Below the pieces are notes generated by a model that worked only from the letters and a program-made list of their open reading frames with translations, searched no databases and was not told where the DNA came from. From positions 1 to 64,000 of the forward strand of contig SECN01000016.1 of NCBI GenBank assembly GCA_004173515.1: a stretch of DNA of 64,000 bases, written 5' to 3'. The translations under genes were made by a program, and so were the position numbers. Below, piece by piece: positions 1-64,000 of the stretch; position 1 is the first letter of the stretch; each line of letters starts with the position of its first letter. The DNA comes from Myxococcaceae bacterium. Lineage in GTDB: Bacteria; Myxococcota; Myxococcia; Myxococcales; Myxococcaceae.

Positions 1-114
1 GGTGTCCCCCGCGCGGAGGAAGGTGAAGGCGCTCCTCGTCTGCTCCTGCAGGACGCCGCCGCCCTGCAGGAGCAGACGAGGAGCGCCTTCACCTTCCTCC
101 GCGCGGGGGACACC
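1..114. repeat. Perfect 51-bp inverted repeat (fold-back) at window edge
   Basis: Bases 1-51 are the exact reverse complement of bases 64-114, separated by a 12-base spacer (gacgccgccgcc). The right arm is coding sequence of the ankyrin protein that continues to 543. A perfect 51-bp palindrome inside a protein gene is not expected to be stable, and the left arm adds nothing but the mirror of the gene. The simplest reading is a fold-back artefact at a contig end or join; a real inverted duplication is possible. Nothing left of base 1 is visible. Confidence 0.9.
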
Positions 115-543
115 CAGGCGTTGCGCCAGCTGCTCGACGCCGGGCTTCCGCTGGGCGTGCGCAACGAGCGCGGGGATTCGCTGCTGATGCTGGCCAGCTA
201 CCTGGGCCACGAGGACGCCACCCGGTTGCTGCTGGAGCGCGGGGCGGATCCGGGGCGGACCAACGACGGCGGACAGACGCCGCTGGCCGGGGCGGCCTTC
301 AAGGGCTACCTCGCCATCGCCACGCTGCTGCTGGATGGGGGCGCGCCGGTGGACGGCGCGGGCCCGGATGGGCGCACGCCGCTGATGTTCGCGGCCATGT
401 TCGACAAGCTGGAGATGGTGGAGCTGCTGCTCCAGCGCGGCGCGAACCGGAACCACCGGAGCGCGGACGGGAGCACCGTCCTGGACGCCGCCCGGTCCAT
501 GGGCGGCACGCGCGTGGCCACATGGCTTGCGGCCCAAGGCTGA
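1..543 (+). CDS. Ankyrin-repeat protein, 5' end missing or artefactual
   Basis: The reading frame is open from base 1 to the TGA at 541-543, but everything before base 64 is the mirror image of the gene itself, so the true N-terminus is not visible. From about base 64 the protein shows a helical lead (FTFLRAGDTQALRQLLDAG) followed by four consecutive ankyrin-type units, each with the usual G-(D/H)-LLL-A-G turn (for example LLLERGADPGRTNDGGQTPL and LLLQRGANRNHRSADGSTVL). Ankyrin repeats bind protein partners; no enzyme domain or signal peptide is present. A TTG at 121 is the first in-frame alternative start, but it would discard half a repeat, so the gene probably began upstream. It converges with the transketolase gene. 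Confidence 0.75.
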   Translation, partial: GVPRAEEGEGAPRLLLQDAAALQEQTRSAFTFLRAGDTQALRQLLDAGLPLGVRNERGDSLLMLASYLGHEDATRLLLERGADPGRTNDGGQTPLAGAAFKGYLAIATLLLDGGAPVDGAGPDGRTPLMFAAMFDKLEMVELLLQRGANRNHRSADGSTVLDAARSMGGTRVATWLAAQG

Positions 544-553
544 AATCCCACGG

Positions 554-584
554 GCCTGGGGGCGCCCTTCCTCGCGCCCCAGGC
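554..584. terminator. Hairpin between convergent ankyrin and tkt genes
   Basis: GCCTGGGGGCGC (554-565) pairs with GCGCCCCAGGC (574-584) with one bulged G. It lies between the stop of the ankyrin gene (543) and the stop of tkt on the other strand (595), so it can serve both directions. There is no T-tract, as is common in such GC-rich genomes. Confidence 0.5.
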
Positions 585-594
585 TCGCGGTGCC

Positions 595-2499
595 TCACGC
601 GTTCGTGTGGCCCCAGGTGCCCGCCTCCGGCTTGCCCCGGCCTTCCGTTTCCAGCGGCGAGTCCTCCACCAGCGAGGTGACGCTGTCGACGATGTGCTCC
701 GCGTCGATGCCGGCCGCGCTCAGCAGCTCCGCCGGCTTACCGGAGCCGGGCAGCTTCTTCACCGCGAGGCGCACCACGGTGGGCAACTGCTCGCGCTCGC
801 CCGTGAAGGCCTCCAGCACCGCGTCCCCCAGGCCGCCCTCGGACCAGTGGTCCTCCACCACCAGGAGCCGGCCCTGCGTCTCGCGCGCGGCCTCGCGCAG
901 CGTCTTCACGTCCACCGGCTTCACCGAGTACAGGTCGATGACGCGCACCAGGACACCGTCCTGCTTCAGCAGCTCATAGGCCTTGAGCGCTTCGTGCAGC
1001 GTGATGCCGGCGCCCACCACCGTGGCCACGTCCTGGTCGGACCGCCGCAGCACCTTGCACCCGCCGATGGGGAACTCCTCCGAGGCGGGGTAGAGCACCG
1101 GCGTCTTCTCACGGGTGCTGCGCAGGTAGGTGATGCCCTTTGTCTCCACCAGCTGGGCCAGCAGCTTCGCGGTCTGGTTGGCGTCACACGGGTAGACGAC
1201 GGTGCTGCCGCCCACCGCGCGCATCATCGCCAGGTCCTCCAGCGCCATCTGCGAAGGCCCGTCCTCGCCAATGGACACGCCCGCATGGCTGCCGCACAGG
1301 TGCACCGTGGCGTTGGAGATGGCCGCCATGCGGATCTGATCGTACGCGCGCGACAGGAAGGCCGCGAAGGTGCTCACGAAGGCGCGCTTGCCCAGCACCG
1401 ACATGCCCACCGCGGTGGACACCATGTTCTGCTCGGCGATGTACATCTCGAAGTAGCGCTTCGGATGCGCCTTGTGGAACTCCTGCGAGTACGTGGAGTT
1501 GGAGACCTCCGCGTCCAGCGCCACCACGTCCGGCCGCGCGTCGCCCAGCGCCAGGAGCGCGTCGCCGTACGCCTTGCGCGTGGCCTCCTTCTGGCCTGGC
1601 TCGTACGTGGGCAGCTTCAGCGGCGCGGCGGCGTCCTGTCCGGAGGGCTTCGTCGCGTCCGGCTTCCGCACCTGGATGCGCACGTCGCGCACACCGCCCA
1701 GCTCCTGGATGGCCTCCTTCGCCTTGTCCTCGGGGAGCGGCTTGCCGTGCCAGCCCTCCTTGTTGGCGATGAGCGAGTAGCCATGGCCCTTCTCCGTCTT
1801 GAAGACGAGGCAGGTGGGCTGGCCCTTCTTGCCCTGCGCCTCGGCGAAGGCGCGGTCGATGGCGCCCAGGTCATGCCCGTCCACGGCCAGCGCGTGCCAG
1901 CCGAAGGCCCGGGCGCGGGCGACGTAGGCCTCCGCGTTCCAACCCAGCTCCGTCTGCGTGCTCTGGCCCAGCCGGTTCATGTCGATGAGCGCGCAGAGGT
2001 TGTCGAGCTGATAGTGCCCCGCCTTGTCGAACGCCTCCCACACGGAGCCTTCCGCGGTCTCGCTGTCGCCCATCAACACGTAGGTGCGGAATGGCAATTG
2101 GTCCATCCGGGCGGCCAGCGCCATGCCCACGCCGATGGCCAACCCCTGTCCCAGCGAGCCGGTGGCCACGTCCACCAGCGGCAGCACGTGCGGGTTGGGG
2201 TGGCCCTCCAGGCGGCTGCCGAACTGGCGCAGCGTCAGCAGCTCCTTGTCGTCGATGGCGCCCGCCGCCTTGAACGCGGAGTAGAGGACCGGGCAGGCGT
2301 GCCCCTTGGAGAGCACGAAGCGGTCGTTGTTGGGGGCCTTCGGCTGCTGGAAATCGAAGCGCAGGTACTTCTGGAACAGCACCGCCATGATGTCCGCGGC
2401 GGACATGGACGAGCTGGGATGGCCCGAACCCGCCGCCGTGGTGCAGCGGATGCTGTCGATGCGCAGCTGCGCCGCGAGGTCCGCCAAGGTGTCCGCCAT
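595..2499 (-). CDS. tkt: Transketolase, animal-type
   Basis: The 634-residue protein is a complete transketolase: TPP- and Mg-dependent transfer of two-carbon ketol units in the non-oxidative pentose phosphate pathway, cytoplasmic. Order: TPP/PP domain with TTAAGSGHPSSSMSAADIMA, SKGHA and ATGSLGQGL; the metal-binding motif reads GDSETAEGSVWEAF...ALIDMN; PYR domain with AEQNMVSTAVGMS and GEDGPSQMALEDLAMMRA; C-terminal domain ending with GSGKPAELL. The length and these motifs resemble the animal transketolases (about 620 residues) more than the E. coli TktA type (about 660). The ATG at 2499 is preceded by a GGGAGCGAG ribosome site; the frame stays open 66 bases further upstream but those codons are low-complexity. 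It is divergent from transaldolase, 209 bp away. Confidence 0.95.
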   Translation of the reverse strand: MADTLADLAAQLRIDSIRCTTAAGSGHPSSSMSAADIMAVLFQKYLRFDFQQPKAPNNDRFVLSKGHACPVLYSAFKAAGAIDDKELLTLRQFGSRLEGHPNPHVLPLVDVATGSLGQGLAIGVGMALAARMDQLPFRTYVLMGDSETAEGSVWEAFDKAGHYQLDNLCALIDMNRLGQSTQTELGWNAEAYVARARAFGWHALAVDGHDLGAIDRAFAEAQGKKGQPTCLVFKTEKGHGYSLIANKEGWHGKPLPEDKAKEAIQELGGVRDVRIQVRKPDATKPSGQDAAAPLKLPTYEPGQKEATRKAYGDALLALGDARPDVVALDAEVSNSTYSQEFHKAHPKRYFEMYIAEQNMVSTAVGMSVLGKRAFVSTFAAFLSRAYDQIRMAAISNATVHLCGSHAGVSIGEDGPSQMALEDLAMMRAVGGSTVVYPCDANQTAKLLAQLVETKGITYLRSTREKTPVLYPASEEFPIGGCKVLRRSDQDVATVVGAGITLHEALKAYELLKQDGVLVRVIDLYSVKPVDVKTLREAARETQGRLLVVEDHWSEGGLGDAVLEAFTGEREQLPTVVRLAVKKLPGSGKPAELLSAAGIDAEHIVDSVTSLVEDSPLETEGRGKPEAGTWGHTNA

Positions 2500-2518
2500 C
2501 GTCTCGCTCCCGGGAAAA

Positions 2519-2538
2519 GGGGGCACACCGGTGCCCCC
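2519..2538 (-). promoter_or_regulatory. Perfect 8-bp hairpin in the tkt leader
   Basis: GGGGGCAC (2519-2526) pairs with GTGCCCCC (2531-2538) around a 4-base loop. It lies 20-40 bases upstream of the tkt start in the divergent tkt/tal region, so it would be in the tkt leader or be an operator for the pair. Function is inferred from position only. Confidence 0.3.
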
Positions 2539-2708
2539 CGTACTGTGTTGACTGCCCCGGCCCACGAGAAGCGGTCCGCCCTGCCGGCCCCCGACCCAGG
2601 CAGAATCCGCGAGTGCCCGCCCGCCTGCTCGGACATGGGGGACGGGACGTGGTCATTTTGAACGAACGCCATCCGGGAGCCCTTCGCGCTCCCCCCGGAG
2701 AGAACCCC

Positions 2709-3830
2709 ATGAATCCGCTTCGACAGCTTGCCGAGTTTGGCCAATCCCTCTGGGTGGACAACCTCCAGCGCAGCTACATCACGAAGGGCACCCTGAAGAA
2801 GTTCATCGACGAGGACGGGCTCAAGGGCCTCACCTCCAACCCGACCATCTTCCAGAAGGCGGTGTCGGGCAGCGAGGACTACCAGGACCTCTTCGACGCG
2901 GCGAAGGGCAAGGGCGTCAGCGGCAACGACCTCTACGAGCAGCTCGCGGTGCGCGACGTCCAGGGCGCGGCGGACATCCTCACCCCGGTCTACCAGACGA
3001 CAAAGGGCCAGGACGGCTACGCGTCCCTGGAGGTGTCGCCCCGGCTGGCGCTCGACACGAAGGCCACGCTGGAGGAGGCGCGGCGGCTGTGGAAGACGCT
3101 CGCGCGCCCCAACGTGATGATCAAGGTCCCGGGCACGGAGGCCGGCGTCCCGGCCTTCGAGCAGCTCACCTCCGAAGGCATCAACGTCAACGTCACGCTG
3201 CTCTTCAGCCAGGAGCGCTACAAGGCCATCGCGGAGGCCTACGTGTCCGGCCTGGAGAAGTTCGCCGCGTCGGGCGGAGACGTGTCGAAGGTCGCGAGCG
3301 TGGCGTCGTTCTTCATCAGCCGCATCGACGCCGCGGTGGACAAGGAGATTGAGAAGAAGCTGAAGGCGGGCGCCACGCCCGAGCAGCAGAAGACGCTGGA
3401 GGCCCTGAGCGGCAAGGTGGCCATCGCCAACGCGAAGCTCGCCTACCGCAGCTTCAAGCAGGTCTTCAGCGGCGCTCGGTGGGAGGCGCTCGCGAAGAAG
3501 GGCGCGAAGGTGCAGCGCGTGCTGTGGGCCAGCACCAGCACCAAGAACCCCAAGCTGCGCGACGTGCTCTACGTGGAGGAGCTCATCGGCAAGGACACGG
3601 TGAACACCATGCCGCCCGCGACGATTGACGCCTTCCGGGACCACGGCAAGGTGCGCGCGAGCCTGGAGGAGGACCTGCCCGGCGCGGAGGCGACGATGCG
3701 CCAGTTGGAGACCGCGGGAGTCTCCATCAAGAGTGTCACCGACACGCTGGCCACCGACGGCATCCGCCTGTTCGAGGAGTCCTTCGACCAGCTCTTGTCC
3801 GCGGTGGGCGAGAAGCTGTCGAAGACCTAG
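2709..3830 (+). CDS. tal: Transaldolase
   Basis: The protein of 373 residues is a transaldolase of the long TalB/Tal-PGI-like class: it moves a dihydroxyacetone unit between sugar phosphates in the non-oxidative pentose phosphate pathway. Visible are the N-terminal GLTSNPTIFQKA, the Schiff-base region with NVMIKVPGTEAG (the lysine of this motif is the catalytic one), GINVNVTLLFS, and KVQRVLWASTSTKNP near the C-terminus. The start at ATG 2709 has a GGAGAG site 8 bases upstream; the open frame extends to 2613 but with no ribosome site. Divergent from tkt, which supplies the partner enzyme of the same pathway. Confidence 0.95.
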   Translation: MNPLRQLAEFGQSLWVDNLQRSYITKGTLKKFIDEDGLKGLTSNPTIFQKAVSGSEDYQDLFDAAKGKGVSGNDLYEQLAVRDVQGAADILTPVYQTTKGQDGYASLEVSPRLALDTKATLEEARRLWKTLARPNVMIKVPGTEAGVPAFEQLTSEGINVNVTLLFSQERYKAIAEAYVSGLEKFAASGGDVSKVASVASFFISRIDAAVDKEIEKKLKAGATPEQQKTLEALSGKVAIANAKLAYRSFKQVFSGARWEALAKKGAKVQRVLWASTSTKNPKLRDVLYVEELIGKDTVNTMPPATIDAFRDHGKVRASLEEDLPGAEATMRQLETAGVSIKSVTDTLATDGIRLFEESFDQLLSAVGEKLSKT

Positions 3831-3842
3831 CGAGGCAGGCAG

Positions 3843-3871
3843 GCACCGGGGGCGGCCGTCGCCCCCGGTGC
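3843..3871 (+). terminator. Perfect 12-bp stem after transaldolase
   Basis: GCACCGGGGGCG (3843-3854), a 5-base loop, then CGCCCCCGGTGC (3860-3871), starting 12 bases after the tal stop codon. No T-run follows; the strength and position of the stem are the evidence. Confidence 0.6.
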
Positions 3872-3930
3872 TCCGACTCCAGCTCCGGTCCCATCCGCGA
3901 TAGGCTTCCCCACTGACCGACGGAGGCCCC

Positions 3931-5601
3931 ATGCCTTGTGACCAGCACGACCCCTCCAACGACTCCTGCTTCGACTGCATCATCGTCGATGTCGCGACCT
4001 TCGCGTTCGAGGTCCCCAACAAGAAGGGCGCGGCGATCCGCTCCAATCTCATCGGCCTGACCAAGCGGGTCGCACGGGTGCTCTCCAGCGAGCTCGATGA
4101 CGAAAGCCTCGCCCAGCTCGAGCGGCTGGTCGCGGAGGCGAACGGCGCCCTCCGCAAGAACAAGGAGGCGGGGCCGAAGGACGCACTCAGCGTGGAGGGC
4201 AGCAACAGCGGCCTCGTGGTGCCCGTGGATCCCGGGATGTTCACGCCACTCACCCGGAGCGCCTACCGCCACTTTGTCGGACGCACCGGCTCCTGGCTCG
4301 GGCTGTCGGAGATCCAGGTGCTGGCGAAGCGGTTCTTCGTGAGCTTCAACGTCTATTTCGAATCGACCGGTGATTTCTTCGACATCGGAGCGATGAAGAG
4401 CCGGGACTGCATCATCCGCAGCCACTGCCTCGTCTTCACCGGCAATCATTGGGAGGTGGGCGTCGTCACCGACGGCGCGGTCACCGCGCGCATCGCCACG
4501 AACCCGCTCGGCGACTGCTCGCTGGAGGCCTTCCTCACCCTGCTCGCCATCACCAACCCGACGGTCCCCGCACGGATGGCGCGGCGCGTGTGGCACTGGG
4601 TGGATGACTATCGCCAGCTGCGGCACGACCACTGCGCGGACGGTCGGTTCAACGACGCGGTGCCCGATGACGAGGCCGTCATCGTCACGGACAAGCTCCG
4701 TGACTTCCTGAAGCAGGGGATGGGTGAACATGAGATCGACGACGCGCTGATGGCGGTGCCCGGGCTGCGGCTGAGAAGCGGCCCGAGCCCGAGCACGACG
4801 GCGGCGCCATCGAAGGGGAGCGTGAAGTCGACGCTGGCGAGCACGGGCGGCCGGTGGGGCGACTACGTCGCGCACGTCACGAAGTACTTCAAGTTGACCC
4901 AGTCGCTCGTGTGTCAGACGGCGGCGGACAGTTCGTTCGCGCTCGTCACCAACATCTCGCAGATCGACGCGGCCTCGCTGCTCAAGAAACACGGAAGCGA
5001 CGTGGTCACCGTGCTCGGCCTGAGCAGCAAGCTCGCCGAGCGCGTCTACCGCCCCGCGAACCTCGAGGACGGCGGCAAGAAGCACGCGGCGGCGCGCCTC
5101 ACGCACATCGGGTTCATGGTGGCGAAGATTGAACGGACCGACTCGAAGACGGCCTACTTCATGTGCGTCATCGCCAACTTCGCGGTCGGGCGCATCACGG
5201 AGAAGCATCCGTACATGACGACGGGCGTGGCGCTGACCCAGAAGGCGGTCGCCATCCCGAAGCTGAAGGAGTCGAAGTCCGCATCGGAGGCGGAGCTGTT
5301 CAACGCCGCCGACATGCACACCGAGTGCTATTCGCTGTTCATGCTCGACCGGTTCATCCACGGCGTGCTCGGAGCCAGCCTGGTGAAGTCCGTCGAGGTC
5401 GAGTTCGTCCTGCAACTCGACATGTGTCACCGCTGCCGGCAGGCGACGACGTACTTCCAGCAGAACCACGCCGCCTGCCAGGAGGTGACTCCGTCCTCGG
5501 CGCAGAGTGGCGAGCAGATGAACGGAGACGTCGCGCAGGAAGTGGCGGCCCTCATGAAGAGGCCTCCCGTCATGAAGGCCTGGGATCCGTTCGCGAGCTG
5601 A
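3931..5601 (+). CDS. Unknown 556-residue protein with a deaminase-like C-terminus
   Basis: I do not recognise the full-length family. There is no signal peptide or membrane segment. The N-terminus is Cys-containing (HDPSNDSCFDC), the middle is mixed alpha/beta (residues about 100-270), and a low-complexity linker (GPSPSTTAAPSKGSVKS) sits near residue 290. Residues about 390-515 look like a zinc deaminase fold: beta-rich stretch THIGFMVAKIERTDSKTAYF, then DMHTECYSLF (H463-x-E465), then VEFVLQLDMCHRCRQ (C499-x-x-C502), a spacing of 36 residues between His and the first Cys. In that superfamily the His/Cys residues bind zinc and the Glu moves the proton. Substrate is not predictable; nucleic-acid, nucleotide or toxin deaminases are all possible. 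The gene stands alone between a terminator stem and a convergent gene, overlapping the latter by 32 bp. Its codon use is a little less G/C-extreme than its neighbours. Confidence 0.7.
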   Translation: MPCDQHDPSNDSCFDCIIVDVATFAFEVPNKKGAAIRSNLIGLTKRVARVLSSELDDESLAQLERLVAEANGALRKNKEAGPKDALSVEGSNSGLVVPVDPGMFTPLTRSAYRHFVGRTGSWLGLSEIQVLAKRFFVSFNVYFESTGDFFDIGAMKSRDCIIRSHCLVFTGNHWEVGVVTDGAVTARIATNPLGDCSLEAFLTLLAITNPTVPARMARRVWHWVDDYRQLRHDHCADGRFNDAVPDDEAVIVTDKLRDFLKQGMGEHEIDDALMAVPGLRLRSGPSPSTTAAPSKGSVKSTLASTGGRWGDYVAHVTKYFKLTQSLVCQTAADSSFALVTNISQIDAASLLKKHGSDVVTVLGLSSKLAERVYRPANLEDGGKKHAAARLTHIGFMVAKIERTDSKTAYFMCVIANFAVGRITEKHPYMTTGVALTQKAVAIPKLKESKSASEAELFNAADMHTECYSLFMLDRFIHGVLGASLVKSVEVEFVLQLDMCHRCRQATTYFQQNHAACQEVTPSSAQSGEQMNGDVAQEVAALMKRPPVMKAWDPFAS

Positions 5602-6286
5602 GCGGCGCGAAGCCCTTCGCCGTCCGGTCGAAGCGCTGACGGTAGTAGCGCGTCCACAGCTTCAGCCCTCCCACGCCCACCACGGTGGGCCCGAGGAAGA
5701 GCGCGAGCTGGAGCCCTTCGATGCCGAAGTGCTTCGCGTTCACCACGAGGACGGCGGTGACGGTGCCGATGCCCGAGGCCACCATGGCGCCCATGTGTTC
5801 GAACCACCAGTGCATCCGCTCCTGGGGCGGCCTCAGCCAGTAGTAGAGGCCGCCCGTGCCGGTGAGGATGCCCACCGGCGCGAAGCCCCACAGCAGCGGC
5901 ACGCCCAGCCACACCCCATACGCCCCGGTGAAGAGCCCCATGAGCAGCACCAGCGCGGACAGCCCTACGTCCAGCGGGTGCTTGTTCGCCCCCGTGCGCG
6001 TCTTCGTCCGCAGCACGCGCACGCCCAGGGACGCGGAGGACGCGCTCATCACCGCCAGGTAGGTGAAGAAGAGGGCCACGGGCTGCTCCAGCGGCGCCTG
6101 GACGAAGCGCCACCCGGAGATGCACAGCGCGGAGAACGCCGTGGCGATCATCGCGCCCACGTAGACCCAACCCACGCGCCGGTGCAGGACGCCGCCCTTG
6201 CGGACCACCAGGGGCAACCAGAGCGTGATGAACGCGATGACTCCCGAGGCGATGTGGAACCAGCGGGCGAGCAGATAGAACGACAT
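5570..6286 (-). CDS. DUF2306-type integral membrane protein
   Basis: A 238-residue protein with about seven hydrophobic segments (for example SGVIAFITLWLPLVV, VGLSALVLLMGLFTGAYGVW, MVASGIGTVTAVLVVNA) separated by short loops. The N-terminal His-bearing pattern (RWFHIASG ... LHRRVGWVYVGAM) is the one seen in DUF2306 membrane proteins; their biochemical role is not established, though conserved histidines suggest heme or quinone chemistry. The ATG at 6286 opens directly into the first membrane helix; the 20 upstream codons look non-coding. Its 3' end overlaps the end of the unknown 556-residue gene by 32 bp on the other strand. Divergent from the histidine kinase gene with 138 bp between. Confidence 0.75.
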   Translation of the reverse strand: MSFYLLARWFHIASGVIAFITLWLPLVVRKGGVLHRRVGWVYVGAMIATAFSALCISGWRFVQAPLEQPVALFFTYLAVMSASSASLGVRVLRTKTRTGANKHPLDVGLSALVLLMGLFTGAYGVWLGVPLLWGFAPVGILTGTGGLYYWLRPPQERMHWWFEHMGAMVASGIGTVTAVLVVNAKHFGIEGLQLALFLGPTVVGVGGLKLWTRYYRQRFDRTAKGFAPLSSRTDPRPS

Positions 6287-6424
6287 GGGTGCCTCCGACG
6301 GGCTGCGAGTCGAGGCAGGACGGTACGCAGTGGCACCAGGGCCCACATCTGGCGGAAGTCATACCGGCCGCATGTGACTTCCGGCACATGGCCTGCCCGC
6401 CACGGATCTCCTAGGGTCCGCGCC

Positions 6425-7588
6425 ATGCCCCAGGGGTCCAGCGTGGCCAAGTCCGCCACCAGCCATCGCCTGCTGCTCGTGGCCGGGATGCTGACCTGGG
6501 CCGTGGTCGGCGTGCCGCACCTCGAGGACCTCGCGCGCGAACCCGCGCGGTGGACGGCCCCGGACACGCTGCTGTGGTGCGCCGCGTTCCTCACCTTCGG
6601 CGGGGCCTTCTGGCGCCAGGCCCACGAACAGGGCCGGGGTCAGGTGCCGCTGCTCGCCGTGCAGACCGTGGCGGCGCTGGTCTGTGTCGCCGCGAGGGGG
6701 ACCGGCTTGGACGGCGCGCTGCTCGCCATCATCGCCGGGCAGGTCCCGGAGATCCTCTCCCAGCGCCGGGCGCTGGCGTGGGTGGGGGCCCAGGCGGGGG
6801 CCATGCTCGTCGTGTTCGCCTTCCACCACCCGCCCGTCCAGGCGCTGGTGCAGATCCTCATCTACGTCGGCTTCCAGGGCTTCACCTTCGGCACGGCGCT
6901 GGTGATGGTGCGCGAGGCCGAGGCCCGCCGCGAGCTGACCCGGGTCCATGCGGAGCTCCAGGCCACCCAGGTGCTGCTCGCCACCCGCGAGCGCGAGGGC
7001 GAGCGGCTGCGCATCGCCCGCGAGTTGCACGACTCCGTGGGCCACCACCTCACCGCGCTCAGCCTCAACCTGGAGGCCGCCGCGCACACCGCGAAGGACC
7101 CCGCCTCCACCGAACACCTGCGCCGCGCCCGCGAGGCCGCCCGGACGCTCCTGTCCGAGGTGCGGGGAACGGTAACGGCGCTGCGGGAAGCGCCCATGCC
7201 CCTGTTGCCCTCGCTGCGGGCGCTCGCGGAGGGCGCCCCGGGGATCGCCGTCCACCTGGAGGTCCCCGGGTCGCTCGCCCTGGAGTCCTCCGAGGCGGCG
7301 CACTCGCTGTTCCGCTGCGTGCAGGAAGTGCTCACCAATACGCTGCGCCACGCCAGGGCCCGCAACCTGTGGATCGCCATCGTGCCCACGGAGGACGGCG
7401 GGGTGCGGGTGCATGCGCGGGACGACGGGCGCGGCGCGGAGCGGGTGACGCCCGGCTCGGGCCTCAACGGCATGCGGGAGCGGTTCACCCGACTGGGCGG
7501 CCGCGTGGAGTGGCGCGCGGCGGCGGGACAGGGCTTGGAGTTGGAAGCGTGGCTGCCGGCGACGTTGGAGAAGGAGGTAGGGACGTGA
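6425..7588 (+). CDS. Sensor histidine kinase, NarL/DesK type (HisKA_3)
   Basis: The protein of 387 residues has an N-terminal membrane domain of about five helices (residues 15-165) without a periplasmic sensor, then a coiled coil (RRELTRVHAELQATQVLLA), the HisKA_3 dimerisation helix RIARELHDSVGHHLTALSLN with the phospho-acceptor His202, and an HATPase_c domain with the N-box at 300-309 (QEVLTNTLRH) and a G-box DDGRGAE...GLNGMRERF. Such kinases sense membrane state or signals within the bilayer. The GTG of the response regulator gene overlaps its stop (GTGA), so the two are translationally coupled. Start ATG 6425 was chosen because it is the last start before the first membrane helix; upstream codons belong to the divergent promoter region. 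Confidence 0.9.
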   Translation: MPQGSSVAKSATSHRLLLVAGMLTWAVVGVPHLEDLAREPARWTAPDTLLWCAAFLTFGGAFWRQAHEQGRGQVPLLAVQTVAALVCVAARGTGLDGALLAIIAGQVPEILSQRRALAWVGAQAGAMLVVFAFHHPPVQALVQILIYVGFQGFTFGTALVMVREAEARRELTRVHAELQATQVLLATREREGERLRIARELHDSVGHHLTALSLNLEAAAHTAKDPASTEHLRRAREAARTLLSEVRGTVTALREAPMPLLPSLRALAEGAPGIAVHLEVPGSLALESSEAAHSLFRCVQEVLTNTLRHARARNLWIAIVPTEDGGVRVHARDDGRGAERVTPGSGLNGMRERFTRLGGRVEWRAAAGQGLELEAWLPATLEKEVGT

Positions 7589-8232
7589 ATCCCATCCGCC
7601 TCGTGCTCGCGGATGATCACGCCCTGGTGCGCCAGGGGCTGCGAAGCCTGTTGGACCTGACGCCCGACCTGCGGGTGGTGGGCGAGGCCGCCGACGGCGA
7701 GGAGGCCCTGCGCAAGGTCGCGGAGCTGGATCCGGACGTGGTGCTGATGGACGTGCGCATGCCGCGCATGACGGGGCTGGAGGCCCTGCGCGCGCTGCGC
7801 CGCACGGATCCGGACCGGCGCGTGGTGCTGCTCACCACCTTCGACGAGGACACCGCCCTCATCGAGGCCCTCCGCGCGGGGGTGCAGGGCTTCCTCCTCA
7901 AGGACGTGTCGCTGGAGGAGCTGGCGGAGGCCATCCGGCGCGTCGCCTCCGGCCAGACCCTGCTGCCTCCCGGCATCGCGGAGCGCGTGGCACGCGGCGT
8001 GGCCGAGCTGCCCCGCGACTTCCCCCACGCGGAGCTGCCCGAGGGCCTCACCCGCCGCGAGGTGGAGGTGCTGCGCCTCATCGCGCGGGGGTTGAGCAAC
8101 CGGGAGATCGCCGATGCGCTGGGGACCGCGGAGGGGACGGTGAAGAACCAGACCTCCAGCATCCTCTCCAAGCTGGGCGTGAGGGACCGCACCCGCGCCG
8201 TGCTCCGCGCCATGGAGCTCGGCTGCCTCTGA
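7585..8232 (+). CDS. NarL/LuxR-family response regulator
   Basis: A 215-residue DNA-binding response regulator. Receiver domain: acidic pair D10/D11, phosphoacceptor D56 in VVLMDVRMPRMTG, the conserved Thr in VVLLTTFDED, and Lys in FLLKDVS. C-terminal LuxR helix-turn-helix: LTRREVEVLRLIARGLSNRE ... GTAEGTVKNQTSSILSKLGV. The GTG start at 7585 overlaps the kinase stop and has an AAGGAGG site at 7571-7577 inside the kinase gene. It is expected to be phosphorylated by the kinase upstream and to control transcription; targets are not visible here. Confidence 0.93.
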   Translation: MNPIRLVLADDHALVRQGLRSLLDLTPDLRVVGEAADGEEALRKVAELDPDVVLMDVRMPRMTGLEALRALRRTDPDRRVVLLTTFDEDTALIEALRAGVQGFLLKDVSLEELAEAIRRVASGQTLLPPGIAERVARGVAELPRDFPHAELPEGLTRREVEVLRLIARGLSNREIADALGTAEGTVKNQTSSILSKLGVRDRTRAVLRAMELGCL

Positions 8233-8239
8233 GCAGGTC

Positions 8240-8723
8240 GCCAGCGGTTCGTTGACGCATCCGGCGGGGAATGGCCCGGAGCGTCGTGAAGCGGTCGGTC
8301 CTCCTTGCTCACCGCCCCATCGAAGGGGCCACGGAGGCCGGTGGGAGGAGGCTCGGGCTGCAAGCCCCTCTCCGAGGACGAAGCGTCACAACCGGTCCGA
8401 CTGTCGGACCAGTTTCCCAAGGTGGAGCCCGGCCCCCCTCCGGTGCGCTTCTCGCCAGGCTCGCCGGGGTCGAGGCCCGGGGCGAGGTGGAATGAACCGG
8501 TCCGACTGTCGGACCAGTTTCCCAAGGTGGAGCCCAGCCCCCTTCCGGTGCGCTTCTCGCCAGGCTCGCCGGGGTCGAGGCCCGGGGCGAAGTGGAATGA
8601 ACCGGTCCGACTGTCGGACCGGTTTCCCAAGGTGGAGCCCGGCACATCGCCTCGTAAGCTCTTCTCGCCGGGATTGAGCCCCAGGGCCAGGTGGAATGAA
8701 CCGGTCCGACTGTCGGACCGGTT
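8240..8723. repeat. Composite repeat: left motif plus four palindromes at ~105-bp period
   Basis: The element begins with GCCAGCGGTTCGTTGACG (8240-8257), seven bases after the regulator stop, and ends with a tandem array. The palindrome GGTCCGACTGTCGGACC (8-bp arms around a central T) occurs at 8394-8410, 8499-8515, 8604-8620 and 8703-8719; spacing 105, 105 and 99. The last two copies extend to 11-bp arms (ACCGGTCCGAC/GTCGGACCGGT). The stretch between palindromes is also repeated (GTTTCCCAAGGTGGAGCCC ... TTCTCGCC ... GGTGGAATGAACC). The same left motif and palindrome recur at 23837-24165 in the same orientation. No gene is convincing inside it. Confidence 0.9.
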
Positions 8724-9003
8724 TGGCACAAGTGGGCCCGGCGGCCTGCCCCTGGACCCACCTTGACCTCCGCTCCAGCGCGACGTCCTGGCTCATGGCT
8801 GCGCTCCACAAGGCGCGCGTCCTCGCGGAGCCCCGCGGTTCGCGGGATTGGGACGGGCTTCGTCGAGCAGTGCCTGAAGGTCCTGCCCGAAATCGAAGCC
8901 GTGGACCTCGCTCTGGGTCACGGCCCGGCGACGCGGTTCGTGCCGGTAGACCGGCCCCAGGTCGCTCTCGTTCGTCAGTGCCCCCGTGGAGACACCCGCC
9001 CCC
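8724..9003. other. Gene-free stretch after the repeat
   Basis: I see no gene here. On the minus strand one frame (8793 to about 8995) reads plausibly as protein (SDLGPVYRHEP ... HGFDFGQDLQALLDEARPN) but has no start codon of its own and runs into the tail of the 9004-9651 gene, so at most it is a remnant. No hairpin of note. Confidence 0.4.
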
Positions 9004-9651
9004 TCAGAAGCGCACGGAGAGGAGGGGCACGGCGGGGCGGGGCTGCCACCGCAGGGTGCGCATGCCGGCGCGGCGGGCCTGGAGGTCGCGCAGCTCCTCT
9101 TCCAACAGGGCGCGGTCCTGGACGAGCGCGTCGCGCCGCTCCTTCCGTTCACGGGCCGCCCGCGCGCCACCGCTGAAGCCCCCGATGATGAGTCCCACCC
9201 CCACCGTGCCTGGCACCGCGAAGATCAGACCCGCGACCATGAGCACGGCCCCCGTGTCTCCCGACGTGTCCAGGCCCGCGGCCAGGAAAGGAAGCGAGAT
9301 GAGCAGCATCGGCGCGAGGATGAAGCCGATGATGGTCATCACCTTGTAGCCAGTGGGGCGGCCCAACCGGATGGAGTTGATCTCCCCCTGGAGCAGGCTC
9401 ACCTGCCGCGACAGCTCCTCGATGCGCGCGTCCAGGTTCTCGTCCGTGCCCATCTCCTGCGTGTCTCGCGCATCCCGGTCTGGAAACGGTGCAGGGGGAA
9501 AGAGCTCCAGCTCCGAGCCCGTGGGCGACTGCGCCACGAGCAGCCGCGCGGACAGGGGGCGTCCGTCGAAAGACGGCGCGGGTGATACGAGAGACAGCGA
9601 GGAAGAAGCAGGCAGGGAGGCCAGCAGGACGGCGGCGACCAGCGACAGCAT
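9004..9651 (-). CDS. Exported membrane protein with coiled coils, unknown function
   Basis: A 215-residue protein with an N-terminal signal-like segment (MLSLVAAVLLASLPASSSL), a short polar region, a coiled coil (NLDARIEELSRQVSLLQGEI), two hydrophobic segments (VMTIIGFILAPMLLISLPFL and VLMVAGLIFAVPGTVGVGLI) and a C-terminal Arg/Glu-rich coiled coil (ARERKERRDALVQDRALLEE). No family is recognised. The layout suggests a protein with both ends outside the bilayer on the same side and coiled-coil partners. Start at ATG 9651 is the only one before the signal segment. No operon partners: the upstream region faces the divergent AsmA-like operon. Confidence 0.7.
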   Translation of the reverse strand: MLSLVAAVLLASLPASSSLSLVSPAPSFDGRPLSARLLVAQSPTGSELELFPPAPFPDRDARDTQEMGTDENLDARIEELSRQVSLLQGEINSIRLGRPTGYKVMTIIGFILAPMLLISLPFLAAGLDTSGDTGAVLMVAGLIFAVPGTVGVGLIIGGFSGGARAARERKERRDALVQDRALLEEELRDLQARRAGMRTLRWQPRPAVPLLSVRF

Positions 9652-9895
9652 GGCAGGCGATCCTTTCGCGAACGCGGCGGCACGACGAGCCTAGCACCGG
9701 ATGGCTGCAGCCCACGGGCGTGCATGGCATCACCTGTCAGCCAGTGGGAATGGCGCCCGCCGAACTCGGTTGAAGTGGAAAGCGGGCGCACGGTGCCGCC
9801 CTGCTCGCCCTCCCTCTCCCGAGGGAACCTCCGATTGAAGCCTGATTCCGCCACATGGTAGGACCCAGGTGGCCGGCTCGCCTCGACGGAACATC

Positions 9896-12800
9896 ATGGA
9901 ATCCCCCGGAGCTGGAAGGCCTCGTCGGCGCTTGAAGCGGCTCCTCGCGGGCGCGCTGCTCGGGCTCGTCGCGACGGTCGTGCTGCTCCTGGCCGCCGGA
10001 GGGGTCCTGCTGCACCACCTGGACCATCCCTGGCTGAAGCAGCGCATCGTCTCCCAGGTGGAAGCAGCCAGTGGCCTGCGGCTGGACTACCAGGCAGTCA
10101 GCATCTCCGTGCTCTCGGGGTTGCACCTGGAAGGACTCGTGGTGCGGACCCCGCCGCCATTCGATGCGGCCGCGCCCGAGCTGCTGCGCGTCGGGACGCT
10201 GGAGGCGCACTGGTCGCCCGGTGCCCTGCTGAGCCGGACACCCCGCGTGGAACGGGTGGTCGCGCAGGACGTGGTCTTCACCCAGGTGGCTGATGAGGCG
10301 GGGCCCACCTCCGTCGATGCATTGACGGGACCAGAGGCCCCGGAGCCGACGCCCCTCGATGCCCCTCTCGGAGCCTCCCGGCAGGCCGCGGACTTCCTGG
10401 CCTCCGCCCCTCCATTCGGAATGATTGAACTGTCGGGCGTCGCGTTGGGATACGCCCGCGTCCGCGACGGCGCCGTGGTCGACCGCTGGTCGCTGCGCGG
10501 ACTCGCGGCCGTGGTGCAGGCGAAACAGCACGACGGAGAATGGAAGCTCTTCGCGGAGCTGGGCCAGCCCGGAAGGCCCCTGCCGCTCGTGCTCGGCCGT
10601 GAAGCTCCCGCCGCGCCCCAGGCCCAGGCGGAACTGGAGCTGGCCCTCTCGGCGGAGGTGGGCGCCTCCGCCGCACGTGCCCGCGTGGACCTCGATGTCG
10701 CACGACAGTCCTTCGATCCCCGGTTCACCGTCCGCACGCTGCTCCACGGCGCGGTGTCCGCGAAGTTCGAGCGCGAGCAGCAACACATCGTCGTAGACCT
10801 GGACCGCACCCGACTGACCGACAGCGCCGAAGCGCAGGCCCAACTGGTGCTTCCGGATGCGGCGGAGCTGCCACCCATCTTGAACCGGGCCCTGGCCGAC
10901 GTGGACCTCGGACGGCTGCTGCAAGCCATTCCGCAGGAGCTGCGTCCCGTCTCCCTCGAGCGCGGAAAGCTGCACCTGGACGCCCAGGACGTCACGCTCA
11001 GCGCCGTGCCCCAACTGGGAGCGAAGGGCAGACTCGGGCTGGAGGTGGAGGTCGCCGCGCTCCAGCACCTCCAGGAGTCGCTGCAACTGTCACTCGGCGG
11101 GGGACACATCTCGCTGGCGGCGACCCCGGATCCCCAGCAGGGGCTCACTGCCTCGCTCACCTTCGCGCTCCAGGGTCTGGAGGTCCGGGGGCCCACCGCG
11201 CTCCGCATCCCGAAGGCGTCCGGCGAGCTGAGGGGGGAGCAGTTGCGGCCAGACCCGACATCGCCCCTCCAGGTCGCGGGGGACGTGGCCCTGTCCGGGA
11301 GGGTGGAGGCATTGGACGTCCGCGCCTCCGGGCTCCGGATGGTGGCGGAGCGTCTGGGATTGCGCCTCCAGGCTCCGCTCGCGGGCAAGCCCCCCTTCAC
11401 GCTGAAGGCAGACATCCCCGTGGGGATGCTCCAGGTCGTCACGGCGGAGGGACGCGCGCTGCTCAAGGGCCCGGTGAACGTGAAGCTCCACGCGTCGGAG
11501 GTGTTTCCCCAGAGGGAGGAGCCCCGGCTCAGCCGTGCCCGCGCACGGGTGGACCTGGACGTCGGCACGCTGCACGCGTCGCTGGATGCCACCAAGGGGA
11601 CCGACGACGTCGCCTACACCCTCGACGTCCAGACCCCGGACCTCGTCGCCGCACGGCCCTTCATCCCGGACGCCGTCGCCGCGCATGTTCCCTGGAAGCA
11701 ACTGGGTGTGGCCGTGGCGTCCAAAGGCAAGCTGACGGCCCTCTTCTCCGCCGCGCCCCGGGTGGAGCATCGGACGGAGCTGCGCTTGCAGCGTCCGGGC
11801 TGGGACGATGTGACGGCGCGCGACGCCACCTTCGTCCTGAGCTCCCACGGCGATTCCTGGCGGCATCAGGGCGAGCTGGACCTCCAGGTCGAAGGGCTGC
11901 GCATCAGTGAGAGCGACGCGGGCCCCCAGCACCAGCGCCTCACGCTGGACCTCGATCGCCGCAAGCCGTCGCTTCGACTGGGACTCACCAGCCAGGCCGG
12001 GCTGAAGGTCGCGGTCGACGCGGCGCTGGCCTTCGACCGCAAGACCCGGGGGCTTCGCGTGGATGTGAAGGGCGACCTTCCGCCGCTCGGGCCCCTCTCG
12101 CCCCTCCTGGTCCGGGCCCGGGTGCCCAAGGAGCTGGAGCCCTCGCGGATGGCCTTCGCTGGCGAGGTCCACGGCACGCTGTTCGGCGTGCTCGCGAGCA
12201 TCGCCGCGGATGGGACGCCACGCCTCACCCCGGATCCGCTGCGCACCGCCGCCTTCGAGGGCACCGCGGTGGTGGACGGGCAGGGGCTGCGCTGGCGACA
12301 GGAGGGCCTGTCCATCAACCTTCCCCAGGCGAACTGGAAGGCCGAGTCCCACATCGACGGCTCCCGGCGCAGCCTGCACAGCCACCTGACGGCGGAGAAG
12401 CTCTCCGTGAACCTGAACGACCGCCGGCTGTCACTCACCGGCGTGTCGAGCGAGACCACCGTCGCCTTCACCGACAAGCTGGAAGCGGCCGGGATTGAAG
12501 GCAGACACGAGGTGAAGGTCCGCGCGCTTGAGCAGAAACCGGCGCTGCCCTACCCCCTCCCCGTCCAGGACCTGGAGGCGTCGTTCACCGTCCGCCACCA
12601 GCCCCAGGGCGTCATCCACATCCCCGACCTGAAGCTGTCCAACCCGGGGACCGGGACCGAACTCACCCTCCAGGGGCGGCTGGACCTGAGCGACGGCCGA
12701 CGCCGTCTGGCCTTCCGGGGAGCGCTGGAGCAGGACCTGTCGCGCATCGCCCAGCCCGGCCGCGTCGAGAGCAGCGGCAAGGTCTCCATCGACTTCCGGG

Positions 12801-13588
12801 TGGCGTCGCCGGACCTCGTGAGCTTCCGGACCCTCTCCCACCTGGTCTTCCAGGACGTGAACCTGCGGCTGCCCGAATCCGGCATCGCGGTGGAGACGCT
12901 CGATGGCAACGTGCCGCTGACGGAGAACGTGCGGTTCGCCGAAGGCCAGATGGAGCTGCTGAGCGACAGCGACGTCAATCCCTACTCAATGCTCCGCTTC
13001 GCCGACCAGCATCCCCTGCTGTCGCGCAGCAGCTTCGTGTCCGTGGGGCGCATCACCACGCCCATGCTCACCATCGCGCCCCTCGCCGGCAACCTGTCCA
13101 TCCACCAGAACGTGGTGTCCATGAGCCAGTTGGAGATGGGCGTCCGGGGTGGGCGCATCACCGGTCAGTGCCTGCTGGACTGGAAGGGCAGGAACTCCAC
13201 GCTGGAGGCCCACGTGCGCGCGACAGGCGTGAAGTCGTCCCGGGGCGAGCCCTTCGACGGCAACGCCGCCGTGGTCATCTCCGCCCGGGAGCGCAGCGTC
13301 AACGGGCGCGCGGAGATCTTGCGCATCGGCAACCGCCACCTGCTGGACCTGCTCGACCTGGAGGATCCCCGCCACGTGGACCCCGCCACCAACCGCGTCC
13401 GCTATGCCTTGGGACTGGGCTACCCGGAGCACGTGCGGCTGAGCTTCAATCACGGCTTCGGCAGCCTGCGCATCACCATGGGCGGACTGGCGCAGTTGAT
13501 CAGCATCGACGAGATCCGCGGCATCCCCATGGGTCCGCTCGTGGACCGGATGCTCCTTTCCCTGACTCCTCGGGAGGCCACGCCATGA
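9896..13588 (+). CDS. AsmA-like / YdbH-type intermembrane lipid-transport protein
   Basis: A 1230-residue protein with a basic N-terminus and a single membrane anchor (residues about 20-40, LLGLVATVVLLLAAGGVLLH), followed by a very long periplasmic region of beta-strand character with AsmA-type starts (HPWLKQRIVSQVEAASGLRL, then AVSISVLSGLHLEGLVV). AsmA-like proteins (TamB, YhdP, YdbH) form hydrophobic grooves that carry phospholipids between inner and outer membrane. The C-terminus (LGLGYPEHVRLSFNHGFGSL) precedes a lipoprotein with a YdbL-type domain, which is the E. coli ydbH-ynbE-ydbL arrangement and is why I prefer YdbH over TamB; it is longer than E. coli YdbH (about 880). ATG 9896 chosen; GTG 9869 in frame is the alternative. 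Its stop overlaps the next start (ATGA). Confidence 0.8.
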   Translation: MESPGAGRPRRRLKRLLAGALLGLVATVVLLLAAGGVLLHHLDHPWLKQRIVSQVEAASGLRLDYQAVSISVLSGLHLEGLVVRTPPPFDAAAPELLRVGTLEAHWSPGALLSRTPRVERVVAQDVVFTQVADEAGPTSVDALTGPEAPEPTPLDAPLGASRQAADFLASAPPFGMIELSGVALGYARVRDGAVVDRWSLRGLAAVVQAKQHDGEWKLFAELGQPGRPLPLVLGREAPAAPQAQAELELALSAEVGASAARARVDLDVARQSFDPRFTVRTLLHGAVSAKFEREQQHIVVDLDRTRLTDSAEAQAQLVLPDAAELPPILNRALADVDLGRLLQAIPQELRPVSLERGKLHLDAQDVTLSAVPQLGAKGRLGLEVEVAALQHLQESLQLSLGGGHISLAATPDPQQGLTASLTFALQGLEVRGPTALRIPKASGELRGEQLRPDPTSPLQVAGDVALSGRVEALDVRASGLRMVAERLGLRLQAPLAGKPPFTLKADIPVGMLQVVTAEGRALLKGPVNVKLHASEVFPQREEPRLSRARARVDLDVGTLHASLDATKGTDDVAYTLDVQTPDLVAARPFIPDAVAAHVPWKQLGVAVASKGKLTALFSAAPRVEHRTELRLQRPGWDDVTARDATFVLSSHGDSWRHQGELDLQVEGLRISESDAGPQHQRLTLDLDRRKPSLRLGLTSQAGLKVAVDAALAFDRKTRGLRVDVKGDLPPLGPLSPLLVRARVPKELEPSRMAFAGEVHGTLFGVLASIAADGTPRLTPDPLRTAAFEGTAVVDGQGLRWRQEGLSINLPQANWKAESHIDGSRRSLHSHLTAEKLSVNLNDRRLSLTGVSSETTVAFTDKLEAAGIEGRHEVKVRALEQKPALPYPLPVQDLEASFTVRHQPQGVIHIPDLKLSNPGTGTELTLQGRLDLSDGRRRLAFRGALEQDLSRIAQPGRVESSGKVSIDFRVASPDLVSFRTLSHLVFQDVNLRLPESGIAVETLDGNVPLTENVRFAEGQMELLSDSDVNPYSMLRFADQHPLLSRSSFVSVGRITTPMLTIAPLAGNLSIHQNVVSMSQLEMGVRGGRITGQCLLDWKGRNSTLEAHVRATGVKSSRGEPFDGNAAVVISARERSVNGRAEILRIGNRHLLDLLDLEDPRHVDPATNRVRYALGLGYPEHVRLSFNHGFGSLRITMGGLAQLISIDEIRGIPMGPLVDRMLLSLTPREATP

Positions 13589-14124
13589 GACACCAGGGGT
13601 TGCTGCTCCTCGCCCTCCTCGCCGCCCCCGGTTGCATCCGCGCCCCGGAGATCGTCATGGTCGACCGCGCGACGGCGCTGGAGGAACAGGCCTCGGGTTC
13701 GTTCAAGGACGTGGAGCAGCGACTGGCCCGCGCGGGCATGAGCCCGACACCCGTGCCGCTCACGCCCAACCAGTTGGAGGATCTGGGCATCCAGCCCACG
13801 CCGCTCGTGGAGAACATCGGCAAGACGCCCGCGGACCGCGTGGACGACCTGCTGCGCCGCCACTGCGTGGGCGAAGGCCGGGAGGGACTGCTGGTGGACA
13901 CCCGGCGCAAGTGTCAGGCCGGGCGCCTGTCCTCCGACGACGTCGCGCTGGTGGAGCGGGTGAACCGCAGCCGGATGCAGTTGTGGCAGTGGATGCGGAC
14001 GGTGCGCCCGGGCATGACCGAAGCGGCGTTGCGCAAGAACTGGCAGGAGGCGCACGCGGAAGGCGTGGTCTGCGGCGGCTGGGTCGAAGCGGGGGACGGC
14101 ACCTGGGGAGAGAAGAAGTGCTGA
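13585..14124 (+). CDS. DUF1318 (YdbL-type) lipoprotein
   Basis: A 179-residue protein with a lipoprotein signal (MRHQGLLLLALLAAPGC, lipid Cys17). After the Cys comes IRAPEIVMVDRATALEEQ, then a linker, then from about residue 95 a DUF1318-like domain: CVGEGREGLLVD, a gap, VALVERVNRSRMQLWQW, and the end GGWVEAGDGTWGEKK, which matches the E. coli YdbL order (GE..NGYL, LVNEINAAR, ..YVQG.NGKW). In E. coli, YdbL is a separate soluble protein and the lipoprotein of the operon is the small YnbE; here one protein carries both a lipid anchor and the DUF1318 domain. It overlaps the AsmA-like gene by 4 bp and the next gene by 7 bp, so all three are co-translated. Three Cys in the domain could form a disulfide. 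Confidence 0.8.
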   Translation: MRHQGLLLLALLAAPGCIRAPEIVMVDRATALEEQASGSFKDVEQRLARAGMSPTPVPLTPNQLEDLGIQPTPLVENIGKTPADRVDDLLRRHCVGEGREGLLVDTRRKCQAGRLSSDDVALVERVNRSRMQLWQWMRTVRPGMTEAALRKNWQEAHAEGVVCGGWVEAGDGTWGEKKC

Positions 14125-17100
14125 CGCCCGGGGGCCGGTGGTTCGCGGCCCTGGCCGTGCTCCTCGCGGGCGCGGCCGGAGCCCAGGATGACGAGCCCGA
14201 CGGGGGCATGCGCACGCTCTCACGGCTCACCGTGGGCGTGGGGGACCAGTTCCTGGGGCAGTTGGGGCCGGATGGCAACACGCTGCTCTTCGTGTCCAAC
14301 CGCAACATCGCCACCGAGCTCTACGTCCAGGACCTGGAGCAGGGCCGCGAGCGCCGCCTCTTCGACGAAGGCGCGGACGTGACGTGGCCGCGCATCAGCC
14401 CCGATGGCAAGCGCCTGCTCTACATCTCGTTCCGGACCCAGGCCGGCGGACAGCTCTGCGTGAGGGACCTGCCCGAGGCCGAGGAGCGCCACTGCCTGGA
14501 GGAGGAGACCAGCGCGCTCCAGGCGGAGTGGATCGACGGCTCGCACATCGCGCTGGTGAGCCGGGCCACCATCCAGGGAGACCTGCGCCTGTCGCGGGTC
14601 GCGGTGGAGCCCGAGTGGAGCGTGAGCCCGCTCCTGGAGCGCAGCCTGACCAGCCCCACGGTCTCCCCCGATGGGCGCTGGCTGGTGTACGTGCCCATCG
14701 AGCGCTCCGTGCAGCAGGTGGGTCCCGGCTTCGCCGCGCGCGCCGCGACCCACCTGGAAGCCCAGAGCGGTCAGCCCGTGTTCGCACGCGACGGGCGTTC
14801 GCTGTACGTGGTGCAGTTCTTCACCGACTCCAACGCGGACGGGGTGATTGACGGCAGCGACAGCGGGGTGCTGTTCCGGGTGCCCTTCGACTCCGAGCGA
14901 GACGACGCGCCCGAACGCGCCGCCGCCTCCAGCCCGGACCAGCTCACCAGCGAGGCCTGGAGCTGCGAGTACCCGGCACCGGCGGCCGCGTCCCTCATCG
15001 CGACCTGTTCGCGAGACCAGTCCCTGGATGTGTACCAATTGCCGCTGGACGGCCTGGTCCCCAGCGACTGGGACGTGCCCCGCCTGAATGAAGAGCTGGG
15101 CATGGTGGGCCGGCGCGCGGATCAGCTCCTGCTCTACCGTCAGCGCCTGCTGCGCGAAGCCCGGCCCAAGCCGCGCCGTCTGTTGATGATGCGCCTGAGC
15201 CAGCTCCACCTGGCGTTCGAGGACTTCGACGCGGCGGCCTTCTACGCGCGCCACATGTCGACCGTGGAAGACCCCGCGACCCAGGGCCTGTCGGAGCCAC
15301 TGCGGCTCCTCATCGAGCATCGCAAGGCCCTGAAGGAGCGCGATCGCGGCCGCATGGTGGACGAGTTGGGCGAAGCCGAACGGCAGCGCATGGCCGCGTT
15401 GGATCCCGCGCGGGCCCCCAGCCCGCCCTCGGCCGTCTTCCAGCACGTGGTGCGCAGCGAGCTGGCGGAGGACTCGGGAGACTTCACCCTGGCGCGCCAG
15501 GAATTGGAGGCGGCCCAACTGACGGACACCACACCCCGCGCGGTGCTGGAGGCGTGGTTCGAGCGGGCGGACGCGCTGTACCGGGCACTCGATGACCGGG
15601 AGGCCCTGCTGGACGCTGGCCGCCGTCTGTCCATGAACAAGGTCTTCCGTGAGGATGACCAGCTCGACTTCGCCCGCGCCGCCGTCCGCGCGCTGTACCG
15701 GGGACGCCCCTATGCGGAAGCGGATGCCGCGATGGCCCAGGCGCTCGCGGAGGCCCCCGCGGGCTCCGCGTATGCCTTTGCCCTGGAGCTGGACCGGCAC
15801 GTCAATGCCTTGCATGAAGAGCGCCCGCCCCGCCCCGTCCGGGACGCCCTGATGGCCTTCTACCATCAACAGAAGGACCCGCTCCGCCGTCGGGCGCTGG
15901 TGCAGGACGCCGTCGAGCGCGCCGCGAACCTGGGCGCGGACGGGGTGCTGGAGGCCCTGGCGACGGCCTACGTCGAGGACGCGCCGGCCGGCACCGAGGA
16001 GGGCCGCCGGGCCGAGCGGCTGTTCCGCCGCGCCATGATGGGCCGCGCCTACCGCCGGATGGGCAGGCAGCGCCTGGACGAAGCCCGCGTCGACTTCGAC
16101 CTGGTGACGCGGCGGACGGGTTCGCTGGAGAGCGCCGTCGAATCCATGAGCCTGCGGCTCCGGGCTGGCGTCAGCTCGGAGGTGGTGGAGAAGGAGGTCA
16201 CCACCACCGTCGCGAAGATGCGCGGGCCACTCGCGCACTTCGTGAAGGCATACATCCTGACGCGCCAGTTGCCCAAGCTGGAGGGAAGCGCCCACGCGAA
16301 GGCGGTGGAGGCGGCCGTGAAGGAGCTGCGCGCGGACTGGCCGGAGCTCAAGAACCAGCGCGCGGCGCGCGTCCTGTATGGCGCCATCCACCACGAGGAC
16401 TTCCTGCGTGGCCATGACCCCGCCGCCGCCGAGCGCGCCAACCGGCACTACATGGTCGCCCTGGACCTGGTGCGCAGCAACATCCGCTACAAGGCCACGG
16501 TCCTGGGCGCGCTGGGGCTGTTGCACACGCAGGTGGGCAACTTCCACATCGCCCTGGGCTACCTGGACCAGCGTGACGCGTATCCCTACGTGGACAACGG
16601 GGCGGGGCTGGCGGTGTCACTGGCCCGCGCCCGGGCGCTCCTGCACGTCGGCCGGGAGGCGGAGGCCGCGCAGGCAGCGGACAAGGCCCTGGCCATGGTG
16701 GATGCCACGCCCAAGATGACCGCCCGGTTCGCGCCCCTGGCCCTGGATCGCGCCGCGCTCTACAACCTCGCGGCGGGCAGGTTCGAGCGGGCGCTGGAGC
16801 TCTACCGCCGCGAGCTGCCCCTCGTGGAGGCCAGGCCCCGCGACGTGGAGGGGCTGCGCAACCGGCTGGTGGTGCGCATGTCCCGCAGCGCCGCGGCCCT
16901 GGGCGCGGGTCAGCCCCAGCAGGCGTTGGACGACCTGGATCAGGTGGAACGCGAGCTGACGCTCCCCGACGTCAGGGCCACGCTGAGCCAGGCGCGGGCC
17001 ACGCCCCGGCAGGTCCAGCGCGCCTACGGCATCATCGCCGCGGGCCTGCGCGCGAACGCGGCGACCCGGCTCGGGCGCCTGGATGACGCGGCGCGCGCGC

Positions 17101-17528
17101 TCGAACGGCGCAGGGCCCTGTTCCTGGAGCAGTTCGACGAGACGGACCGCGACGAGGACGTCCGCGCCGCCACGCTGGCGGAGCTGCAGCTGGCGGAGAA
17201 CGCCGTGGACCGCCAGGACCCGGCGCTGGCGGCCCGCTGGCTGGGCAAGGCGCTGGAGCACGCCGACGCGCTGAAGGAACGCACCCACGCGCCGGTCGAT
17301 GTGGGGCAGTTGGACGTGCTCTGGTTCGCGGCGCAACTGCAGGCACAGGAGGGCACGCGGATGCCCTTTGACGCGCCCCAGCGCATGGGCCAGGCGCGGC
17401 GCACCCTCATCGAACAGCGCGACCCCGTGTGGCGCGCCTACCGGGCCTGGTTCGACATCTACCTGGCGCTCGGCCGCTCGGAGGGACCCACCCCGGTGGC
17501 CACGGACACTGGGGGCCCGCCTCCCTGA
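14118..17528 (+). CDS. Exported TolB-like beta-propeller plus TPR protein
   Basis: A 1136-residue protein starting at GTG 14118 with a GGGGAGAG site, inside the end of the DUF1318 gene. Signal peptide (residues 1-22, FAALAVLLAGAAGAQ), then PD40/TolB-type propeller blades to about residue 320 (GQLGPDGNTLLFVSNRN, ADVTWPRISPDGKRLLYIS, SPTVSPDGRWLVYV), then about 800 residues of helical TPR-like repeats (LDQRDAYPYV..., ARARALLHVGREAEAAQAAD, RFERALELYRRELPLVEA). Both parts are protein-interaction modules; TolB propellers sit in the periplasm at the outer membrane. Coupling to the YdbH/YdbL-type genes suggests it is a scaffold or regulator of the same lipid-transport complex. That is inference; no enzyme motif is present. 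Confidence 0.85.
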   Translation: MLTPGGRWFAALAVLLAGAAGAQDDEPDGGMRTLSRLTVGVGDQFLGQLGPDGNTLLFVSNRNIATELYVQDLEQGRERRLFDEGADVTWPRISPDGKRLLYISFRTQAGGQLCVRDLPEAEERHCLEEETSALQAEWIDGSHIALVSRATIQGDLRLSRVAVEPEWSVSPLLERSLTSPTVSPDGRWLVYVPIERSVQQVGPGFAARAATHLEAQSGQPVFARDGRSLYVVQFFTDSNADGVIDGSDSGVLFRVPFDSERDDAPERAAASSPDQLTSEAWSCEYPAPAAASLIATCSRDQSLDVYQLPLDGLVPSDWDVPRLNEELGMVGRRADQLLLYRQRLLREARPKPRRLLMMRLSQLHLAFEDFDAAAFYARHMSTVEDPATQGLSEPLRLLIEHRKALKERDRGRMVDELGEAERQRMAALDPARAPSPPSAVFQHVVRSELAEDSGDFTLARQELEAAQLTDTTPRAVLEAWFERADALYRALDDREALLDAGRRLSMNKVFREDDQLDFARAAVRALYRGRPYAEADAAMAQALAEAPAGSAYAFALELDRHVNALHEERPPRPVRDALMAFYHQQKDPLRRRALVQDAVERAANLGADGVLEALATAYVEDAPAGTEEGRRAERLFRRAMMGRAYRRMGRQRLDEARVDFDLVTRRTGSLESAVESMSLRLRAGVSSEVVEKEVTTTVAKMRGPLAHFVKAYILTRQLPKLEGSAHAKAVEAAVKELRADWPELKNQRAARVLYGAIHHEDFLRGHDPAAAERANRHYMVALDLVRSNIRYKATVLGALGLLHTQVGNFHIALGYLDQRDAYPYVDNGAGLAVSLARARALLHVGREAEAAQAADKALAMVDATPKMTARFAPLALDRAALYNLAAGRFERALELYRRELPLVEARPRDVEGLRNRLVVRMSRSAAALGAGQPQQALDDLDQVERELTLPDVRATLSQARATPRQVQRAYGIIAAGLRANAATRLGRLDDAARALERRRALFLEQFDETDRDEDVRAATLAELQLAENAVDRQDPALAARWLGKALEHADALKERTHAPVDVGQLDVLWFAAQLQAQEGTRMPFDAPQRMGQARRTLIEQRDPVWRAYRAWFDIYLALGRSEGPTPVATDTGGPPP

Positions 17529-17600
17529 ACCGCTCGGCAATTCCTGACACCCCGGGTCCATCCACTCCCACCCCGACAGGCTTTCGCCCAAACCCTGCCT

Positions 17601-17633
17601 GGACAAAGCAGACGAGGGGCGTCTAGTTTGTCC
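17601..17633. promoter_or_regulatory. 33-bp inverted repeat upstream of a secreted-protein gene
   Basis: GGACAAA (17601-17607) and AGACG (17610-17614) are mirrored by CGTCT (17620-17624) and TTTGTCC (17627-17633) around a 5-base centre, 38 bases before the start codon at 17671. It lies 72 bases after the TolB/TPR gene, so it may be a terminator for the operon, an operator, or a leader hairpin for the next gene. The outer TTTGTCC arms are relatively AT-rich for this genome, which favours a regulatory role. Confidence 0.45.
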
Positions 17634-17670
17634 ATGGGGAAACTCGTTTCCCTCATCCCGGGGGTTGATC

Positions 17671-18102
17671 ATGAAGAGTTCGATGCTGTTTGCCTCGCTT
17701 TCGGTGGCTGTGCTGGGCGTGGGTTCCGCGCAGGCGGCGACCCTGTCCTTCACCATCCAGAACAAGATCACCACCAGCGCCATCACCAATTCCTATCTGA
17801 ACACGTGCTCGACGGTCATCCCGGGCCTCGGCTCGGTCCCGGCCAACTCGACTTCGGTCACGCACCAGGTGGATTGCGGCAACAACTCCGCCCTCGCCTT
17901 CCGCTACACGAGCGGGACCAAGACCTGTGCCTTCAACCTGAGCACTATCTGGACCCCACCCAACCCCATCCTGGGCACCTCCGGGTACTGGACGCCCAAC
18001 GGCACGGCCACCTCGCAGGGCAGCACGACCGCGACCTGCAAGGCGACCCTGACCGGTATCGGTTCGAGCGGCAGCTACACGTGGTCCGTGTCGATGCAGT
18101 GA
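17671..18102 (+). CDS. Small secreted protein, unknown function
   Basis: A 143-residue protein with a clear signal peptide (MKSSMLFASLSVAVLGVGSA-QAA) and a mature part of about 120 residues rich in Thr, Ser, Asn and Gly with predicted beta character and four Cys (C47, C70, C91 and C124 by count), enough for two disulfides. No family recognised. The composition (many Asn/Thr, few charges) resembles secreted beta-sandwich proteins of predatory bacteria. GGGGGTTG precedes the ATG at 17671; TTG 17665 is two codons upstream. It sits between the inverted repeat and a lipoprotein gene, 81 bp apart. Confidence 0.75.
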   Translation: MKSSMLFASLSVAVLGVGSAQAATLSFTIQNKITTSAITNSYLNTCSTVIPGLGSVPANSTSVTHQVDCGNNSALAFRYTSGTKTCAFNLSTIWTPPNPILGTSGYWTPNGTATSQGSTTATCKATLTGIGSSGSYTWSVSMQ

Positions 18103-18183
18103 CGCGCGATGGATGCAGCGGCGGACGCGCCCGCTCGTCTCCAGCGCGTCGCCGCTCTACACTGCCTCCCTCCCGGAGGCTTG

Positions 18184-19320
<1,137 letters not shown>

Positions 19321-19419
19321 CGGAGGGGCCTGGGAACACTCCCACCTCCTCCGGGTGCCCCTTGGAGGACAAAGCCTCGCATCCCACCTTCCGGCCGCAT
19401 CGGGCCGGAAGGAGAGGAC

Positions 19420-20880
19420 ATGCGTGTCAGGAATGGGAGTGCGCTGCTGTGGTTGGGTCTGGCGGGGGTGGGCTGTGGCGGCTTCACGGAGAAGCCCGCG
19501 CCCCCCGTCATTGACGCGGAGAGCGCCCCCGAGGTGGAAGCCCGGGCGTGTGCGCCCGGATTGGCGTCGCGGGTGAAGGTCGTCACGCCGCCGGGGTCCA
19601 GCGAGTTCGCGAGGCCGGTGGGGCTCACGAACGTCCAGGGGACGCTCTCCTTCTTCACCGGCACCAGCGTCGGCACCGGCACCCTGTGGCGCAGCGACGG
19701 CACGGACGTGGGCACCGTCCCGGTGAAGGTCTTCGCCAATGAGTCCCTCCTGGAGACGGCCCCCGTCGCGGTGGGCAACAAGCTCTTCTTCCAGCGCTAT
19801 GACCCGGCCACGGCCCAGGTGCAGCTCTGGGTCAGCGACGGAACGAACGCGGGGACCCGGCTCCTCGCGGGCTTCACGCCCAACGTCAGCGGCCCCGCGT
19901 TGACCAACGCCACCGCGCTCAACGGCCAGTTGGTCTTCTTCTACCGGCCCCCGACGGGCCTCCTGCAACTGTGGCGGTCGGACGGGGCGGCCACCGGGCG
20001 GGTGACGACGCTCAGCGGGGTCACCGGCCTGCTCGAAAGGGACACCCTGCGGGTGGGCAACACGCTGCTCTTCTTCCGCGTGGATGGCACAGGCACCACG
20101 CTGTGGCGCACGGACGGCACGCTCGCGGGCACCACGGCGCTCAAGCGCCTGGACTCGGACGCGGTGCGCATCACGCACGTTGGCGCGGCAGGCAGCCAGG
20201 GCCTGTTCGTCTTCGAGGACGGAGCAAACCACGAGGTCTGGAAGACGAATGGCACGGAAGCGGGGACCGCCCGGCTGGACGCGTTCGGCACACCGGTCCA
20301 CCTGCTCGGGGCGCTGGGCTCCTCCGTCTACCTGTCGTCCGTGGAGACAGCACGCCTGCGCATCCACCGTCTCTCGCTGGGCGGCGGGGGCAAGACGACC
20401 ATCACCACCCTGCCCAACCCTGGCAAGGGCCAGTCCCCCTACGTGGAGCGCACGACCGTCACCGGGGATGCCATCTACTTCTCGGTGGCCTATGGCGGAA
20501 TGAGCCCCATCCCCGATGACGTGGCCCTGTGGGTGACGCAGGGAACGGCGACGACCACCCGCCGGCTCTTCAGCCCGCTGATCCGGACCGACGAATCCGA
20601 CTTCACCTCCCCGGTGTTCGACACGGGCGCGGGCGTCGTCCTCTTCAACGGCGTGGACGCTGACTTCTCCGTCGAGCCCTGGTTCACCCGGGGAACCGTC
20701 GCGACCACCGGCCAGGTGGCGCGCATCGGCCCGGCGTTTCCAGGCTCCAGGCCGGCCGGCTACACCCGCTCGGGAAACCGCGTCTACTTCAGCGCTTTCG
20801 ATGACACCGGCCTGGGGCAACTCTGGTCCGCCCCAGCCTCCTTCATCTGCCCGCCGGGACCGGTCGCCCAGAAGCAGTGA
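19420..20880 (+). CDS. ELWxxDGT-repeat lipoprotein
   Basis: A 486-residue protein with a lipoprotein signal (LLWLGLAGVGCGG, lipid Cys19) and repeats of the ELWxxDGT type: TLWRSDGTDVGT, QLWVSDGTNAGT, QLWRSDGAATGR, TLWRTDGTLAGT, VWKTNGTEAGT, spaced about 50 residues, each preceded by a strand ending in LFF. This repeat family forms propeller- or solenoid-like surface proteins in myxobacteria and relatives; the molecular role is not known. ATG 19420 follows GGAGAG. The last third has weaker repeats (ALWVTQGTATTTR, PWFTRGTVATTG). Confidence 0.85.
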   Translation: MRVRNGSALLWLGLAGVGCGGFTEKPAPPVIDAESAPEVEARACAPGLASRVKVVTPPGSSEFARPVGLTNVQGTLSFFTGTSVGTGTLWRSDGTDVGTVPVKVFANESLLETAPVAVGNKLFFQRYDPATAQVQLWVSDGTNAGTRLLAGFTPNVSGPALTNATALNGQLVFFYRPPTGLLQLWRSDGAATGRVTTLSGVTGLLERDTLRVGNTLLFFRVDGTGTTLWRTDGTLAGTTALKRLDSDAVRITHVGAAGSQGLFVFEDGANHEVWKTNGTEAGTARLDAFGTPVHLLGALGSSVYLSSVETARLRIHRLSLGGGGKTTITTLPNPGKGQSPYVERTTVTGDAIYFSVAYGGMSPIPDDVALWVTQGTATTTRRLFSPLIRTDESDFTSPVFDTGAGVVLFNGVDADFSVEPWFTRGTVATTGQVARIGPAFPGSRPAGYTRSGNRVYFSAFDDTGLGQLWSAPASFICPPGPVAQKQ

Positions 20881-20911
20881 CGCCGGTCACCTTCGGCGTC
20901 ACGCCTCCCGC

Positions 20912-20932
20912 CCACCGGGATGCAGCCGGTGG
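20912..20932. terminator. Hairpin between convergent genes
   Basis: CCACCGG (20912-20918), loop gatgcag, CCGGTGG (20926-20932), between the stop of the ELWxxDGT gene (20880) and the stop of the chitinase on the other strand (20950). Position suits a two-way terminator. Confidence 0.45.
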
Positions 20933-20949
20933 ACGGGCGGCATCACGGC

Positions 20950-22779
20950 TTACTGATACGTGTCCAGGTAGGCGCGGTGGCTGTTGGAGAACTCGAAGTT
21001 GGTGAACTTGTCCCAGTTGATGGACCAGGTCATCAGTCCCTTGAAGCCCGGGTAGCCGCCCGCCTTGCGCAGCACATACGTGCCGCCGAAGGACTGGCCC
21101 TTCATCAGGTAGTCCAGCGCCTTCTGCACGTTGGCGGTCGTGGTGAAGCCACCGCCCGCCGCCTGCGGCGAGGACGGCAGCCCGATGACGACCTGCGAGG
21201 GCTGGAGCGCCGGGAAGACGGCGCTCGCGTTGCCACCGACGGGGAAGCCCTGGAGCAGCATCTCCGCCATGGCCACGTGGAAGTCCGGCGTGCTCTGCGC
21301 ATAGGCGCGGCCGTCCAGCGCCGTCACCGTGCCGGTGTTGTAGTGCTGCACGTGCAGGTACGTCAGCCGGTCGCGCAGCGCGTGGATGACGGGCAGGTAG
21401 GCGCCCCACGGGCCGCCGTAGGCCGCGTAGCCGCCCTGCACGTAGGCGGTTTCCGGCGCCATGGTGAGCAGGAAGCCCGAGCCATTGTCGTTGAGCATCT
21501 GCCGGGTGCCGGCGATGAGGTTCTGGATGCGGGGCGTGGTGGGGTTGCGGAAGTCGGTGTCCCCGCCGTTGAGCGCCAGGGACGCGCCCTCCAGGTCCAG
21601 GTCCAGGCCGTCAAAGCCATACGTGTTGATGAGCCCCTGCATGCTGGTGACGAAGTTCTGCTTCGCCGCCGCGTCGTCCAGGTGGATGGTGCCGTTCGCG
21701 CCGCCCAGGGAGATGAGCACCTTGCGGCCCTGCGCCTTGAGCGCGGCGATGTCTGACTTGAACTCCGCGACCGTCGCGTTGTACGGCGTGAAGCCCATGG
21801 TGCCGGAGCCCGCTCCCGCCACCGGCTCCGCGAAGGCGACCTGGATGACATTGAACCTGGAGGAGACGTCGCGCAGCCGGATGTTGGTGGAGCCGTTGTC
21901 GAAGTTGTGCCAGTAGCCGACCAGCACCTTGCTGCCCGCGGGAGCGGTGTTGCCCGTCGTCGCGGCGATGCTGTTGCTGGCGGAGGACCGGTTGCCGGCC
22001 GCGTCGCGCGCCTTCGCGGTGAAGGTGTACGTGGTGTTGGCCGCAAGGCCCGTCACGGTGGCGCTGAGCGTGGTGCTGGTGGTCGCGGGCGTCGTGGCGC
22101 CATTGACGAAGATTTCGTAGCCGGTGACGCCCACGTTGTCGGACGCCGCGTTGAACGCCAGGGCGACGCTGCTGGAGGTGACGCCGGTGGAGCGCAGGGA
22201 GCCGGGCGCGGTGGGCGCCTGCGTGTCGGGCGCGGGCCGCGTGGGCGTGGTGGTGCTGAACGCCGCGCTGGCCGCCGAGCGGTTGCCCGCCGCGTCGCGC
22301 GCCTTCACGGTGAAGGTGTACGTGGTGTTCGCCGAAAGGCCCGTCACGGTGGCGCTCGCGGAGGCGCTGGTGGCGGACGCGGTCGCGCCGCCGTTGACGA
22401 AGACCTCGTAGCCGGTGACACCCACGTTGTCGGACGACGCGCCCCACGTCAGCGACACGCTGTCGAACGTCTTGGAAGGCGAGCCAAGGCCCGTGGGCGC
22501 GGTGGGGGCCTGCGTGTCCGCGGGAGGATTACCGGTGCGCTCCAGCCACAGGGCGAGCACGTTGGGCGGCTCCCAGCCCACCAGGGACGTGTGGGATTGC
22601 CGGCAGTCGTAGCCCTTGCCGCCATACGACGCGATGTCGCCCACAACGTACGCGACGCCCGGGGCCCAGGCCCCCCGGTCCGCCGCCGCGGCCAGGGCGG
22701 GGAACAACATCAGGAGCAGCGCGGCGGTAACCATCCGCGCGGACCGGACGGCGCGCGAGGAAGGGGAATGGGGATGCAT
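20950..22779 (-). CDS. GH18 chitinase with CBM5/12 and two Fn3 domains
   Basis: A 609-residue secreted chitinase. Order: signal peptide (MVTAALLLMLFPALAAA), CBM5/12-type chitin-binding domain (AWAPGVAYVVGDIASYGGKG ... PPNVLALWLE, residues about 37-85), two fibronectin-III domains of near-identical sequence (both with DNVGVTGYE(V/I)FVNG and ARDAAGNRS), then a GH18 barrel from about residue 285 (KVLVGYWHNFDNGS). The catalytic signature YGFDGLDLDLEG gives D395 and E397, the latter the proton donor. It cuts beta-1,4-GlcNAc polymers with substrate assistance, outside the cell. ATG 22779 is preceded by GGGAGG; the much longer open frame upstream crosses a gene remnant and is not used. Typical of a predatory, polymer-degrading lifestyle. 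Confidence 0.95.
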   Translation of the reverse strand: MHPHSPSSRAVRSARMVTAALLLMLFPALAAAADRGAWAPGVAYVVGDIASYGGKGYDCRQSHTSLVGWEPPNVLALWLERTGNPPADTQAPTAPTGLGSPSKTFDSVSLTWGASSDNVGVTGYEVFVNGGATASATSASASATVTGLSANTTYTFTVKARDAAGNRSAASAAFSTTTPTRPAPDTQAPTAPGSLRSTGVTSSSVALAFNAASDNVGVTGYEIFVNGATTPATTSTTLSATVTGLAANTTYTFTAKARDAAGNRSSASNSIAATTGNTAPAGSKVLVGYWHNFDNGSTNIRLRDVSSRFNVIQVAFAEPVAGAGSGTMGFTPYNATVAEFKSDIAALKAQGRKVLISLGGANGTIHLDDAAAKQNFVTSMQGLINTYGFDGLDLDLEGASLALNGGDTDFRNPTTPRIQNLIAGTRQMLNDNGSGFLLTMAPETAYVQGGYAAYGGPWGAYLPVIHALRDRLTYLHVQHYNTGTVTALDGRAYAQSTPDFHVAMAEMLLQGFPVGGNASAVFPALQPSQVVIGLPSSPQAAGGGFTTTANVQKALDYLMKGQSFGGTYVLRKAGGYPGFKGLMTWSINWDKFTNFEFSNSHRAYLDTYQ

Positions 22780-22920
22780 GGGGTGAAGCCTCCCAGGGAG
22801 GGGGTGCGAAAGGAGGGAGGACGGGACCCGGTAAAACGGGTCAAACGCCCCTGACGAATTCCGCCGGGCCCTCCGGGGCCGGGGCGCGACGGCGGGGCGT
22901 GAGGTTGCGCAGCACCGTGT
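22780..22920. other. Chitinase upstream region
   Basis: About 140 bases between the chitinase start and the bestrophin remnant. It holds the chitinase ribosome site; otherwise I see no gene, repeat or clear promoter. Confidence 0.4.
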
Positions 22921-23205
22921 ACCTCCAGCGCGCTCGACACCGTGACGTCGGAGCTGGAAGACCCATTCGGCACCAAGCCCAACGACCTGCCCCTGGACGC
23001 GTTCACCCGCATCGTCGACCGGGCGGTGCTGGAGTTCGCGGGCGAGCCCCTTCCTGACGTCCTGGAAGAGGACGGGGCCGGACCGCCACGCCGGGCCGCA
23101 ATCGCTGTTCTTGTCGCCGCCGGTGAAGGCGCCCGGGTTCGACACGGGACAAAGGCAGTTTCCATGTCACGCAGGCGCCACGAACCGGACCTCGGTGCCT
23201 GTTAG
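22921..23205 (+). pseudogene. Bestrophin-family C-terminal fragment
   Basis: From about 22921 the plus strand encodes LDTVTSELEDPFGTKPNDL followed by PLDAFTRIVDRAVLEFAGE. ELEDPFG-x-x-PNDLPLD is the highly conserved signature near the C-terminus of bacterial bestrophin-like (UPF0187) anion channels, where it lies after the last membrane helix. The membrane part of the gene is absent: upstream bases do not encode it in any frame. The first available start (GTG 22942) would give a protein without any channel segment. The frame stays open to 23205 but loses family character after about 23075. Read as a remnant of a deleted gene. Confidence 0.65.
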
Positions 23206-23216
23206 GGTCCGCGCCC

Positions 23217-23432
23217 ATGCCGCCGGGCCCCCGACTCGATGACTTCATCCTCCTCAAGCGCCTGGCGCTGGGTGCCATGTCGGAGGTGTTCCTCGCTGAG
23301 GCGAAGGGCGCGGTGGGGCCGGACCGGCTCGTGGCGCTCAAGCGGATGCGCCCGGAGGTCGCGGGGGACGACGCGTGGGTGCGGCAGTTCCTGGACGAGG
23401 CCCACCTGTCCACCCTGCTCCACCATCCGTAC
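23217..23432 (+). pseudogene. Serine/threonine kinase, N-terminal fragment
   Basis: ATG 23217 opens a standard Hanks-type kinase N-lobe: DDFILLKRLALGAMSEVFLA (glycine-rich strand, with the usual second Gly positions partly replaced), the ATP lysine in LVALKRMRPEV and the helix-C Glu in FLDEAHLSTLLHHP. After HHP, where these kinases continue NIV..., the sequence abruptly becomes the antisense of another gene (see the next entry); the frame stays open to 23501 but is meaningless. So about 72 codons of a protein that is normally over 270 residues for the kinase domain alone. Not functional as a kinase if the sequence is right. Confidence 0.75.
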
Positions 23433-23772
23433 CCACATCCCGCAGGCGCAGCCACATGCGCATGTGGAACGAGGACGCCAGCGGAGCACCGGAGGTGTTG
23501 ATGCTCGCCTGCGCGCCGGAGACGTCGGCGCGGTCCACCACCGTGAGGCCATACCGTCCCCGGTGGCTCCCCGCCGTTCCGTTGGCGAGGCCATTCGGAC
23601 CAAGGGCGAACGCGTCGGCCCACCGCCCCGGAGGCGTGTCCTCCGGGACCAGCGTTCCCGTCTCGAAGTCGTCCGCGAACCACTCCGCGGCGACGGAAGA
23701 CAGGGGCGCGAGGAGCAAGCAGCCCTCCAGCACCCCGCCCCACACCGACCGCATGGCCCTTGCCGTTCGCAT
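23433..23772 (-). pseudogene. Secreted protein, N-terminal fragment cut by the same junction
   Basis: The minus strand encodes a signal peptide (MRSVWGGVLEGCLLLAPLSS-VAA; starts ATG 23772 or 23754) and a mature N-terminus AEWFADDFETGTLVPEDTPP, then DRADVSGAQASINTSGAPLA and FHMRMWLRLRDVGT, which resembles the start of secreted lectin/LamG-like jelly-roll proteins of myxobacteria. At about 23432 the frame runs into the antisense of the kinase fragment. About 113 codons remain. Head-to-head with the kinase remnant, both missing their 3' ends. Confidence 0.65.
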
Positions 23773-23836
23773 CTGGAGGAAGTCTAGCAACATGGTTCGT
23801 GGCGGGAGTCCGTGCGGCGGGCAACCCCATCCGGCC
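23773..23836. other. Short spacer before the second composite repeat
   Basis: No gene. It contains an alternative start (ATG 23793) for the fragment on the minus strand; nothing else stands out. Confidence 0.3.
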
Positions 23837-24165
23837 GCCAGCGGTTCGTTGACGAATCCGGTGCGGAAGCCCGGTTCGGGTGGATGCATCCAGGGAAGGG
23901 GGGCAATGGCCCCGAGCCCCCCAAGGCGGATGGCCCCCCTTCGAGACCGAAGCCGCCCAACTGGTCCGACTGTCGGACAGGTTTCCCACGAGGTCGAAGC
24001 GGCCCAACTGGTCCGACTGTCGGACAGGTTTCCCACGAGGTCGAAGCGGCCCAACCGGTCCGACTGTCGGACAGGTTTCCCAGGAAGGAGCCCGGCACGT
24101 CCTCCGGCGCTCTTTTCGCCAGGCCCGCCGGTGTCGAAACCCGGCGCGACTGGTCCCCGGAGCGC
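23837..24165. repeat. Second composite repeat: left motif plus three palindromes at 47-bp period
   Basis: The element starts with the same GCCAGCGGTTCGTTGACG motif (23837-23854) as the one at 8240 and has GTCCGACTGTCGGAC at 23964-23978, 24011-24025 and 24058-24072. The unit is exactly 47 bp (ACTGGTCCGACTGTCGGAC, then AGGTTTCCCACGAGGTCG, then AAGCGGCCCA). After the third copy the sequence returns to the flank seen in the first element (GGTTTCCCA..A.GGAGCCCGGCAC ... CTCTTTTCGCCAGGC). It sits between two broken genes and contains no believable coding frame. Confidence 0.9.
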
Positions 24166-24193
24166 CTTGCTTTCCGGCTCCACGGGTACCGGG

Positions 24194-25672
24194 TTAGCGC
24201 AGCACCGTCAGGTCGAACCGGTCCGCGTTGAGGGTGTAGCCGGAGGACGCGCTGTTCTTGCGGCCCGTCACCTTCACGGTGAGCGAGTGCGCCCCGGAGG
24301 CCAGCGTCGCGCTGGTCCACAGGAGCTTCTGCTCCTGACGCGTGGCGGAGTAGAAGTCCACGTCCACCGCCGCGCCGCCGTCCACGGACACCGTCGCGAT
24401 GCCGTGGTGCGACGCCACCGAGCCATACAGCTTCGCCTGCGTGCCATTGAAGCGCACGACGTAGGTGGAGTTCGTGGTGCTGGAGAAGTGGTCGTCCGTC
24501 TGGAACTTCTCCGCGCCGGTGCCCGCCTCCCAGGTGCCGGTGTACTGGAACTGCCCCGTGCCCGTGCCCACCGTGGCGTCGTTGAGCTGCACGGTGTTGC
24601 CCGTGGGGGGCGGCGTGGACGGCAGGGGGAAGTCCCTCATCATGGGCAGCATCGGGTCATCCGGCCCGAAGTTCAGCTCGCACCCGGACGGCGTGGTGGC
24701 CTGCCACGTCCAGACGAGCACCGCCGCCGCGCGGCCGGCGATGTACTGCTCGAACTTCTGGCGCATGGCGTCCCGGCGCCCGGTGCGCGTCGTGCGGCAG
24801 CCGCTGTTGGCGGCCTGGATGCCCGTCTCCCCGACGATGAGCGGCTTGTCCAACCCATCCATCGCGCGCAGGGCGGGCGCGAAGTGCGGCGACACGATGG
24901 TGTTGCCATTGTTGTAGTCGTAGTCGTACTCGTGCAGCGAGCCCACGTCGATGTTGGGCAGGTCGTGGAGCGACTTGAAGCCCGCCTCGCCCCCGTAGGC
25001 CCAGGGTGCCTACGAACCGGAGCTGATGAGGTGGTTCGGGTCGATGCCCTTGATGGTCGTGCTGACGTCGTTGAAGAAGGCCTTGATGGTGGCGGTGTCC
25101 GCGTCGCCCGGCTCGTTGAGCAGCTCCCACATGCCCACCGACGCGGAGCCCTTGAACTGCGTGACGACCTGCCGCACCCAGGGAAGGTAGTTCGTCCTGT
25201 AGCCGCTGGAGTACCAGACGGGGTACTTGCCGCTGCCGTCGCTGCCCTTGTAGCCGTCCCACTCGCCGCAATAGCTGCGGCCGTCCGCCAGCGTCAGCAC
25301 CAGCTTCTGGTTGTACTTCTCCGCCGCGGCCACCACCTTCTGGATGCGCGCCAGCCCCGACGGCTGGAAGGCCCAGGTGCGGATGAGCGAGTTGGGGCGC
25401 AGGCCCGCGAAGAAGGCATCCAACTGCGCGTCATTGGGGGCCGCGCCACAGCCCGTCAGCGGAAAGGCATTCATGCCCACCATCTGGTACGGCGCGCCGT
25501 TCAGGTAGAGCTGCTTGCCCTGGCGGTAGAGGAAATTGGAGGGGACCGCCAGCGCGGTCGATTCGGAAGCAAGGGCGTCGTCCGTGCCCTCTTCGGGCAG
25601 CGCGTTGCACGCGGCCAGCAGGGACAGGGAACAAAGCCCGATGAAGCGGCGGACGGAAGACTGCGTTCGCAT
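24194..25672 (-). pseudogene. GH5 glycosidase interrupted by one in-frame TAG
   Basis: Read through a single stop, this is one 492-codon gene: lipoprotein signal (CSLSLLAACNA, Cys22), a GH5 mannanase/cellulase-like barrel, a short Pro/Thr linker and a C-terminal beta-sandwich of carbohydrate-binding type (TVQLNDATVGTGTGQFQYTG ... SGYTLNADRFDLTVLR). The acid/base Glu187 lies in MWELLNEPGD and the nucleophile Glu282 in KPLIVGETGI. Codon 221 (25010-25012) is TAG between NHLISSGS and APWAYGGEAGF; the frame is unchanged on both sides, so one base change (probably CAG to TAG) explains it. Translation stopping there loses the nucleophile. Possible explanations: a real nonsense mutation, a sequencing error, or readthrough. 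ATG 25672 has a CCGGAG site. Confidence 0.85.
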
Positions 25673-25919
25673 GCGGTGGACTCCGGGGGATGAGAGGGTT
25701 TGCGACAGGCTTCAGGAGAGCGGCCGGCAATCCCCAGAGCAAAGGCTGGACCAACCCCGCATCCTCGGAAAAAACCGATAAGTCCCCAGGCAGCGGCCCA
25801 CCGACCCGCGGCACCTGACCACTCGGGAGGACAGGTCCTGTCCTGGGAAGAGGACAGCCCGCACGCGGCGCGCGAGTGCATTGCAGGGCCAATCCAGGGA
25901 TGCTGGTCCGCTTCCAGGG

Positions 25920-26480
25920 ATGAAGGGTGCCGCGTTGAGCGAAGAGATCGTCTACCGCCATGCCATCGAGGGGCTCTTCCTGCGCTCCGTGGGCAAGCGC
26001 CTCACGCCGGAACTCAAGGTCCAGCTGCGCGCCATCGGCCTGGACCTGGACGTGAAGATTCCGCACCACACGCCCCGCCGCGTCTTCGCGCAGGCGCTGA
26101 GCATCACCGCCCGGCACCTGTACCCGGGCATGGACGCGCAGGAGGCCTACCGGCAGCTCGGCGTGGGCATCATCACCGGCATGGAGCACACCTTGCTGGG
26201 CAAGGCGCTCGTGTCGCTGTGGCCCATCTTCGGCCCCGACCGCGTCCTCTCCCGCATGCAGGAGAGCTTCGCCACCGTGAACAACTACCTGAAGACCGAA
26301 CTCATCACCCACGGCCGCGCGGACCACACCATCAAGGTCAGCGAGTGCAACGGCAACCCGGGCTACCTCATGGGCATCATCGAAGCGGGGCTCACCCGCG
26401 CCGGCGCGAAGCACCCGCGCGTCGAACCCTTCGACTTCGACGGACACGCCTGCTCCTACCGCGTGCGCTGGACCCCCTGA
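25920..26480 (+). CDS. DUF2378 (TIGR02265) family protein
   Basis: A 186-residue soluble protein of the paralogous myxobacterial family TIGR02265/DUF2378: FLRSVGKRLTPELKVQLRAI, then the conserved PRRVFAQALSITARHLYPGM, EAYRQLGVGIITGMEHTLLG and a C-terminal beta part (HTIKVSECNGNPGYLMGII). These proteins occur in many copies per myxobacterial genome, often near regulators; the function is unknown. The start is uncertain: ATG 25920 is used, but TTG 25935 after GAAGGGTG would fit the family N-terminus (LSEEIVYRHAIEGLF) equally well. A likely terminator follows. Confidence 0.85.
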   Translation: MKGAALSEEIVYRHAIEGLFLRSVGKRLTPELKVQLRAIGLDLDVKIPHHTPRRVFAQALSITARHLYPGMDAQEAYRQLGVGIITGMEHTLLGKALVSLWPIFGPDRVLSRMQESFATVNNYLKTELITHGRADHTIKVSECNGNPGYLMGIIEAGLTRAGAKHPRVEPFDFDGHACSYRVRWTP

Positions 26481-26498
26481 GCCAGGCCGCCCCTCACG

Positions 26499-26517
26499 GG
26501 CCGTCCGGCCTTATTTT
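26499..26517 (+). terminator. GC stem followed by T-rich tract
   Basis: GGCC (26499-26502), loop GTCC, GGCC (26507-26510), then TTATTTT (26511-26517), 18 bases after the DUF2378 stop. The stem is short, but this is one of the few places here where a stem is followed by a T-run. Confidence 0.5.
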
Positions 26518-26575
26518 CGTAATCTTATAAAAAAATACCTTCTGGTCGGTTTGTACTGGTCTGCCGGAGAATTCC
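26518..26575 (+). promoter_or_regulatory. AT-rich patch, candidate promoter for the HEAT gene pair
   Basis: Bases 26511-26540 (including AATCTTATAAAAAAATACC) are about 85% A/T in a genome that is otherwise around 70% G/C, and lie 80-100 bases before the ATG of the next gene. A TATAAA-like box is present but no well-spaced -35 is obvious. Promoter call is by composition and position. Confidence 0.35.
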
Positions 26576-26618
26576 GGGTCTAAATGGGAAGAGCCCCTTT
26601 CTCCCCGGTCGGCCCGCC

Positions 26619-27839
26619 ATGCCCCCAGACTCCTCTCCTCCCTCCGCGTCCCCCGGAGAAGGCCCGCCGCGCTGGCGCAGGCCGGTGGTCGCGGCGGGAC
26701 TCGGACTGGTCGTCCTGCTGGCCGGCGCGGCCCTGCTTTCCCGAGGCTCCGGGAACGAAGCGGGGGGGCCGAAGCCGGCCGCCTCGGTGAAGGGCTCGCA
26801 CCCGGGCACGGCCACCCGGGGCGGCCCGGGCCGCGCGAGAGGTGACACCCCGGAGGGGATGGAGGCGGACGCGGCGCCCCGGCGCTTCGAGTCCGGGACG
26901 TGCTGGCGGGACCTGGAGCGCTTCAATGACCAGGTGACGGTGGCGACCTTCCGCGACTGGGCCGCGCCGCTGCTGGCCTCGAAGGACGCGGTCGTCCGCG
27001 ACTACCTGAAGGAGCGTCTGACGGAGCTCATCGGCAACGACGCGGGACACGCCCGGGAGGTGCTGGGGTGGGCGCGCGATGCGAAGGGCAAGGAGTTCCA
27101 GGTGTACCTGTCGGCCCTGCGGGACTCGGAGGCCGTGCAGCAGCCGCAGGTCGCCGCGCAGTTGATGGCCGCGGGCCTGGACCCCACACTGGAGACGGGG
27201 CGGCGCGCGGGCATGCTGTCCGCGCTGGACTCGCAGAAGCGCCTGGAGCCGGCGGCGTTGGATCAACTGGCGGACTTCGCCCGGGACCCTGCCTCCGCGG
27301 AGGCCGGCTGGGCCGCGACCCGCACCGTCGCGCGCGTGATGAAGAAGGACTTCGAGCGGACGGGCAACGCGTCGCCGTACCTGGACCGGCTGCTCACCAT
27401 CGCCACGGATTCACCCGACGAGGACATCCGCTACCTGGCGCAGTCCACGCCCATGCACACGGCGCCGGTGCTCGACGCGGCCGCCACCGAGCGCTTCACG
27501 CGCATCCTCACCAGCGAGGGCAACGACGACGGCCGCGACGCGGCGGCGCACAACCTGTCGCTGTCGCAAGACAAGGAGCAGGTGCTGGCGCTGTTCGCCC
27601 GCACGTTCCCCACGGACCCTTCGGTGTGCGTGCGCTGGGCCCTGTTCCGCTTCTCCGCGCGCGTGGCGGGCAAGGACGCGCTGCCGGTGATGGCCCGGAT
27701 GGCCGCCATCGACCCGCGCTTCCAGGAGCAATACCGCATCTTCGAGCAGCTCTACGCCAGCGGCATCCTGGACTTCATGCGGCTGTGGAACAGCCTGCCC
27801 AACCAGGACCCCTTCGCGTGCATGGAACACCACGACTGA
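26619..27839 (+). CDS. Membrane-anchored HEAT-like repeat protein
   Basis: A 406-residue protein with a short cytoplasmic Pro-rich tail, one membrane helix (VVAAGLGLVVLLAGAALLS, residues about 23-42), a low-complexity linker and a helical body of irregular HEAT-like repeats (KDAVVRDYLKERLTELIGND, GWAATRTVARVMKKDFERTG, DEDIRYLAQSTPMHTAPVLD). Cys in GTCWRDLERF and near the C-terminus (DPFACMEHHD) could be disulfide-bonded outside the cytoplasm. No enzyme motif. The gene is followed after 14 bases by a second protein of the same architecture; the shared GTCWRDL/GETCSVPGLMDQ openings suggest they are related and work together. Confidence 0.8.
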   Translation: MPPDSSPPSASPGEGPPRWRRPVVAAGLGLVVLLAGAALLSRGSGNEAGGPKPAASVKGSHPGTATRGGPGRARGDTPEGMEADAAPRRFESGTCWRDLERFNDQVTVATFRDWAAPLLASKDAVVRDYLKERLTELIGNDAGHAREVLGWARDAKGKEFQVYLSALRDSEAVQQPQVAAQLMAAGLDPTLETGRRAGMLSALDSQKRLEPAALDQLADFARDPASAEAGWAATRTVARVMKKDFERTGNASPYLDRLLTIATDSPDEDIRYLAQSTPMHTAPVLDAAATERFTRILTSEGNDDGRDAAAHNLSLSQDKEQVLALFARTFPTDPSVCVRWALFRFSARVAGKDALPVMARMAAIDPRFQEQYRIFEQLYASGILDFMRLWNSLPNQDPFACMEHHD

Positions 27840-27853
27840 GGCCCGGGACTCCC

Positions 27854-28849
27854 ATGAACCGCATGTCTTCCTTCCGCACGAGCATCCTGGGATGGCTGGC
27901 GTTCGCGCTGGGCTGCCTGCTTCCCCTCACGGCCTTCGCGCAGGACGCGTCCACCCCTCCCGCGCTGGAGGGAGAGACCTGTTCGGTGCCGGGCCTGATG
28001 GACCAGATCCGCCGGGGGCTCGCCTCCAAGTCGCCGGCCTATCAGCGCTACCTGCGCAAGCTGCTGCGTGAAGCGGCCGTCACCCTGCCCGGCGCGGAGC
28101 TCCAGGCCGCGTTCGAGCGGGAGACGGATCCGACGATGGCGGAGCACCTGGCGGCCGCGCTCGTCGCCCGCAGCGAGCGCGAGGCGGACGTGGGCGCGAT
28201 GCAGGCCGTGGCGAAGCGGGCGCTGGAGGACCGGGACCCCGCCGTGCGCTCGGCCACCGTCCGCGCGATGCGGCGCACCGGCGCGCTGGAGAAGACGGGC
28301 GACCTGTACGAGCGCCTGATGCGGGATGCCTCGCCGGAGGTGCGCATGGAGGCCGCGACGAACCTCGTGGAGGACAACCGGTTCGTCTACGCGGGCCAGC
28401 TGGGCGCGGCCACGGACACGGCGGTCGCCGCGGCGGTGGCGTCCCGGGACCCCAAGGCGACGGCGAAGATATTGGGCACCCTCAACACGGAGAAGCTGGG
28501 TGCGGAGGCGGCGGGCCAACTCCAGGGCCTCCTGCGCAGCGACTCCGCGGAGGTGCGTCAGTCCGCGGCGCTCGCGCTGGGCGGGGTGCCGGCGGACCAG
28601 ATGGGCTCCGCGCGCGAGTCCCTGGTGGCCATGTACCGGGGCGAGCGGGACGCGGGCGTGCGCAAGGCGCTGGTGCGGAGCATCGCCCAGTTGGGATTCG
28701 CGGGCGCGGTGCCGGAGCTGCAACGGCTCCGGGGCATCGACCCGGGCATGGCACCGGAAATCGACGCGTGGATTCGCGCGCTCGGCACGGGTCTTCAGGA
28801 GTGGGAGCTGATCCTGAGAGAGAAGCAGCGGCTGCAACAGGCTCCGTAG
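27854..28849 (+). CDS. Exported HEAT-repeat protein
   Basis: A 331-residue protein with a signal peptide (SILGWLAFALGCLLPLTAFA-QDA) and regular HEAT repeats: DRDPAVRSATVRAMRRTGAL, DASPEVRMEAATNLVEDNRF, SDSAEVRQSAALALGGVPAD, ERDAGVRKALVRSIAQLGFA. Such solenoids bind other proteins; location is periplasmic or outer-membrane-facing. Only 14 bases separate it from the membrane-anchored HEAT-like gene upstream, so they form an operon. One Cys (GETCSVPG) follows the signal peptide closely but is not in a lipobox. Confidence 0.85.
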   Translation: MNRMSSFRTSILGWLAFALGCLLPLTAFAQDASTPPALEGETCSVPGLMDQIRRGLASKSPAYQRYLRKLLREAAVTLPGAELQAAFERETDPTMAEHLAAALVARSEREADVGAMQAVAKRALEDRDPAVRSATVRAMRRTGALEKTGDLYERLMRDASPEVRMEAATNLVEDNRFVYAGQLGAATDTAVAAAVASRDPKATAKILGTLNTEKLGAEAAGQLQGLLRSDSAEVRQSAALALGGVPADQMGSARESLVAMYRGERDAGVRKALVRSIAQLGFAGAVPELQRLRGIDPGMAPEIDAWIRALGTGLQEWELILREKQRLQQAP

Positions 28850-28862
28850 CGTTCACCCCCCA

Positions 28863-28880
28863 GGGCCGGGAGTCCGGCCC
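28863..28880. terminator. 7-bp GC hairpin between HEAT gene and M23 gene
   Basis: GGGCCGG (28863-28869), loop ggagt-like 4 bases, CCGGCCC (28874-28880). It is 14 bases after the HEAT gene stop and ends just before the GAAAGGAAC ribosome site of the next gene, so it could be a terminator or partly shield that site. Confidence 0.4.
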
Positions 28881-28894
28881 GAAAGGAACATCCG

Positions 28895-29410
28895 ATGCGT
28901 TACACGACGAAGGCGTCCCTCGCGGCACTGACCCTCCTCCCCCTCATCGCTGGCGCCCACACCGTGAAGTCGCCCTTCCCCGGCACGGTGACGGCCACCA
29001 CCAAGTATTCGAGCGGCACCTTCCACGGCGCCGTGGACATCTCCAGCGGCCGTTGCAACTACTGGGGCGCGGAGACCGGCGTGGTGGGCTCCGTCTATTG
29101 GAACGTGACCGTCCGCACGTCGGGCGTCTACTGCAACGGGACCGGCAGCGGCACCCAGAACGAGGCCAAGCACGTCTGGGAGAGCGGCTGGACGTTCCGC
29201 CAGTGGCACTTCATCAAGACGGCGGACTCCTATGACCGCACCTGCGACCGCTGCCAGGTCGGCAACGAGGGCGCCACCGGCAACGCCACCGGCCCCCACG
29301 CCCACCTCCAGCAGGACAAGGCCGGCACCAACGACACGTCCTGGTACAGCGGCTACACCACCAAGGGCGAGGCCGTGGACCGCTCCGAGACCGTCGGCGT
29401 GCTGGACTAG
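28895..29410 (+). CDS. M23 (LytM-like) peptidase-type secreted protein
   Basis: A 171-residue protein with a signal peptide (LAALTLLPLIAGA-HTV) and a small M23-like domain. The zinc-site pattern of the family is visible: H44-x3-D48 in TFHGAVDIS and GPHAHLQQ with H135-x-H137. M23 enzymes cut peptide cross-links of peptidoglycan or glycyl-glycine bonds. Six Cys in the mature part suggest disulfides for life outside the cell. The protein is short compared with typical LytM proteins and has no binding domain, so it may be a stand-alone lytic enzyme or a derived non-enzymatic member. GAAAGGAACA precedes the ATG. Confidence 0.75.
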   Translation: MRYTTKASLAALTLLPLIAGAHTVKSPFPGTVTATTKYSSGTFHGAVDISSGRCNYWGAETGVVGSVYWNVTVRTSGVYCNGTGSGTQNEAKHVWESGWTFRQWHFIKTADSYDRTCDRCQVGNEGATGNATGPHAHLQQDKAGTNDTSWYSGYTTKGEAVDRSETVGVLD

Positions 29411-29419
29411 TTGAGTCCC

Positions 29420-29447
29420 GGAGGCGCGGTCTTCCGGCCGCGCCTCC
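29420..29447 (+). terminator. Perfect 10-bp stem after the M23 gene
   Basis: GGAGGCGCGG (29420-29429), 8-base loop, CCGCGCCTCC (29438-29447), followed by CTT; 10 bases after the stop codon. Confidence 0.6.
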
Positions 29448-29491
29448 CTTGCCGTGCCGTGACAAGGACCGCTCATGGCAGACTGCCCGCC

Positions 29492-29998
29492 ATGACCCGT
29501 TCTTCCATGTTGTCCGCCCTGGCGGTCCTGAGTCTGTCATTCCTGTCCGTCGGCTGCGCGACGGTGGACCGCGCCCAGGCCGACCGGGACATCCGCCAGT
29601 TGGTGAGCGCGCAGACGCAGGCCTGGAACGCGCACGACGCGGCGGCCTGGACGCACGACTTCACCGACGACGCCGACTTCGTCAACATCGTGGGCACCGT
29701 GTTCCAGGGCCGCGAGGAGATCGAGACGCGCCACGCGGCCATCTTCGCGAGCATCTTCAAGGCCAGCCACGCCGAGGTGACCGTGCGCAAGCTCACCTTC
29801 CTGGCGCCGGACATCGCCGTGGTGGACACGGTGCATGAGGTCACCGGCCACACGGGCCTGCCTCCGGGCGTGCAGAACACCCAGGAAGGGCTGCTGCGCA
29901 CGCAGATGAAGTACGTGATGAAGCACACCGACACGGGGTGGCGCATCGTCACGGGGCAGAACACCGACGTGAAGCCTCCGCCGCCGCCCCGGCCCTGA
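29492..29998 (+). CDS. SgcJ/EcaC-family (SnoaL-like) lipoprotein
   Basis: A 168-residue protein with a lipoprotein signal (LAVLSLSFLSVGC, Cys22) and a single SnoaL/NTF2-like domain of the SgcJ/EcaC type (TIGR02246): QTQAWNAHDAAAWTHDFTDD, VNIVGTVFQGREEIETRHAA, VRKLTFLAPDIAVVDTVHEV, and the closing GWRIVTGQN strand. The fold is a cone-shaped pocket that binds small molecules; members labelled oxidoreductase usually have no proven activity. A Pro-rich tail ends the protein. Monocistronic by context. Confidence 0.85.
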   Translation: MTRSSMLSALAVLSLSFLSVGCATVDRAQADRDIRQLVSAQTQAWNAHDAAAWTHDFTDDADFVNIVGTVFQGREEIETRHAAIFASIFKASHAEVTVRKLTFLAPDIAVVDTVHEVTGHTGLPPGVQNTQEGLLRTQMKYVMKHTDTGWRIVTGQNTDVKPPPPPRP

Positions 29999-30217
29999 GG
30001 CACCCTCCGAGCCGTCTGGCCCTTGTGAGGGGCGGAAGCCAGGGAGCGGCGGCGGGGGTGCTTCCTCCTCCCCCTGCGGAGGGGCGGGGCGGTGGCCGGA
30101 AGACAGCAGGTGCGTGAACTCCTCACGTGCGCCTTGCGGTGCGGCCCGGGCTGCACTAGCCATCCGGGAACGGAGGGGCGACGGCGCCGACCGCTCGGGT
30201 CCTCCGATGAGGAATCC

Positions 30218-31840
30218 ATGGCCCAGCGCCGACCGACACCCCGTTCCGCATCCCCAGGCAAGTCCACCGCCCGCAGTGCCTCTGGCAAGGCCGCCGCGAA
30301 GCCCGTGGGCCGGGCCGCCACCGGCAAGTCGCCCGCCGTGGCGAAGAAGGGCGCGGTGGTGACAAAGGCCGCGGCGGTGAAGAAGGCCGCGCCCGCCAAG
30401 AAGGCCGCTCCCGCGCGAGGGGCCCTGCCTGCGGCGAAGTCGAAGCCGACAGTTCCTCCCGCGAAGGCCCCCGCCGCGAAGTCGAAGCAGGGCGCCCCCG
30501 TGAAGGCGCCTGCGCCGAAGTCCAAGCCCGTGGCTCAGCCCGTGAAGGCACCTGCGGCGAAGTCGAAGCCGGTGGCTGCGCCCGCGAAGGCGCCCGCGAC
30601 GAAGTCGAAGTTGGCGACGCAGCCCGTGAAGACACCGGCCGCGAAGTCGGAACCCGCCCCGAAGACTCCCGCCGCCGCGTCGAAGCAGGTCGCGCCCGCG
30701 GCGAAGTCCTCGAAGGCGCCTGCCTCCAAGCCTGGTGAGAAGGCCCCTGACGCTCCCGTGACGAAGCCGAAGCTGGAGGTACAGGCAGCCAAGGCACCTC
30801 CCACGAAGACGGAGGAGGCGACCCGGACGCCGGCCGCGAAGTCGAAGCAGGCGGCCCAGGCAGAGAAGACGCCCGTGGAGAAGAAGGCGAAGCAGGCCGA
30901 GATGGCCCTCGCTTCGACATCGGAACACATCACGCCACAGGGTCTCCAGGTGCGCGAGGAAGAGAAGGCGGAGACGCCCGTCCCGGCCGAGACGCCCCGG
31001 GCTCGCCGCACCAAGAAGGGCGCCCCTGAAGCGGTCCCCGTCCCCGAGGCAACGCCGACGAGCCCCGTGGCCACGGCCGACGAGCCCCCTTCCAGCGCCG
31101 TGGAGACGCCTTCGCCTTCGACGCTTCCCGCGAGCACCCCGGAGGCAACGGTGACCGAAGCGTCACCGGCGAGCAGCGAGGAGCCCACCGCTGTCGCAGC
31201 CGCTGCGGAGCACACCGAGCCCCAGGCTCCGGCCCCGGCGCAAGCCCCCAAGGCCCGCGCCACGAAGCGCAAGGCCGCGTCCGAAGACAGCGCCTCCGCT
31301 CCGGCGGAAGAACAGGCCTCGAGCCCCGGTGCCGAATCCCCGACCGCGATGGAGGGGTCAGCGCCCGTCGCTACCGCTTCCGAAGTCACCGAGCCCTCGG
31401 CCAGCCCCGAGGAGTCCGCGCCCCCGCCGTCCTCCACCAAGGCGAAGCGCGCGGGCAAGACCGCCGCGCGTCCCGCCGCTTCGGAGCCGAGCGAGACCGA
31501 AGCTCCGACGGCCCCCGAAGCACCGAAGCCCGCGCGTCCCGCCGCCGAGCCCCAGTACCTCGTCCTCACCGGAGGCTCGCCCTTCCTGCGCGCCATCGGC
31601 TTCGTGCGCCGCGTGGACGGCGAGCCCCTGCCGGGCTTCGTCAACCTGTCGGTGTCGAAGATGGCCACGCTCACGCTGCCCACCGACCCGGGCCAATACG
31701 AGTTCCGCTTCCAGACCCGCAACGGCAACGGAGACTTCAAGCTCGCCCAGCGCACCGAGCGGGGCTCACCCAAGAACGCGCGTGACTTCGAGATGGAGCC
31801 CTCGGGCGCCGTGCAGGTCTACCGCTTCAGCATCCCTTGA
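30218..31840 (+). CDS. Lys/Ala/Pro-rich (histone H1-like) protein with C-terminal globular domain
   Basis: A 540-residue protein in three parts. Residues 1-250: extremely basic, built of a loose repeat of about 14 residues, P-(V/A)-K-A-P-A-A-K-S-K-(P/Q), like histone H1 tails and bacterial KAP-rich nucleoid proteins. Residues about 250-445: low-complexity, acidic and Ala/Pro/Glu/Ser-rich, with one small basic cluster (RARRTKKGAPEA). Residues about 447-540: compact beta-rich domain without low complexity (QYLVLTGGSPFLRAIGFVRR, VNLSVSKMATLTLPTDPGQY, GAVQVYRFSIP). DNA binding by the tail is inferred from composition; the end domain is not recognised. GAGGAATCC precedes ATG 30218. The repeats could slip during replication, so length may vary between strains. 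Confidence 0.8.
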   Translation: MAQRRPTPRSASPGKSTARSASGKAAAKPVGRAATGKSPAVAKKGAVVTKAAAVKKAAPAKKAAPARGALPAAKSKPTVPPAKAPAAKSKQGAPVKAPAPKSKPVAQPVKAPAAKSKPVAAPAKAPATKSKLATQPVKTPAAKSEPAPKTPAAASKQVAPAAKSSKAPASKPGEKAPDAPVTKPKLEVQAAKAPPTKTEEATRTPAAKSKQAAQAEKTPVEKKAKQAEMALASTSEHITPQGLQVREEEKAETPVPAETPRARRTKKGAPEAVPVPEATPTSPVATADEPPSSAVETPSPSTLPASTPEATVTEASPASSEEPTAVAAAAEHTEPQAPAPAQAPKARATKRKAASEDSASAPAEEQASSPGAESPTAMEGSAPVATASEVTEPSASPEESAPPPSSTKAKRAGKTAARPAASEPSETEAPTAPEAPKPARPAAEPQYLVLTGGSPFLRAIGFVRRVDGEPLPGFVNLSVSKMATLTLPTDPGQYEFRFQTRNGNGDFKLAQRTERGSPKNARDFEMEPSGAVQVYRFSIP

Positions 31841-31900
31841 GCTGAACCGACAGGCTCCCATCCCTTCCGTGAATCACGAAGGGTGGGGGCCTGCGTTGAA

Positions 31901-32932
31901 TCAGGGCGCAGGCAGCAGTCGCGCGAGCATCGCGAGCCCCGGCGCTTCCAGCGGCACGCGCCCACGCAACGCCGCGAACAACGACCACCCGTGGTCCGCC
32001 AGGAGCACCACCCCCGCGTCGGCATGGGGCGCGAAGCCCAGGAAACCCACCGAGCCTCCCATCACCGACGAGCGCCACAGCACCTCGTGCCCACGCACCT
32101 GGGACACAGCCCATCCCAACCCCATGCGCACGGGCCCCGCCTCCACGCGCGGCGCATGCGTCAATCCCAGGGCGCGGACGATGGACGGCTCGCCCCGTCC
32201 CAGGTTCGCATCCAGGAAGCGCAACAGGTCCCCCGTGGTGGAATGCAGCGCCCCCGCGCCGGGGAGCGCGGGGAACGTCCAGGGCGGCACCGGCTTGCCG
32301 CGCGCGGTGTGCCCGGACAAGAGCCTGGGTGCCAGCTCATCGGACACCCTCGCCGTGGTGTCGACCATCCCCAAGGGTTTGAAGAGCAGGTCCCGCAGCG
32401 CGTGCCCGTAGTTCAGCCCCGCGCGCCGTGAGAGCGCATGGCCGAGCACGCCCATGCCCAGGAACGACTCCGCATACGGACGCGGTGACGGACGCTCCGG
32501 GTGGTAGCCGCGCAGGAACTCCCCGAACAATCCCGCCGAATAGTGTCCGAACGGATCCTCCGGGTTCCGCGGCGCCGCGTGCAGGTTGGGCGGCAGGTGC
32601 GGCAATCCCGAGGTGTGCGTCGCGAGCTGCTCCACCGTGATGCGCCCCGCGACGTCGTCCACCAGCAGCGCCCGGGGAATCAGCTCCGACAACGGCGTGT
32701 CGAGCCGCAACCGCTGCCCTTCCACCAACACCGCGGCGAGCGCCGCCGTGAAGACCTCCGTGAGCGCGCCCAGGCAGAACACCGCATCCGTGGGCGGAGG
32801 CGTGCCCTTGCCCTTGAGGCCCAGCACGTGGCGCTCCCCCCGCAGGGTGAGGCCCACGCACAGGGACGCGGAGCGATACCCGCGCAGGTAGCGCCGCGTC
32901 TCGGCCTGGAGGAGTTCGGAAGGAATCGGCAT
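31901..32932 (-). CDS. Serine-beta-lactamase-fold protein lacking catalytic residues
   Basis: A 343-residue protein that follows the class C beta-lactamase/serine hydrolase (PF00144) fold throughout: VFCLGALTEVFTAALAAVLV, RITVEQLATHTSGLPHLP, LFKPLGMVDTTARVSDEL, GAGALHSTTGDLLRFLDANL, MGGSVGFLGFAPHADAGVVL. At the position of the catalytic S-x-x-K the sequence is A56-L-T-E59, so both the nucleophilic Ser and the general-base Lys are absent; the Tyr-x-Asn motif reads PYAES and the final Lys-Thr-Gly box is not seen. The fold is otherwise intact and full length, with no frameshift, which argues for a pseudoenzyme with a binding or regulatory role. No signal peptide. ATG 32932 chosen. Confidence 0.85.
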   Translation of the reverse strand: MPIPSELLQAETRRYLRGYRSASLCVGLTLRGERHVLGLKGKGTPPPTDAVFCLGALTEVFTAALAAVLVEGQRLRLDTPLSELIPRALLVDDVAGRITVEQLATHTSGLPHLPPNLHAAPRNPEDPFGHYSAGLFGEFLRGYHPERPSPRPYAESFLGMGVLGHALSRRAGLNYGHALRDLLFKPLGMVDTTARVSDELAPRLLSGHTARGKPVPPWTFPALPGAGALHSTTGDLLRFLDANLGRGEPSIVRALGLTHAPRVEAGPVRMGLGWAVSQVRGHEVLWRSSVMGGSVGFLGFAPHADAGVVLLADHGWSLFAALRGRVPLEAPGLAMLARLLPAP

Positions 32933-33199
32933 GGGGTGGTGCGGCTCTTACGGGCCCCCTGCCCCACGAAGCAAGCCTTCCGGACCGCTCCTGTCAGGCG
33001 TGCCCATGCGCTTCGCCGCGCTCCTCCGCGTGTGACCGGCGTCGGCCTCACACCGAGGCGGTATGGCGCGACAATCTCTCCACTGGAGAGACGGCGTCCC
33101 CAAAGGGGGTCGATGGTGTAGGACGGCGCCTTCTTGTCCAGGCCCGAGACGATTGCATCCGCATGCGGCGTTCCGTGGCCCGGTGCTACCGTCGCGGCC
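32933..33199. other. Divergent intergenic region
   Basis: 267 bases between two divergent starts, so it must hold promoters for both. I see the direct-palindromic patch TCTCTCCACTGGAGAGACGG near 33077 (CTCTCCACTGGAGAG: 6-bp arms CTCTCC/GGAGAG), a possible operator. No gene. Confidence 0.4.
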
Positions 33200-34525
33200 A
33201 TGAAGGACTGTCCCGCGCGAAGCCGCTCGCTGCTCCACCGCCTCGCCGCCCTGCTCCTGGTGGGCGCCACCGCGTGCGGTGGCTGTCGGTCGAGCGACGC
33301 CGAGCGCGCCGCCAAGGAACGCGCGGCCATCGAGGAGCGCATGCGCGACTCCATCGCCATCCTCCCCTACCGCGCCTTCAAGCTCACCCTGCGCGCGAAC
33401 GGGGATCCTCGCGCCCCGGAGGAGGTCGCCCTGCTCTGGAAGGCGCTGGCGGAGACGCGCGAGCTGCCCGACAAGCCCCTCACGGATGAGGCGACGCGCG
33501 CCGCGGCCCGCACGTACCTGGACCTGGGCATCGCCTTCTACAAGGCGCGCAAGACGCTCCAGACGCGCGACGAGGACGAGTTTCCCCTGCTGTGGTCCCG
33601 GTGGATGCCGGGCAGCCCCGTGCCCCTGCCGGCCTATGACGCGGGCCATGAGCACGCGGCCCTCGCCAGCATCTGGCTGCTGCTGGACCGTGCCGCGAAG
33701 GCCGGCCACATCCCCTCCACGGAGCTGGCCCTCTACGAACTGTCGCGCGCCACGCCGAACCCCACGTGGCCCCCGCCCCTGCGCGCGGCGGTGCAGGCCA
33801 ACCGGGGGTTCGCCTTCTGCCAGGCCGGCTACCACTACGCGGCGGAGGAGGAGCTGAACGCCTTCCTCCTGGAGACCGAGCGCCTGCCCGCCGACGACTT
33901 CATGTCCATCCAGGGGCACACGCCCGCGCAGTCGCGGGAGCTGGTGCTCGCCGCCGGGCACTTCCTGCGCGCGTGGAACCGCATGGCCCTCAAGCGCGAT
34001 CGCCCCGCGGAGGACGACATCGAGCAGGGCCTGCGCTCGCTCCAGAACCTGGGCGTGGAGAACGAGCTCACGTGGTGGGGCTGGGCCTTCATCCACACGC
34101 GGCGCGAACGCTACGCGGAGGCCGCGGCCTCGCTCGACAAGCTCGCGGCCAGTCCCTTCCTGGAGGAGACGGAGCGCCACGAGGTGCACGACAGCGCGGA
34201 GGCCCTGCGCACGCATGGCGACAGCCTCCCCGTGTTCCAGCAGGCCCGCGCGGGCCTCCTCCTGGGACGGGCGCTGCTCGCGCGCGCGGGCGGCCTGGAG
34301 CACGTGCTCACCGTGGCGCTCGGCCCCGAACAGGCGAAGGAACTCTACGCGCCCATCGCCTGGATGCAGCGCGTGCGACAGGGCACCGCGGCGCTCTCCC
34401 CGGAGCAGGTGGCCCAGGGCGCGGGCGAGACGCTGGACCGCGCGCGGGCGGCGGGCAGCAAGGGATGGGATGCCCTCAAGCAGCGCCTGGGTGACAAGGC
34501 CACGGCCGGGGACACGCCTCCCTGA
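33200..34525 (+). CDS. Lipoprotein with helical (TPR-like) body, unknown function
   Basis: A 441-residue lipoprotein (signal HRLAALLLVGATACGGC). The body is almost wholly helical with repeat-like pairs (RTYLDLGIAFYKARKTLQTR, AALASIWLLLDRAAKAGHIP, NRGFAFCQAGYHYAAEEELN, WWGWAFIHTRRERYAEAAAS), which look like divergent TPRs. The last 60 residues are a charged helix (ALSPEQVAQGAGETLDRARA). No family is recognised. ATG 33200 sits right at the signal peptide; codons back to 33134 are open but lie in what looks like leader. It is divergent from the pseudo-beta-lactamase gene with 267 bp between. Confidence 0.75.
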   Translation: MKDCPARSRSLLHRLAALLLVGATACGGCRSSDAERAAKERAAIEERMRDSIAILPYRAFKLTLRANGDPRAPEEVALLWKALAETRELPDKPLTDEATRAAARTYLDLGIAFYKARKTLQTRDEDEFPLLWSRWMPGSPVPLPAYDAGHEHAALASIWLLLDRAAKAGHIPSTELALYELSRATPNPTWPPPLRAAVQANRGFAFCQAGYHYAAEEELNAFLLETERLPADDFMSIQGHTPAQSRELVLAAGHFLRAWNRMALKRDRPAEDDIEQGLRSLQNLGVENELTWWGWAFIHTRRERYAEAAASLDKLAASPFLEETERHEVHDSAEALRTHGDSLPVFQQARAGLLLGRALLARAGGLEHVLTVALGPEQAKELYAPIAWMQRVRQGTAALSPEQVAQGAGETLDRARAAGSKGWDALKQRLGDKATAGDTPP

Positions 34526-34750
34526 CGCGGAGGGGCGCTCACCCCAAGGACCGGATGGCGGCCTTCGGCCTGGGACCGCACGCGCCCTGAGCGCATCGTC
34601 CCCAGGGCCAATCCACCCCCAGCTCGCCTGTCCGCATGGTCGCCATCCCAGAGCAGACAGGCAGGCGGCAAGCGGAGACACACGCTGCTCGCGACGAAAG
34701 GAGGGCCCAACTTCCTGGAGGGTTTTTTCCACTTCCAAGGAGCAGCATCA

Positions 34751-35923
34751 ATGAAAGCCATCTGCTGGCACGGCCACGGCGACGTCCGCTACGAGACGGT
34801 CCCGGACCCGAAGCTCGAAGCGCCCGGCGACGCCATCATCAAGGTCACCCGCACGGCCATCTGTGGTTCGGACCTGCACCTGCTGGACGGCTACATGCCG
34901 ACCATGAAGAGCGGGGACGTGCTGGGCCACGAGTTCATGGGCGAGGTGGTGGAGACCGGCGCCAGCGTCACGAAGCTCAAGAAGGGCGATCGGGTCATCG
35001 TCCCCTTCAACCTCGCGTGCGGCGAGTGCTTCTTCTGCAAGAAGACGCTGTTCTCGCTGTGCGACCGCTCCAACCGCAACGCGGAGGTCGCCGCGAAGGT
35101 GATGGGCTATTCGCCCTCCGGCCTCTTCGGCTACTCGCACATGCTGGGCGGCTACTCCGGCGGCCAGGCCGAATACGTGCGCGTGCCGTACGCGGACACG
35201 GGCCCGCTCAAGATTCCGGACGGCCTCACCGAGGAGCAGGTGCTCTTCCTCACGGACATCTTCCCCACCGGCTACATGGCGGCGGAGCACTGTGAGATGG
35301 AGAAGGGCGACACCGTGGCGGTGTGGGGCTGCGGCCCGGTGGGCCAGTTCGCCATCCAGAGCGCCTGGATGTTCGGCGCGGGCCGGGTCATCGCCATCGA
35401 CCATGTGCCCGAAAGGCTCGCGCTCGCGAAGTCCTGGGGCAAGGCGGAGACCATCGACTTCCTCAAGCAGGACGTCTTCGACACGCTCAACGAGCTGACG
35501 AAGGGCCGGGGGCCGGACCGCTGCATCGACGCGGTGGGCGCCGAGGCCCATGGCACCGGCAGCTTCGACGCGGTGCTCGACAAGGCGAAGGCCGCGGTGA
35601 AGCTGGCCACGGACCGTCCGCACGCGCTGCGCCAGGCCATCCACTGCTGCCGCAAGGGCGGCACCGTGTCCGTCCCCGGCGTCTACGTGGGCTTCCTGGA
35701 CAAGGTCCCCATGGGGGCCTTCGTCAACAAGGGCCTGACCATGAAGAGCGGGCAGACGCACACGCACCGCTACACGCGGCCTTTGCTGGAGAAGATCCAG
35801 TCGGGCGCCATCGACCCGACCCGGCTCATCACCCACCGCGCGAAGCTTTCGGAGGCGCCCGCGCTCTACAAGAAGTTCCGCGACAAGGAGGACGGCTGCA
35901 TCAAGGTCGTCCTCTCGCCGTAG
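34751..35923 (+). CDS. Zinc-dependent alcohol (formaldehyde-type) dehydrogenase
   Basis: A 390-residue MDR-superfamily dehydrogenase. Catalytic-zinc region [14 protein letters not shown] and [12 protein letters not shown]; structural-zinc loop with four Cys, [18 protein letters not shown]-binding Rossmann motif [15 protein letters not shown] with the acidic residue at IAIDHVPER that favours NAD. The long form with the [16 protein letters not shown] insertion resembles the glutathione-independent formaldehyde dehydrogenase group rather than classic ADH. Likely oxidises a small alcohol or aldehyde in the cytoplasm. AAGGAG (34737-34742) precedes ATG 34751. The upstream gene ends 225 bp away, so it has its own promoter. 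Confidence 0.93.
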
Positions 35924-35938
35924 CCGGCCGCCGCGCGC

Positions 35939-36808
35939 CTACTCCCGGCCCGTCAGCCGGTAGTAGGCGTGGGGACGGCGCCAGCGGATGAAGGCCTGGG
36001 CCAGCGGGTTCATCCCCCAGTGGATGGGGATGGGATCCACGATGAAGCCCAGGTCGTCCTTGAACTGTCCCAGCTGGGCGACCTCACGGGCATGCAGGCC
36101 GCCCACCAGCGTGTGGACGGACTTGAGCCGCCGGCAGACCTGGGCGAACTCGTAGCTCAGCCCGGTGGAGATGTTCGTCGGCAGCGCCCACGTGGCGTAA
36201 TAGGCGCTGAAGCCATACGCGACGCCGTCCACCACGTAGCCATCCAGGTAGCCGCCCAGCTTGCCGTCAATCAATCCGGCGAGCACGCACCAGTGGTCGG
36301 AGATGAAGTACTTCCTCACGTCCTTGAGGTAGGCCTCCGGCGTGGGGATCTTCTTGTGCTGGGTGCGCGTCAACGCATCCTGGACGACCCCATACCCCTG
36401 CTCCAGCAGCAAGCCAGGCCCGGTGAGCTGGACGATGCGGACCGTCTTCTGGCACTTGCGCAGCTTGCTGCGCCGGTTCGAGGACAGGTGGCTGGCGTCG
36501 TAGCTGTCCAGGTCCTTGATTCGCACCACGGGCACCGTGCCGGTGGCGGACTTCGCCGTCTCCGGCGTCAGGGCCGCGCGGAAGCCCCAGGACAGGGGCG
36601 TGGGCGACGTGGCCTCCGCGGGGGTCAGCCGCGCGAGCAGGTGCACCGGCTGGAAGAAGCCGGGCGCGCCCGACTGCTCCCAGTAGTGGCCCCGATGCGA
36701 GATGACGCGAACACCTTCCTCGCGCCGACGTTCAGCCAGTTCGCGCTCCGTGAGGCACGCGAAGTGGGCGTTCTCCGCGTCGCGGAGCTGGGGAAGCGAG
36801 AGCACCAT
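35939..36808 (-). CDS. GNAT-like acyltransferase (FemAB/BioF2-type)
   Basis: A 289-residue protein with the look of the Acetyltransf_6/FemAB fold: an N-terminal beta part with a substrate-like patch (SHRGHYWEQSGAPGFFQPVH), a helix DASHLSSNRRSKLRKCQKTV typical of these proteins, and the C-terminal GNAT half (WCVLAGLIDGKLGGYLDGYV, YYATWALPTNISTGLSYEF). No signal peptide. Such enzymes add acyl or aminoacyl groups to amino sugars or peptides. It starts one base after the stop of the next (upstream) acyltransferase gene, so they form an operon divergent from the polysaccharide export genes. Substrate is inferred from the locus only. Confidence 0.7.
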   Translation of the reverse strand: MVLSLPQLRDAENAHFACLTERELAERRREEGVRVISHRGHYWEQSGAPGFFQPVHLLARLTPAEATSPTPLSWGFRAALTPETAKSATGTVPVVRIKDLDSYDASHLSSNRRSKLRKCQKTVRIVQLTGPGLLLEQGYGVVQDALTRTQHKKIPTPEAYLKDVRKYFISDHWCVLAGLIDGKLGGYLDGYVVDGVAYGFSAYYATWALPTNISTGLSYEFAQVCRRLKSVHTLVGGLHAREVAQLGQFKDDLGFIVDPIPIHWGMNPLAQAFIRWRRPHAYYRLTGRE

Positions 36809-36809
36809 G

Positions 36810-37793
36810 TCAGCCCTTCCTCGCGCGCCTGGAAGCAGCCGTCAGGGACAGGGCGCGATAGGCGGGGAAGGAGTCCGTGCCCTCGTGGCCCCGGGCCAGC
36901 TCGGCGTACACGTCCGGGTCGCAGATGAGGTCGTGCGTATAGAAGTGGGACATGGCGTTGGCGAAGCCCCGCTTGAAGTGCTCGATGCCGTCCCCCGGAC
37001 GGAGGCCACCGCCCAGGTGCACCGGCGCCTCGAGCTTCGCGGAGAGCTCCGCCAGCACCGGGTACTCATTCTTCGCCGGCGAATGCATCAGGTACGCGTC
37101 CGCCGTGCCCCCGATGAAGTGGTGCAGGTGGCCGTCACTGAGGACCGCGAGCGCGGAGGAGGCGATGGCGCCATCCGGTGCGCGCGTGGTCACCAGCCAG
37201 GCGAAGCCGCAGGTGAACACCTCCTCGAACCACGCATCCGTGAAGGAGTACCGGGCCTCCGCCTGGTTGCGGGCCAGGGTCTGCCGGTAGACCGACTTGA
37301 GCCCCTCGCGCTGCTCCGCCGTGGACTCCTTCGCGGGCACGTACGTGCTGACGTAGCCCAACCGGGTGTTGCGGCGGATGTCCGCGGCGTGGTCGGCCCG
37401 GAAGTTCATCGGCTGGCTGCTGTCGATGAGGCACACCTCGGAGCGAAGCCGTGGGCCCGCGAAGCAGCACGGCCCGCCAATCCGGTCGCGAACGAAGATG
37501 CTGACCAGCTCCGTGCCCCTCCAGTCGATGGCGTCCGGGGGCACCTCGCTCAAGCCGTTCAGCTCCGCGCCGGGAAACCCATACGGTGACACCGCGTCCC
37601 GGTAGCGCGTCCCTTCGATGGCCCGCACGATGAGCGGCACCCGCAGCGCCCGGCCCTCCCCGTCCTCCACGATGAGGCTGTGCGTGACACCCTCGGCCTT
37701 CAGGTGCTGCTCCGACCGGAAGTAATCCGAGGAGCAGGCCCTCTGCCCTTCGTCCGGAACGAGGACGGCCCTCCACTGGGTCCTGGGTTGCAT
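36810..37793 (-). CDS. GNAT/FemAB-type acyltransferase, paralogue of 48762-49712
   Basis: A 327-residue soluble protein with two linked GNAT-like halves. It shares long blocks with the protein at 48762-49712: DAVSPYGFPG, DWRGTELVSIFVRDR, GGTADAYLMHSPAKN, LGGGLRPGDGIEHFKRGFAN. The arrangement (LVPD at the start, AYR near the end) is the same, so they are paralogues. Acetyltransf_6 proteins near polysaccharide genes usually acylate a nucleotide-amino sugar or lipid-linked sugar. Start ATG 37793 has GGGAGGAAACGAC upstream. It leads the two-gene unit with the 35939-36808 gene and is divergent from the OPX gene by 231 bp. Confidence 0.8.
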   Translation of the reverse strand: MQPRTQWRAVLVPDEGQRACSSDYFRSEQHLKAEGVTHSLIVEDGEGRALRVPLIVRAIEGTRYRDAVSPYGFPGAELNGLSEVPPDAIDWRGTELVSIFVRDRIGGPCCFAGPRLRSEVCLIDSSQPMNFRADHAADIRRNTRLGYVSTYVPAKESTAEQREGLKSVYRQTLARNQAEARYSFTDAWFEEVFTCGFAWLVTTRAPDGAIASSALAVLSDGHLHHFIGGTADAYLMHSPAKNEYPVLAELSAKLEAPVHLGGGLRPGDGIEHFKRGFANAMSHFYTHDLICDPDVYAELARGHEGTDSFPAYRALSLTAASRRARKG

Positions 37794-38024
37794 GTCGTTT
37801 CCTCCCGAGCCCTCAAGACAGCGCAAGGGTATGAGGCTTTGTCCCCGCCACGTCACGCCCCCCGCGGGGTGGCGCTGGTGTCCTGATTCCAGCGAACCCA
37901 CCCGCCACGGAGCACTCCAGGGCAGGTCATGTGTCGACTCGGCCCGGAGCCCCAACCGCTTCCGGACACCTGAGGCGGTGGATGGGTTTACGTCCGTGGT
38001 GACAGACACGAAGAATTCCAGCCA
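37794..38024. promoter_or_regulatory. Divergent promoter region of the polysaccharide locus
   Basis: 231 bases between the acyltransferase gene (minus) and the OPX gene (plus), the only gap that can hold the promoter for the export operon 38025-45156. No clear sigma-54 or sigma-70 boxes are seen; the 40 bases before 38025 (GTGACAGACACGAAGAATTC) are less GC-rich than the rest. Confidence 0.4.
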
Positions 38025-39149
38025 ATGAGGCAAATCCTCCTTATCGCCCTGGGACTGTGTGCAAGTGCATGCGCCTGGGGCCCGGGCATGCACATGGACG
38101 AGGATGCCTTCCGGGAGCGGTACGCCGGAAAGGCAGACGCGGGCGATGATGCCTTCGAGATCGTCCCCATCGACGCGTCCCTGCTGAGCCGGCAGCAGGA
38201 GGCGCGTCGGCAGGCCCGTCCCGCCTCCCTGAAGGATCCGCTGGCCCAGGTGGCGGTGGACTATGACTACCGGGTGAGCGCCCATGACGTGCTGAGCGTC
38301 ATCGTCTGGGACCACCCGGAGCTCACCATCCCCGCGGGCGAGTTCCGCTCCGCCGAGGCCACCGGCCATCCGGTGGCGGCGGACGGGACGATGTTCTACC
38401 CCCACGTGGGCGTCATCCCGGTGGCGGGCAAGACGCTGCGGGACATCCGCGAGCTGCTCACGCAGAAGCTGGCCGGCGTCATCGAGCGGCCCCAGTTGGA
38501 TGTGCGCGTGGTGGGCTTCCGGGGCCAGAAGGTCCAGGTGACGGGAGAGGTGGTGGCGCCCGGAAGCCTGCCCATCACCGACGTGCCCCTGCGCGTGCAG
38601 GACGCCATCAGCCAGGCCCGCGGCTTCGGCCCGGAGGCGGACCTGCGCACCGTCACGCTCAGCCGGGCGGGCGCCACCTTCAACCTGGACCTGCAGGCCC
38701 TCTATGAGCAGGGGGACGTCAGCCAGAACTGGCTGCTCACGGACGGCGACATCCTCAACGTCGCGGACCGCAACCGCAACAAGGTCTTCGTGCTGGGCGA
38801 GGTGCGCAAACCCTCCTCCCGCCTGATGGTGAAGGGGCGGATGACGCTGGCGGAGGCCATTGGCGACAGCGAGGGGTTTGATCCGCTGACCTCCAACCCG
38901 GGGCGCATCTACGTCATCCGGGGCAACTTCAACCGGCCTTCCATCTACAAGCTCGACGCCAGCTCCCCGGACGCGCTGCTGCTCGCGACCCAGTTCCAAT
39001 TGCAACCCCACGACGTCGTCTTCGTCTCCGCCCATGACCTGACGCGCTGGAATCGCATCATCCAGCAGATCCAGCCGACAGTTCAGCTGCTCTGGCAGGC
39101 AGTGGATATCGGAGACAGAACCATCATCCTCAACGACCCGAATCCATGA
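38025..39149 (+). CDS. Outer-membrane polysaccharide export protein (OPX, Wza-like)
   Basis: A 374-residue lipoprotein (signal LLIALGLCASAC, lipid Cys16). The poly-export domain starts with VDYDYRVSAHDVLSVIVWDH and includes DGTMFYPHVGVIPVAGKTLRDIR-type PES sequence, followed by two SLBB domains (KVQVTGEVVAPGSLPITDVP and KVFVLGEVRKPSSRLMVKGR). The C-terminus has an amphipathic helix (WNRIIQQIQPTVQLLWQAVD) as in Wza, which forms the outer-membrane pore. It moves the finished polysaccharide out of the cell. The stop overlaps the co-polymerase start (ATGA at 39146), coupling the two partners. Confidence 0.95.
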   Translation: MRQILLIALGLCASACAWGPGMHMDEDAFRERYAGKADAGDDAFEIVPIDASLLSRQQEARRQARPASLKDPLAQVAVDYDYRVSAHDVLSVIVWDHPELTIPAGEFRSAEATGHPVAADGTMFYPHVGVIPVAGKTLRDIRELLTQKLAGVIERPQLDVRVVGFRGQKVQVTGEVVAPGSLPITDVPLRVQDAISQARGFGPEADLRTVTLSRAGATFNLDLQALYEQGDVSQNWLLTDGDILNVADRNRNKVFVLGEVRKPSSRLMVKGRMTLAEAIGDSEGFDPLTSNPGRIYVIRGNFNRPSIYKLDASSPDALLLATQFQLQPHDVVFVSAHDLTRWNRIIQQIQPTVQLLWQAVDIGDRTIILNDPNP

Positions 39150-41317
39150 CGCGAACCCCCGACACCGAAGATGAGCTGGGATTGGGTGGCTGTCTGGCCA
39201 TCCTGGGCGAGCGCCGGCAGGCCATCGTCACGACCGTGGCGCTGACGCTGTTCGTGGGAGGGCTGTACCTGCTCGTGGCGACGCCGGTGTATCGCGCGAA
39301 CGCCGTGCTCCAGATTGAACAGAAGGGCAGCAGCCTGGGCCAGTTGGATGAGCTGCTCTCGGATGCGCCGGGCGTCGCGGCCACGGAGATGGAGGTCCTC
39401 AACTCGCGGGCCCTGCTGGGACGGGTGGCGGATGCCCTGCGGCTGGGCGTGTCCGCCGAACCCCGCTACTTCCCCGTGCTGGGCCCAGCGCTCGCCCGCG
39501 CCCATGAAGGGCCGGACCTGGCGCCCGTCCCCTGGTGGGGCCGGGACGTCTACGCCTGGGGCGGGGAGCGGCTCCAGGTGGAGCGGCTCAACGTGCCCGA
39601 GGCGCTGGAGGACCTCCCGCTCACCCTGGTGGCGGAGGCCTCCGGCGCGTACACCCTGCTGGACCCCGACGCGGAAGTGCTGCTCCACGGACAGGTCGGC
39701 ACCGTCGCCACGCCGCCGCCGGGCGCCGGGCACGAGGTGGAGCTGAGCGTCACCGAACTGCACGCCCGCCCGGGGACCCGGTTCCGGGTGATGCGCCGCT
39801 CGCGGCTCGCGGTGGTGGAGCAATTGCAGCGCACGCTGCGCCTGAGCGAGAAGGGCGCCGGCACCGGCGTGCTCAACCTGACGCTGGAGGGGCCCGACCC
39901 CCGGGCGGCCACCGCGACGCTCCAGGCCCTGGCGGAGGCGTATGTCCTCACCAACGTGGAGCGCCGCAGCGAGGAGGCGGGCCGCACGCTGAGCTTCCTC
40001 GACAGCCAGCTGCCCGGCCTGCGTCGGGGATTGGACCAGGCGGAGGCCGCCCTGCGCGACTACCGCATGGGCAAGGGCAGCGTGGACCTGGGGATGGAGG
40101 TCCAGGCCATCCTCAACCGCAGCGTGGAGCTGGAGAAGTCCATCTCGGAGCTCTCCCTGGAGCGCTCGGAGCTGCGACAGCGCTTCACCGAACACCACCC
40201 GCTGCTCGTCGCCACCGGCAGCAAGCTCGCGCGCCTGCGGGCGGAGCGCACCGGGCTCACCACCCAGCTCAAGGGCATGCCCAACGCGGAGCTGGTGTCC
40301 GCGCAGCTCACGCGCGACGTGAAGGTCGCCAATGAGCTGTACCTCCAGCTCAACAACAAGGCGCAGGAGTACCGGGTGCTCAAGTCGAGCACCATCACCA
40401 ACGCGCGCATCATCGACGCGCCCGTGGCGACGCGCGTCCCGGTGCGGCCCGCGAGGCTGGACGTGCTCGCGGTCAGCCTGGTGCTGGGGCTCACCCTCGG
40501 CGTCGCGCTCGCCTTCACGAAGCAGGCGCTCCAGCCGGGCGTGACGAACCCCGTCGCCCTGGAGAAGGCGCTCGGAAGGCCCGTCCATGCCAGCCTGCCC
40601 CTGGGCCCGGACCGCCCGCCGCGCGCCCCCGGGCGGCCCTCCATCCTCGCGCGCGTCCACCCCCGCGACCGCACCACCGAGAGCGTGCGCGGCCTGCGGA
40701 CCCGGCTCCAGTTGGCGCTCAAGGACGCGCCCAACAACCGCATCGTCCTCACGGGGACGGGCCCGGGCGCGGGCGCGTCCTTCGTCGCGCTCAACCTCGC
40801 GTGGGTGCTGGCGGAGGCCGGCCGGCGCGTCCTGCTGGTGGACGCGAACCTGCGCGGAGGGTGGCTGCACCGCTGCTTCCCGGACGCGCGCGCGCCGGGC
40901 CTGGCGGAGGTGCTGCGTGGCACTGTCCCCCTGGAGCAGGCGGTGCTGGAGGAGGCCGGGCCCCGTCTGTCGTTCCTCGGCTCGGGGGAGCTTCCGCCGG
41001 ACCCCGCGGAGCTGCTGTCCGGCGAGCGGTTCACCGCGCTCGTGGCGCACCTGTCCTCCCGCTACGACGTCGTCGTCTTCGACACGCCCTCCATCCTCGC
41101 GGTGACGGACGCGGCGCTCGTGGGCCGGCACGCGGGCGTGAGCCTCGCCGTGGTGCGCTCGGGCGTGCACCCGCTGCGCGAGGTGGCCGCGGCGCTGCAC
41201 CGCTTGGAACAGGACGGCGTGGCGGTGCAGGGCGTCGTCCTCAACGGCGTGCCGCGCTCCCGGTCCGGGCGCGCGGTGAGCGGCATCTACCAGTACGACT
41301 ACCCGGCCGGGAGCTGA
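39146..41317 (+). CDS. Wzc-type polysaccharide co-polymerase with altered kinase P-loop
   Basis: A 723-residue PCP-2a protein. N-terminal membrane helix (IVTTVALTLFVGGLYLLVAT) and Wzz motif (PVYRANAVLQIEQKGS), a long periplasmic coiled coil (SVELEKSISELSLERSELRQ), second membrane helix (LDVLAVSLVLGLTLGVALAF), and a cytoplasmic BY-kinase domain. Walker A reads GTGPGAGAS (537-545): the invariant Lys is Ala544. Walker A' VLLVDANLRGG and Walker B YDVVVFDTPS are kept. The C-terminus has only YQYDYPAGS as a Tyr cluster. Without the Lys, ATP hydrolysis and autophosphorylation should fail, so it may work as a structural co-polymerase or rely on a separate kinase elsewhere. Coupled to the OPX gene upstream; Wzy starts 8 bases after. 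Confidence 0.93.
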   Translation: MTRTPDTEDELGLGGCLAILGERRQAIVTTVALTLFVGGLYLLVATPVYRANAVLQIEQKGSSLGQLDELLSDAPGVAATEMEVLNSRALLGRVADALRLGVSAEPRYFPVLGPALARAHEGPDLAPVPWWGRDVYAWGGERLQVERLNVPEALEDLPLTLVAEASGAYTLLDPDAEVLLHGQVGTVATPPPGAGHEVELSVTELHARPGTRFRVMRRSRLAVVEQLQRTLRLSEKGAGTGVLNLTLEGPDPRAATATLQALAEAYVLTNVERRSEEAGRTLSFLDSQLPGLRRGLDQAEAALRDYRMGKGSVDLGMEVQAILNRSVELEKSISELSLERSELRQRFTEHHPLLVATGSKLARLRAERTGLTTQLKGMPNAELVSAQLTRDVKVANELYLQLNNKAQEYRVLKSSTITNARIIDAPVATRVPVRPARLDVLAVSLVLGLTLGVALAFTKQALQPGVTNPVALEKALGRPVHASLPLGPDRPPRAPGRPSILARVHPRDRTTESVRGLRTRLQLALKDAPNNRIVLTGTGPGAGASFVALNLAWVLAEAGRRVLLVDANLRGGWLHRCFPDARAPGLAEVLRGTVPLEQAVLEEAGPRLSFLGSGELPPDPAELLSGERFTALVAHLSSRYDVVVFDTPSILAVTDAALVGRHAGVSLAVVRSGVHPLREVAAALHRLEQDGVAVQGVVLNGVPRSRSGRAVSGIYQYDYPAGS

Positions 41318-41324
41318 GCCTCCC

Positions 41325-42611
41325 GTGAGCTTCATCCGACGCACAGGCCTGGGCTTCATCGCGGCGCTCTACGTGCTCGCCGGCCGCTGGGGCTTCCACC
41401 GGCTGACGCAGGCAATGCCGGAGCCCAACTTGTTCCTGGAGCTGCGGCTGTGGATCGTCATGGGCGGGCTGGTGTTGTCCTCCGTGGGGCTGCTCCTGCA
41501 CGCCACGCGCGGCGCGAGGCCCGGTGAGACGCGCTTCGACCCGCCGCTCGTCGCGGCGCTGGTGGGGTTCTTCGGCTACCTGTGCGCCAGCGCCGCCTGG
41601 GCCCCCGCCCCGGACTTCGCCCTCCAGAAGGTCTACGACGTGGGCCTGCTGTGGGTGATGAGCGTGGGCTTCGGACTGGCCGCGCTCCGCCAGCCCGCGC
41701 CCCGGGTGCTGGATGCGTTCTGGGGCATCATCGTGCTGGCCACGGGGCTGCTCGCGCTCACCGGCGTGCTGCAACTGCTGAGCGGTGGCGGCGGCGCGCG
41801 GCTGGCCGTGATGGGGGGCGGCCCCAACATCTTCGCGCGGCTCATGGGGCTGTTCGCGCTGGGCGCGCTGTACTTCTGGTACTGGCGCGGACAGGCGTGG
41901 CTGTGGATTCCCCTGGCGGCCACCGGCGTCATCCTCGCGCTGCTCACGGGCTCGCGCGGGGGCACGGCCGCCATCCTCGCGGGCGTCGCCACCTGCCTCG
42001 TGGTGGGGCGCGTGCCCCTGCGCCGGCTGCTGCTGCTGACGCTGCTGGCCTCGGTGGCCATCACGGCCGTGACGCTGTTCTCCCCGCTGGGCGAAGCGCT
42101 GACCCACTCCGTGGAGGAGCGCTTCCTGCGCCTGACCCTGAACTACGAGAAGGGCGCGGGCGGCACGGGCAGCAATGAAGGCAAGGTGTACCTGTCCGGA
42201 CGGGACGTCCTCTACGCCTCCGCCCTCCAACTGGGACGCGACCACCCGGTGACCGGGGCGGGGCTGGCCGCGTTCCCCGGGCTGGGCCTGGGCGTGTACC
42301 CGCACAACATCTTCCTCGAGGTGTTCTGCGAGGGTGGCACCGTGGGGCTGCTGTTCTTCGCGGGCGTCGTGGCCACCTTCCTGCGCTCGGCATTCCTGCG
42401 ACGCCACGGCCTGGACGGCGCCACCGTGGGCGCGGCGGTGCTGGTGCTGCTGGGAAGCCAGTCCAGCGGAGACCTCTATGACAGCCGCGCCCTCTTTCTC
42501 TTGATGGTGATGGCCTCCTGCACCGCCGTCGCGGGACGCGGGAGCGCAGCCGCCGCCCCTCCTCTTCCTCACGCCCCCCTCCTTCCCGCGATGCCAGGAG
42601 CCACCCGATGA
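41325..42611 (+). CDS. Wzy-like polysaccharide polymerase / O-antigen ligase family
   Basis: A 428-residue integral membrane protein with about 11 helices and the Wzy_C (PF04932) region: the conserved large loop holds SGRDVLYASALQLGRDHPVT ... YPHNIFLEVFCEGGTVGLLF. In Wzx/Wzy systems this enzyme joins flipped repeat units in the periplasm; ligases of the same fold attach the chain to lipid A. With OPX and PCP genes in the same operon a polymerase is more likely. The GTG start at 41325 has GGGAGC upstream. Its stop overlaps the GT start (ATGA). The C-terminus is an Ala/Pro-rich tail. Confidence 0.88.
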   Translation: MSFIRRTGLGFIAALYVLAGRWGFHRLTQAMPEPNLFLELRLWIVMGGLVLSSVGLLLHATRGARPGETRFDPPLVAALVGFFGYLCASAAWAPAPDFALQKVYDVGLLWVMSVGFGLAALRQPAPRVLDAFWGIIVLATGLLALTGVLQLLSGGGGARLAVMGGGPNIFARLMGLFALGALYFWYWRGQAWLWIPLAATGVILALLTGSRGGTAAILAGVATCLVVGRVPLRRLLLLTLLASVAITAVTLFSPLGEALTHSVEERFLRLTLNYEKGAGGTGSNEGKVYLSGRDVLYASALQLGRDHPVTGAGLAAFPGLGLGVYPHNIFLEVFCEGGTVGLLFFAGVVATFLRSAFLRRHGLDGATVGAAVLVLLGSQSSGDLYDSRALFLLMVMASCTAVAGRGSAAAAPPLPHAPLLPAMPGATR

Positions 42612-43834
42612 AGATCGTCTACCTGCACCAGTACTTCAACACGCCCACCATGCACGGGGGCACGCGCTCCTATGAGCTCGCGCGCCGGTTGGTGGGCATG
42701 GGCCACGAGGTCCACATGGTGACCTCCGACACCCGGCCCCAGGCCCAGGCGCCCTCGCGCGGCTGGCGCGAGTCCAACGAGAGCGGCATCCAGGTGCACT
42801 GGCTGCCGGTGCCCTACAACAACGCGATGAACTACGCGGACCGCATCCGCGCCTTCGGCCACTTCGCCGTCAACTCCACGCGCCGTGCGGCGCAGTTGTC
42901 CGGCGATGTCTTCTTCGCCACCAGCACGCCCTTGACCATCGCGGTGCCGGGCATCTTCGCCTCGCGCTGGAACAGCCGGCCCATGGTCTTCGAGGTGCGC
43001 GACCTGTGGCCCGCCATCCCCATCGCGGTGGGCGCGCTCAAGAGCCGCTCCGCCATCCTGGCCGCGCAGATGCTGGAGAAGGCCGCTTACGCGGGCGCGG
43101 CGCACATCGTCGCGCTGTCGCCGGGCATGAAGGCCGGCGTGGTGGCGGCGGGCGTGTCGTCGGAGAAGGTCACCATCATCCCCAACCTCTGCGACCCGGA
43201 GCGCTTCCAGGTGCCGCCGTCCGCGGGCGCGGAGTTCCGCGCGAAGTACGCGTGGCTGGGCGACCGGCCCATGGTGCTGTACGCGGGCACGCTGGGGCTG
43301 GTGAACGGCGTGAGCTACCTGGTGCGGCTGGCGAAGGAGATGCTGACGCGCGACCCGGAGGTGAGGTTCGTCATCATGGGCCAGGGCCGCGAGGAGGCGG
43401 ACCTGCACGCGCTGGCGGAGAAGCTGGGCGTGAAGGACCACAACCTCTTCTTCCTGCCCAGCGTGCCCAAGGCGCAGGTGCCCGCGGTGCTCAGCGCGGC
43501 CACCCTCGCCACGTCGCTCTTCACCGACGTGGACGGCATGCAGGACAACTCCGCCAACAAGTTCTTCGACGCGCTCGCCGCGGGCCGGCCGCTCGCGCTC
43601 AACTACGGCGGCTGGCAGGCGGAGATGCTGGACCAGGAGCCCTTCGGCCTGCGCCTGCCGCCCCGGGACCTCCCCGCCGCGGCGGAGATGCTGGCCAAAA
43701 AGCTGCGCGACCCGAAGTGGCTCAAGGAGGCCGGAGAGCTCGCGGGCCGCCTGGGGCGTGAGCGCTACTCCGCGGACACCGCGGCCCTGCGACTCTCCGA
43801 AGTGCTGCAGCGCGCGGCGGCGGCGCGCGCGTGA
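42608..43834 (+). CDS. GT4-family glycosyltransferase
   Basis: A 408-residue GT-B enzyme of the GT4 type, WbuB-like: N-terminal KIVYLHQYFNTPTMHGGTRS with the acceptor Gly loop, EVRDLWPAIPIAVGALKS, ALSPGMKAGVVAAGVSSEKV, IPNLCDPERF, donor domain PMVLYAGTLGLVNGVSYLVR, VRFVIMGQGREEADL and the ASLFTDVDGMQDNSANKFFD-like region with the sugar-nucleotide contact EAL... replaced by DNSANKFFDALAAGRP. No membrane helix. It probably adds one sugar of the repeat unit on the cytoplasmic face. ATG 42608 overlaps the Wzy stop; its own stop overlaps the flippase start. Confidence 0.93.
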   Translation: MKIVYLHQYFNTPTMHGGTRSYELARRLVGMGHEVHMVTSDTRPQAQAPSRGWRESNESGIQVHWLPVPYNNAMNYADRIRAFGHFAVNSTRRAAQLSGDVFFATSTPLTIAVPGIFASRWNSRPMVFEVRDLWPAIPIAVGALKSRSAILAAQMLEKAAYAGAAHIVALSPGMKAGVVAAGVSSEKVTIIPNLCDPERFQVPPSAGAEFRAKYAWLGDRPMVLYAGTLGLVNGVSYLVRLAKEMLTRDPEVRFVIMGQGREEADLHALAEKLGVKDHNLFFLPSVPKAQVPAVLSAATLATSLFTDVDGMQDNSANKFFDALAAGRPLALNYGGWQAEMLDQEPFGLRLPPRDLPAAAEMLAKKLRDPKWLKEAGELAGRLGRERYSADTAALRLSEVLQRAAAARA

Positions 43835-45156
43835 TGAAGCGCTCGGTGGGGGGCAACTTCGCCTGGTCGCTCTCCGCCGGGCTCATCTACGCGGTCGCCC
43901 AGTGGGGCGTGCTGGTGGCCTTCGCCCGGCTGGGCACGATGGAGGAGCTGGGCGACTTCGCGCTCGCCCTGGCCATCACCGCGCCCGTGCTGCTGATGGC
44001 GCGCATGCAGATGCGCACGCTCCAGGCCACCGACGCCCGGGGCAGCTTCGGCTTCGAGCACTACCTGGGCCTGATGGTGCTCAACGTGCTCGCTGGCATC
44101 GCGGTGTGCTGCGCCATCGGGTGGGCGGTGGCGCCCTCGCCCCGCGCGGCGGCGGTCGTCGCGATGGTGGCGCTGGCCAAGGGCTTCGAGGCCGTGAGCG
44201 AGGTGTTCTACGGCGCGCTCCAGAAGCGGGAGCGGCTGGCGCTCATCGCCCGCTCCACCATCGCCAAGAGCGCGCTGTCGGTGGTGGGGGTGGCCGTGAC
44301 GCTCTGGCTCACGCGCAGCCCCGTGGCCGCGGCGGCCGCGCTGGCGCTCTCCTGGGCCATCGTGCTCTTCCTCTTCGACGCGCAGGCCTTCCGCGGGGAG
44401 TTTCCCACCGCGCATCCCTGGCGCCCCCTGTGGCAAACGCCGTGGCGCGAGCAGGGCGGCCGCGTGAAGGCCCTCTTCCTCTTGTGCTACGTGCTGGGCA
44501 TCACCGCGCTCTTGGGCGCGCTCCGGCCCAACATCCCGCGCTACCTGCTGGAGGCGCACTCCGGCCAGGCGGAGCTGGGCATGTACGCGGCGCTCGCGTA
44601 CTTCACGGCGCTGGGCGGCCGGGTGGTGCACTCGCTGGGGCAGGCCGTGAGCCCCCGGCTGGGCCGCCACCACGCGGCGGGTGAGCAGCGCCGCTTCGGC
44701 AGGATGCTCGCGGGCTTCACGGGGGTCGCGGCGCTGGTGGGCCTGTGCGCCATCGCCGGCGCGGCCTTGCTGGGACGCTGGGCGCTGACGCTCTTCTACG
44801 GGGCCGCCTACGCCCAGAACCTGGAGCTGTTCGTCTGGCTGATGGGCGCCGCAGCGCTGGAGTACGTCTGCGTGAGCCTCCAGATTGGCCTCACCGCGGC
44901 GCGGGAGCTGAAGGGCCAGGTGGTCCTGCTCGTCGCGTCCGTGACGGTGGTGGCGCTGGGCAGCGCGTGGTGGGTGCCCACGGTGGGGCCGGTGGGGGCC
45001 GCGTGGGCGCTGGGGCTCGGGTGGGTGACGGAGCTGTCCGGCAGCGTGTGGCTCGCGGTGCGGGCCTGGCGGCGGATGGGCCGCGAGGACGTCACGGCGC
45101 CGGCCTCCGTCGCCGCGGGCCTGCCCGTGGATGCTCGGGAGCGGACAGCGGGCTGA
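43834..45156 (+). CDS. Wzx-type flippase (MOP superfamily)
   Basis: A 440-residue protein with 12-14 membrane helices in the polysaccharide-biosynthesis MATE-like pattern (FAWSLSAGLIYAVAQWGVLV at the start, ALALSWAIVLFLFDAQAF, VKALFLLCYVLGITALLGAL, GFTGVAALVGLCAIAGAALL). Wzx proteins flip undecaprenyl-linked repeat units across the inner membrane. It starts at ATG 43834 within the stop of the GT gene (TGATG) or at GTG 43831 one codon earlier. A charged C-terminal tail ends the protein. The next gene is 118 bp downstream on the same strand. Confidence 0.9.
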   Translation: MKRSVGGNFAWSLSAGLIYAVAQWGVLVAFARLGTMEELGDFALALAITAPVLLMARMQMRTLQATDARGSFGFEHYLGLMVLNVLAGIAVCCAIGWAVAPSPRAAAVVAMVALAKGFEAVSEVFYGALQKRERLALIARSTIAKSALSVVGVAVTLWLTRSPVAAAAALALSWAIVLFLFDAQAFRGEFPTAHPWRPLWQTPWREQGGRVKALFLLCYVLGITALLGALRPNIPRYLLEAHSGQAELGMYAALAYFTALGGRVVHSLGQAVSPRLGRHHAAGEQRRFGRMLAGFTGVAALVGLCAIAGAALLGRWALTLFYGAAYAQNLELFVWLMGAAALEYVCVSLQIGLTAARELKGQVVLLVASVTVVALGSAWWVPTVGPVGAAWALGLGWVTELSGSVWLAVRAWRRMGREDVTAPASVAAGLPVDARERTAG

Positions 45157-45273
45157 GTCCCGGGGGACGTGGTGGCCTTTCGCGCGGCTCCCTACGCTCC
45201 CAAGGCTCCGAGCGCGCGGCGTCCTCGGAAGCGGCGGCACCCGTCCCGACGCCCGCGCCAGGGAGCACGACAC

Positions 45274-46020
45274 ATGCGAAGACAGACAGGGGCCGGGCGG
45301 TGGCTCAAGCGGTGCATCGACGTGGGCGCCGCGGGGGCGGGGCTCGTGTGCCTGTCCCCGGTGATGGCCGCCACGGCGCTCTTCGTCCGCGCGACGATGG
45401 GCCGCCCCGTCCTCTTCCGCCAGCAGCGGCCGGGGCTGGGCGGCAAGCTGTTCACGGTGCTCAAGTTCCGCTCGATGCTGGACGCGACGGACGCGGCCGG
45501 CAACGTGCTCCCGGACGAGCAGCGCCTCACGTGGGCCGGGCGCCTGCTGCGCTCCACCAGCCTGGATGAGCTGCCGCAGTTGTGGAACGTGCTCCGGGGC
45601 GACATGAGCCTCGTCGGGCCGCGCCCGCTGCTCGTGGAGTACCTGCCGCGCTACTCCGAAGAACAGGCGCGGCGCCACGACGTGCTCCCGGGCGTCACCG
45701 GCTGGGCGCAGATCAACGGCCGCAACGCCATCAGCTGGGACCAGCGCTTCCGGCTGGACGTCTGGTACGTGGACCACTGGAGCCTGGCGCTGGACGCGAA
45801 GGTGCTCGCGCTGACGCTGCTGCGCGTCGTGCAGCGCCAGGGCGTCTCCTTCGTGAGCGAGGCCACCCTGAACAAGTTCATGGGCAACGCCCCGCCGGAG
45901 TCCAACGTCGTGGCCCTCCGGCCGGGCGCGGACGGCCCGCTCAGCTCCCCGTCCGGCGAACCGGATCCCGGGCCACGGCGCGCACCACCTCCACCACCCG
46001 CTCAAGCTCCGGGGTCGTGA
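45274..46020 (+). CDS. Initiating phosphoglycosyltransferase (PglC/WcaJ-like)
   Basis: A 248-residue monotopic phosphoglycosyltransferase, the enzyme that loads the first sugar phosphate on undecaprenyl phosphate. A single hydrophobic N-terminal re-entrant helix (VGAAGAGLVCLSPVMAATAL), then RPGLGGKLFTVLKFRSMLDA, the catalytic Asp-Glu pair in SLDELPQLWNVLRGDMSLVG, PRPLLVEYLP and PGVTGWAQINGRN. No N-terminal CoA-binding-like domain, so it is the short (PglC) type. GGGAG before ATG 45274. The family ends near LNKFMGNA; the last 40 residues (Pro/Arg-rich) overlap the aminotransferase gene on the other strand by 80 bp, and may be a non-conserved tail. Confidence 0.93.
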   Translation: MRRQTGAGRWLKRCIDVGAAGAGLVCLSPVMAATALFVRATMGRPVLFRQQRPGLGGKLFTVLKFRSMLDATDAAGNVLPDEQRLTWAGRLLRSTSLDELPQLWNVLRGDMSLVGPRPLLVEYLPRYSEEQARRHDVLPGVTGWAQINGRNAISWDQRFRLDVWYVDHWSLALDAKVLALTLLRVVQRQGVSFVSEATLNKFMGNAPPESNVVALRPGADGPLSSPSGEPDPGPRRAPPPPPAQAPGS

Positions 46021-47092
46021 GGTTGGAGCCGGAGGGCAGGCACAGCCCATGCTGGAACAGGTCCTCCGCCACGCTTCCGCGCCGCCGCTCGAAGGACGCG
46101 AAGACGGGCTGCAGGTGCATGGGCTTCCACACCGGCCGCGCTTCGATGTTCTCCCGCTCGAGCGCGGTGCGCACCGTCTCCCGGTCCGCGCCGAACGCCT
46201 CCGGATCGATGGTGACGGTCGTCAGCCAGCGCGTGTGCCGGCCCCACGGCGCCTCCGGCATGAACGCGATGCCGGGCAGGTCCGCGAAGGCCTTCGCGTA
46301 GAACGCGTGGTTCGCGCGCCGCGCGAGCACCCGGTCCTCCAGCACCAGCAACTGGCCCCGGCCAATGGCGGCCAGCACGTTGCTGAGCCGGTAGTTGTAG
46401 CCCACCTCCGAGTGCTGGTAGTGCGGCGCCGGGTCGCGCGCCTGCGTCGCCAGCTTCAGGGCGTGCTGGATGAGCTCCCCGTCGGAGGACACCAGCATCC
46501 CGCCCCCGGAGGTGGTCAGGATCTTGTTGCCATTGAAGGAGTAGATGCCCACGCGGCCGAACGTGCCCGGGGCCCTTCCCTTGTAGGAGCTGCCCAGGGC
46601 CTCCGCGGCGTCCTCCACCACCGGCACGCCATAGCGGTCGCAGGCGGCCAGCAGCGGATCCAGGTCCGCGCTCTGGCCATACAGGTGCACCACGATGACC
46701 GCGCGCGGCAGGCGTCCCACGCGGGCGCGCCGGGCCAGCTCCTCCTCCAGGAGGGCCGGATCCATGTTCCAGGAGGCGCGCTCGCTGTCGATGAAGACGG
46801 GCGACGCGCCCAGGTAGCGGATGGGGTTCACGGAGGCGGAGAAGGTGAGCGTGCTCACCAGCACGTCGTCTCCGGGCCCCACGCCCACCAGTTGCAGGGC
46901 CAGGTGCAGCGCGGCCGTGCCGGAGCTCAGCGCCAGCGCGTGCGGGCTGCCCACGCACCGGGCGAACTCCTCCTGGAACGCGTCCACATGCGGGCCCAGC
47001 GGGGCAATCCAGTTGCTCGCGAACGCGTCGTCGACATAGCGACGCTCGAGCGTGCCCATGTGGGGCGAGGACAGGTAGATGCGGGAGGACAT
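45941..47092 (-). CDS. DegT/DnrJ/EryC1/StrS sugar aminotransferase
   Basis: A 383-residue PLP enzyme that makes amino sugars on nucleotide-diphosphate sugars. N-terminal IYLSSPHMGTLERRYVDDAF and SNWIAPLGPHVDAFQEEFAR; ALSSGTAALHLALQLVGVGP; HLYGQSADLDPLL; the PLP lysine K190 in YSFNGNKILTTSGGG; VGYNYRLSNVLAAIGRGQL; C-terminal RPVWKPMHLQ. The PglE/WbpE-type motif order indicates conversion of a 4-keto or 3-keto sugar; with the 4,6-dehydratase at 49813 the likely product is a 4-amino-4,6-dideoxy sugar. ATG 47092 is preceded by codons that are poorly conserved. Converges with the phosphoglycosyltransferase and overlaps it by 80 bp. Confidence 0.93.
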   Translation of the reverse strand: MSSRIYLSSPHMGTLERRYVDDAFASNWIAPLGPHVDAFQEEFARCVGSPHALALSSGTAALHLALQLVGVGPGDDVLVSTLTFSASVNPIRYLGASPVFIDSERASWNMDPALLEEELARRARVGRLPRAVIVVHLYGQSADLDPLLAACDRYGVPVVEDAAEALGSSYKGRAPGTFGRVGIYSFNGNKILTTSGGGMLVSSDGELIQHALKLATQARDPAPHYQHSEVGYNYRLSNVLAAIGRGQLLVLEDRVLARRANHAFYAKAFADLPGIAFMPEAPWGRHTRWLTTVTIDPEAFGADRETVRTALERENIEARPVWKPMHLQPVFASFERRRGSVAEDLFQHGLCLPSGSNLTTPELERVVEVVRAVARDPVRRTGS

Positions 47093-47148
47093 GCGCGAGG
47101 CTCCGGGGCTCGGACCGGGGCCCTTCCCCGGCGTGGCCCGAAGCGTTC

Positions 47149-47195
47149 GCACACTCCCCTCCCCCACGCGCTCGGGCGGGGGGAGGGGGTGTTTG
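47149..47195 (-). terminator. GC-rich hairpin between two minus-strand genes
   Basis: ACTCCCCTCCCCC pairs with GGGGGGAGGGGG-T-GT across the loop ACGCGCTCGGGC. It is just downstream (minus direction) of the 47210-48535 stop and upstream of the aminotransferase start, so it can end the lipoprotein transcript. Confidence 0.5.
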
Positions 47196-47209
47196 TCCGC
47201 ATTGCGGAA

Positions 47210-48535
47210 CTACAAGCCGGACAGCACCTTCGCGTTGAGGGCACCGTTGCCGTAGAACTGCGTGTTGTTGCCGACCTTGTGCGTCTCCAGACGGCGCTGG
47301 AGGTTGGCGTCATAGCGGCCCAGCTTCATCAGGCCGTCGTTGAACCAGCCCGTGCCCGTGCCCGTCCCGTCCACGTAGTTGGCGTAGCGGGTGGCCGAGG
47401 GCCAGATGACGGTGTTGAGCGTCACGACGAACTTCTGGATGTCCGCGGCCGTCCACTCCATGCCCGCGTCGCGGGCCTCCACGATGTAGGCCATGACACC
47501 ATTGCCGTGGGCCACATCCTGCCCGGGACGCGAGCGGGAGGCCCACTCGGCGGCCCAGAAGTACGCGGCGGGGTTGACCATGCTGGTCATCAACTGACCG
47601 CGCAGCGAGGACGTGTTGTTCGGCATGTCGCGGTTGATGTTGTTGAAGACCGTCAGGTAGGTCGCCTTCTTCGTGGCGTCCGGGGTCATGCGCGACAGGT
47701 CCATGGCGATGTACGCCCAGTGCGACGCCATGTGCGTATTGACGCGATAGATGTAGCTGTTCGGGCTGCGCTTGTACCACTTCTCGAACATGTTCTTTTC
47801 GGTGAACGCCAGCAGCCTGTCGTACTGCGCGCGATAGGACGCGTTGTTGTAGAGGGCAGGCGTCTCACGGATGACGCGCAGCATGCGCGTCACGTACCGC
47901 CAGCAATAGCTTTCGAACAGGGGCACTTCCTGGCCCAGCGTGTCGGAGCGCGCGGAGGCCCAGCCCAGGTAACCATCCTTGAACTGGCTTCTGGGCAGCG
48001 ACGCGGACGACTTCGCGTGACCGACCATGTTGTTCACATAGAGCAGCGCCCGGTCCAGGTACTGCGTCTTGCCCGTGGCCCGGTACATCGCGGTGTTGCC
48101 ATCGATGCCGTAGGACAGGTCATAGAACTGCCAGCTGTCCAACGAGTTGCTCTTGGGCAGGAAGCTGGAGGTGTGCTCGGAGTTCCAGCGGTTCAGGAAC
48201 AGCGTCTCCCACGCCGCGACGGTGCGAAGCGCCGTGGCGGCCTGGGCGGTGGTGCCCAGCGCCTCCGGGGCGGGCGCGGCGGACTCCGCCAGGTCCGTCT
48301 CCGGGAGGGAGGGAGCAAGCGCATCCGCCTCCGGGAAAGAGGGAGCAGGCGTCTGTGTTTCAGGGTTGACGGCTTCGGGGGTGCCTTGCGCGTTTTCTCC
48401 GCTGGTGTCGACCGGGGCCGTCTCGCCGGAGGTGACTTCCGGATTGGGGCCACAGGCGCCCCCGACCAGAAGGGCGAGCGACAGCAGGGACGACAGGGCA
48501 AGACCAGGCGTGTTGCGACGACGAGATTCCGACAT
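47210..48535 (-). CDS. Alpha-toroid lipoprotein, candidate polysaccharide-acting enzyme
   Basis: A 441-residue lipoprotein (signal SLLSLALLVGGACG, lipid Cys28). A Glu/Pro/Ala-rich tether to about residue 100 is followed by a helical domain with the character of (alpha/alpha)-toroid glycosidases and lyases: WNSEHTSSFLPKSNSLDSWQ, FYDLSYGIDGNTAMYRATGK, VPLFESYCWRYVTRMLRVIR, NTHMASHWAYIAMDLSRMTP, DVAHGNGVMAYIVEARDAGM. The many His, Tyr, Asp and Glu in helix-end loops suit a sugar cleft, but no assigned PL or GH signature is recognised. Its place inside the polysaccharide locus suggests trimming or release of the polymer at the outer membrane. ATG 48535. Confidence 0.7.
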   Translation of the reverse strand: MSESRRRNTPGLALSSLLSLALLVGGACGPNPEVTSGETAPVDTSGENAQGTPEAVNPETQTPAPSFPEADALAPSLPETDLAESAAPAPEALGTTAQAATALRTVAAWETLFLNRWNSEHTSSFLPKSNSLDSWQFYDLSYGIDGNTAMYRATGKTQYLDRALLYVNNMVGHAKSSASLPRSQFKDGYLGWASARSDTLGQEVPLFESYCWRYVTRMLRVIRETPALYNNASYRAQYDRLLAFTEKNMFEKWYKRSPNSYIYRVNTHMASHWAYIAMDLSRMTPDATKKATYLTVFNNINRDMPNNTSSLRGQLMTSMVNPAAYFWAAEWASRSRPGQDVAHGNGVMAYIVEARDAGMEWTAADIQKFVVTLNTVIWPSATRYANYVDGTGTGTGWFNDGLMKLGRYDANLQRRLETHKVGNNTQFYGNGALNAKVLSGL

Positions 48536-48761
48536 CAGTGGGTCCCGTGGGGTAGGTCCGATGTACTTCCCGGTGCGCTACCCTGTTGTGAGAACGCCGG
48601 AGTGCGTTCGCAGAACCGCCCAAAGGGTTGAGAACCCCACCAAATTCCTTTGTGTTTAGACAAACAAAGAGAATGCCTGCCCGTTTGTCTTTGGTACCAG
48701 GAGACGTGGGCCCGGCTGCCTGAGCCGGTGAGTGACGCATGCGGAAGCCGGGGGTACGAAA
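48536..48761. promoter_or_regulatory. Divergent promoter region with an inverted repeat
   Basis: 226 bases between the toroid-lipoprotein gene (minus) and the acyltransferase gene (plus). It contains an unusually AT-rich stretch (about 48640-48700) with AGACAAAC (48658-48665) mirrored by GTTTGTCT (48683-48690), 17 bases between arms. Spacing and location fit an operator or the binding site of a dimeric regulator for both genes. Confidence 0.45.
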
Positions 48762-49712
48762 ATGAGGAGGGTGCAAGCGAGCGCCATGCTGGTTCCCGAC
48801 GCGGGAGCCTCGGCGTTGTCGGAGGAGTACTTCCGCTCCACGCACCACCTGCGGGCCGAACGGGTGACCCACACCCTGGTCATCCAGGGCCACGCGGAGG
48901 GCGCGCTGCGCCTGCCACTCATCGTGCGCCCCATTGAAGGGACGCCGCACCATGATGCGATTTCCCCCTACGGGTTTCCCGGGGGCGTGCTGGACGGGCT
49001 GCGGGAGGTGCGCAAGCAGGACGTGGACTGGAGGGGCACGGAGCTGGTCAGCATCTTCGTGCGCGACCGGGTCCAGGGGCCCTTCTGCTTCGCGGAGCCA
49101 ACCGCGCGCAACGAGGTGTTCTTCGTGGACCCGCGTCTGCCCTTGACCCTCAAGGACATGCACCGGCGCCACCAGCGCCGCAACGTCCGGGAGGGCTTCG
49201 TGAGCAGCGTGTGCGCTTCGCGCGACGCGCCCCGCGAGGAGCGCCAGGGCTTCCTGGACGTGTACCGGCAGACCATGGTGCGCGACCGGGCCTGCCTCCG
49301 GTACTTCTTCTCCGACACCTACTTCGAGGAGCTGTTCGCCTCACCCGGCGCGTGGCTCGCGACGACGCGCGCGCCGGACGGACAGGTCGCCTCCAGCGCG
49401 CTGCTCGTGCGCAGTGATGGCCTGCTGCACTACTACCTGGGCGGCACGGCGGATGCGCACCTGGCGCGCTCTCCGGCGAAGAACGTCTTCGGCGCGATGA
49501 TCGACCTGGGCATGCGGCTGGGGCTGCCCCTCCACCTGGGCGGCGGTGTCCTGCCGGGCGACGGGCTGGAGGACTTCAAGCGGGGCTTCGCCAACGCGAG
49601 CGCCCGCACCCACACGCATGAAATCGTCTGCGAGCCGGGGCTGTACTCACGGCTGACGGAGGGGCTGGTACCCGGCCGCTTCTTTCCGGCCTACCGCGCG
49701 CCCCGGAACTAG
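48762..49712 (+). CDS. GNAT/FemAB-type acyltransferase, paralogue of 36810-37793
   Basis: A 316-residue soluble protein, the second copy of the acyltransferase-like family in this locus. Shared blocks with the 327-residue paralogue: EYFRSTHHLRAERVTH, DAISPYGFPG, DWRGTELVSIFVRDR, GAWLATTRAPDGQVASSALL, GGTADAHLARSPAKN, LHLGGGVLPGDGLEDFKRGF. ATG 48762 is used because its distance to LVPD matches the paralogue; GTG 48732 and ATG 48786 (after GAGGAGGG) are alternatives. It is followed by a strong two-way terminator. Likely transfers an acyl or aminoacyl group to a sugar of the polymer; substrate unknown. Confidence 0.8.
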   Translation: MRRVQASAMLVPDAGASALSEEYFRSTHHLRAERVTHTLVIQGHAEGALRLPLIVRPIEGTPHHDAISPYGFPGGVLDGLREVRKQDVDWRGTELVSIFVRDRVQGPFCFAEPTARNEVFFVDPRLPLTLKDMHRRHQRRNVREGFVSSVCASRDAPREERQGFLDVYRQTMVRDRACLRYFFSDTYFEELFASPGAWLATTRAPDGQVASSALLVRSDGLLHYYLGGTADAHLARSPAKNVFGAMIDLGMRLGLPLHLGGGVLPGDGLEDFKRGFANASARTHTHEIVCEPGLYSRLTEGLVPGRFFPAYRAPRN

Positions 49713-49738
49713 CGGCGGGGGGAGGCCCTGGAAACGTC

Positions 49739-49793
49739 GGGGCCCCGGTGGTCCCACGCTCCGGCGAGGAGGAGCGTGGGACACCGGGGCCCC
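49739..49793. terminator. Long two-way terminator, 23-bp stem
   Basis: Arm 49739-49762 and arm 49771-49793 pair over 23 bp with a single bulged G and an 8-base loop (ggcgagga). It lies between the stop of the acyltransferase (49712, plus) and the stop of the dehydratase (49813, minus). It is the strongest hairpin I found in the window. Confidence 0.8.
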
Positions 49794-49812
49794 GGGCAAC
49801 GCTTCGGAAGAC

Positions 49813-51834
49813 TCAGGCGCTCACGATCTGCTCGGTCGCCAGGGGAAGCGCACCGGCCCGCGCGCCGCCCGTCATCGGCGTCCCGCGCGCGGGGGCCTCC
49901 GGCGACAGGGGGGAGCTGCCCGGCACGATGACGTTGCGGGGCTTGGACGGGGTGTAGGAGGGGATGAGGTCCTGGAGCGCGAGCTTCACGGCGCGGACGT
50001 CCCCGGCACGGGCCGCCCCCTCCAGGCGGACCAACTGGCGGTCGAAGTCCTGGGGCGGCGCGGGGCTGCGCGCCACCTTGATGCGGTTGCGGACCTGCTG
50101 CGTGAGCTCCTCTTCGTCGCTCAGCAGCGTCTCCTCCAGCTTCTCCCCCGGGCGCAGCCCCGTGTAGATGATGGGGATGTCCTTGTCCGGCACCAGGCCC
50201 GTCATGGTGATCATGTTCGCGGCCAGCTCCGCGATCCGCACGGGCGCGCCCATGTCCAGGATGCACAGCTCCCCGTAGCCGCCCAGGCCCGCCAGCACCA
50301 CCAGCCCCACGGCCTCCGGGATGATCATGAAGTAGCGGGTGCAATCCGGGTGCGTCACGGTGACGGGGCCGCCCGCCTGGATCTGCTGCTTGAACAGGGG
50401 CACCACGCTGCCCGCGGAGCCCAGCACGTTGCCGAAGCGGACAGCGCAGAAGATGGTGCGCGAGGTCGCGGCGATGTCCCGGATGACCATCTCCGCCAGC
50501 CGCTTGGACGCGCCCATCACCGACGAGGGCATGACGGCCTTGTCGGTGGAGATGAGCACGAAGCGCTCCGCGCCACAGGCGTCCGCCATGCGCGCGACGT
50601 TCTGCGTGCCGAAGACGTTGTTCTTGATGGCCTCCTCGGGGGAGTCCTCCATCAGCGGCACGTGCTTGTGCGCGGCGGCGTGGAACACGTACTGCGGCCG
50701 GAACTCCTGGCCGATGCGCATCATCCGGTCCGGGTCCCGGATGTCCGCCACGATGGAGCTCACCGGCAGCCCCGGATGGCGCGCCTGGAGCTGGCGCACG
50801 AGCAGGTAGAGTTCGTTCTCGTTGATGTCCACCACCACCAGCGAGGCGGGCCCGTGCCCGGCCACCTGGCGCGTGATTTCACTGCCGATGGAGCCCGCGC
50901 CGCCGGTGACGAGGATGCGGCGGCCGGAGACCAGCCGGTGGACCTCCTGGTGGTCGAAGGCGATGGCGTCCCGGGGCAGCAGGTGCTCCGGGCTGAGGTC
51001 GTGCAGCATCGCCGCGGAGATCTTCTCATCCAGGTAGGCGAACGAGGCCGGGATGATCTTGAAGCTGACGCTCTGGTGCCGGCAAAGGCTCAGGATGTGC
51101 CGGGTGCGCTCCGGCGACAGGCGCGGGATGGCGATGAGCACCTGCGTCACCCGGTGCTTCGTCATCAGCTCCGGCAGCGCGTCGAGGGTGCCCAGCACCG
51201 GCTTGCCATCGAGGAAGGTGCCCTGCTTGCCCGGGTCGTCGTCCACCAGTCCAATGACATGCCAGGGGCTGCCCCGGCCGCGCATCAGGTCGCGCAGCAG
51301 CAGGTCGCCCGCGCTGCCCGCGCCCACGATGAGGGTGCGCTGGGCGCCGTCCGCCCGCGAGCGGCGCTGCTCCAGGTACCACTGCCGGGCCATCCGGGGC
51401 GAAAAGCGGTGGATGCCCAACAGCGTGGTGGTGGCGAAGAACTCGAGCGCGACCACCTGGCCCGGCAGCGCCCGGGAGAAGAGCGCCAGGCGCAGGAATT
51501 CGAACACGATGCTGGCGATGACATTGGCCATCACCAGACGCACGGCCTCGTTGATGCCGGAGCGGCGGAACGACCAACGGTGCAATCCCAGCCAGACCAG
51601 GGTGGCCAGGCGCACCGTCAGCAGCAGGGCCAGCGCGCGCGGGAAGACCTCACGGCCTCCGGCTGTCAGCGCGCCGTCGAAGCGCGTCAGCATCGCGAGG
51701 AGGAATGCTCCGGAGAGGAGGACCGCGTCCACCAGCAGCATGCGCAGCGAGCAGAACAGGGGCGAACTTCTCGGTGCGCCCTCCACGGCGACAGCCGTGG
51801 TGCCCGGTCCTTCGACCTTCGAGGAACTCTTCAT
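49813..51834 (-). CDS. Membrane-bound NDP-sugar 4,6-dehydratase (WbpM/CapD/FlaA1 family)
   Basis: A 673-residue protein with four N-terminal membrane helices (RMLLVDAVLLSGAFLLAML, ALALLLTVRLATLVWLGLH and two more), an NAD-like CoA-binding domain (QRTLIVGAGSAGDLLLRDLM), and the C-terminal SDR dehydratase: GRRILVTGGAGSIGSEITRQ, AAAHKHVPLMEDSPEEAIKN, then LISTDKAVMPSSVMGASKR, the Ser-Met-Lys triad of this subfamily, in place of Ser-Tyr-Lys. It forms UDP-4-keto-6-deoxy-GlcNAc-type sugars for the aminotransferase. The long C-terminal tail (SYTPSKPRNVIVPGSSPLSP) is not conserved. ATG 51834 has GGGGGAGG upstream. Divergent from the histidine phosphatase with 382 bp between. Confidence 0.93.
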   Translation of the reverse strand: MKSSSKVEGPGTTAVAVEGAPRSSPLFCSLRMLLVDAVLLSGAFLLAMLTRFDGALTAGGREVFPRALALLLTVRLATLVWLGLHRWSFRRSGINEAVRLVMANVIASIVFEFLRLALFSRALPGQVVALEFFATTTLLGIHRFSPRMARQWYLEQRRSRADGAQRTLIVGAGSAGDLLLRDLMRGRGSPWHVIGLVDDDPGKQGTFLDGKPVLGTLDALPELMTKHRVTQVLIAIPRLSPERTRHILSLCRHQSVSFKIIPASFAYLDEKISAAMLHDLSPEHLLPRDAIAFDHQEVHRLVSGRRILVTGGAGSIGSEITRQVAGHGPASLVVVDINENELYLLVRQLQARHPGLPVSSIVADIRDPDRMMRIGQEFRPQYVFHAAAHKHVPLMEDSPEEAIKNNVFGTQNVARMADACGAERFVLISTDKAVMPSSVMGASKRLAEMVIRDIAATSRTIFCAVRFGNVLGSAGSVVPLFKQQIQAGGPVTVTHPDCTRYFMIIPEAVGLVVLAGLGGYGELCILDMGAPVRIAELAANMITMTGLVPDKDIPIIYTGLRPGEKLEETLLSDEEELTQQVRNRIKVARSPAPPQDFDRQLVRLEGAARAGDVRAVKLALQDLIPSYTPSKPRNVIVPGSSPLSPEAPARGTPMTGGARAGALPLATEQIVSA

Positions 51835-52216
51835 GTGGCCTCCCCCTTTTGGCCTGGTGCGCGTTTGAATCCGCCGCCCCTGGACATCCGGAGGGAAGCT
51901 CGCACCAGTGCTGAAACGCGAGGAAGGGTTGGACCTTTGGACAGCAATCCCAAGCCGTCCCGGAGTGCATCGGACCGGGCGCACGGGTGCCGTGGACGTC
52001 AGTGAGCACCAGCACCGCCCCCCGGGTACGGATTCCTGTCCCTGGGACTCTTTCTGATAAATCCCGTTTCGGCTCTTTTTCCCGAAACCTTATCGGATGC
52101 ATGCGGTGTGTCCTGGCGCAGACGCTCCACCCGGCCGTCCGGGAGGCCTCCCCCGAGGCCAGGACACGACGTCCATGCGCCTTGCTCATCCGGGGGCATG
52201 TCGCCACGCTGGACCG
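51835..52216. other. Long divergent intergenic region
   Basis: 382 bases without a gene between the dehydratase and histidine-phosphatase starts. The right half has a less GC-rich patch (about 52050-52100) with the inverted repeat listed separately. The left half shows nothing beyond the dehydratase ribosome site. Confidence 0.45.
52056..52094. promoter_or_regulatory. Inverted repeat in the divergent region
   Basis: GATAA-ATCCC-GTTTCGG (52056-52072) is mirrored by CCGAAAC-C-TTATC (52082-52094) around CTCTTTTTC. The 7-bp inner and 5-bp outer arms are mismatched between. A position 120 bases before the phosphatase start and 220 before the dehydratase start suits an operator; as an RNA it would make a hairpin with a T-rich loop rather than a terminator. 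Confidence 0.4.
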
Positions 52217-52846
52217 ATGACGACCGAGTTCATCCTGCTCCGCCACGGTGAGACGGAGTGGAACGCCCTGGGGCGCCTGCAGGGGCACCTGAACAGCTCA
52301 CTGAGCCGCGAAGGGCTGCGACAGGCCGACGCGCTGGCGGCGCGCCTGTCCACCCTGGCCTTCCAGGCCCTCTATTGCAGCGACCTGGACCGGGCGGTGC
52401 AGACGGCCTCCCGCATCGCCACGAGGACGGGCCACGACGTCCGCCAGGACCCGCGCCTGCGCGAGCGTGGAATGGGCATCCTCGAAGGGCTGACGCGCGC
52501 GGAGGCCCGACAGCGCCATCCGGAGATCTTCGCCAGGTACGAGGCCGGAGCGCCCGACTACGCCATCCCGCAGGGGGAGAGCACGGCCCAGCGGCTGCAC
52601 CTCGCGGTCCAGTGCCTGGAGGAGCTGGGGGCCCGGCACCCGGACTCCCGCGTCGTGGTCGTCACGCACGGAGGCCTGCTCAGCGGCCTGCTGCGCGACT
52701 GTCTGGGCATTCCCCCCACCACGCCGCGCGCCTTCTCCGTGCTCAACGCGAGCTGGAACCAGTTCGACCTCCACGAAGGCGCGTTCCGGATGGTGACCTG
52801 GGGGGACGTCAACCACCTGCGCGGGCTCAGCCTCGATGACACCTGA
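52217..52846 (+). CDS. Histidine phosphatase (phosphoglycerate-mutase-like) family
   Basis: A 209-residue protein with the RHG motif at the N-terminus (LLRHGETEWNALGRLQGHLN), the second Arg in SDLDRAVQTASRI, the acid Glu in LRERGMGILEGLTRAE, and the late His in VVVTHGGLLSGLL. Members remove phosphate from small molecules or proteins through a phospho-His intermediate; the pattern with GILEGL is of the GpmB/CobC-like phosphatases rather than true mutases. Cytoplasmic. ATG 52217; a longer open frame to 52097 lacks a ribosome site. Substrate cannot be predicted from sequence. Confidence 0.93.
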   Translation: MTTEFILLRHGETEWNALGRLQGHLNSSLSREGLRQADALAARLSTLAFQALYCSDLDRAVQTASRIATRTGHDVRQDPRLRERGMGILEGLTRAEARQRHPEIFARYEAGAPDYAIPQGESTAQRLHLAVQCLEELGARHPDSRVVVVTHGGLLSGLLRDCLGIPPTTPRAFSVLNASWNQFDLHEGAFRMVTWGDVNHLRGLSLDDT

Positions 52847-52937
52847 GGTGGGGCGACGCGGATTTAACCCGGCTTAATGCCACCGGATTCACGACCTGGG
52901 CGACAACTCCCTCAGCGGAATCAACAGGGGGACGCAC

Positions 52938-54530
52938 ATGTCGGGATCCATCCAGGGCCACAAGCCCTTCAGCCTCTTCATCCAGAAGCCGGACGTGAGC
53001 AGGCCGCAAGGGGCGGTCAGCACGGCGGCGCAAGCCCCGGCTCCGGCCGCGCGCCCCCAGCAGGGCCCCGGCCTCTTCACCGACGGCTTCACGCCCGCGC
53101 CGACCCGGAGCCCTCCGCGCAACCCGGTGTTGGACCCCTTCAGCGCGCCCGCGTTCCTCCAGGCGCCGGCCCAGACGGTCGCGGCGAAGACTCCGCTCGG
53201 CGTGAGCGCGGGCATGGAGGCCAGCGTCACCGTCACCGCCAGCGGTGTGTCGGTGAAGGGCAGCGCCGAGGTGGAGGCGGAGCTCGAGTCCGAGCCCCTC
53301 ACGGTGAAGGTCGCGGCGTACACCGAGCTCGAGCGGAGCCAGAGCACCGACGGCGACATGACCACCTTCAGCGTGGAGGCGGAGGTCGGCGTCAAGGGTG
53401 AGGCCAGCGTGGAGACGTCCCGCGTGGACGCCACCGTCAATGGCGCGGTGGGCGCCCGGGGCTCCTACCAGGTGTCGGTGCCCACCACGGCGGCGGCGGG
53501 CATCACCTCGCCCGAGCAGGCCGCGGCGCAACTGAGCCCCTTCGCCCCGGCGAACCTGCCGGTGGGGACCACCGTCGAGATGCACGGCGAGGCCTTCATG
53601 GAGACTGGCCTGTCGGTGACGTTCAAGAAGATCGCCAACGCGTTCGACGTCACGCTGGAGGAGAGCGTGGAGCGCGCGAAGGGCATGTCCATCGCCATCA
53701 ACAAGGTGGACGATAAGACGGTCCGGGTGACCATCGGGCCCACGGAGATGGTGGCGCGCACCAACGGGCTCAGCGTCGGCGTGGGGGACGTGGAGGTCGG
53801 CCTGTCCACCACGGGCACGGTGGACCAGCAGACCGCGCGGCAGGTGGACTTCGACATCTCCACCCCCGCGGGACAGGCGGCCTACGACCGCTTCATGACC
53901 ACCGGCGAGCTGCCCGGCGACGACAGCGCGAAGGGCACCTCCAACGCCGCGACCGTGCAGCTCGTCAACGGCGAGGTGTCCACGGAGCTGACGGTGGGCA
54001 TCTCCCTGGGTGAGAACACCCCGGTGAGCGACGCGTACACGTTCACGAACTACGACGACGGCCGGAAGGAGTTCACGTACTCCGGCCAGATTGGCCCGGT
54101 GACGCTCGACATCGAGGGCACCGTGGGCGACCCGTCCTCCCAGACCTACGCGGCCACCCTGTCGGGCGTGAACCTGGGCAGCGTGGACGGCCTGCGGCAG
54201 GACTTCGGGACGATGACCGGCTTCGGTGAGACGGTGACGATGACCTGGACGAACGCGGAGGCCCAGCAGGTCCAGCAGATCGCCCAGGACTGGGTCGCGG
54301 CCCACGACCCCGAGCACGGCATCCCCCCCTACAAGTCGAGCATCCACGGGCCGGAGCAGTGGGCGCTGGACATCGCCAACGCGGCGACGCCCGAGGAGGC
54401 CATCTCCCTGCTGATGTCCCCGACGGCGAACGGCGACGTCGGCACTGTGGCCAACCGGGTGAGTTACATGACGAACTACCTGCGTGACGTCGGCGGTGGA
54501 CCGATGCCGGGCACCGCCACCGCGAAATAG
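52938..54530 (+). CDS. Large beta-rich protein, unknown function, no signal peptide
   Basis: A 530-residue protein with a Pro/Ala-rich N-terminus (to about residue 90) followed by a long run of amphipathic beta-strands with alternating residues: ASVTVTASGVSVKGSAEVEA, LTVKVAAYTELERSQSTDGD, FSVEAEVGVKGEASVETSRV, KTVRVTIGPTEMVARTNG, then a helical end (SIHGPEQWALDIANAATPEE). No Cys, no signal peptide, no membrane helix. I do not recognise a family. The pattern resembles cytoplasmic or non-classically released beta-solenoid/barrel proteins; a contractile-injection or outer-surface cargo is conceivable but not supported. CAGGGGGACGCAC precedes ATG 52938. Acidic and Asp/Gly-rich, possibly Ca-binding. 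Confidence 0.75.
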   Translation: MSGSIQGHKPFSLFIQKPDVSRPQGAVSTAAQAPAPAARPQQGPGLFTDGFTPAPTRSPPRNPVLDPFSAPAFLQAPAQTVAAKTPLGVSAGMEASVTVTASGVSVKGSAEVEAELESEPLTVKVAAYTELERSQSTDGDMTTFSVEAEVGVKGEASVETSRVDATVNGAVGARGSYQVSVPTTAAAGITSPEQAAAQLSPFAPANLPVGTTVEMHGEAFMETGLSVTFKKIANAFDVTLEESVERAKGMSIAINKVDDKTVRVTIGPTEMVARTNGLSVGVGDVEVGLSTTGTVDQQTARQVDFDISTPAGQAAYDRFMTTGELPGDDSAKGTSNAATVQLVNGEVSTELTVGISLGENTPVSDAYTFTNYDDGRKEFTYSGQIGPVTLDIEGTVGDPSSQTYAATLSGVNLGSVDGLRQDFGTMTGFGETVTMTWTNAEAQQVQQIAQDWVAAHDPEHGIPPYKSSIHGPEQWALDIANAATPEEAISLLMSPTANGDVGTVANRVSYMTNYLRDVGGGPMPGTATAK

Positions 54531-54566
54531 CGGCGGGCTGCCAGCCGGGGCCGTTCCGACCCTACA

Positions 54567-57118
54567 ATGGCGGGCGCCATGCGCACGCCATCCACCCCGG
54601 GGCTCGGTCCACCCGCCGTCTTCGTGGGCCGCTCCCAGGAGGTGCGGCGGCTGGGGGAGATGCTCCGGCGCGTGCACACCGGGGTCGTCTATGGCCTGCC
54701 CGGCGCGGGCAAGTCCGCGCTGGTGGCGGCGGTGGCCGCGCGGCACCGGGGCCCCGTCGTGCACCGGCGCGTCCTGCCCGGGGACACGCTGGACACGGTG
54801 GTGGACGACGTGCGCCGGCTCCTGCGCGAAGCGCCCGTGGCCCAGGCCCTGTCGGATGCGTCCCGCCTGGACGACCTGGTGCGCGAGATGGAAGCGCACC
54901 GCGCGCTGTGCGTGCTGGACGACCTGCACGTGCTGGGGACTCCCGAGCGCGCGGTGCTGTTGGAGGGCCTGGGGGGACGGTTGCGCAGGGGGGCGCTGCT
55001 GGCCACCTCACGAGAGTCCGTGCCCCGGCACGCCACGAGCCCGGACCGCTTCGAGCTGCGACTGGATGGCCTGCCGGAAGAAGCCGCGCGCCTGCTGTGG
55101 CGACAGTTGGGCACGCTGTACGGGGAGCGGGAGGGCTTCGAGGCCGCCTGGGGCCGCTCGCGCGGGCTGCCCTTCCTCCTGCGCCGTGCCCATGCGGGCG
55201 ACACCGGAGGGGATGAACCGGTGCGCGCGGCGCTCCGCGCGCTGCCCGACGATGAGCGGCGGCTGGCCGCGGTGCTGGCCCTGAGCGAGGTGCCACTCAC
55301 CGCGAGCACGCTCCAGGACGTGCTGCCCGGAAGCGACGCGGACGAAGTGCTGCGGAGGCTGGGCGCGCGCCTGCTGGTGGAGACGGACGCGCGGGGTCGG
55401 CACAGCGTCCATGACCTGGTGCGCGAAGCGCTCGTGTCGCTGCTCGGGCCGGACGAAGCGAGCGCGGCCCATGCGACCCTGCTGGAGGTGCTGGAGCGCG
55501 AGCCCCTGCCCGCGGTGGTGCGGGTGCGCGCGGTGTGCCGGCACCTCCAGGCGCTCGGCCGCCACGAGGCGCGCGCGGCCTTCGTCGTCGCGCAGGGGGA
55601 AGCGCTGGTGCGCCACGGCGCCGCGGACGAACTGCTCTGCTTGCTGGACTCACTGCCCGCCGCGCTGAGCACGCCCCAGGTGCGGCTCACGCACGCGCGC
55701 GCACGCGTGCGGCTGCTGGACCTGCGCCGTGCCTACCCGGAGCTGCTGGCGCTGCGGGCGTCGCTGGAAGCGCCGGACGCAGCCCCGGGCAACGAAGCCC
55801 TGCGCGAGGGCGTGGGCGCGGTGCTGGTGCGGGTGGCCCTCTTCTCCCTGGAGCCGGAGGCGTGCGAGCGGACCCTGGAAGCGATGCCGGTGCCGAGCAG
55901 CGCGGAGGTGTTCCTCCAGCAGCTCCTGGCCCTCACGGCGCTGCGCTTCTTCCAGGGGCGCCTGGACGAATCGCTGGCGATGCTGGACGGCGCCGCGGCG
56001 GCGGCCGGAGGGGACCGGCGGGTGCTGGGCTGGTGCGCCTATGCCCGCGCGCTGATGTTGTGGATCGAAGGCCGCGACAGCGAGCTGGCGGAGCCGCTGG
56101 CGCGGTGTGTGTCATTGCTGGAGGACGCGCCGCTCGATTCGCGCGGCCCGCTGGTGGCGGCGATGTCCGCGGGCATCCTGAGCCGGCTGGGGCGCTTCAC
56201 CGAAGCCGAGGCCGCGCTCGCGAGCGCCCGGGAGCGGCTGGGACAACTGGGAGCGCCCCGGCTCGCGCTGGAGCTGGACTGCATCGCCGCGTGGGTGCGG
56301 GGAGAGCTGGGTCAGCGGCGCGCGGCGCTGTCGGCGCTGCGGGAGACCGAAGGCCGGGCGGAGCGCGCGGGCTACCTCTTCGTACGGCTGCTCTGCCGGG
56401 TGGGCTCGGGCCGCATGTTGCTGGAGCTGGGCCGCCGCGCGGAGGGGCAGGCGCTGCTGGACGCGGTGGAGGCGGAGGTCCGGGCGCGCGGTGTGTTGGG
56501 GTTGCTGAAGGCCGTGCAGGTGGCGAGGACCCTGGATGTGCCGGGACCGAAGGACGCCCCCGTCACGGTGGAGCCGCGAGAGGTGCGCCCGGGCATCGCG
56601 GCCCGTCAGCGCGCCCTCGCGGCCTGGGGCGCGGCACGGCAGGGAGACTCCATGCGGGCCACGGGACTGCTCGCGGCGCTGGAGCCGATGGCGCTCGGAG
56701 CGGACTTCGCGCTGGAGCGAGCACTGGGCCACCTGGCCCGGGCCGCGCTCCACCGGCACGCGGGCCGGGCGAAGGAAGCGGAGGAGGCGTTGGAGCACGC
56801 CGCGCGCACGGCGGCGGAGGGCGAGGTGGATCCGGAGCTGATCCCCGAGCTCTTCCGCGCCGGCTCTTCCACCCCGGCCGTGGACGCGGGGGCCATGGCC
56901 AGCGCGGCGGACGCGGTGGTGCTGGATGCGAAGCGCCATGAGCTGCGGGCCCTGGGACGCGTCGTCTCCCTGGAGCGCCGCGCCCTGCCGCGCAGGCTGC
57001 TGTACGCGCTGGCCCGGCAGCCGGGGCGCACGCTGTCGAAGGAGGACTGCGTGCGCGCCATGTGGAACGCGGACTACGACCCGCGACTGCACGACAACTC
57101 GCTGCGCGTCCACGTGTG
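54567..57118 (+). pseudogene. STAND-type ATPase regulator with its C-terminal winged helix cut off
   Basis: About 850 codons of a regulator: N-terminal NTPase with Walker A GLPGAGKS (43-50), Walker B ALCVLDDLHVL, sensor GALLATSRESVPRH, a winged-helix-like part (LVETDARGRHSVHDLVREAL), a long TPR-like region, and from about residue 785 an OmpR/SARP-type DNA-binding domain (AVVLDAKRHELRALGRVVSL, QPGRTLSKEDCVRAMWNADY, DPRLHDNSLRVHVW). The recognition helix end and last wing (usually R-LRRLL..., GYRL) are missing: at about 57118 the sequence becomes the antisense of the lipoprotein gene. The frame continues to 57425 but is meaningless. Start ATG 54567 or 54579. Without the wing, DNA binding is likely lost. 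Confidence 0.8.
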
Positions 57119-58590
57119 GACGTCATCACGACGGCCCCCATCCAGTTCTCCGGAAGCTCCTCCAGCAGCACCCACTGCGCGTACCGGTGCAGCGGCAGCG
57201 GATCCGGACCCGGGGTCCAGTCCCTGGGGGTCCCACCGGGCGACAGGCTCCAGAAACGGCCTCGCCAGTCGAACCAGGTCTCGCCTCCCGACGGCGACGC
57301 ATTGCGGACGGAGAGCCAGGCCACCTGGAGTCCCCGTGACGTCACCTTCGCGTCGAACCAGGCGCTCTCAGAATAGGTCGTCCTGGCCAGGAGCTCGGAA
57401 GGGCCGTCGTGGAAGAGGTCCTTGATGAGCGTCAATGCGCTCGGTGCGCCCTCCAGTTCGCGCACCAGCAGGGCCGGCGACACGTCCGGCCCGCCGGCGC
57501 TCTCGCCCAGGTCCACGAGCCGGGCCCGGGGCTCGTATCCCGGCAGGAAGGAGCGCTCCGCACCGACGGGCATCAGCCCGCTGTCGAAGCGCTGGAGCCG
57601 GAGCAATCCCCCTTCCGGGCCGTTGAAGTTCTCGAGGATCGATACCAGGAAGCCACCGTCACGCAATGGCAACACATCCACATTGCTCAGCCAGGGGGAC
57701 CCCATCAGACGGGTCCGGATCAGCGTCCTGGGCGCCACCAACACCTGGCCGTCCAGGTCGGTGACCGAACCGAGCAGCTCGCGGGCGACCCTGCCGCTGG
57801 AGGGAGCGTCCATCCAGGCCTTGAACACCCGCGAGCCCTCCGCCGACACGGCCACCCGGCTGGGGACCTGCGCCACGGGGTGCTCGAAGAGGACCGTGCC
57901 GCCCTTCGGCCCGGGCCCGGGATGTCCCTGCGCATCGAGCGGGATGAGGAAGCCCCGGGTGGTGTCCGGCAGTCCGTCCGACGAGGAGTAGTACAGCGCG
58001 GGCCCCCGGGAGGTGGACAGCAGCTGGCTGTACATCGTGGAGAAGGACTCCTGGGTCGTCACGGCCACGGACACCTCCGTGGTTTCGAGCGGTGCCAGGG
58101 AGGTATCCAGCCGCAGGATGCGGGCCACCAGGGGCGTGTCGAACACCGCGACCAGCAGGCCCTCGGGGACGCGGAGGCTGCTCACATTGTTCCGGATCAG
58201 GGCCCCCGTCAGCGAAGTGACCTGGGACCAGCGGGCCGGAGGATCCGTCACCCCGTCGCAATCGTTGTCCACGCCGTCACAGCGCGTCTCCACGTCCTCG
58301 TACGCCGCCCCATACGACCGGGCCGTGCACACCGATTCATAGGCACCGTCGACCTGGGCGCGCCGGGCTCCCGAGCAGACGCCCAGGGTGCGCTCACAGG
58401 GGAGGCCTTCCGCGGTCGAGCCACCGTCTGGATCGCCCGCGTCGGGTTCACCGGCGTCGGCAGGGGTCCCCGCGTCGGCGGAAGGGCCCGCATCCTGGGA
58501 GGACGTGGAGGCGCCGCATCCCGCCAGCATCAAACTTCCCACCATCGACAACACAGTCCACATCCGCACGGACATCATCCACACGCTCAT
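57119..58590 (-). pseudogene. MopE-motif lipoprotein missing its C-terminus
   Basis: The minus strand from ATG 58590 (preceded by GAGGGG) encodes a lipoprotein (signal WTVLSMVGSLMLAGCG), an Asp/Ala/Gly-rich linker with DAGxxADAG repeats, a MopE-type putative metal-binding motif (TRCDGVDNDCDGVTDPP), then about 380 residues of beta-rich sequence in which strands repeat every 50-60 residues, as in propellers (LRLDTSLAPLETTEVSVAVT, VAVSAEGSRVFKAWMDAP, NVDVLPLRDGGFLVSILENF). Translation runs into the antisense of the STAND gene after GAVVMT. About 490 codons remain. The end is not natural: the junction lies in mid-strand. Confidence 0.75.
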
Positions 58591-58853
58591 CAACCCCTCA
58601 CCTGCTGGCGGCCCCAGACGCATCAACGATGCAAGTCTAACCGCTTCGGTCCCCAGGAAGCACGTGCGCGGCACGATGCCGGCTTCCCTCCTGGGTGCAG
58701 GAAAGCGCACGCACGGGCCGCGGCAACCCTGACGCAGCCCTGGTGAGACGAAAGACACCCGGGGTGAAGCGCGGCCCCCTCCACCACCGTGTCATCAAAG
58801 ACCGGGCGCGCATCTGCTCCCGTCGTGGAATCGCTTCACAAGACGCGCTGAGC
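58591..58853. other. Intergenic stretch, no clear gene
   Basis: 263 bases between the start of the MopE lipoprotein gene and a small open frame. No gene, strong hairpin or repeat seen; it must contain the promoter of the lipoprotein gene. Confidence 0.4.
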
Positions 58854-59027
58854 ATGTCGGACGAACGAAGCGACGGCAGCGTCAACAGCGGACACGGAAC
58901 GTGGTTGAACGTGAAGCCAGACGACCGGTATCTCATGAGAAACTTCTGGCCCGACGGCAACGTCGAGGACCAGGGCCTCAGCGACCACCTCCACCGCCTC
59001 CACGGCTCCCTTTCAGCGCTCCGGTGA
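58854..59027 (+). CDS. Small open reading frame, 57 residues, unknown
   Basis: ATG 58854 to TGA 59027. The protein (MSDERSDGSVNSGHGTWLNV ... RYLMRNFWPDGNVEDQGLSD) is not Arg-rich like shadow frames and has ordinary composition with several His, Trp and Tyr. No ribosome site is evident and nothing is recognised, so it may be a small gene or the remnant of a larger one. It stops 36 bases before the next gene starts on the same strand. Confidence 0.4.
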   Translation: MSDERSDGSVNSGHGTWLNVKPDDRYLMRNFWPDGNVEDQGLSDHLHRLHGSLSALR

Positions 59028-59062
59028 AACCATCCGGCCTCCGGGGCCGTACCGTGGAGCAC

Positions 59063-60745
59063 ATGCACCGTGCTCCACCGCGCCTCGCGCTCGCCGTCAT
59101 GCTCGCCCTGTCCGCCTGCCACCGCGCCGCCGCGCCCGGAGGCCACGTCCGCGCCGGCACGCCCCCGGAGGTGGACATCGTCCGGGCCCGGGCGCTTGGA
59201 CAGACAGCCGGGTTCACCTGGGAGGATTGGGGTCCGGAGGCCTTCGCGCGGGCCAGGCGCGAGGGCCGCTACCTCCTGGTCGATGGCGCGGCCGAGTGGT
59301 GCCACTGGTGCCACGTGATGGACGAGACGACGTACCGCGACGCGGAGGTGGGCCGACTGCTGCGCGAGCGCTTCGTGGCCATCCGCGTGGACGTGGACGC
59401 GCGGCCGGACCTCGCGGAACGCTGGGTGGATTACGGCTGGCCCGCCACCATCCTCCTGACGCCAGACGCGGAAGAGGTGGGCAGGTACCGGGGCTACCTC
59501 GCGCCGGAGCGACTGCGCGCCCTCCTCCAGCGCGTGGAGGCCCTGGAGGCCGAGTCCCGCGACACCGCGCGCCCGCTGCCGCTGGACCTGCCCGCATCCC
59601 CCGCGATGCTGCCGTGGGTGACCGCCAGCGTCGCCCGGGATCTGGACGGCTGGTACGACCCGAAGGAGGGCGGCTGGGGCCGCACCCAGAAGGCACCCCT
59701 CGGCGCCAACGTGGAGTTCGAGGTGCTCCGGGCCGCGCGAGGAGATGCGGCGGCACGCGAGCGCATCACCCTCACGCTGGAGCGACAGCGCGCGGTGCTC
59801 GACCCCGTGTGGGGCGGCGTCTATCAATACTCGGCGGCGCCCCACTGGAAGGCGCCCCACTTCGAGAAGCTGATGTTCATGCAGGCCTCCAACCTGGAGG
59901 CCTACGCGCGGGCCTGGGCCCTGCTGCGAACGCCCGCGCTCCTGGAGGACGCACGCGGCATCGCGCGCTACCTGGAGCGCTTCCTCCAGGCGCCGGACGG
60001 CACGTTCTACGCGAACCAGGACGCGGACGTGGGCGCGCACGACCGGAGCCTCCCGTTCGTGGACGGCCACGTGTACTACGCGCGGGATGACGCGGGCCGC
60101 CGCGTCCTGGGCCTGCCGTGGGTGGACACGCACGTGTACGCGCGGGAGAACGGGCTCGCCGTGGCGGCACTCGTCACGCTGCACGAAGCGACGGGCGACG
60201 CACCGCCGCTCGCCGCCGCGCGCAAGGCCATGGACGCGCTGCTCGCGACCCACGTGGGAAGCAACGGCGAGGTGTGGCGCGAGGCCACGCCCCACTCGGG
60301 TCCACGCTTCCTGGCGGACGCAGCGGCGCTGGGACGGGCGCTGGCGCTGCTCGCACGGACCACGGGAGAGGCCCGCTACCGGGACGCGGGCCTGCGCGTG
60401 GGCCAGGCGATGCTCCGGGACTTCGCGGATCCCTCCGGAGGCGCGCTCTATGAACAGACGCCGGACCGGGACGCGGTGGGCATGTTCGCCAGAAGGGAGC
60501 GCCCGTTCGCGCACAACGTGGCGGCCGCTCGCTTCCTCGCGGCGCTGCACGCCCTCACGCAGGACCCGGCGTGGCGCGAGCGGGGCCGTGACGTGCTCGC
60601 GGCGACGGCCTCCCCGGCCACGCTCGGCGCCCAGGGCCGGATGCTGGGCGACTTCCTGCTCGCGGCCGATTCTCTCGGCACGGTGCCCTGGCCCGAGCCT
60701 GGCGCGCAGGCCGCATCCCTCACGGCGCATCCAGGAAGGTGGTGA
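59063..60745 (+). CDS. DUF255 thioredoxin-like lipoprotein (YyaL/Spata20 type)
   Basis: A 560-residue protein with a lipoprotein signal (LALAVMLALSACHR, Cys18 by position), an N-terminal thioredoxin-like DUF255 domain with the C-x-x-C site in DGAAEWCHWCHVMDETTY, and a C-terminal (alpha/alpha)6-toroid region of the N-acyl-glucosamine-epimerase-like type (YDPKEGGWGRTQKAPLGANV, HFEKLMFMQASNLEAYARAW, GTFYANQDADVGAHDRSL, DTHVYARENGLAVAALVTLH). Family members are usually cytoplasmic, so the lipid anchor is of interest. Redox and sugar-binding functions are inferred. ATG 59063 is used because the signal starts there. It overlaps the next, convergent gene by 26 bp. Confidence 0.9.
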   Translation: MHRAPPRLALAVMLALSACHRAAAPGGHVRAGTPPEVDIVRARALGQTAGFTWEDWGPEAFARARREGRYLLVDGAAEWCHWCHVMDETTYRDAEVGRLLRERFVAIRVDVDARPDLAERWVDYGWPATILLTPDAEEVGRYRGYLAPERLRALLQRVEALEAESRDTARPLPLDLPASPAMLPWVTASVARDLDGWYDPKEGGWGRTQKAPLGANVEFEVLRAARGDAAARERITLTLERQRAVLDPVWGGVYQYSAAPHWKAPHFEKLMFMQASNLEAYARAWALLRTPALLEDARGIARYLERFLQAPDGTFYANQDADVGAHDRSLPFVDGHVYYARDDAGRRVLGLPWVDTHVYARENGLAVAALVTLHEATGDAPPLAAARKAMDALLATHVGSNGEVWREATPHSGPRFLADAAALGRALALLARTTGEARYRDAGLRVGQAMLRDFADPSGGALYEQTPDRDAVGMFARRERPFAHNVAAARFLAALHALTQDPAWRERGRDVLAATASPATLGAQGRMLGDFLLAADSLGTVPWPEPGAQAASLTAHPGRW

Positions 60746-61670
60746 GCGCGGGAATCACCACCTGGGGCGCCTCCTCCATCAACCAGTGCCCCGAGCCGGG
60801 CACCACCTGGCCCTGGACGTTGGACGCCACGAGCTTCGCCTGTTCGATGAGGCCATTGCCGCTGGCCTTCTCCCCCGTCAGCACCAGCACCGGCATCGTC
60901 AGCGGCGTCTTCGCGAACCCGGCGAAGTCCTGCGCGTCGCGCTCGAAGCTCTTGAAGTATTCGAAGCCCGCCTGCATCCCGCCCGGCTGCGCGTAGGCCT
61001 TCGCGTAGAACCGGCGGTCCGCCTCCGGCACCGAGCGCTTCGGATCCGCTGCGAAGTCGTTCCAGAAGTGCTCGAAGTACGTCCGCTCCCGGCCCTTCAC
61101 CAACGCCAGCGCCGTCTCGCCGGTGAAGTGGAAGTGCCACAGGTCCCTCAGCAGCCAGACCTGCTTCCAGTCCCCGACGCCGGGCAGGAACGCATCCATC
61201 AACACCAGCCGCTCCGTGGCCTGGGGGAACTGGGCCGCGAAGGCGTAGGCCACCATCAACCCGATGTCGTGCCCCACGATGCGCACGCGCTCATGGCCCA
61301 GCGAGGTCGTCAGCGCGTGGATGTCCACCGCCAGCGTCTTCTTGTCGTAGCCGGAGGCCGGCTTGGAGGACCCTCCCGCGCCGCGCAGGTCCGGCACGAT
61401 GACGGTGTGGTGCTGGGCAAGATGCGGCAGCAGCGGCAGCCACATGTGGCCCGTCTGCGTGTAGCCGTGCAGCAGCACCACCGGCGAGCCCTGGCCTCCG
61501 ATGAGGTAGCTCAGGCGGGTGCCATTGACGTCGGCGTGACGCTGCTCGAAGCCCCGGGGAAGCGACGGGCCCGTGGCGGCCCTGGCCGCGGAGGCAATCA
61601 TGAGCGAGGCGCCCAGACCGGCGGCGCCGGCGAGCAGGGTGCGGCGGGACGACGTGAAGAAGGAGGACAT
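60720..61670 (-). CDS. Tat-exported alpha/beta-hydrolase (epoxide hydrolase/dehalogenase type)
   Basis: A 316-residue protein with a twin-arginine signal (SSRRTLLAGAAGLGASLMIA) and an alpha/beta-hydrolase fold: HGYTQTG (oxyanion), nucleophile elbow VGHDIGLMVAYAF with Asp as nucleophile (G-x-D-x-G), a cap, and the catalytic His in GSGHWLMEEAP. An Asp nucleophile indicates an epoxide hydrolase or haloalkane dehalogenase rather than an esterase; substrate unknown. Export by Tat is unusual for these enzymes. ATG 61670 has GGAG six bases upstream; MES... at 61682 lacks one. It is divergent from a LysR regulator gene with 148 bp between, the classic layout of regulator and target. Overlaps the DUF255 gene by 26 bp. 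Confidence 0.92.
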   Translation of the reverse strand: MSSFFTSSRRTLLAGAAGLGASLMIASAARAATGPSLPRGFEQRHADVNGTRLSYLIGGQGSPVVLLHGYTQTGHMWLPLLPHLAQHHTVIVPDLRGAGGSSKPASGYDKKTLAVDIHALTTSLGHERVRIVGHDIGLMVAYAFAAQFPQATERLVLMDAFLPGVGDWKQVWLLRDLWHFHFTGETALALVKGRERTYFEHFWNDFAADPKRSVPEADRRFYAKAYAQPGGMQAGFEYFKSFERDAQDFAGFAKTPLTMPVLVLTGEKASGNGLIEQAKLVASNVQGQVVPGSGHWLMEEAPQVVIPALTTFLDAP

Positions 61671-61818
61671 GACGGACTCCATGAAGCGAAGGGGAGCAAC
61701 CACCCGGCGAGGCGTCGTGCCCCGTCGATGAAGGAAACATAGGGTTCAGCTTCCCTTGGAAGAAGGCAGCGAAGATGGTTCAACCCTTCAGCTTTTATGA
61801 ATCTCAAGGAGGCAGGGG
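61671..61818. promoter_or_regulatory. Divergent hydrolase/LysR control region
   Basis: 148 bases between divergent starts. Within 61740-61800 are GGGTT ... AACCC inverted parts and the direct repeat TTCAGCTT (near 61746 and 61788), the kind of arrangement used by LysR-type regulators. The exact binding site is not defined. Confidence 0.45.
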
Positions 61819-62742
61819 ATGGACCGGTTGCGCGCATTCGAAGTCTTCGTGACGGTGGTGGCGAAGGGCAGCTTCACGCGGGCAGCACATGCGCTCGACA
61901 CGTCGCCCGCCAATGTCACCCGGTATGTGAACGAGCTGGAGTCACACCTGGGCACCCGCCTGCTCAACCGCAGCTCGCGAAAGCTGTCGCTCACCCAGGG
62001 AGGTGAAGCGCTCTATGAGCGGGGCCGCTCCATCCTGGACGACGTGGCGGAGGCCGAGGCGCTGGCGTCCTCCGCGTCGTTGCAGCCGCGCGGGCGACTG
62101 CGCATCAACGCGCCGGTGAGCTTCGGCATCCTGCACCTGGCGCCGCTCTGGCCCCGCTTCATGGGCCGCCATCCCGACGTGGAGCTGGACGTGGCGCTCA
62201 ACGACCGGGTCGTGGACATCATCGACGAGGGCTACGACCTGGCCATCCGCGTCTCGCGCGCGGGCGCCACCACCCACGTGGCGCGCAAGCTGGCCACCTC
62301 GCGCAACCTCGTGTGCGCATCACCGGCCTACCTGCGCCGCCACGGACGCCCCAAGACTCCTGCGGACCTGGGCGACCATGCCTGTCTGGGCTACTCCTAC
62401 TCCGCCAACGCCGACGAGTGGCATCTCGTGGATGACACCGGCGCGGCCGCAAGCGTGAAGGTGCGTTGCGTGATGCACACCAACAACGGCGACACCCTGC
62501 GCGCCGCGACACTCGCCGGCACCGGCATCTCCTGGCAGCCCACGTTCCTCGTCGCGGAGGACCTGAGACTGGGCCGGCTCGTGCGCGTGCTGCCCCACCA
62601 TCACCTGCCGGACATCGACGTGCTGGCCGTCTACCCCAGCCGCCGCCACGTGAGCGCCAAGGTCCGGGTGATGGTCGACTTCCTCGTCGAAGCGTTCACT
62701 GGAATTCCACCGTGGGAACGACCGGGCAGCGTCAACGGATGA
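61819..62742 (+). CDS. LysR-family transcriptional regulator
   Basis: A 307-residue LysR-type regulator. Winged helix: LRAFEVFVTVVAKGSFTRAA, HALDTSPANVTRYVNELESH, LGTRLLNRSSRKLSLTQGGE. Then the effector domain (RGRLRINAPVSFGILHLAPL, GYDLAIRVSRAGATTHVARK, RHVSAKVRVMVDFLVEAF). An AAGGAGG site sits 4-10 bases before ATG 61819. The gene is divergent from the Tat-exported hydrolase, whose expression it most likely controls in response to a small molecule; autoregulation is usual for the family. The hydrophobic-rich effector domain resembles the regulators of the PBP2_CrgA group. Confidence 0.95.
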   Translation: MDRLRAFEVFVTVVAKGSFTRAAHALDTSPANVTRYVNELESHLGTRLLNRSSRKLSLTQGGEALYERGRSILDDVAEAEALASSASLQPRGRLRINAPVSFGILHLAPLWPRFMGRHPDVELDVALNDRVVDIIDEGYDLAIRVSRAGATTHVARKLATSRNLVCASPAYLRRHGRPKTPADLGDHACLGYSYSANADEWHLVDDTGAAASVKVRCVMHTNNGDTLRAATLAGTGISWQPTFLVAEDLRLGRLVRVLPHHHLPDIDVLAVYPSRRHVSAKVRVMVDFLVEAFTGIPPWERPGSVNG

Positions 62743-62856
62743 AACATACAGTAGTCATCCGGTTGCGATAAAAAATGCGCTTGAGGAGTTTACAAGAAGC
62801 TCCGGGCTCCACCACAATGCGCTCGTTTCCGCAAATCCCCCCTAGACGAGGTTCAC

Positions 62857-64000
62857 ATGCTTTCAGGTCAGATCGTGCGTGGCTGGGCTACCGCGAGCGT
62901 GATGTCGCTGCTGGTCATCGGGTGTGGTCCGCAGGCGAGCCAGGAGCAGGCCCCGAAGGAGGAGGCTCCTGCCGCGGCCACGCAGGAGATCGTCGGCGGT
63001 TCGGCCACGACCATCGCGGAGAACCCCTGGCAGGTGTCCCTGCAGAGCTCGGGCGGCAGCCACTTCTGCGGCGGCTCCATCCTCAACGAGAACTGGGTCC
63101 TGACCGCGCAGCACTGCGTGAACTCGGGCGGCACCATCAGCAAGCCGGGCCGCGTCGTCGCGGGCATCACCAACCGCACGGCGACCAACGGGCAGGTCCG
63201 CACGGTGACCCAGGTCGTCGTGTTCCCGGGCTACGTGGACGCGAACATCGGCAAGGACGCGGCGCTGCTGAAGCTGTCCGCGCCCCTGGACCTGAGCGGC
63301 GCGAACGCGAAGGCCATCCCCATCGTCACGGCGGCGGACGCCGCCGCGGGCGTGACGAACTCGGGTGTCGTCGCGCGCGTCACGGGCTGGGGCACGCTGA
63401 GCAGCGGCTCCTCCTCGCTGCCGACCACGCTGCAGACGGTCGACGTGGCGCTGATGACCAACGCCGCCGTGCAGGCGAAGTACCCCGACGAGGTCATCTC
63501 CGCGGACCAGCTGGGCGCGGCCTCCCCCGGCAAGGACTCCTGCCAGGGTGACTCCGGCGGTCCCCTCACCGTCCTCAAGGGCAGCACCCGCGTCCTCGCG
63601 GGCATCGTGAGCTGGGGCTACGGCTGCGCGGACTCGCGCTACCCGGGCCTCTACGGCCGCGTGTCCTCCTTCGAGACGTGGATCAACAACACCATCAACG
63701 GCACGACGCCTCCGGGCACCACGCTGCTGGAGAAGACGGGCGTGTCCGGCGCCGTCAACTCCTTCACGCACTACGCCATCACCGTGCCCGCCGGGGCCAC
63801 CACGCTGACCGTCGTGCAGTCGGGCGGCACGGGTGACGCGGACCTCTACGTGCGCCAGGGCTCGCAGCCCACCACCAGCGCCTACAACTGCCGCCCGTAC
63901 GCCAGCGGCAACGCGGAGACGTGCACCCTGAACAGCCCCGCCGCGGGTACCTGGTACGTCTCCGTGCGCGGCTACAGCGCGTTCACGGGCGTGTCCATCA
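62857..64000 (+). CDS. Lipoprotein trypsin-like (S1) protease with PPC domain, runs off the window
   Basis: At least 381 residues from ATG 62857 (GAGG upstream). Lipoprotein signal with VIGC (Cys23), an acidic pro-region, then an S1 protease beginning I45-VGG. Catalytic triad: H86 in VLTAQHC, D134 in IGKDAALLKL, S233 in CQGDSGGPL; D227 six residues before the Ser gives trypsin-like Arg/Lys preference. Activation would need cleavage after Glu44 (TQE-IVGG), not after Arg/Lys as in classical trypsinogens. After about residue 280 follows a PPC-type beta-sandwich (VSGAVNSFTHYAITVPAGAT, GDADLYVRQGSQPTTSAYNC), common in secreted bacterial proteases and usually removed on maturation. The 3' end is beyond base 64000. 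Likely predatory or nutritional. Confidence 0.93.
   Translation, partial: MLSGQIVRGWATASVMSLLVIGCGPQASQEQAPKEEAPAAATQEIVGGSATTIAENPWQVSLQSSGGSHFCGGSILNENWVLTAQHCVNSGGTISKPGRVVAGITNRTATNGQVRTVTQVVVFPGYVDANIGKDAALLKLSAPLDLSGANAKAIPIVTAADAAAGVTNSGVVARVTGWGTLSSGSSSLPTTLQTVDVALMTNAAVQAKYPDEVISADQLGAASPGKDSCQGDSGGPLTVLKGSTRVLAGIVSWGYGCADSRYPGLYGRVSSFETWINNTINGTTPPGTTLLEKTGVSGAVNSFTHYAITVPAGATTLTVVQSGGTGDADLYVRQGSQPTTSAYNCRPYASGNAETCTLNSPAAGTWYVSVRGYSAFTGVSI

Follow-up and report, generated by a model that had tools for sequence, protein, structure and literature searches.

The gene wzc at positions 39146-41317 of the window (the whole 64,000-nucleotide stretch of contig SECN01000016.1 that was analysed) probably encodes a co-polymerase of a Wzx/Wzy pathway in which the fused BY-kinase domain has turned into a pseudokinase and would act as an octamer scaffold without phosphorylation, as judged from comparative sequence analysis. 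Two catalytic residues of the domain were replaced, the parts expected to hold a ring together were conserved among orthologues, and no gene for the cognate phosphatase Wzb was detected beside the co-polymerase gene.

The co-polymerase and its gene cluster

The open reading frame is a full-length Wzc (PCP-2a). The domain search detected WZC_N, Wzz and GNVR domains together with a C-terminal BY-kinase domain in its product, confirming the assignment as a Wzc-type co-polymerase in a preliminary description of this DNA. Its alignment with Wzc of E. coli K30 covered the full length (E about 1e-127), and Wzc structures were the best Foldseek matches of its AlphaFold2 model (mean pLDDT 80, pTM 0.50). 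The architecture is that of PCP-2a proteins, in which two TM helices flank a large periplasmic part and the BY-kinase fold is fused as a cytoplasmic domain, and Wza, Wzx, Wzy and the PGT are encoded alongside (Table 1). The source assembly is a Corallococcus-like draft of 10.2 Mb in 888 contigs.

The genes are arranged in the order of wza-wzc-wzy-GT-wzx-PGT, and this block was syntenic throughout the clade described below. Because three Wzx/Wzy pathways, EPS, MASC and BPS, have been described in M. xanthus (PMC7310880) and the small genomes of genus g41 (Myxococcus/Pyxidicoccus-type) did not possess wzc of the studied cluster, the cluster appears to represent an additional pathway.

Several other genes in the window were recorded. 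The 310-aa protein encoded at 47210-48142 (-) was syntenic and 77-89% identical across the clusters of the clade, and gave no Pfam or NCBIfam match. Two proteins flanking the cluster (36810-37793, -; 48732-49712, +) were found at matching places in relatives and look like a diverged acyltransferase pair, one of them matching Acetyltransf_6 (GNAT/FemAB-like). The region 20950-22734 (-) encodes a GH18 protein that resembles chitinases and carries CBM5/12 together with two fibronectin III domains.

Table 1. Genes of the cluster and motifs of the Wzc protein, with positions in the window
Feature	Position	Strand	Remark
Wza-type outer-membrane polysaccharide export (OPX) protein	38025..39149	+	overlaps wzc start
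wzc, PCP-2a polysaccharide co-polymerase with C-terminal putative BY-pseudokinase domain	39146..41317	+	723 aa
EX2RX2R oligomerisation motif (E512, R515, R518)	40679..40699	+	invariant across orthologues
Degenerate Walker A GTGPGAGAS, residues 537-545	40754..40780	+	A544 (GCG, 40775-40777) replaces catalytic Lys
Degenerate Walker A' D566-A-N568-L-R570	40841..40855	+	N568 (AAC, 40847-40849) replaces second Asp (E. coli D564)
Walker B VVVFDTPSI	41069..41095	+	D646 kept
E679, equivalent to tyrosine-pocket E675 of E. coli Wzc	41180..41182	+	invariant
Y715-Q-Y717-D-Y719 tail (YxY clamp)	41288..41302	+	Y715 and Y717 invariant across orthologues; Y719 lost in two
Wzy / O-antigen ligase-like polymerase	41325..42611	+	
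GT4-family glycosyltransferase	42608..43834	+	
Wzx-like flippase	43831..45156	+	Polysacc_synt, slightly under Pfam cut-off
Polyprenyl-phosphate sugar-1-phosphate transferase (PGT)	45169..46020	+	
DegT/LegC-like sugar aminotransferase	45941..47092	-	syntenic in relatives
CapD/WbpM-like nucleotide-sugar 4,6-dehydratase	49813..51741	-	

Replacement of catalytic residues in the BY-kinase domain

Active BY-kinases are recognised by the lysine of GK[S/T] in Walker A, DxDxR in Walker A' and the aspartate in Walker B. The gap-free alignment with E. coli Wzc placed A544, N568 and E679 at the positions of K540, D564 and E675, respectively. The Walker A lysine is thus replaced by alanine and Walker A' reads DANLR, while the aspartate of Walker B (FDTP) is retained and invariant. 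The alanine and the intact Walker B agreed with the preliminary description, which had also regarded Walker A' as kept; the change of DxD to DAN is a second catalytic loss. N568 is considered to lie at an active-site position, since the distance of the docked tyrosine in simulations of E. coli Wzc was measured to D564 (PMC11986026). The sole lysine within residues 495-723 is K526, located outside the P-loop.

The C-terminal tail, which is rich in tyrosine in active BY-kinases, here contains only three tyrosines, of which Y715 and Y717 are invariant. The small tyrosine cluster noticed earlier is real, but it is unlinked to the loss of the lysine, as sister proteins that retain the lysine share the three-Tyr tail. 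How these tyrosines line up with those of E. coli Wzc is uncertain, the tails differing in length.

Distribution and order of the losses

The alignment and tree were constructed with 36 members, consisting of 19 Lys-less proteins and 17 other members of the family and order. All 19 orthologues of one group in which the motif was visible lacked the P-loop lysine, with Thr in 16 and Ala in 3, and the lysine was present in all 17 other members, a contrast far too regular to be due to chance. Both Lys and DxD were also present in Anaeromyxobacter, in the genome G023 and in Wzc proteins fetched from other phyla. Fourteen of the Lys-less orthologues belonged to Corallococcus, in which the gene was found in 15 of 16 genomes (P-loop visible in 14; 12 Thr and 2 Ala). 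The others came from three further Myxococcaceae genera, namely g15 (one genome, Ala), g8 (one, Thr) and g12 (three, Thr). Family-wide, 29 of 96 genomes carried the gene. The combination of Lys and DANLR was seen in six g41 genomes and two g16 genomes.

Asn568 was found in all 27 members of the DANLR clade without reversion, eight of which still had Lys, and the maximum-likelihood tree indicated a single origin of DANLR with branch support of 100/99. The Lys-less proteins formed one clade in the best tree with branch support of only 57/46, so that one to three losses of the lysine are possible. The codons at this site give the series AAG to ACG to GCG. The likely order of events was the cut of the tail to three tyrosines, Asp to Asn, Lys to Thr, and finally Thr to Ala, a step taken in three lineages of which the source genome represents one; the tail reduction was placed first because the sister protein L020 already has the three-Tyr tail along with both catalytic residues intact.

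The g41 and g16 orthologues (among L115-L122; copies L038-L040), having kept Lys together with DANLR, may be intermediates with a half-dead kinase. Two paralogous Wzc proteins, L020 and L126, are encoded in G023, one with the three-Tyr tail and the other with a Tyr-rich tail, and Wzb lies about 12 kb from L126.

Absence of Wzb and search for other kinases

At Anaeromyxobacter-type loci, Wzb (VCVGNICRSP ... DPY) is encoded just upstream of wza-wzc, and the distance from wzc was about 1.6-1.7 kb in L042, L043 and L044. The motif scan of fetched flanks detected wzb near wzc at 59 of 72 Lys-bearing loci and at none of 15 DANLR-clade loci (Fisher p about 1.4e-9, uncorrected for kinship and shorter flanks). 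The DANLR-clade loci without wzb included L034, L036, L038, L134-L139 and L141-L143. The absence is not specific to loci with the degenerate kinase, because Wzb was missing nearly family-wide, including genomes without the studied wzc; the protein search found a clear Wzb only in G023 among the 96 family genomes.

Candidates for Wzb elsewhere in these genomes were rejected. The LMWPc (Pfam) matches in DANLR-clade genomes scored 33-72 bits against 118-128 bits for Wzb, and the LMW-PTP-family matches that were read in these genomes were ArsC-like or otherwise not Wzb. The single match of this family in the source genome (L127 1453-1869, -) was ArsC/LMW-PTP-like with a degenerate CX5R (CKQSAGSS), in which the position of the catalytic Arg is lost; its gene adjoins that of a TerC-like membrane protein. 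The search for CpsB/CapC phosphatases gave none.

The search of the source genome yielded no BY-kinase of the stand-alone type. Apart from the studied protein, a single BY-kinase exceeded the family cut-off, namely a BtkB-like Wzc encoded on contig C626. Its GKS and DTDMR motifs are intact, it showed 32% identity to the studied Wzc in the alignment over residues 415-703, and it presumably belongs to another pathway. The remaining matches, under the cut-off and MinD/ParA/Mrp-like, were rejected as stand-alone Wze-type kinases. The preliminary description had offered either a kinase acting in trans or the lack of kinase control; the latter is now better supported and the former less so, since Wzb is gone, a stand-alone kinase was not found and the BtkB-like Wzc is only distantly related.

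It is nevertheless conceivable that a BY-kinase in trans, most likely the BtkB-like Wzc, phosphorylates the tail and that a phosphatase other than Wzb resets it, so that the phosphorylation cycle would survive with the fused domain dead. The invariance of Y715 and Y717 in all 36 tree members and the presence of an intact kinase in the genome would agree with this, as would the report that M. xanthus BtkA and BtkB are dephosphorylated by the PHP-type phosphatase PhpA, not by Wzb (PMC12004946). However, BY-kinases act on the tail of a neighbour inside the same ring, the candidate kinase is the distant one just described with no stand-alone enzyme beside it, and docking also accounts for the conservation of the tail. 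The evidence from M. xanthus further speaks against active kinases aiding the pseudokinase EcpK (PMC12004946). We therefore consider phosphorylation in trans rather unlikely.

Constraint on the kinase domain

The residues E512, R515, R518, P540, S545, D566, R570, D646, P648, E679, Y715 and Y717 were invariant in 19 of 19 Lys-less proteins, and Y719 was lost in two of them. Neither truncation nor frameshift was seen in orthologues not cut by a contig end. In the kinase domain, dN was lower than dS in every close pair compared. The branch-length ratio of the kinase to PCP parts under a fixed topology was 1.06 in Corallococcus and 0.96 in the Lys-bearing Anaeromyxobacter-type relatives, along with 0.78 in the other Thr clade, 0.48 in g41 and 0.73 as the tree average. 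Relaxed selection, hinted at by pairwise distances, was rejected on these branch lengths. With dN below dS and a ratio near that of the Anaeromyxobacter-type relatives, the kinase domain appears to be still constrained and is not plainly relaxed. P649 and P538, at positions of the tyrosine-pocket loops, were changed in Corallococcus.

The stepwise loss of catalytic residues and the Corallococcus ratio above the tree average would suit a decaying domain that is mere dead weight, the periplasmic co-polymerase part working alone in a Wzz-like manner. This is very unlikely given the lack of disrupted reading frames, the invariance of ten functional residues in 19 of 19 proteins, dN below dS, and a rate similar to that of relatives with an intact catalytic site.

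Still less probable is a kinase that remains active by a rearranged mechanism, another basic residue having replaced the P-loop lysine as in WNK kinases. Almost every Lys-less orthologue has a basic residue at positions 520 (Arg) and 526 (Lys/Arg), and Ser545 and Asp646, which bind Mg, are retained. These basic residues, however, do not look compensatory, because two of the Lys-bearing sisters already have R520 and the majority of them have K526; K526 is the only lysine of the domain and lies away from the P-loop, and the Walker A' aspartate was lost too. The search for a relocated catalytic lysine found no convincing gained basic residue.

A sequencing or assembly error at 40775-40777, thinkable for a single draft genome in 888 contigs, has practically no chance of explaining Ala544, as independent genomes including single-contig ones carry Thr or Ala at this site.

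A proposed ring without a phosphorylation switch

In the standard model, Wzc has to cycle between a phosphorylated monomer and an unphosphorylated octamer. The K540M mutant of E. coli Wzc is an unphosphorylated octamer with the tail Y717 in the active site of the neighbour and Y715 bonded to E675, and the ring is broken by four phosphorylations (PMC8285477, PMC11986026). Autophosphorylation of the tail and dephosphorylation by Wzb were both reported to be essential for polymer production in E. coli (PMC8285477). The studied Wzc resembles the E. coli K30 autokinase and its K540M mutant (PDB 7nhr, 9exq) in the domains, EX2RX2R, Walker B, the tyrosine-pocket Glu and the Tyr tail, but it naturally lacks the equivalents of Lys540 and D564, has three tail tyrosines instead of five or more, and is encoded in a cluster without wzb.

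From the losses, the conservation pattern, the cluster and the absence of wzb, we infer catalytic death, an octamer and the following mode of working. As the P-loop lysine and the second Walker A' aspartate are both gone, autophosphorylation would be impossible and the kinase domain would persist as a structural ring. The octamer may be kept in place against Wza and Wzy by contacts through EX2RX2R and by the YxY tail, which would dock into the neighbour's dead site and its tyrosine pocket. This clamp-held octamer would be permanently unphosphorylated, possibly with a nucleotide as structural ligand (the K540M structure contains ADP), and three tail tyrosines would be too few for the four-phosphate tipping point even when phosphorylated. 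Assembly and release would then be governed by contacts with Wza, Wzy and the growing polymer or by the bound nucleotide, not by tyrosine phosphorylation and Wzb. Since the E. coli capsule requires both phosphorylation and dephosphorylation, the release of the ring in Corallococcus would have to differ from that in E. coli.

Some points stand against such a scaffold. A locked octamer should not work in E. coli, where cycling was reported to be essential, and the strictly conserved tail fits phosphorylation in trans equally. The combination of Asp to Asn and Lys to Thr could leave trace activity, the P649 and P538 changes in Corallococcus could weaken docking, and the absence of Wzb extends beyond the DANLR clade. 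More tentatively, the phosphorylation cycle may have been dismantled stepwise (three-Tyr tail, phosphatase gone, Asp lost, Lys lost) with the YxY clamp kept, in which case the unphosphorylated octamer would be the working state and cycling would be dispensable for PCP-2a machines.

Comparison with known BY-pseudokinases

BY-pseudokinases as such are already known (EcpK, HfsB and PssP2), and the studied domain shares with them a BY-kinase fold without catalytic residues, conserved here in orthologues. These precedents and the loss in Walker A', which probably predated that of the lysine, had been overlooked in the initial interpretation. EcpK of M. xanthus, in the same family, is a BY-pseudokinase proposed as a scaffold for the PCP-2 protein EpsV in the EPS pathway; it is stand-alone and lacks the three Walker motifs, the Tyr tail and several structural elements (PMC12004946). 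The studied Wzc is not of this type, as its domain is fused and retains the oligomerisation motif, Walker B and the tail. HfsB, which works with HfsA for the Caulobacter holdfast, has a BY-kinase-like domain without catalytic residues and is essential for its PCP-2 partner, but is stand-alone without a Tyr tail, as far as it is described in PMC12004946. PssP2 of Rhizobium combines a co-polymerase and an inactive BY-kinase-like domain in one chain, with a short periplasmic part and without Walker A, A', B and the Y-cluster (PMC4182512), whereas Walker B, the tail and WZC_N are kept in the studied protein. BtkB/WzcB of M. xanthus is a fused PCP-2a Wzc of the same family, but is reported to be catalytically active and belongs to a different lineage and pathway (about 32% identity); its homologue on C626 differs from the studied Wzc in the intact motifs. 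Further fused PCP-2 pseudokinases, SMc01795, VV1_2305 and others, are attributed to Cuthbertson et al. in PMC12004946. The studied tail-retaining fused version with living intermediates appears to be a novel form, although on comparison with the cited SMc01795 and VV1_2305 it may turn out to be just one more member.

The living intermediates, in which Lys is kept and the Walker A' Asp is lost, make the order of losses biochemically testable. The source organism is a harmless predatory myxobacterium of soil, and its family includes genera, Myxococcus among them, that are well established in the laboratory. A natural Wzc lineage without the kinase residues and a co-encoded phosphatase, with the ring parts conserved, separates the need for an octamer from the need for phosphorylation. 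In the best reading, the studied Wzc would correspond in nature to the K540M mutant made in the laboratory, and its ring probably functions with no phosphorylation switch, although such a switch is deemed essential in the textbook model.
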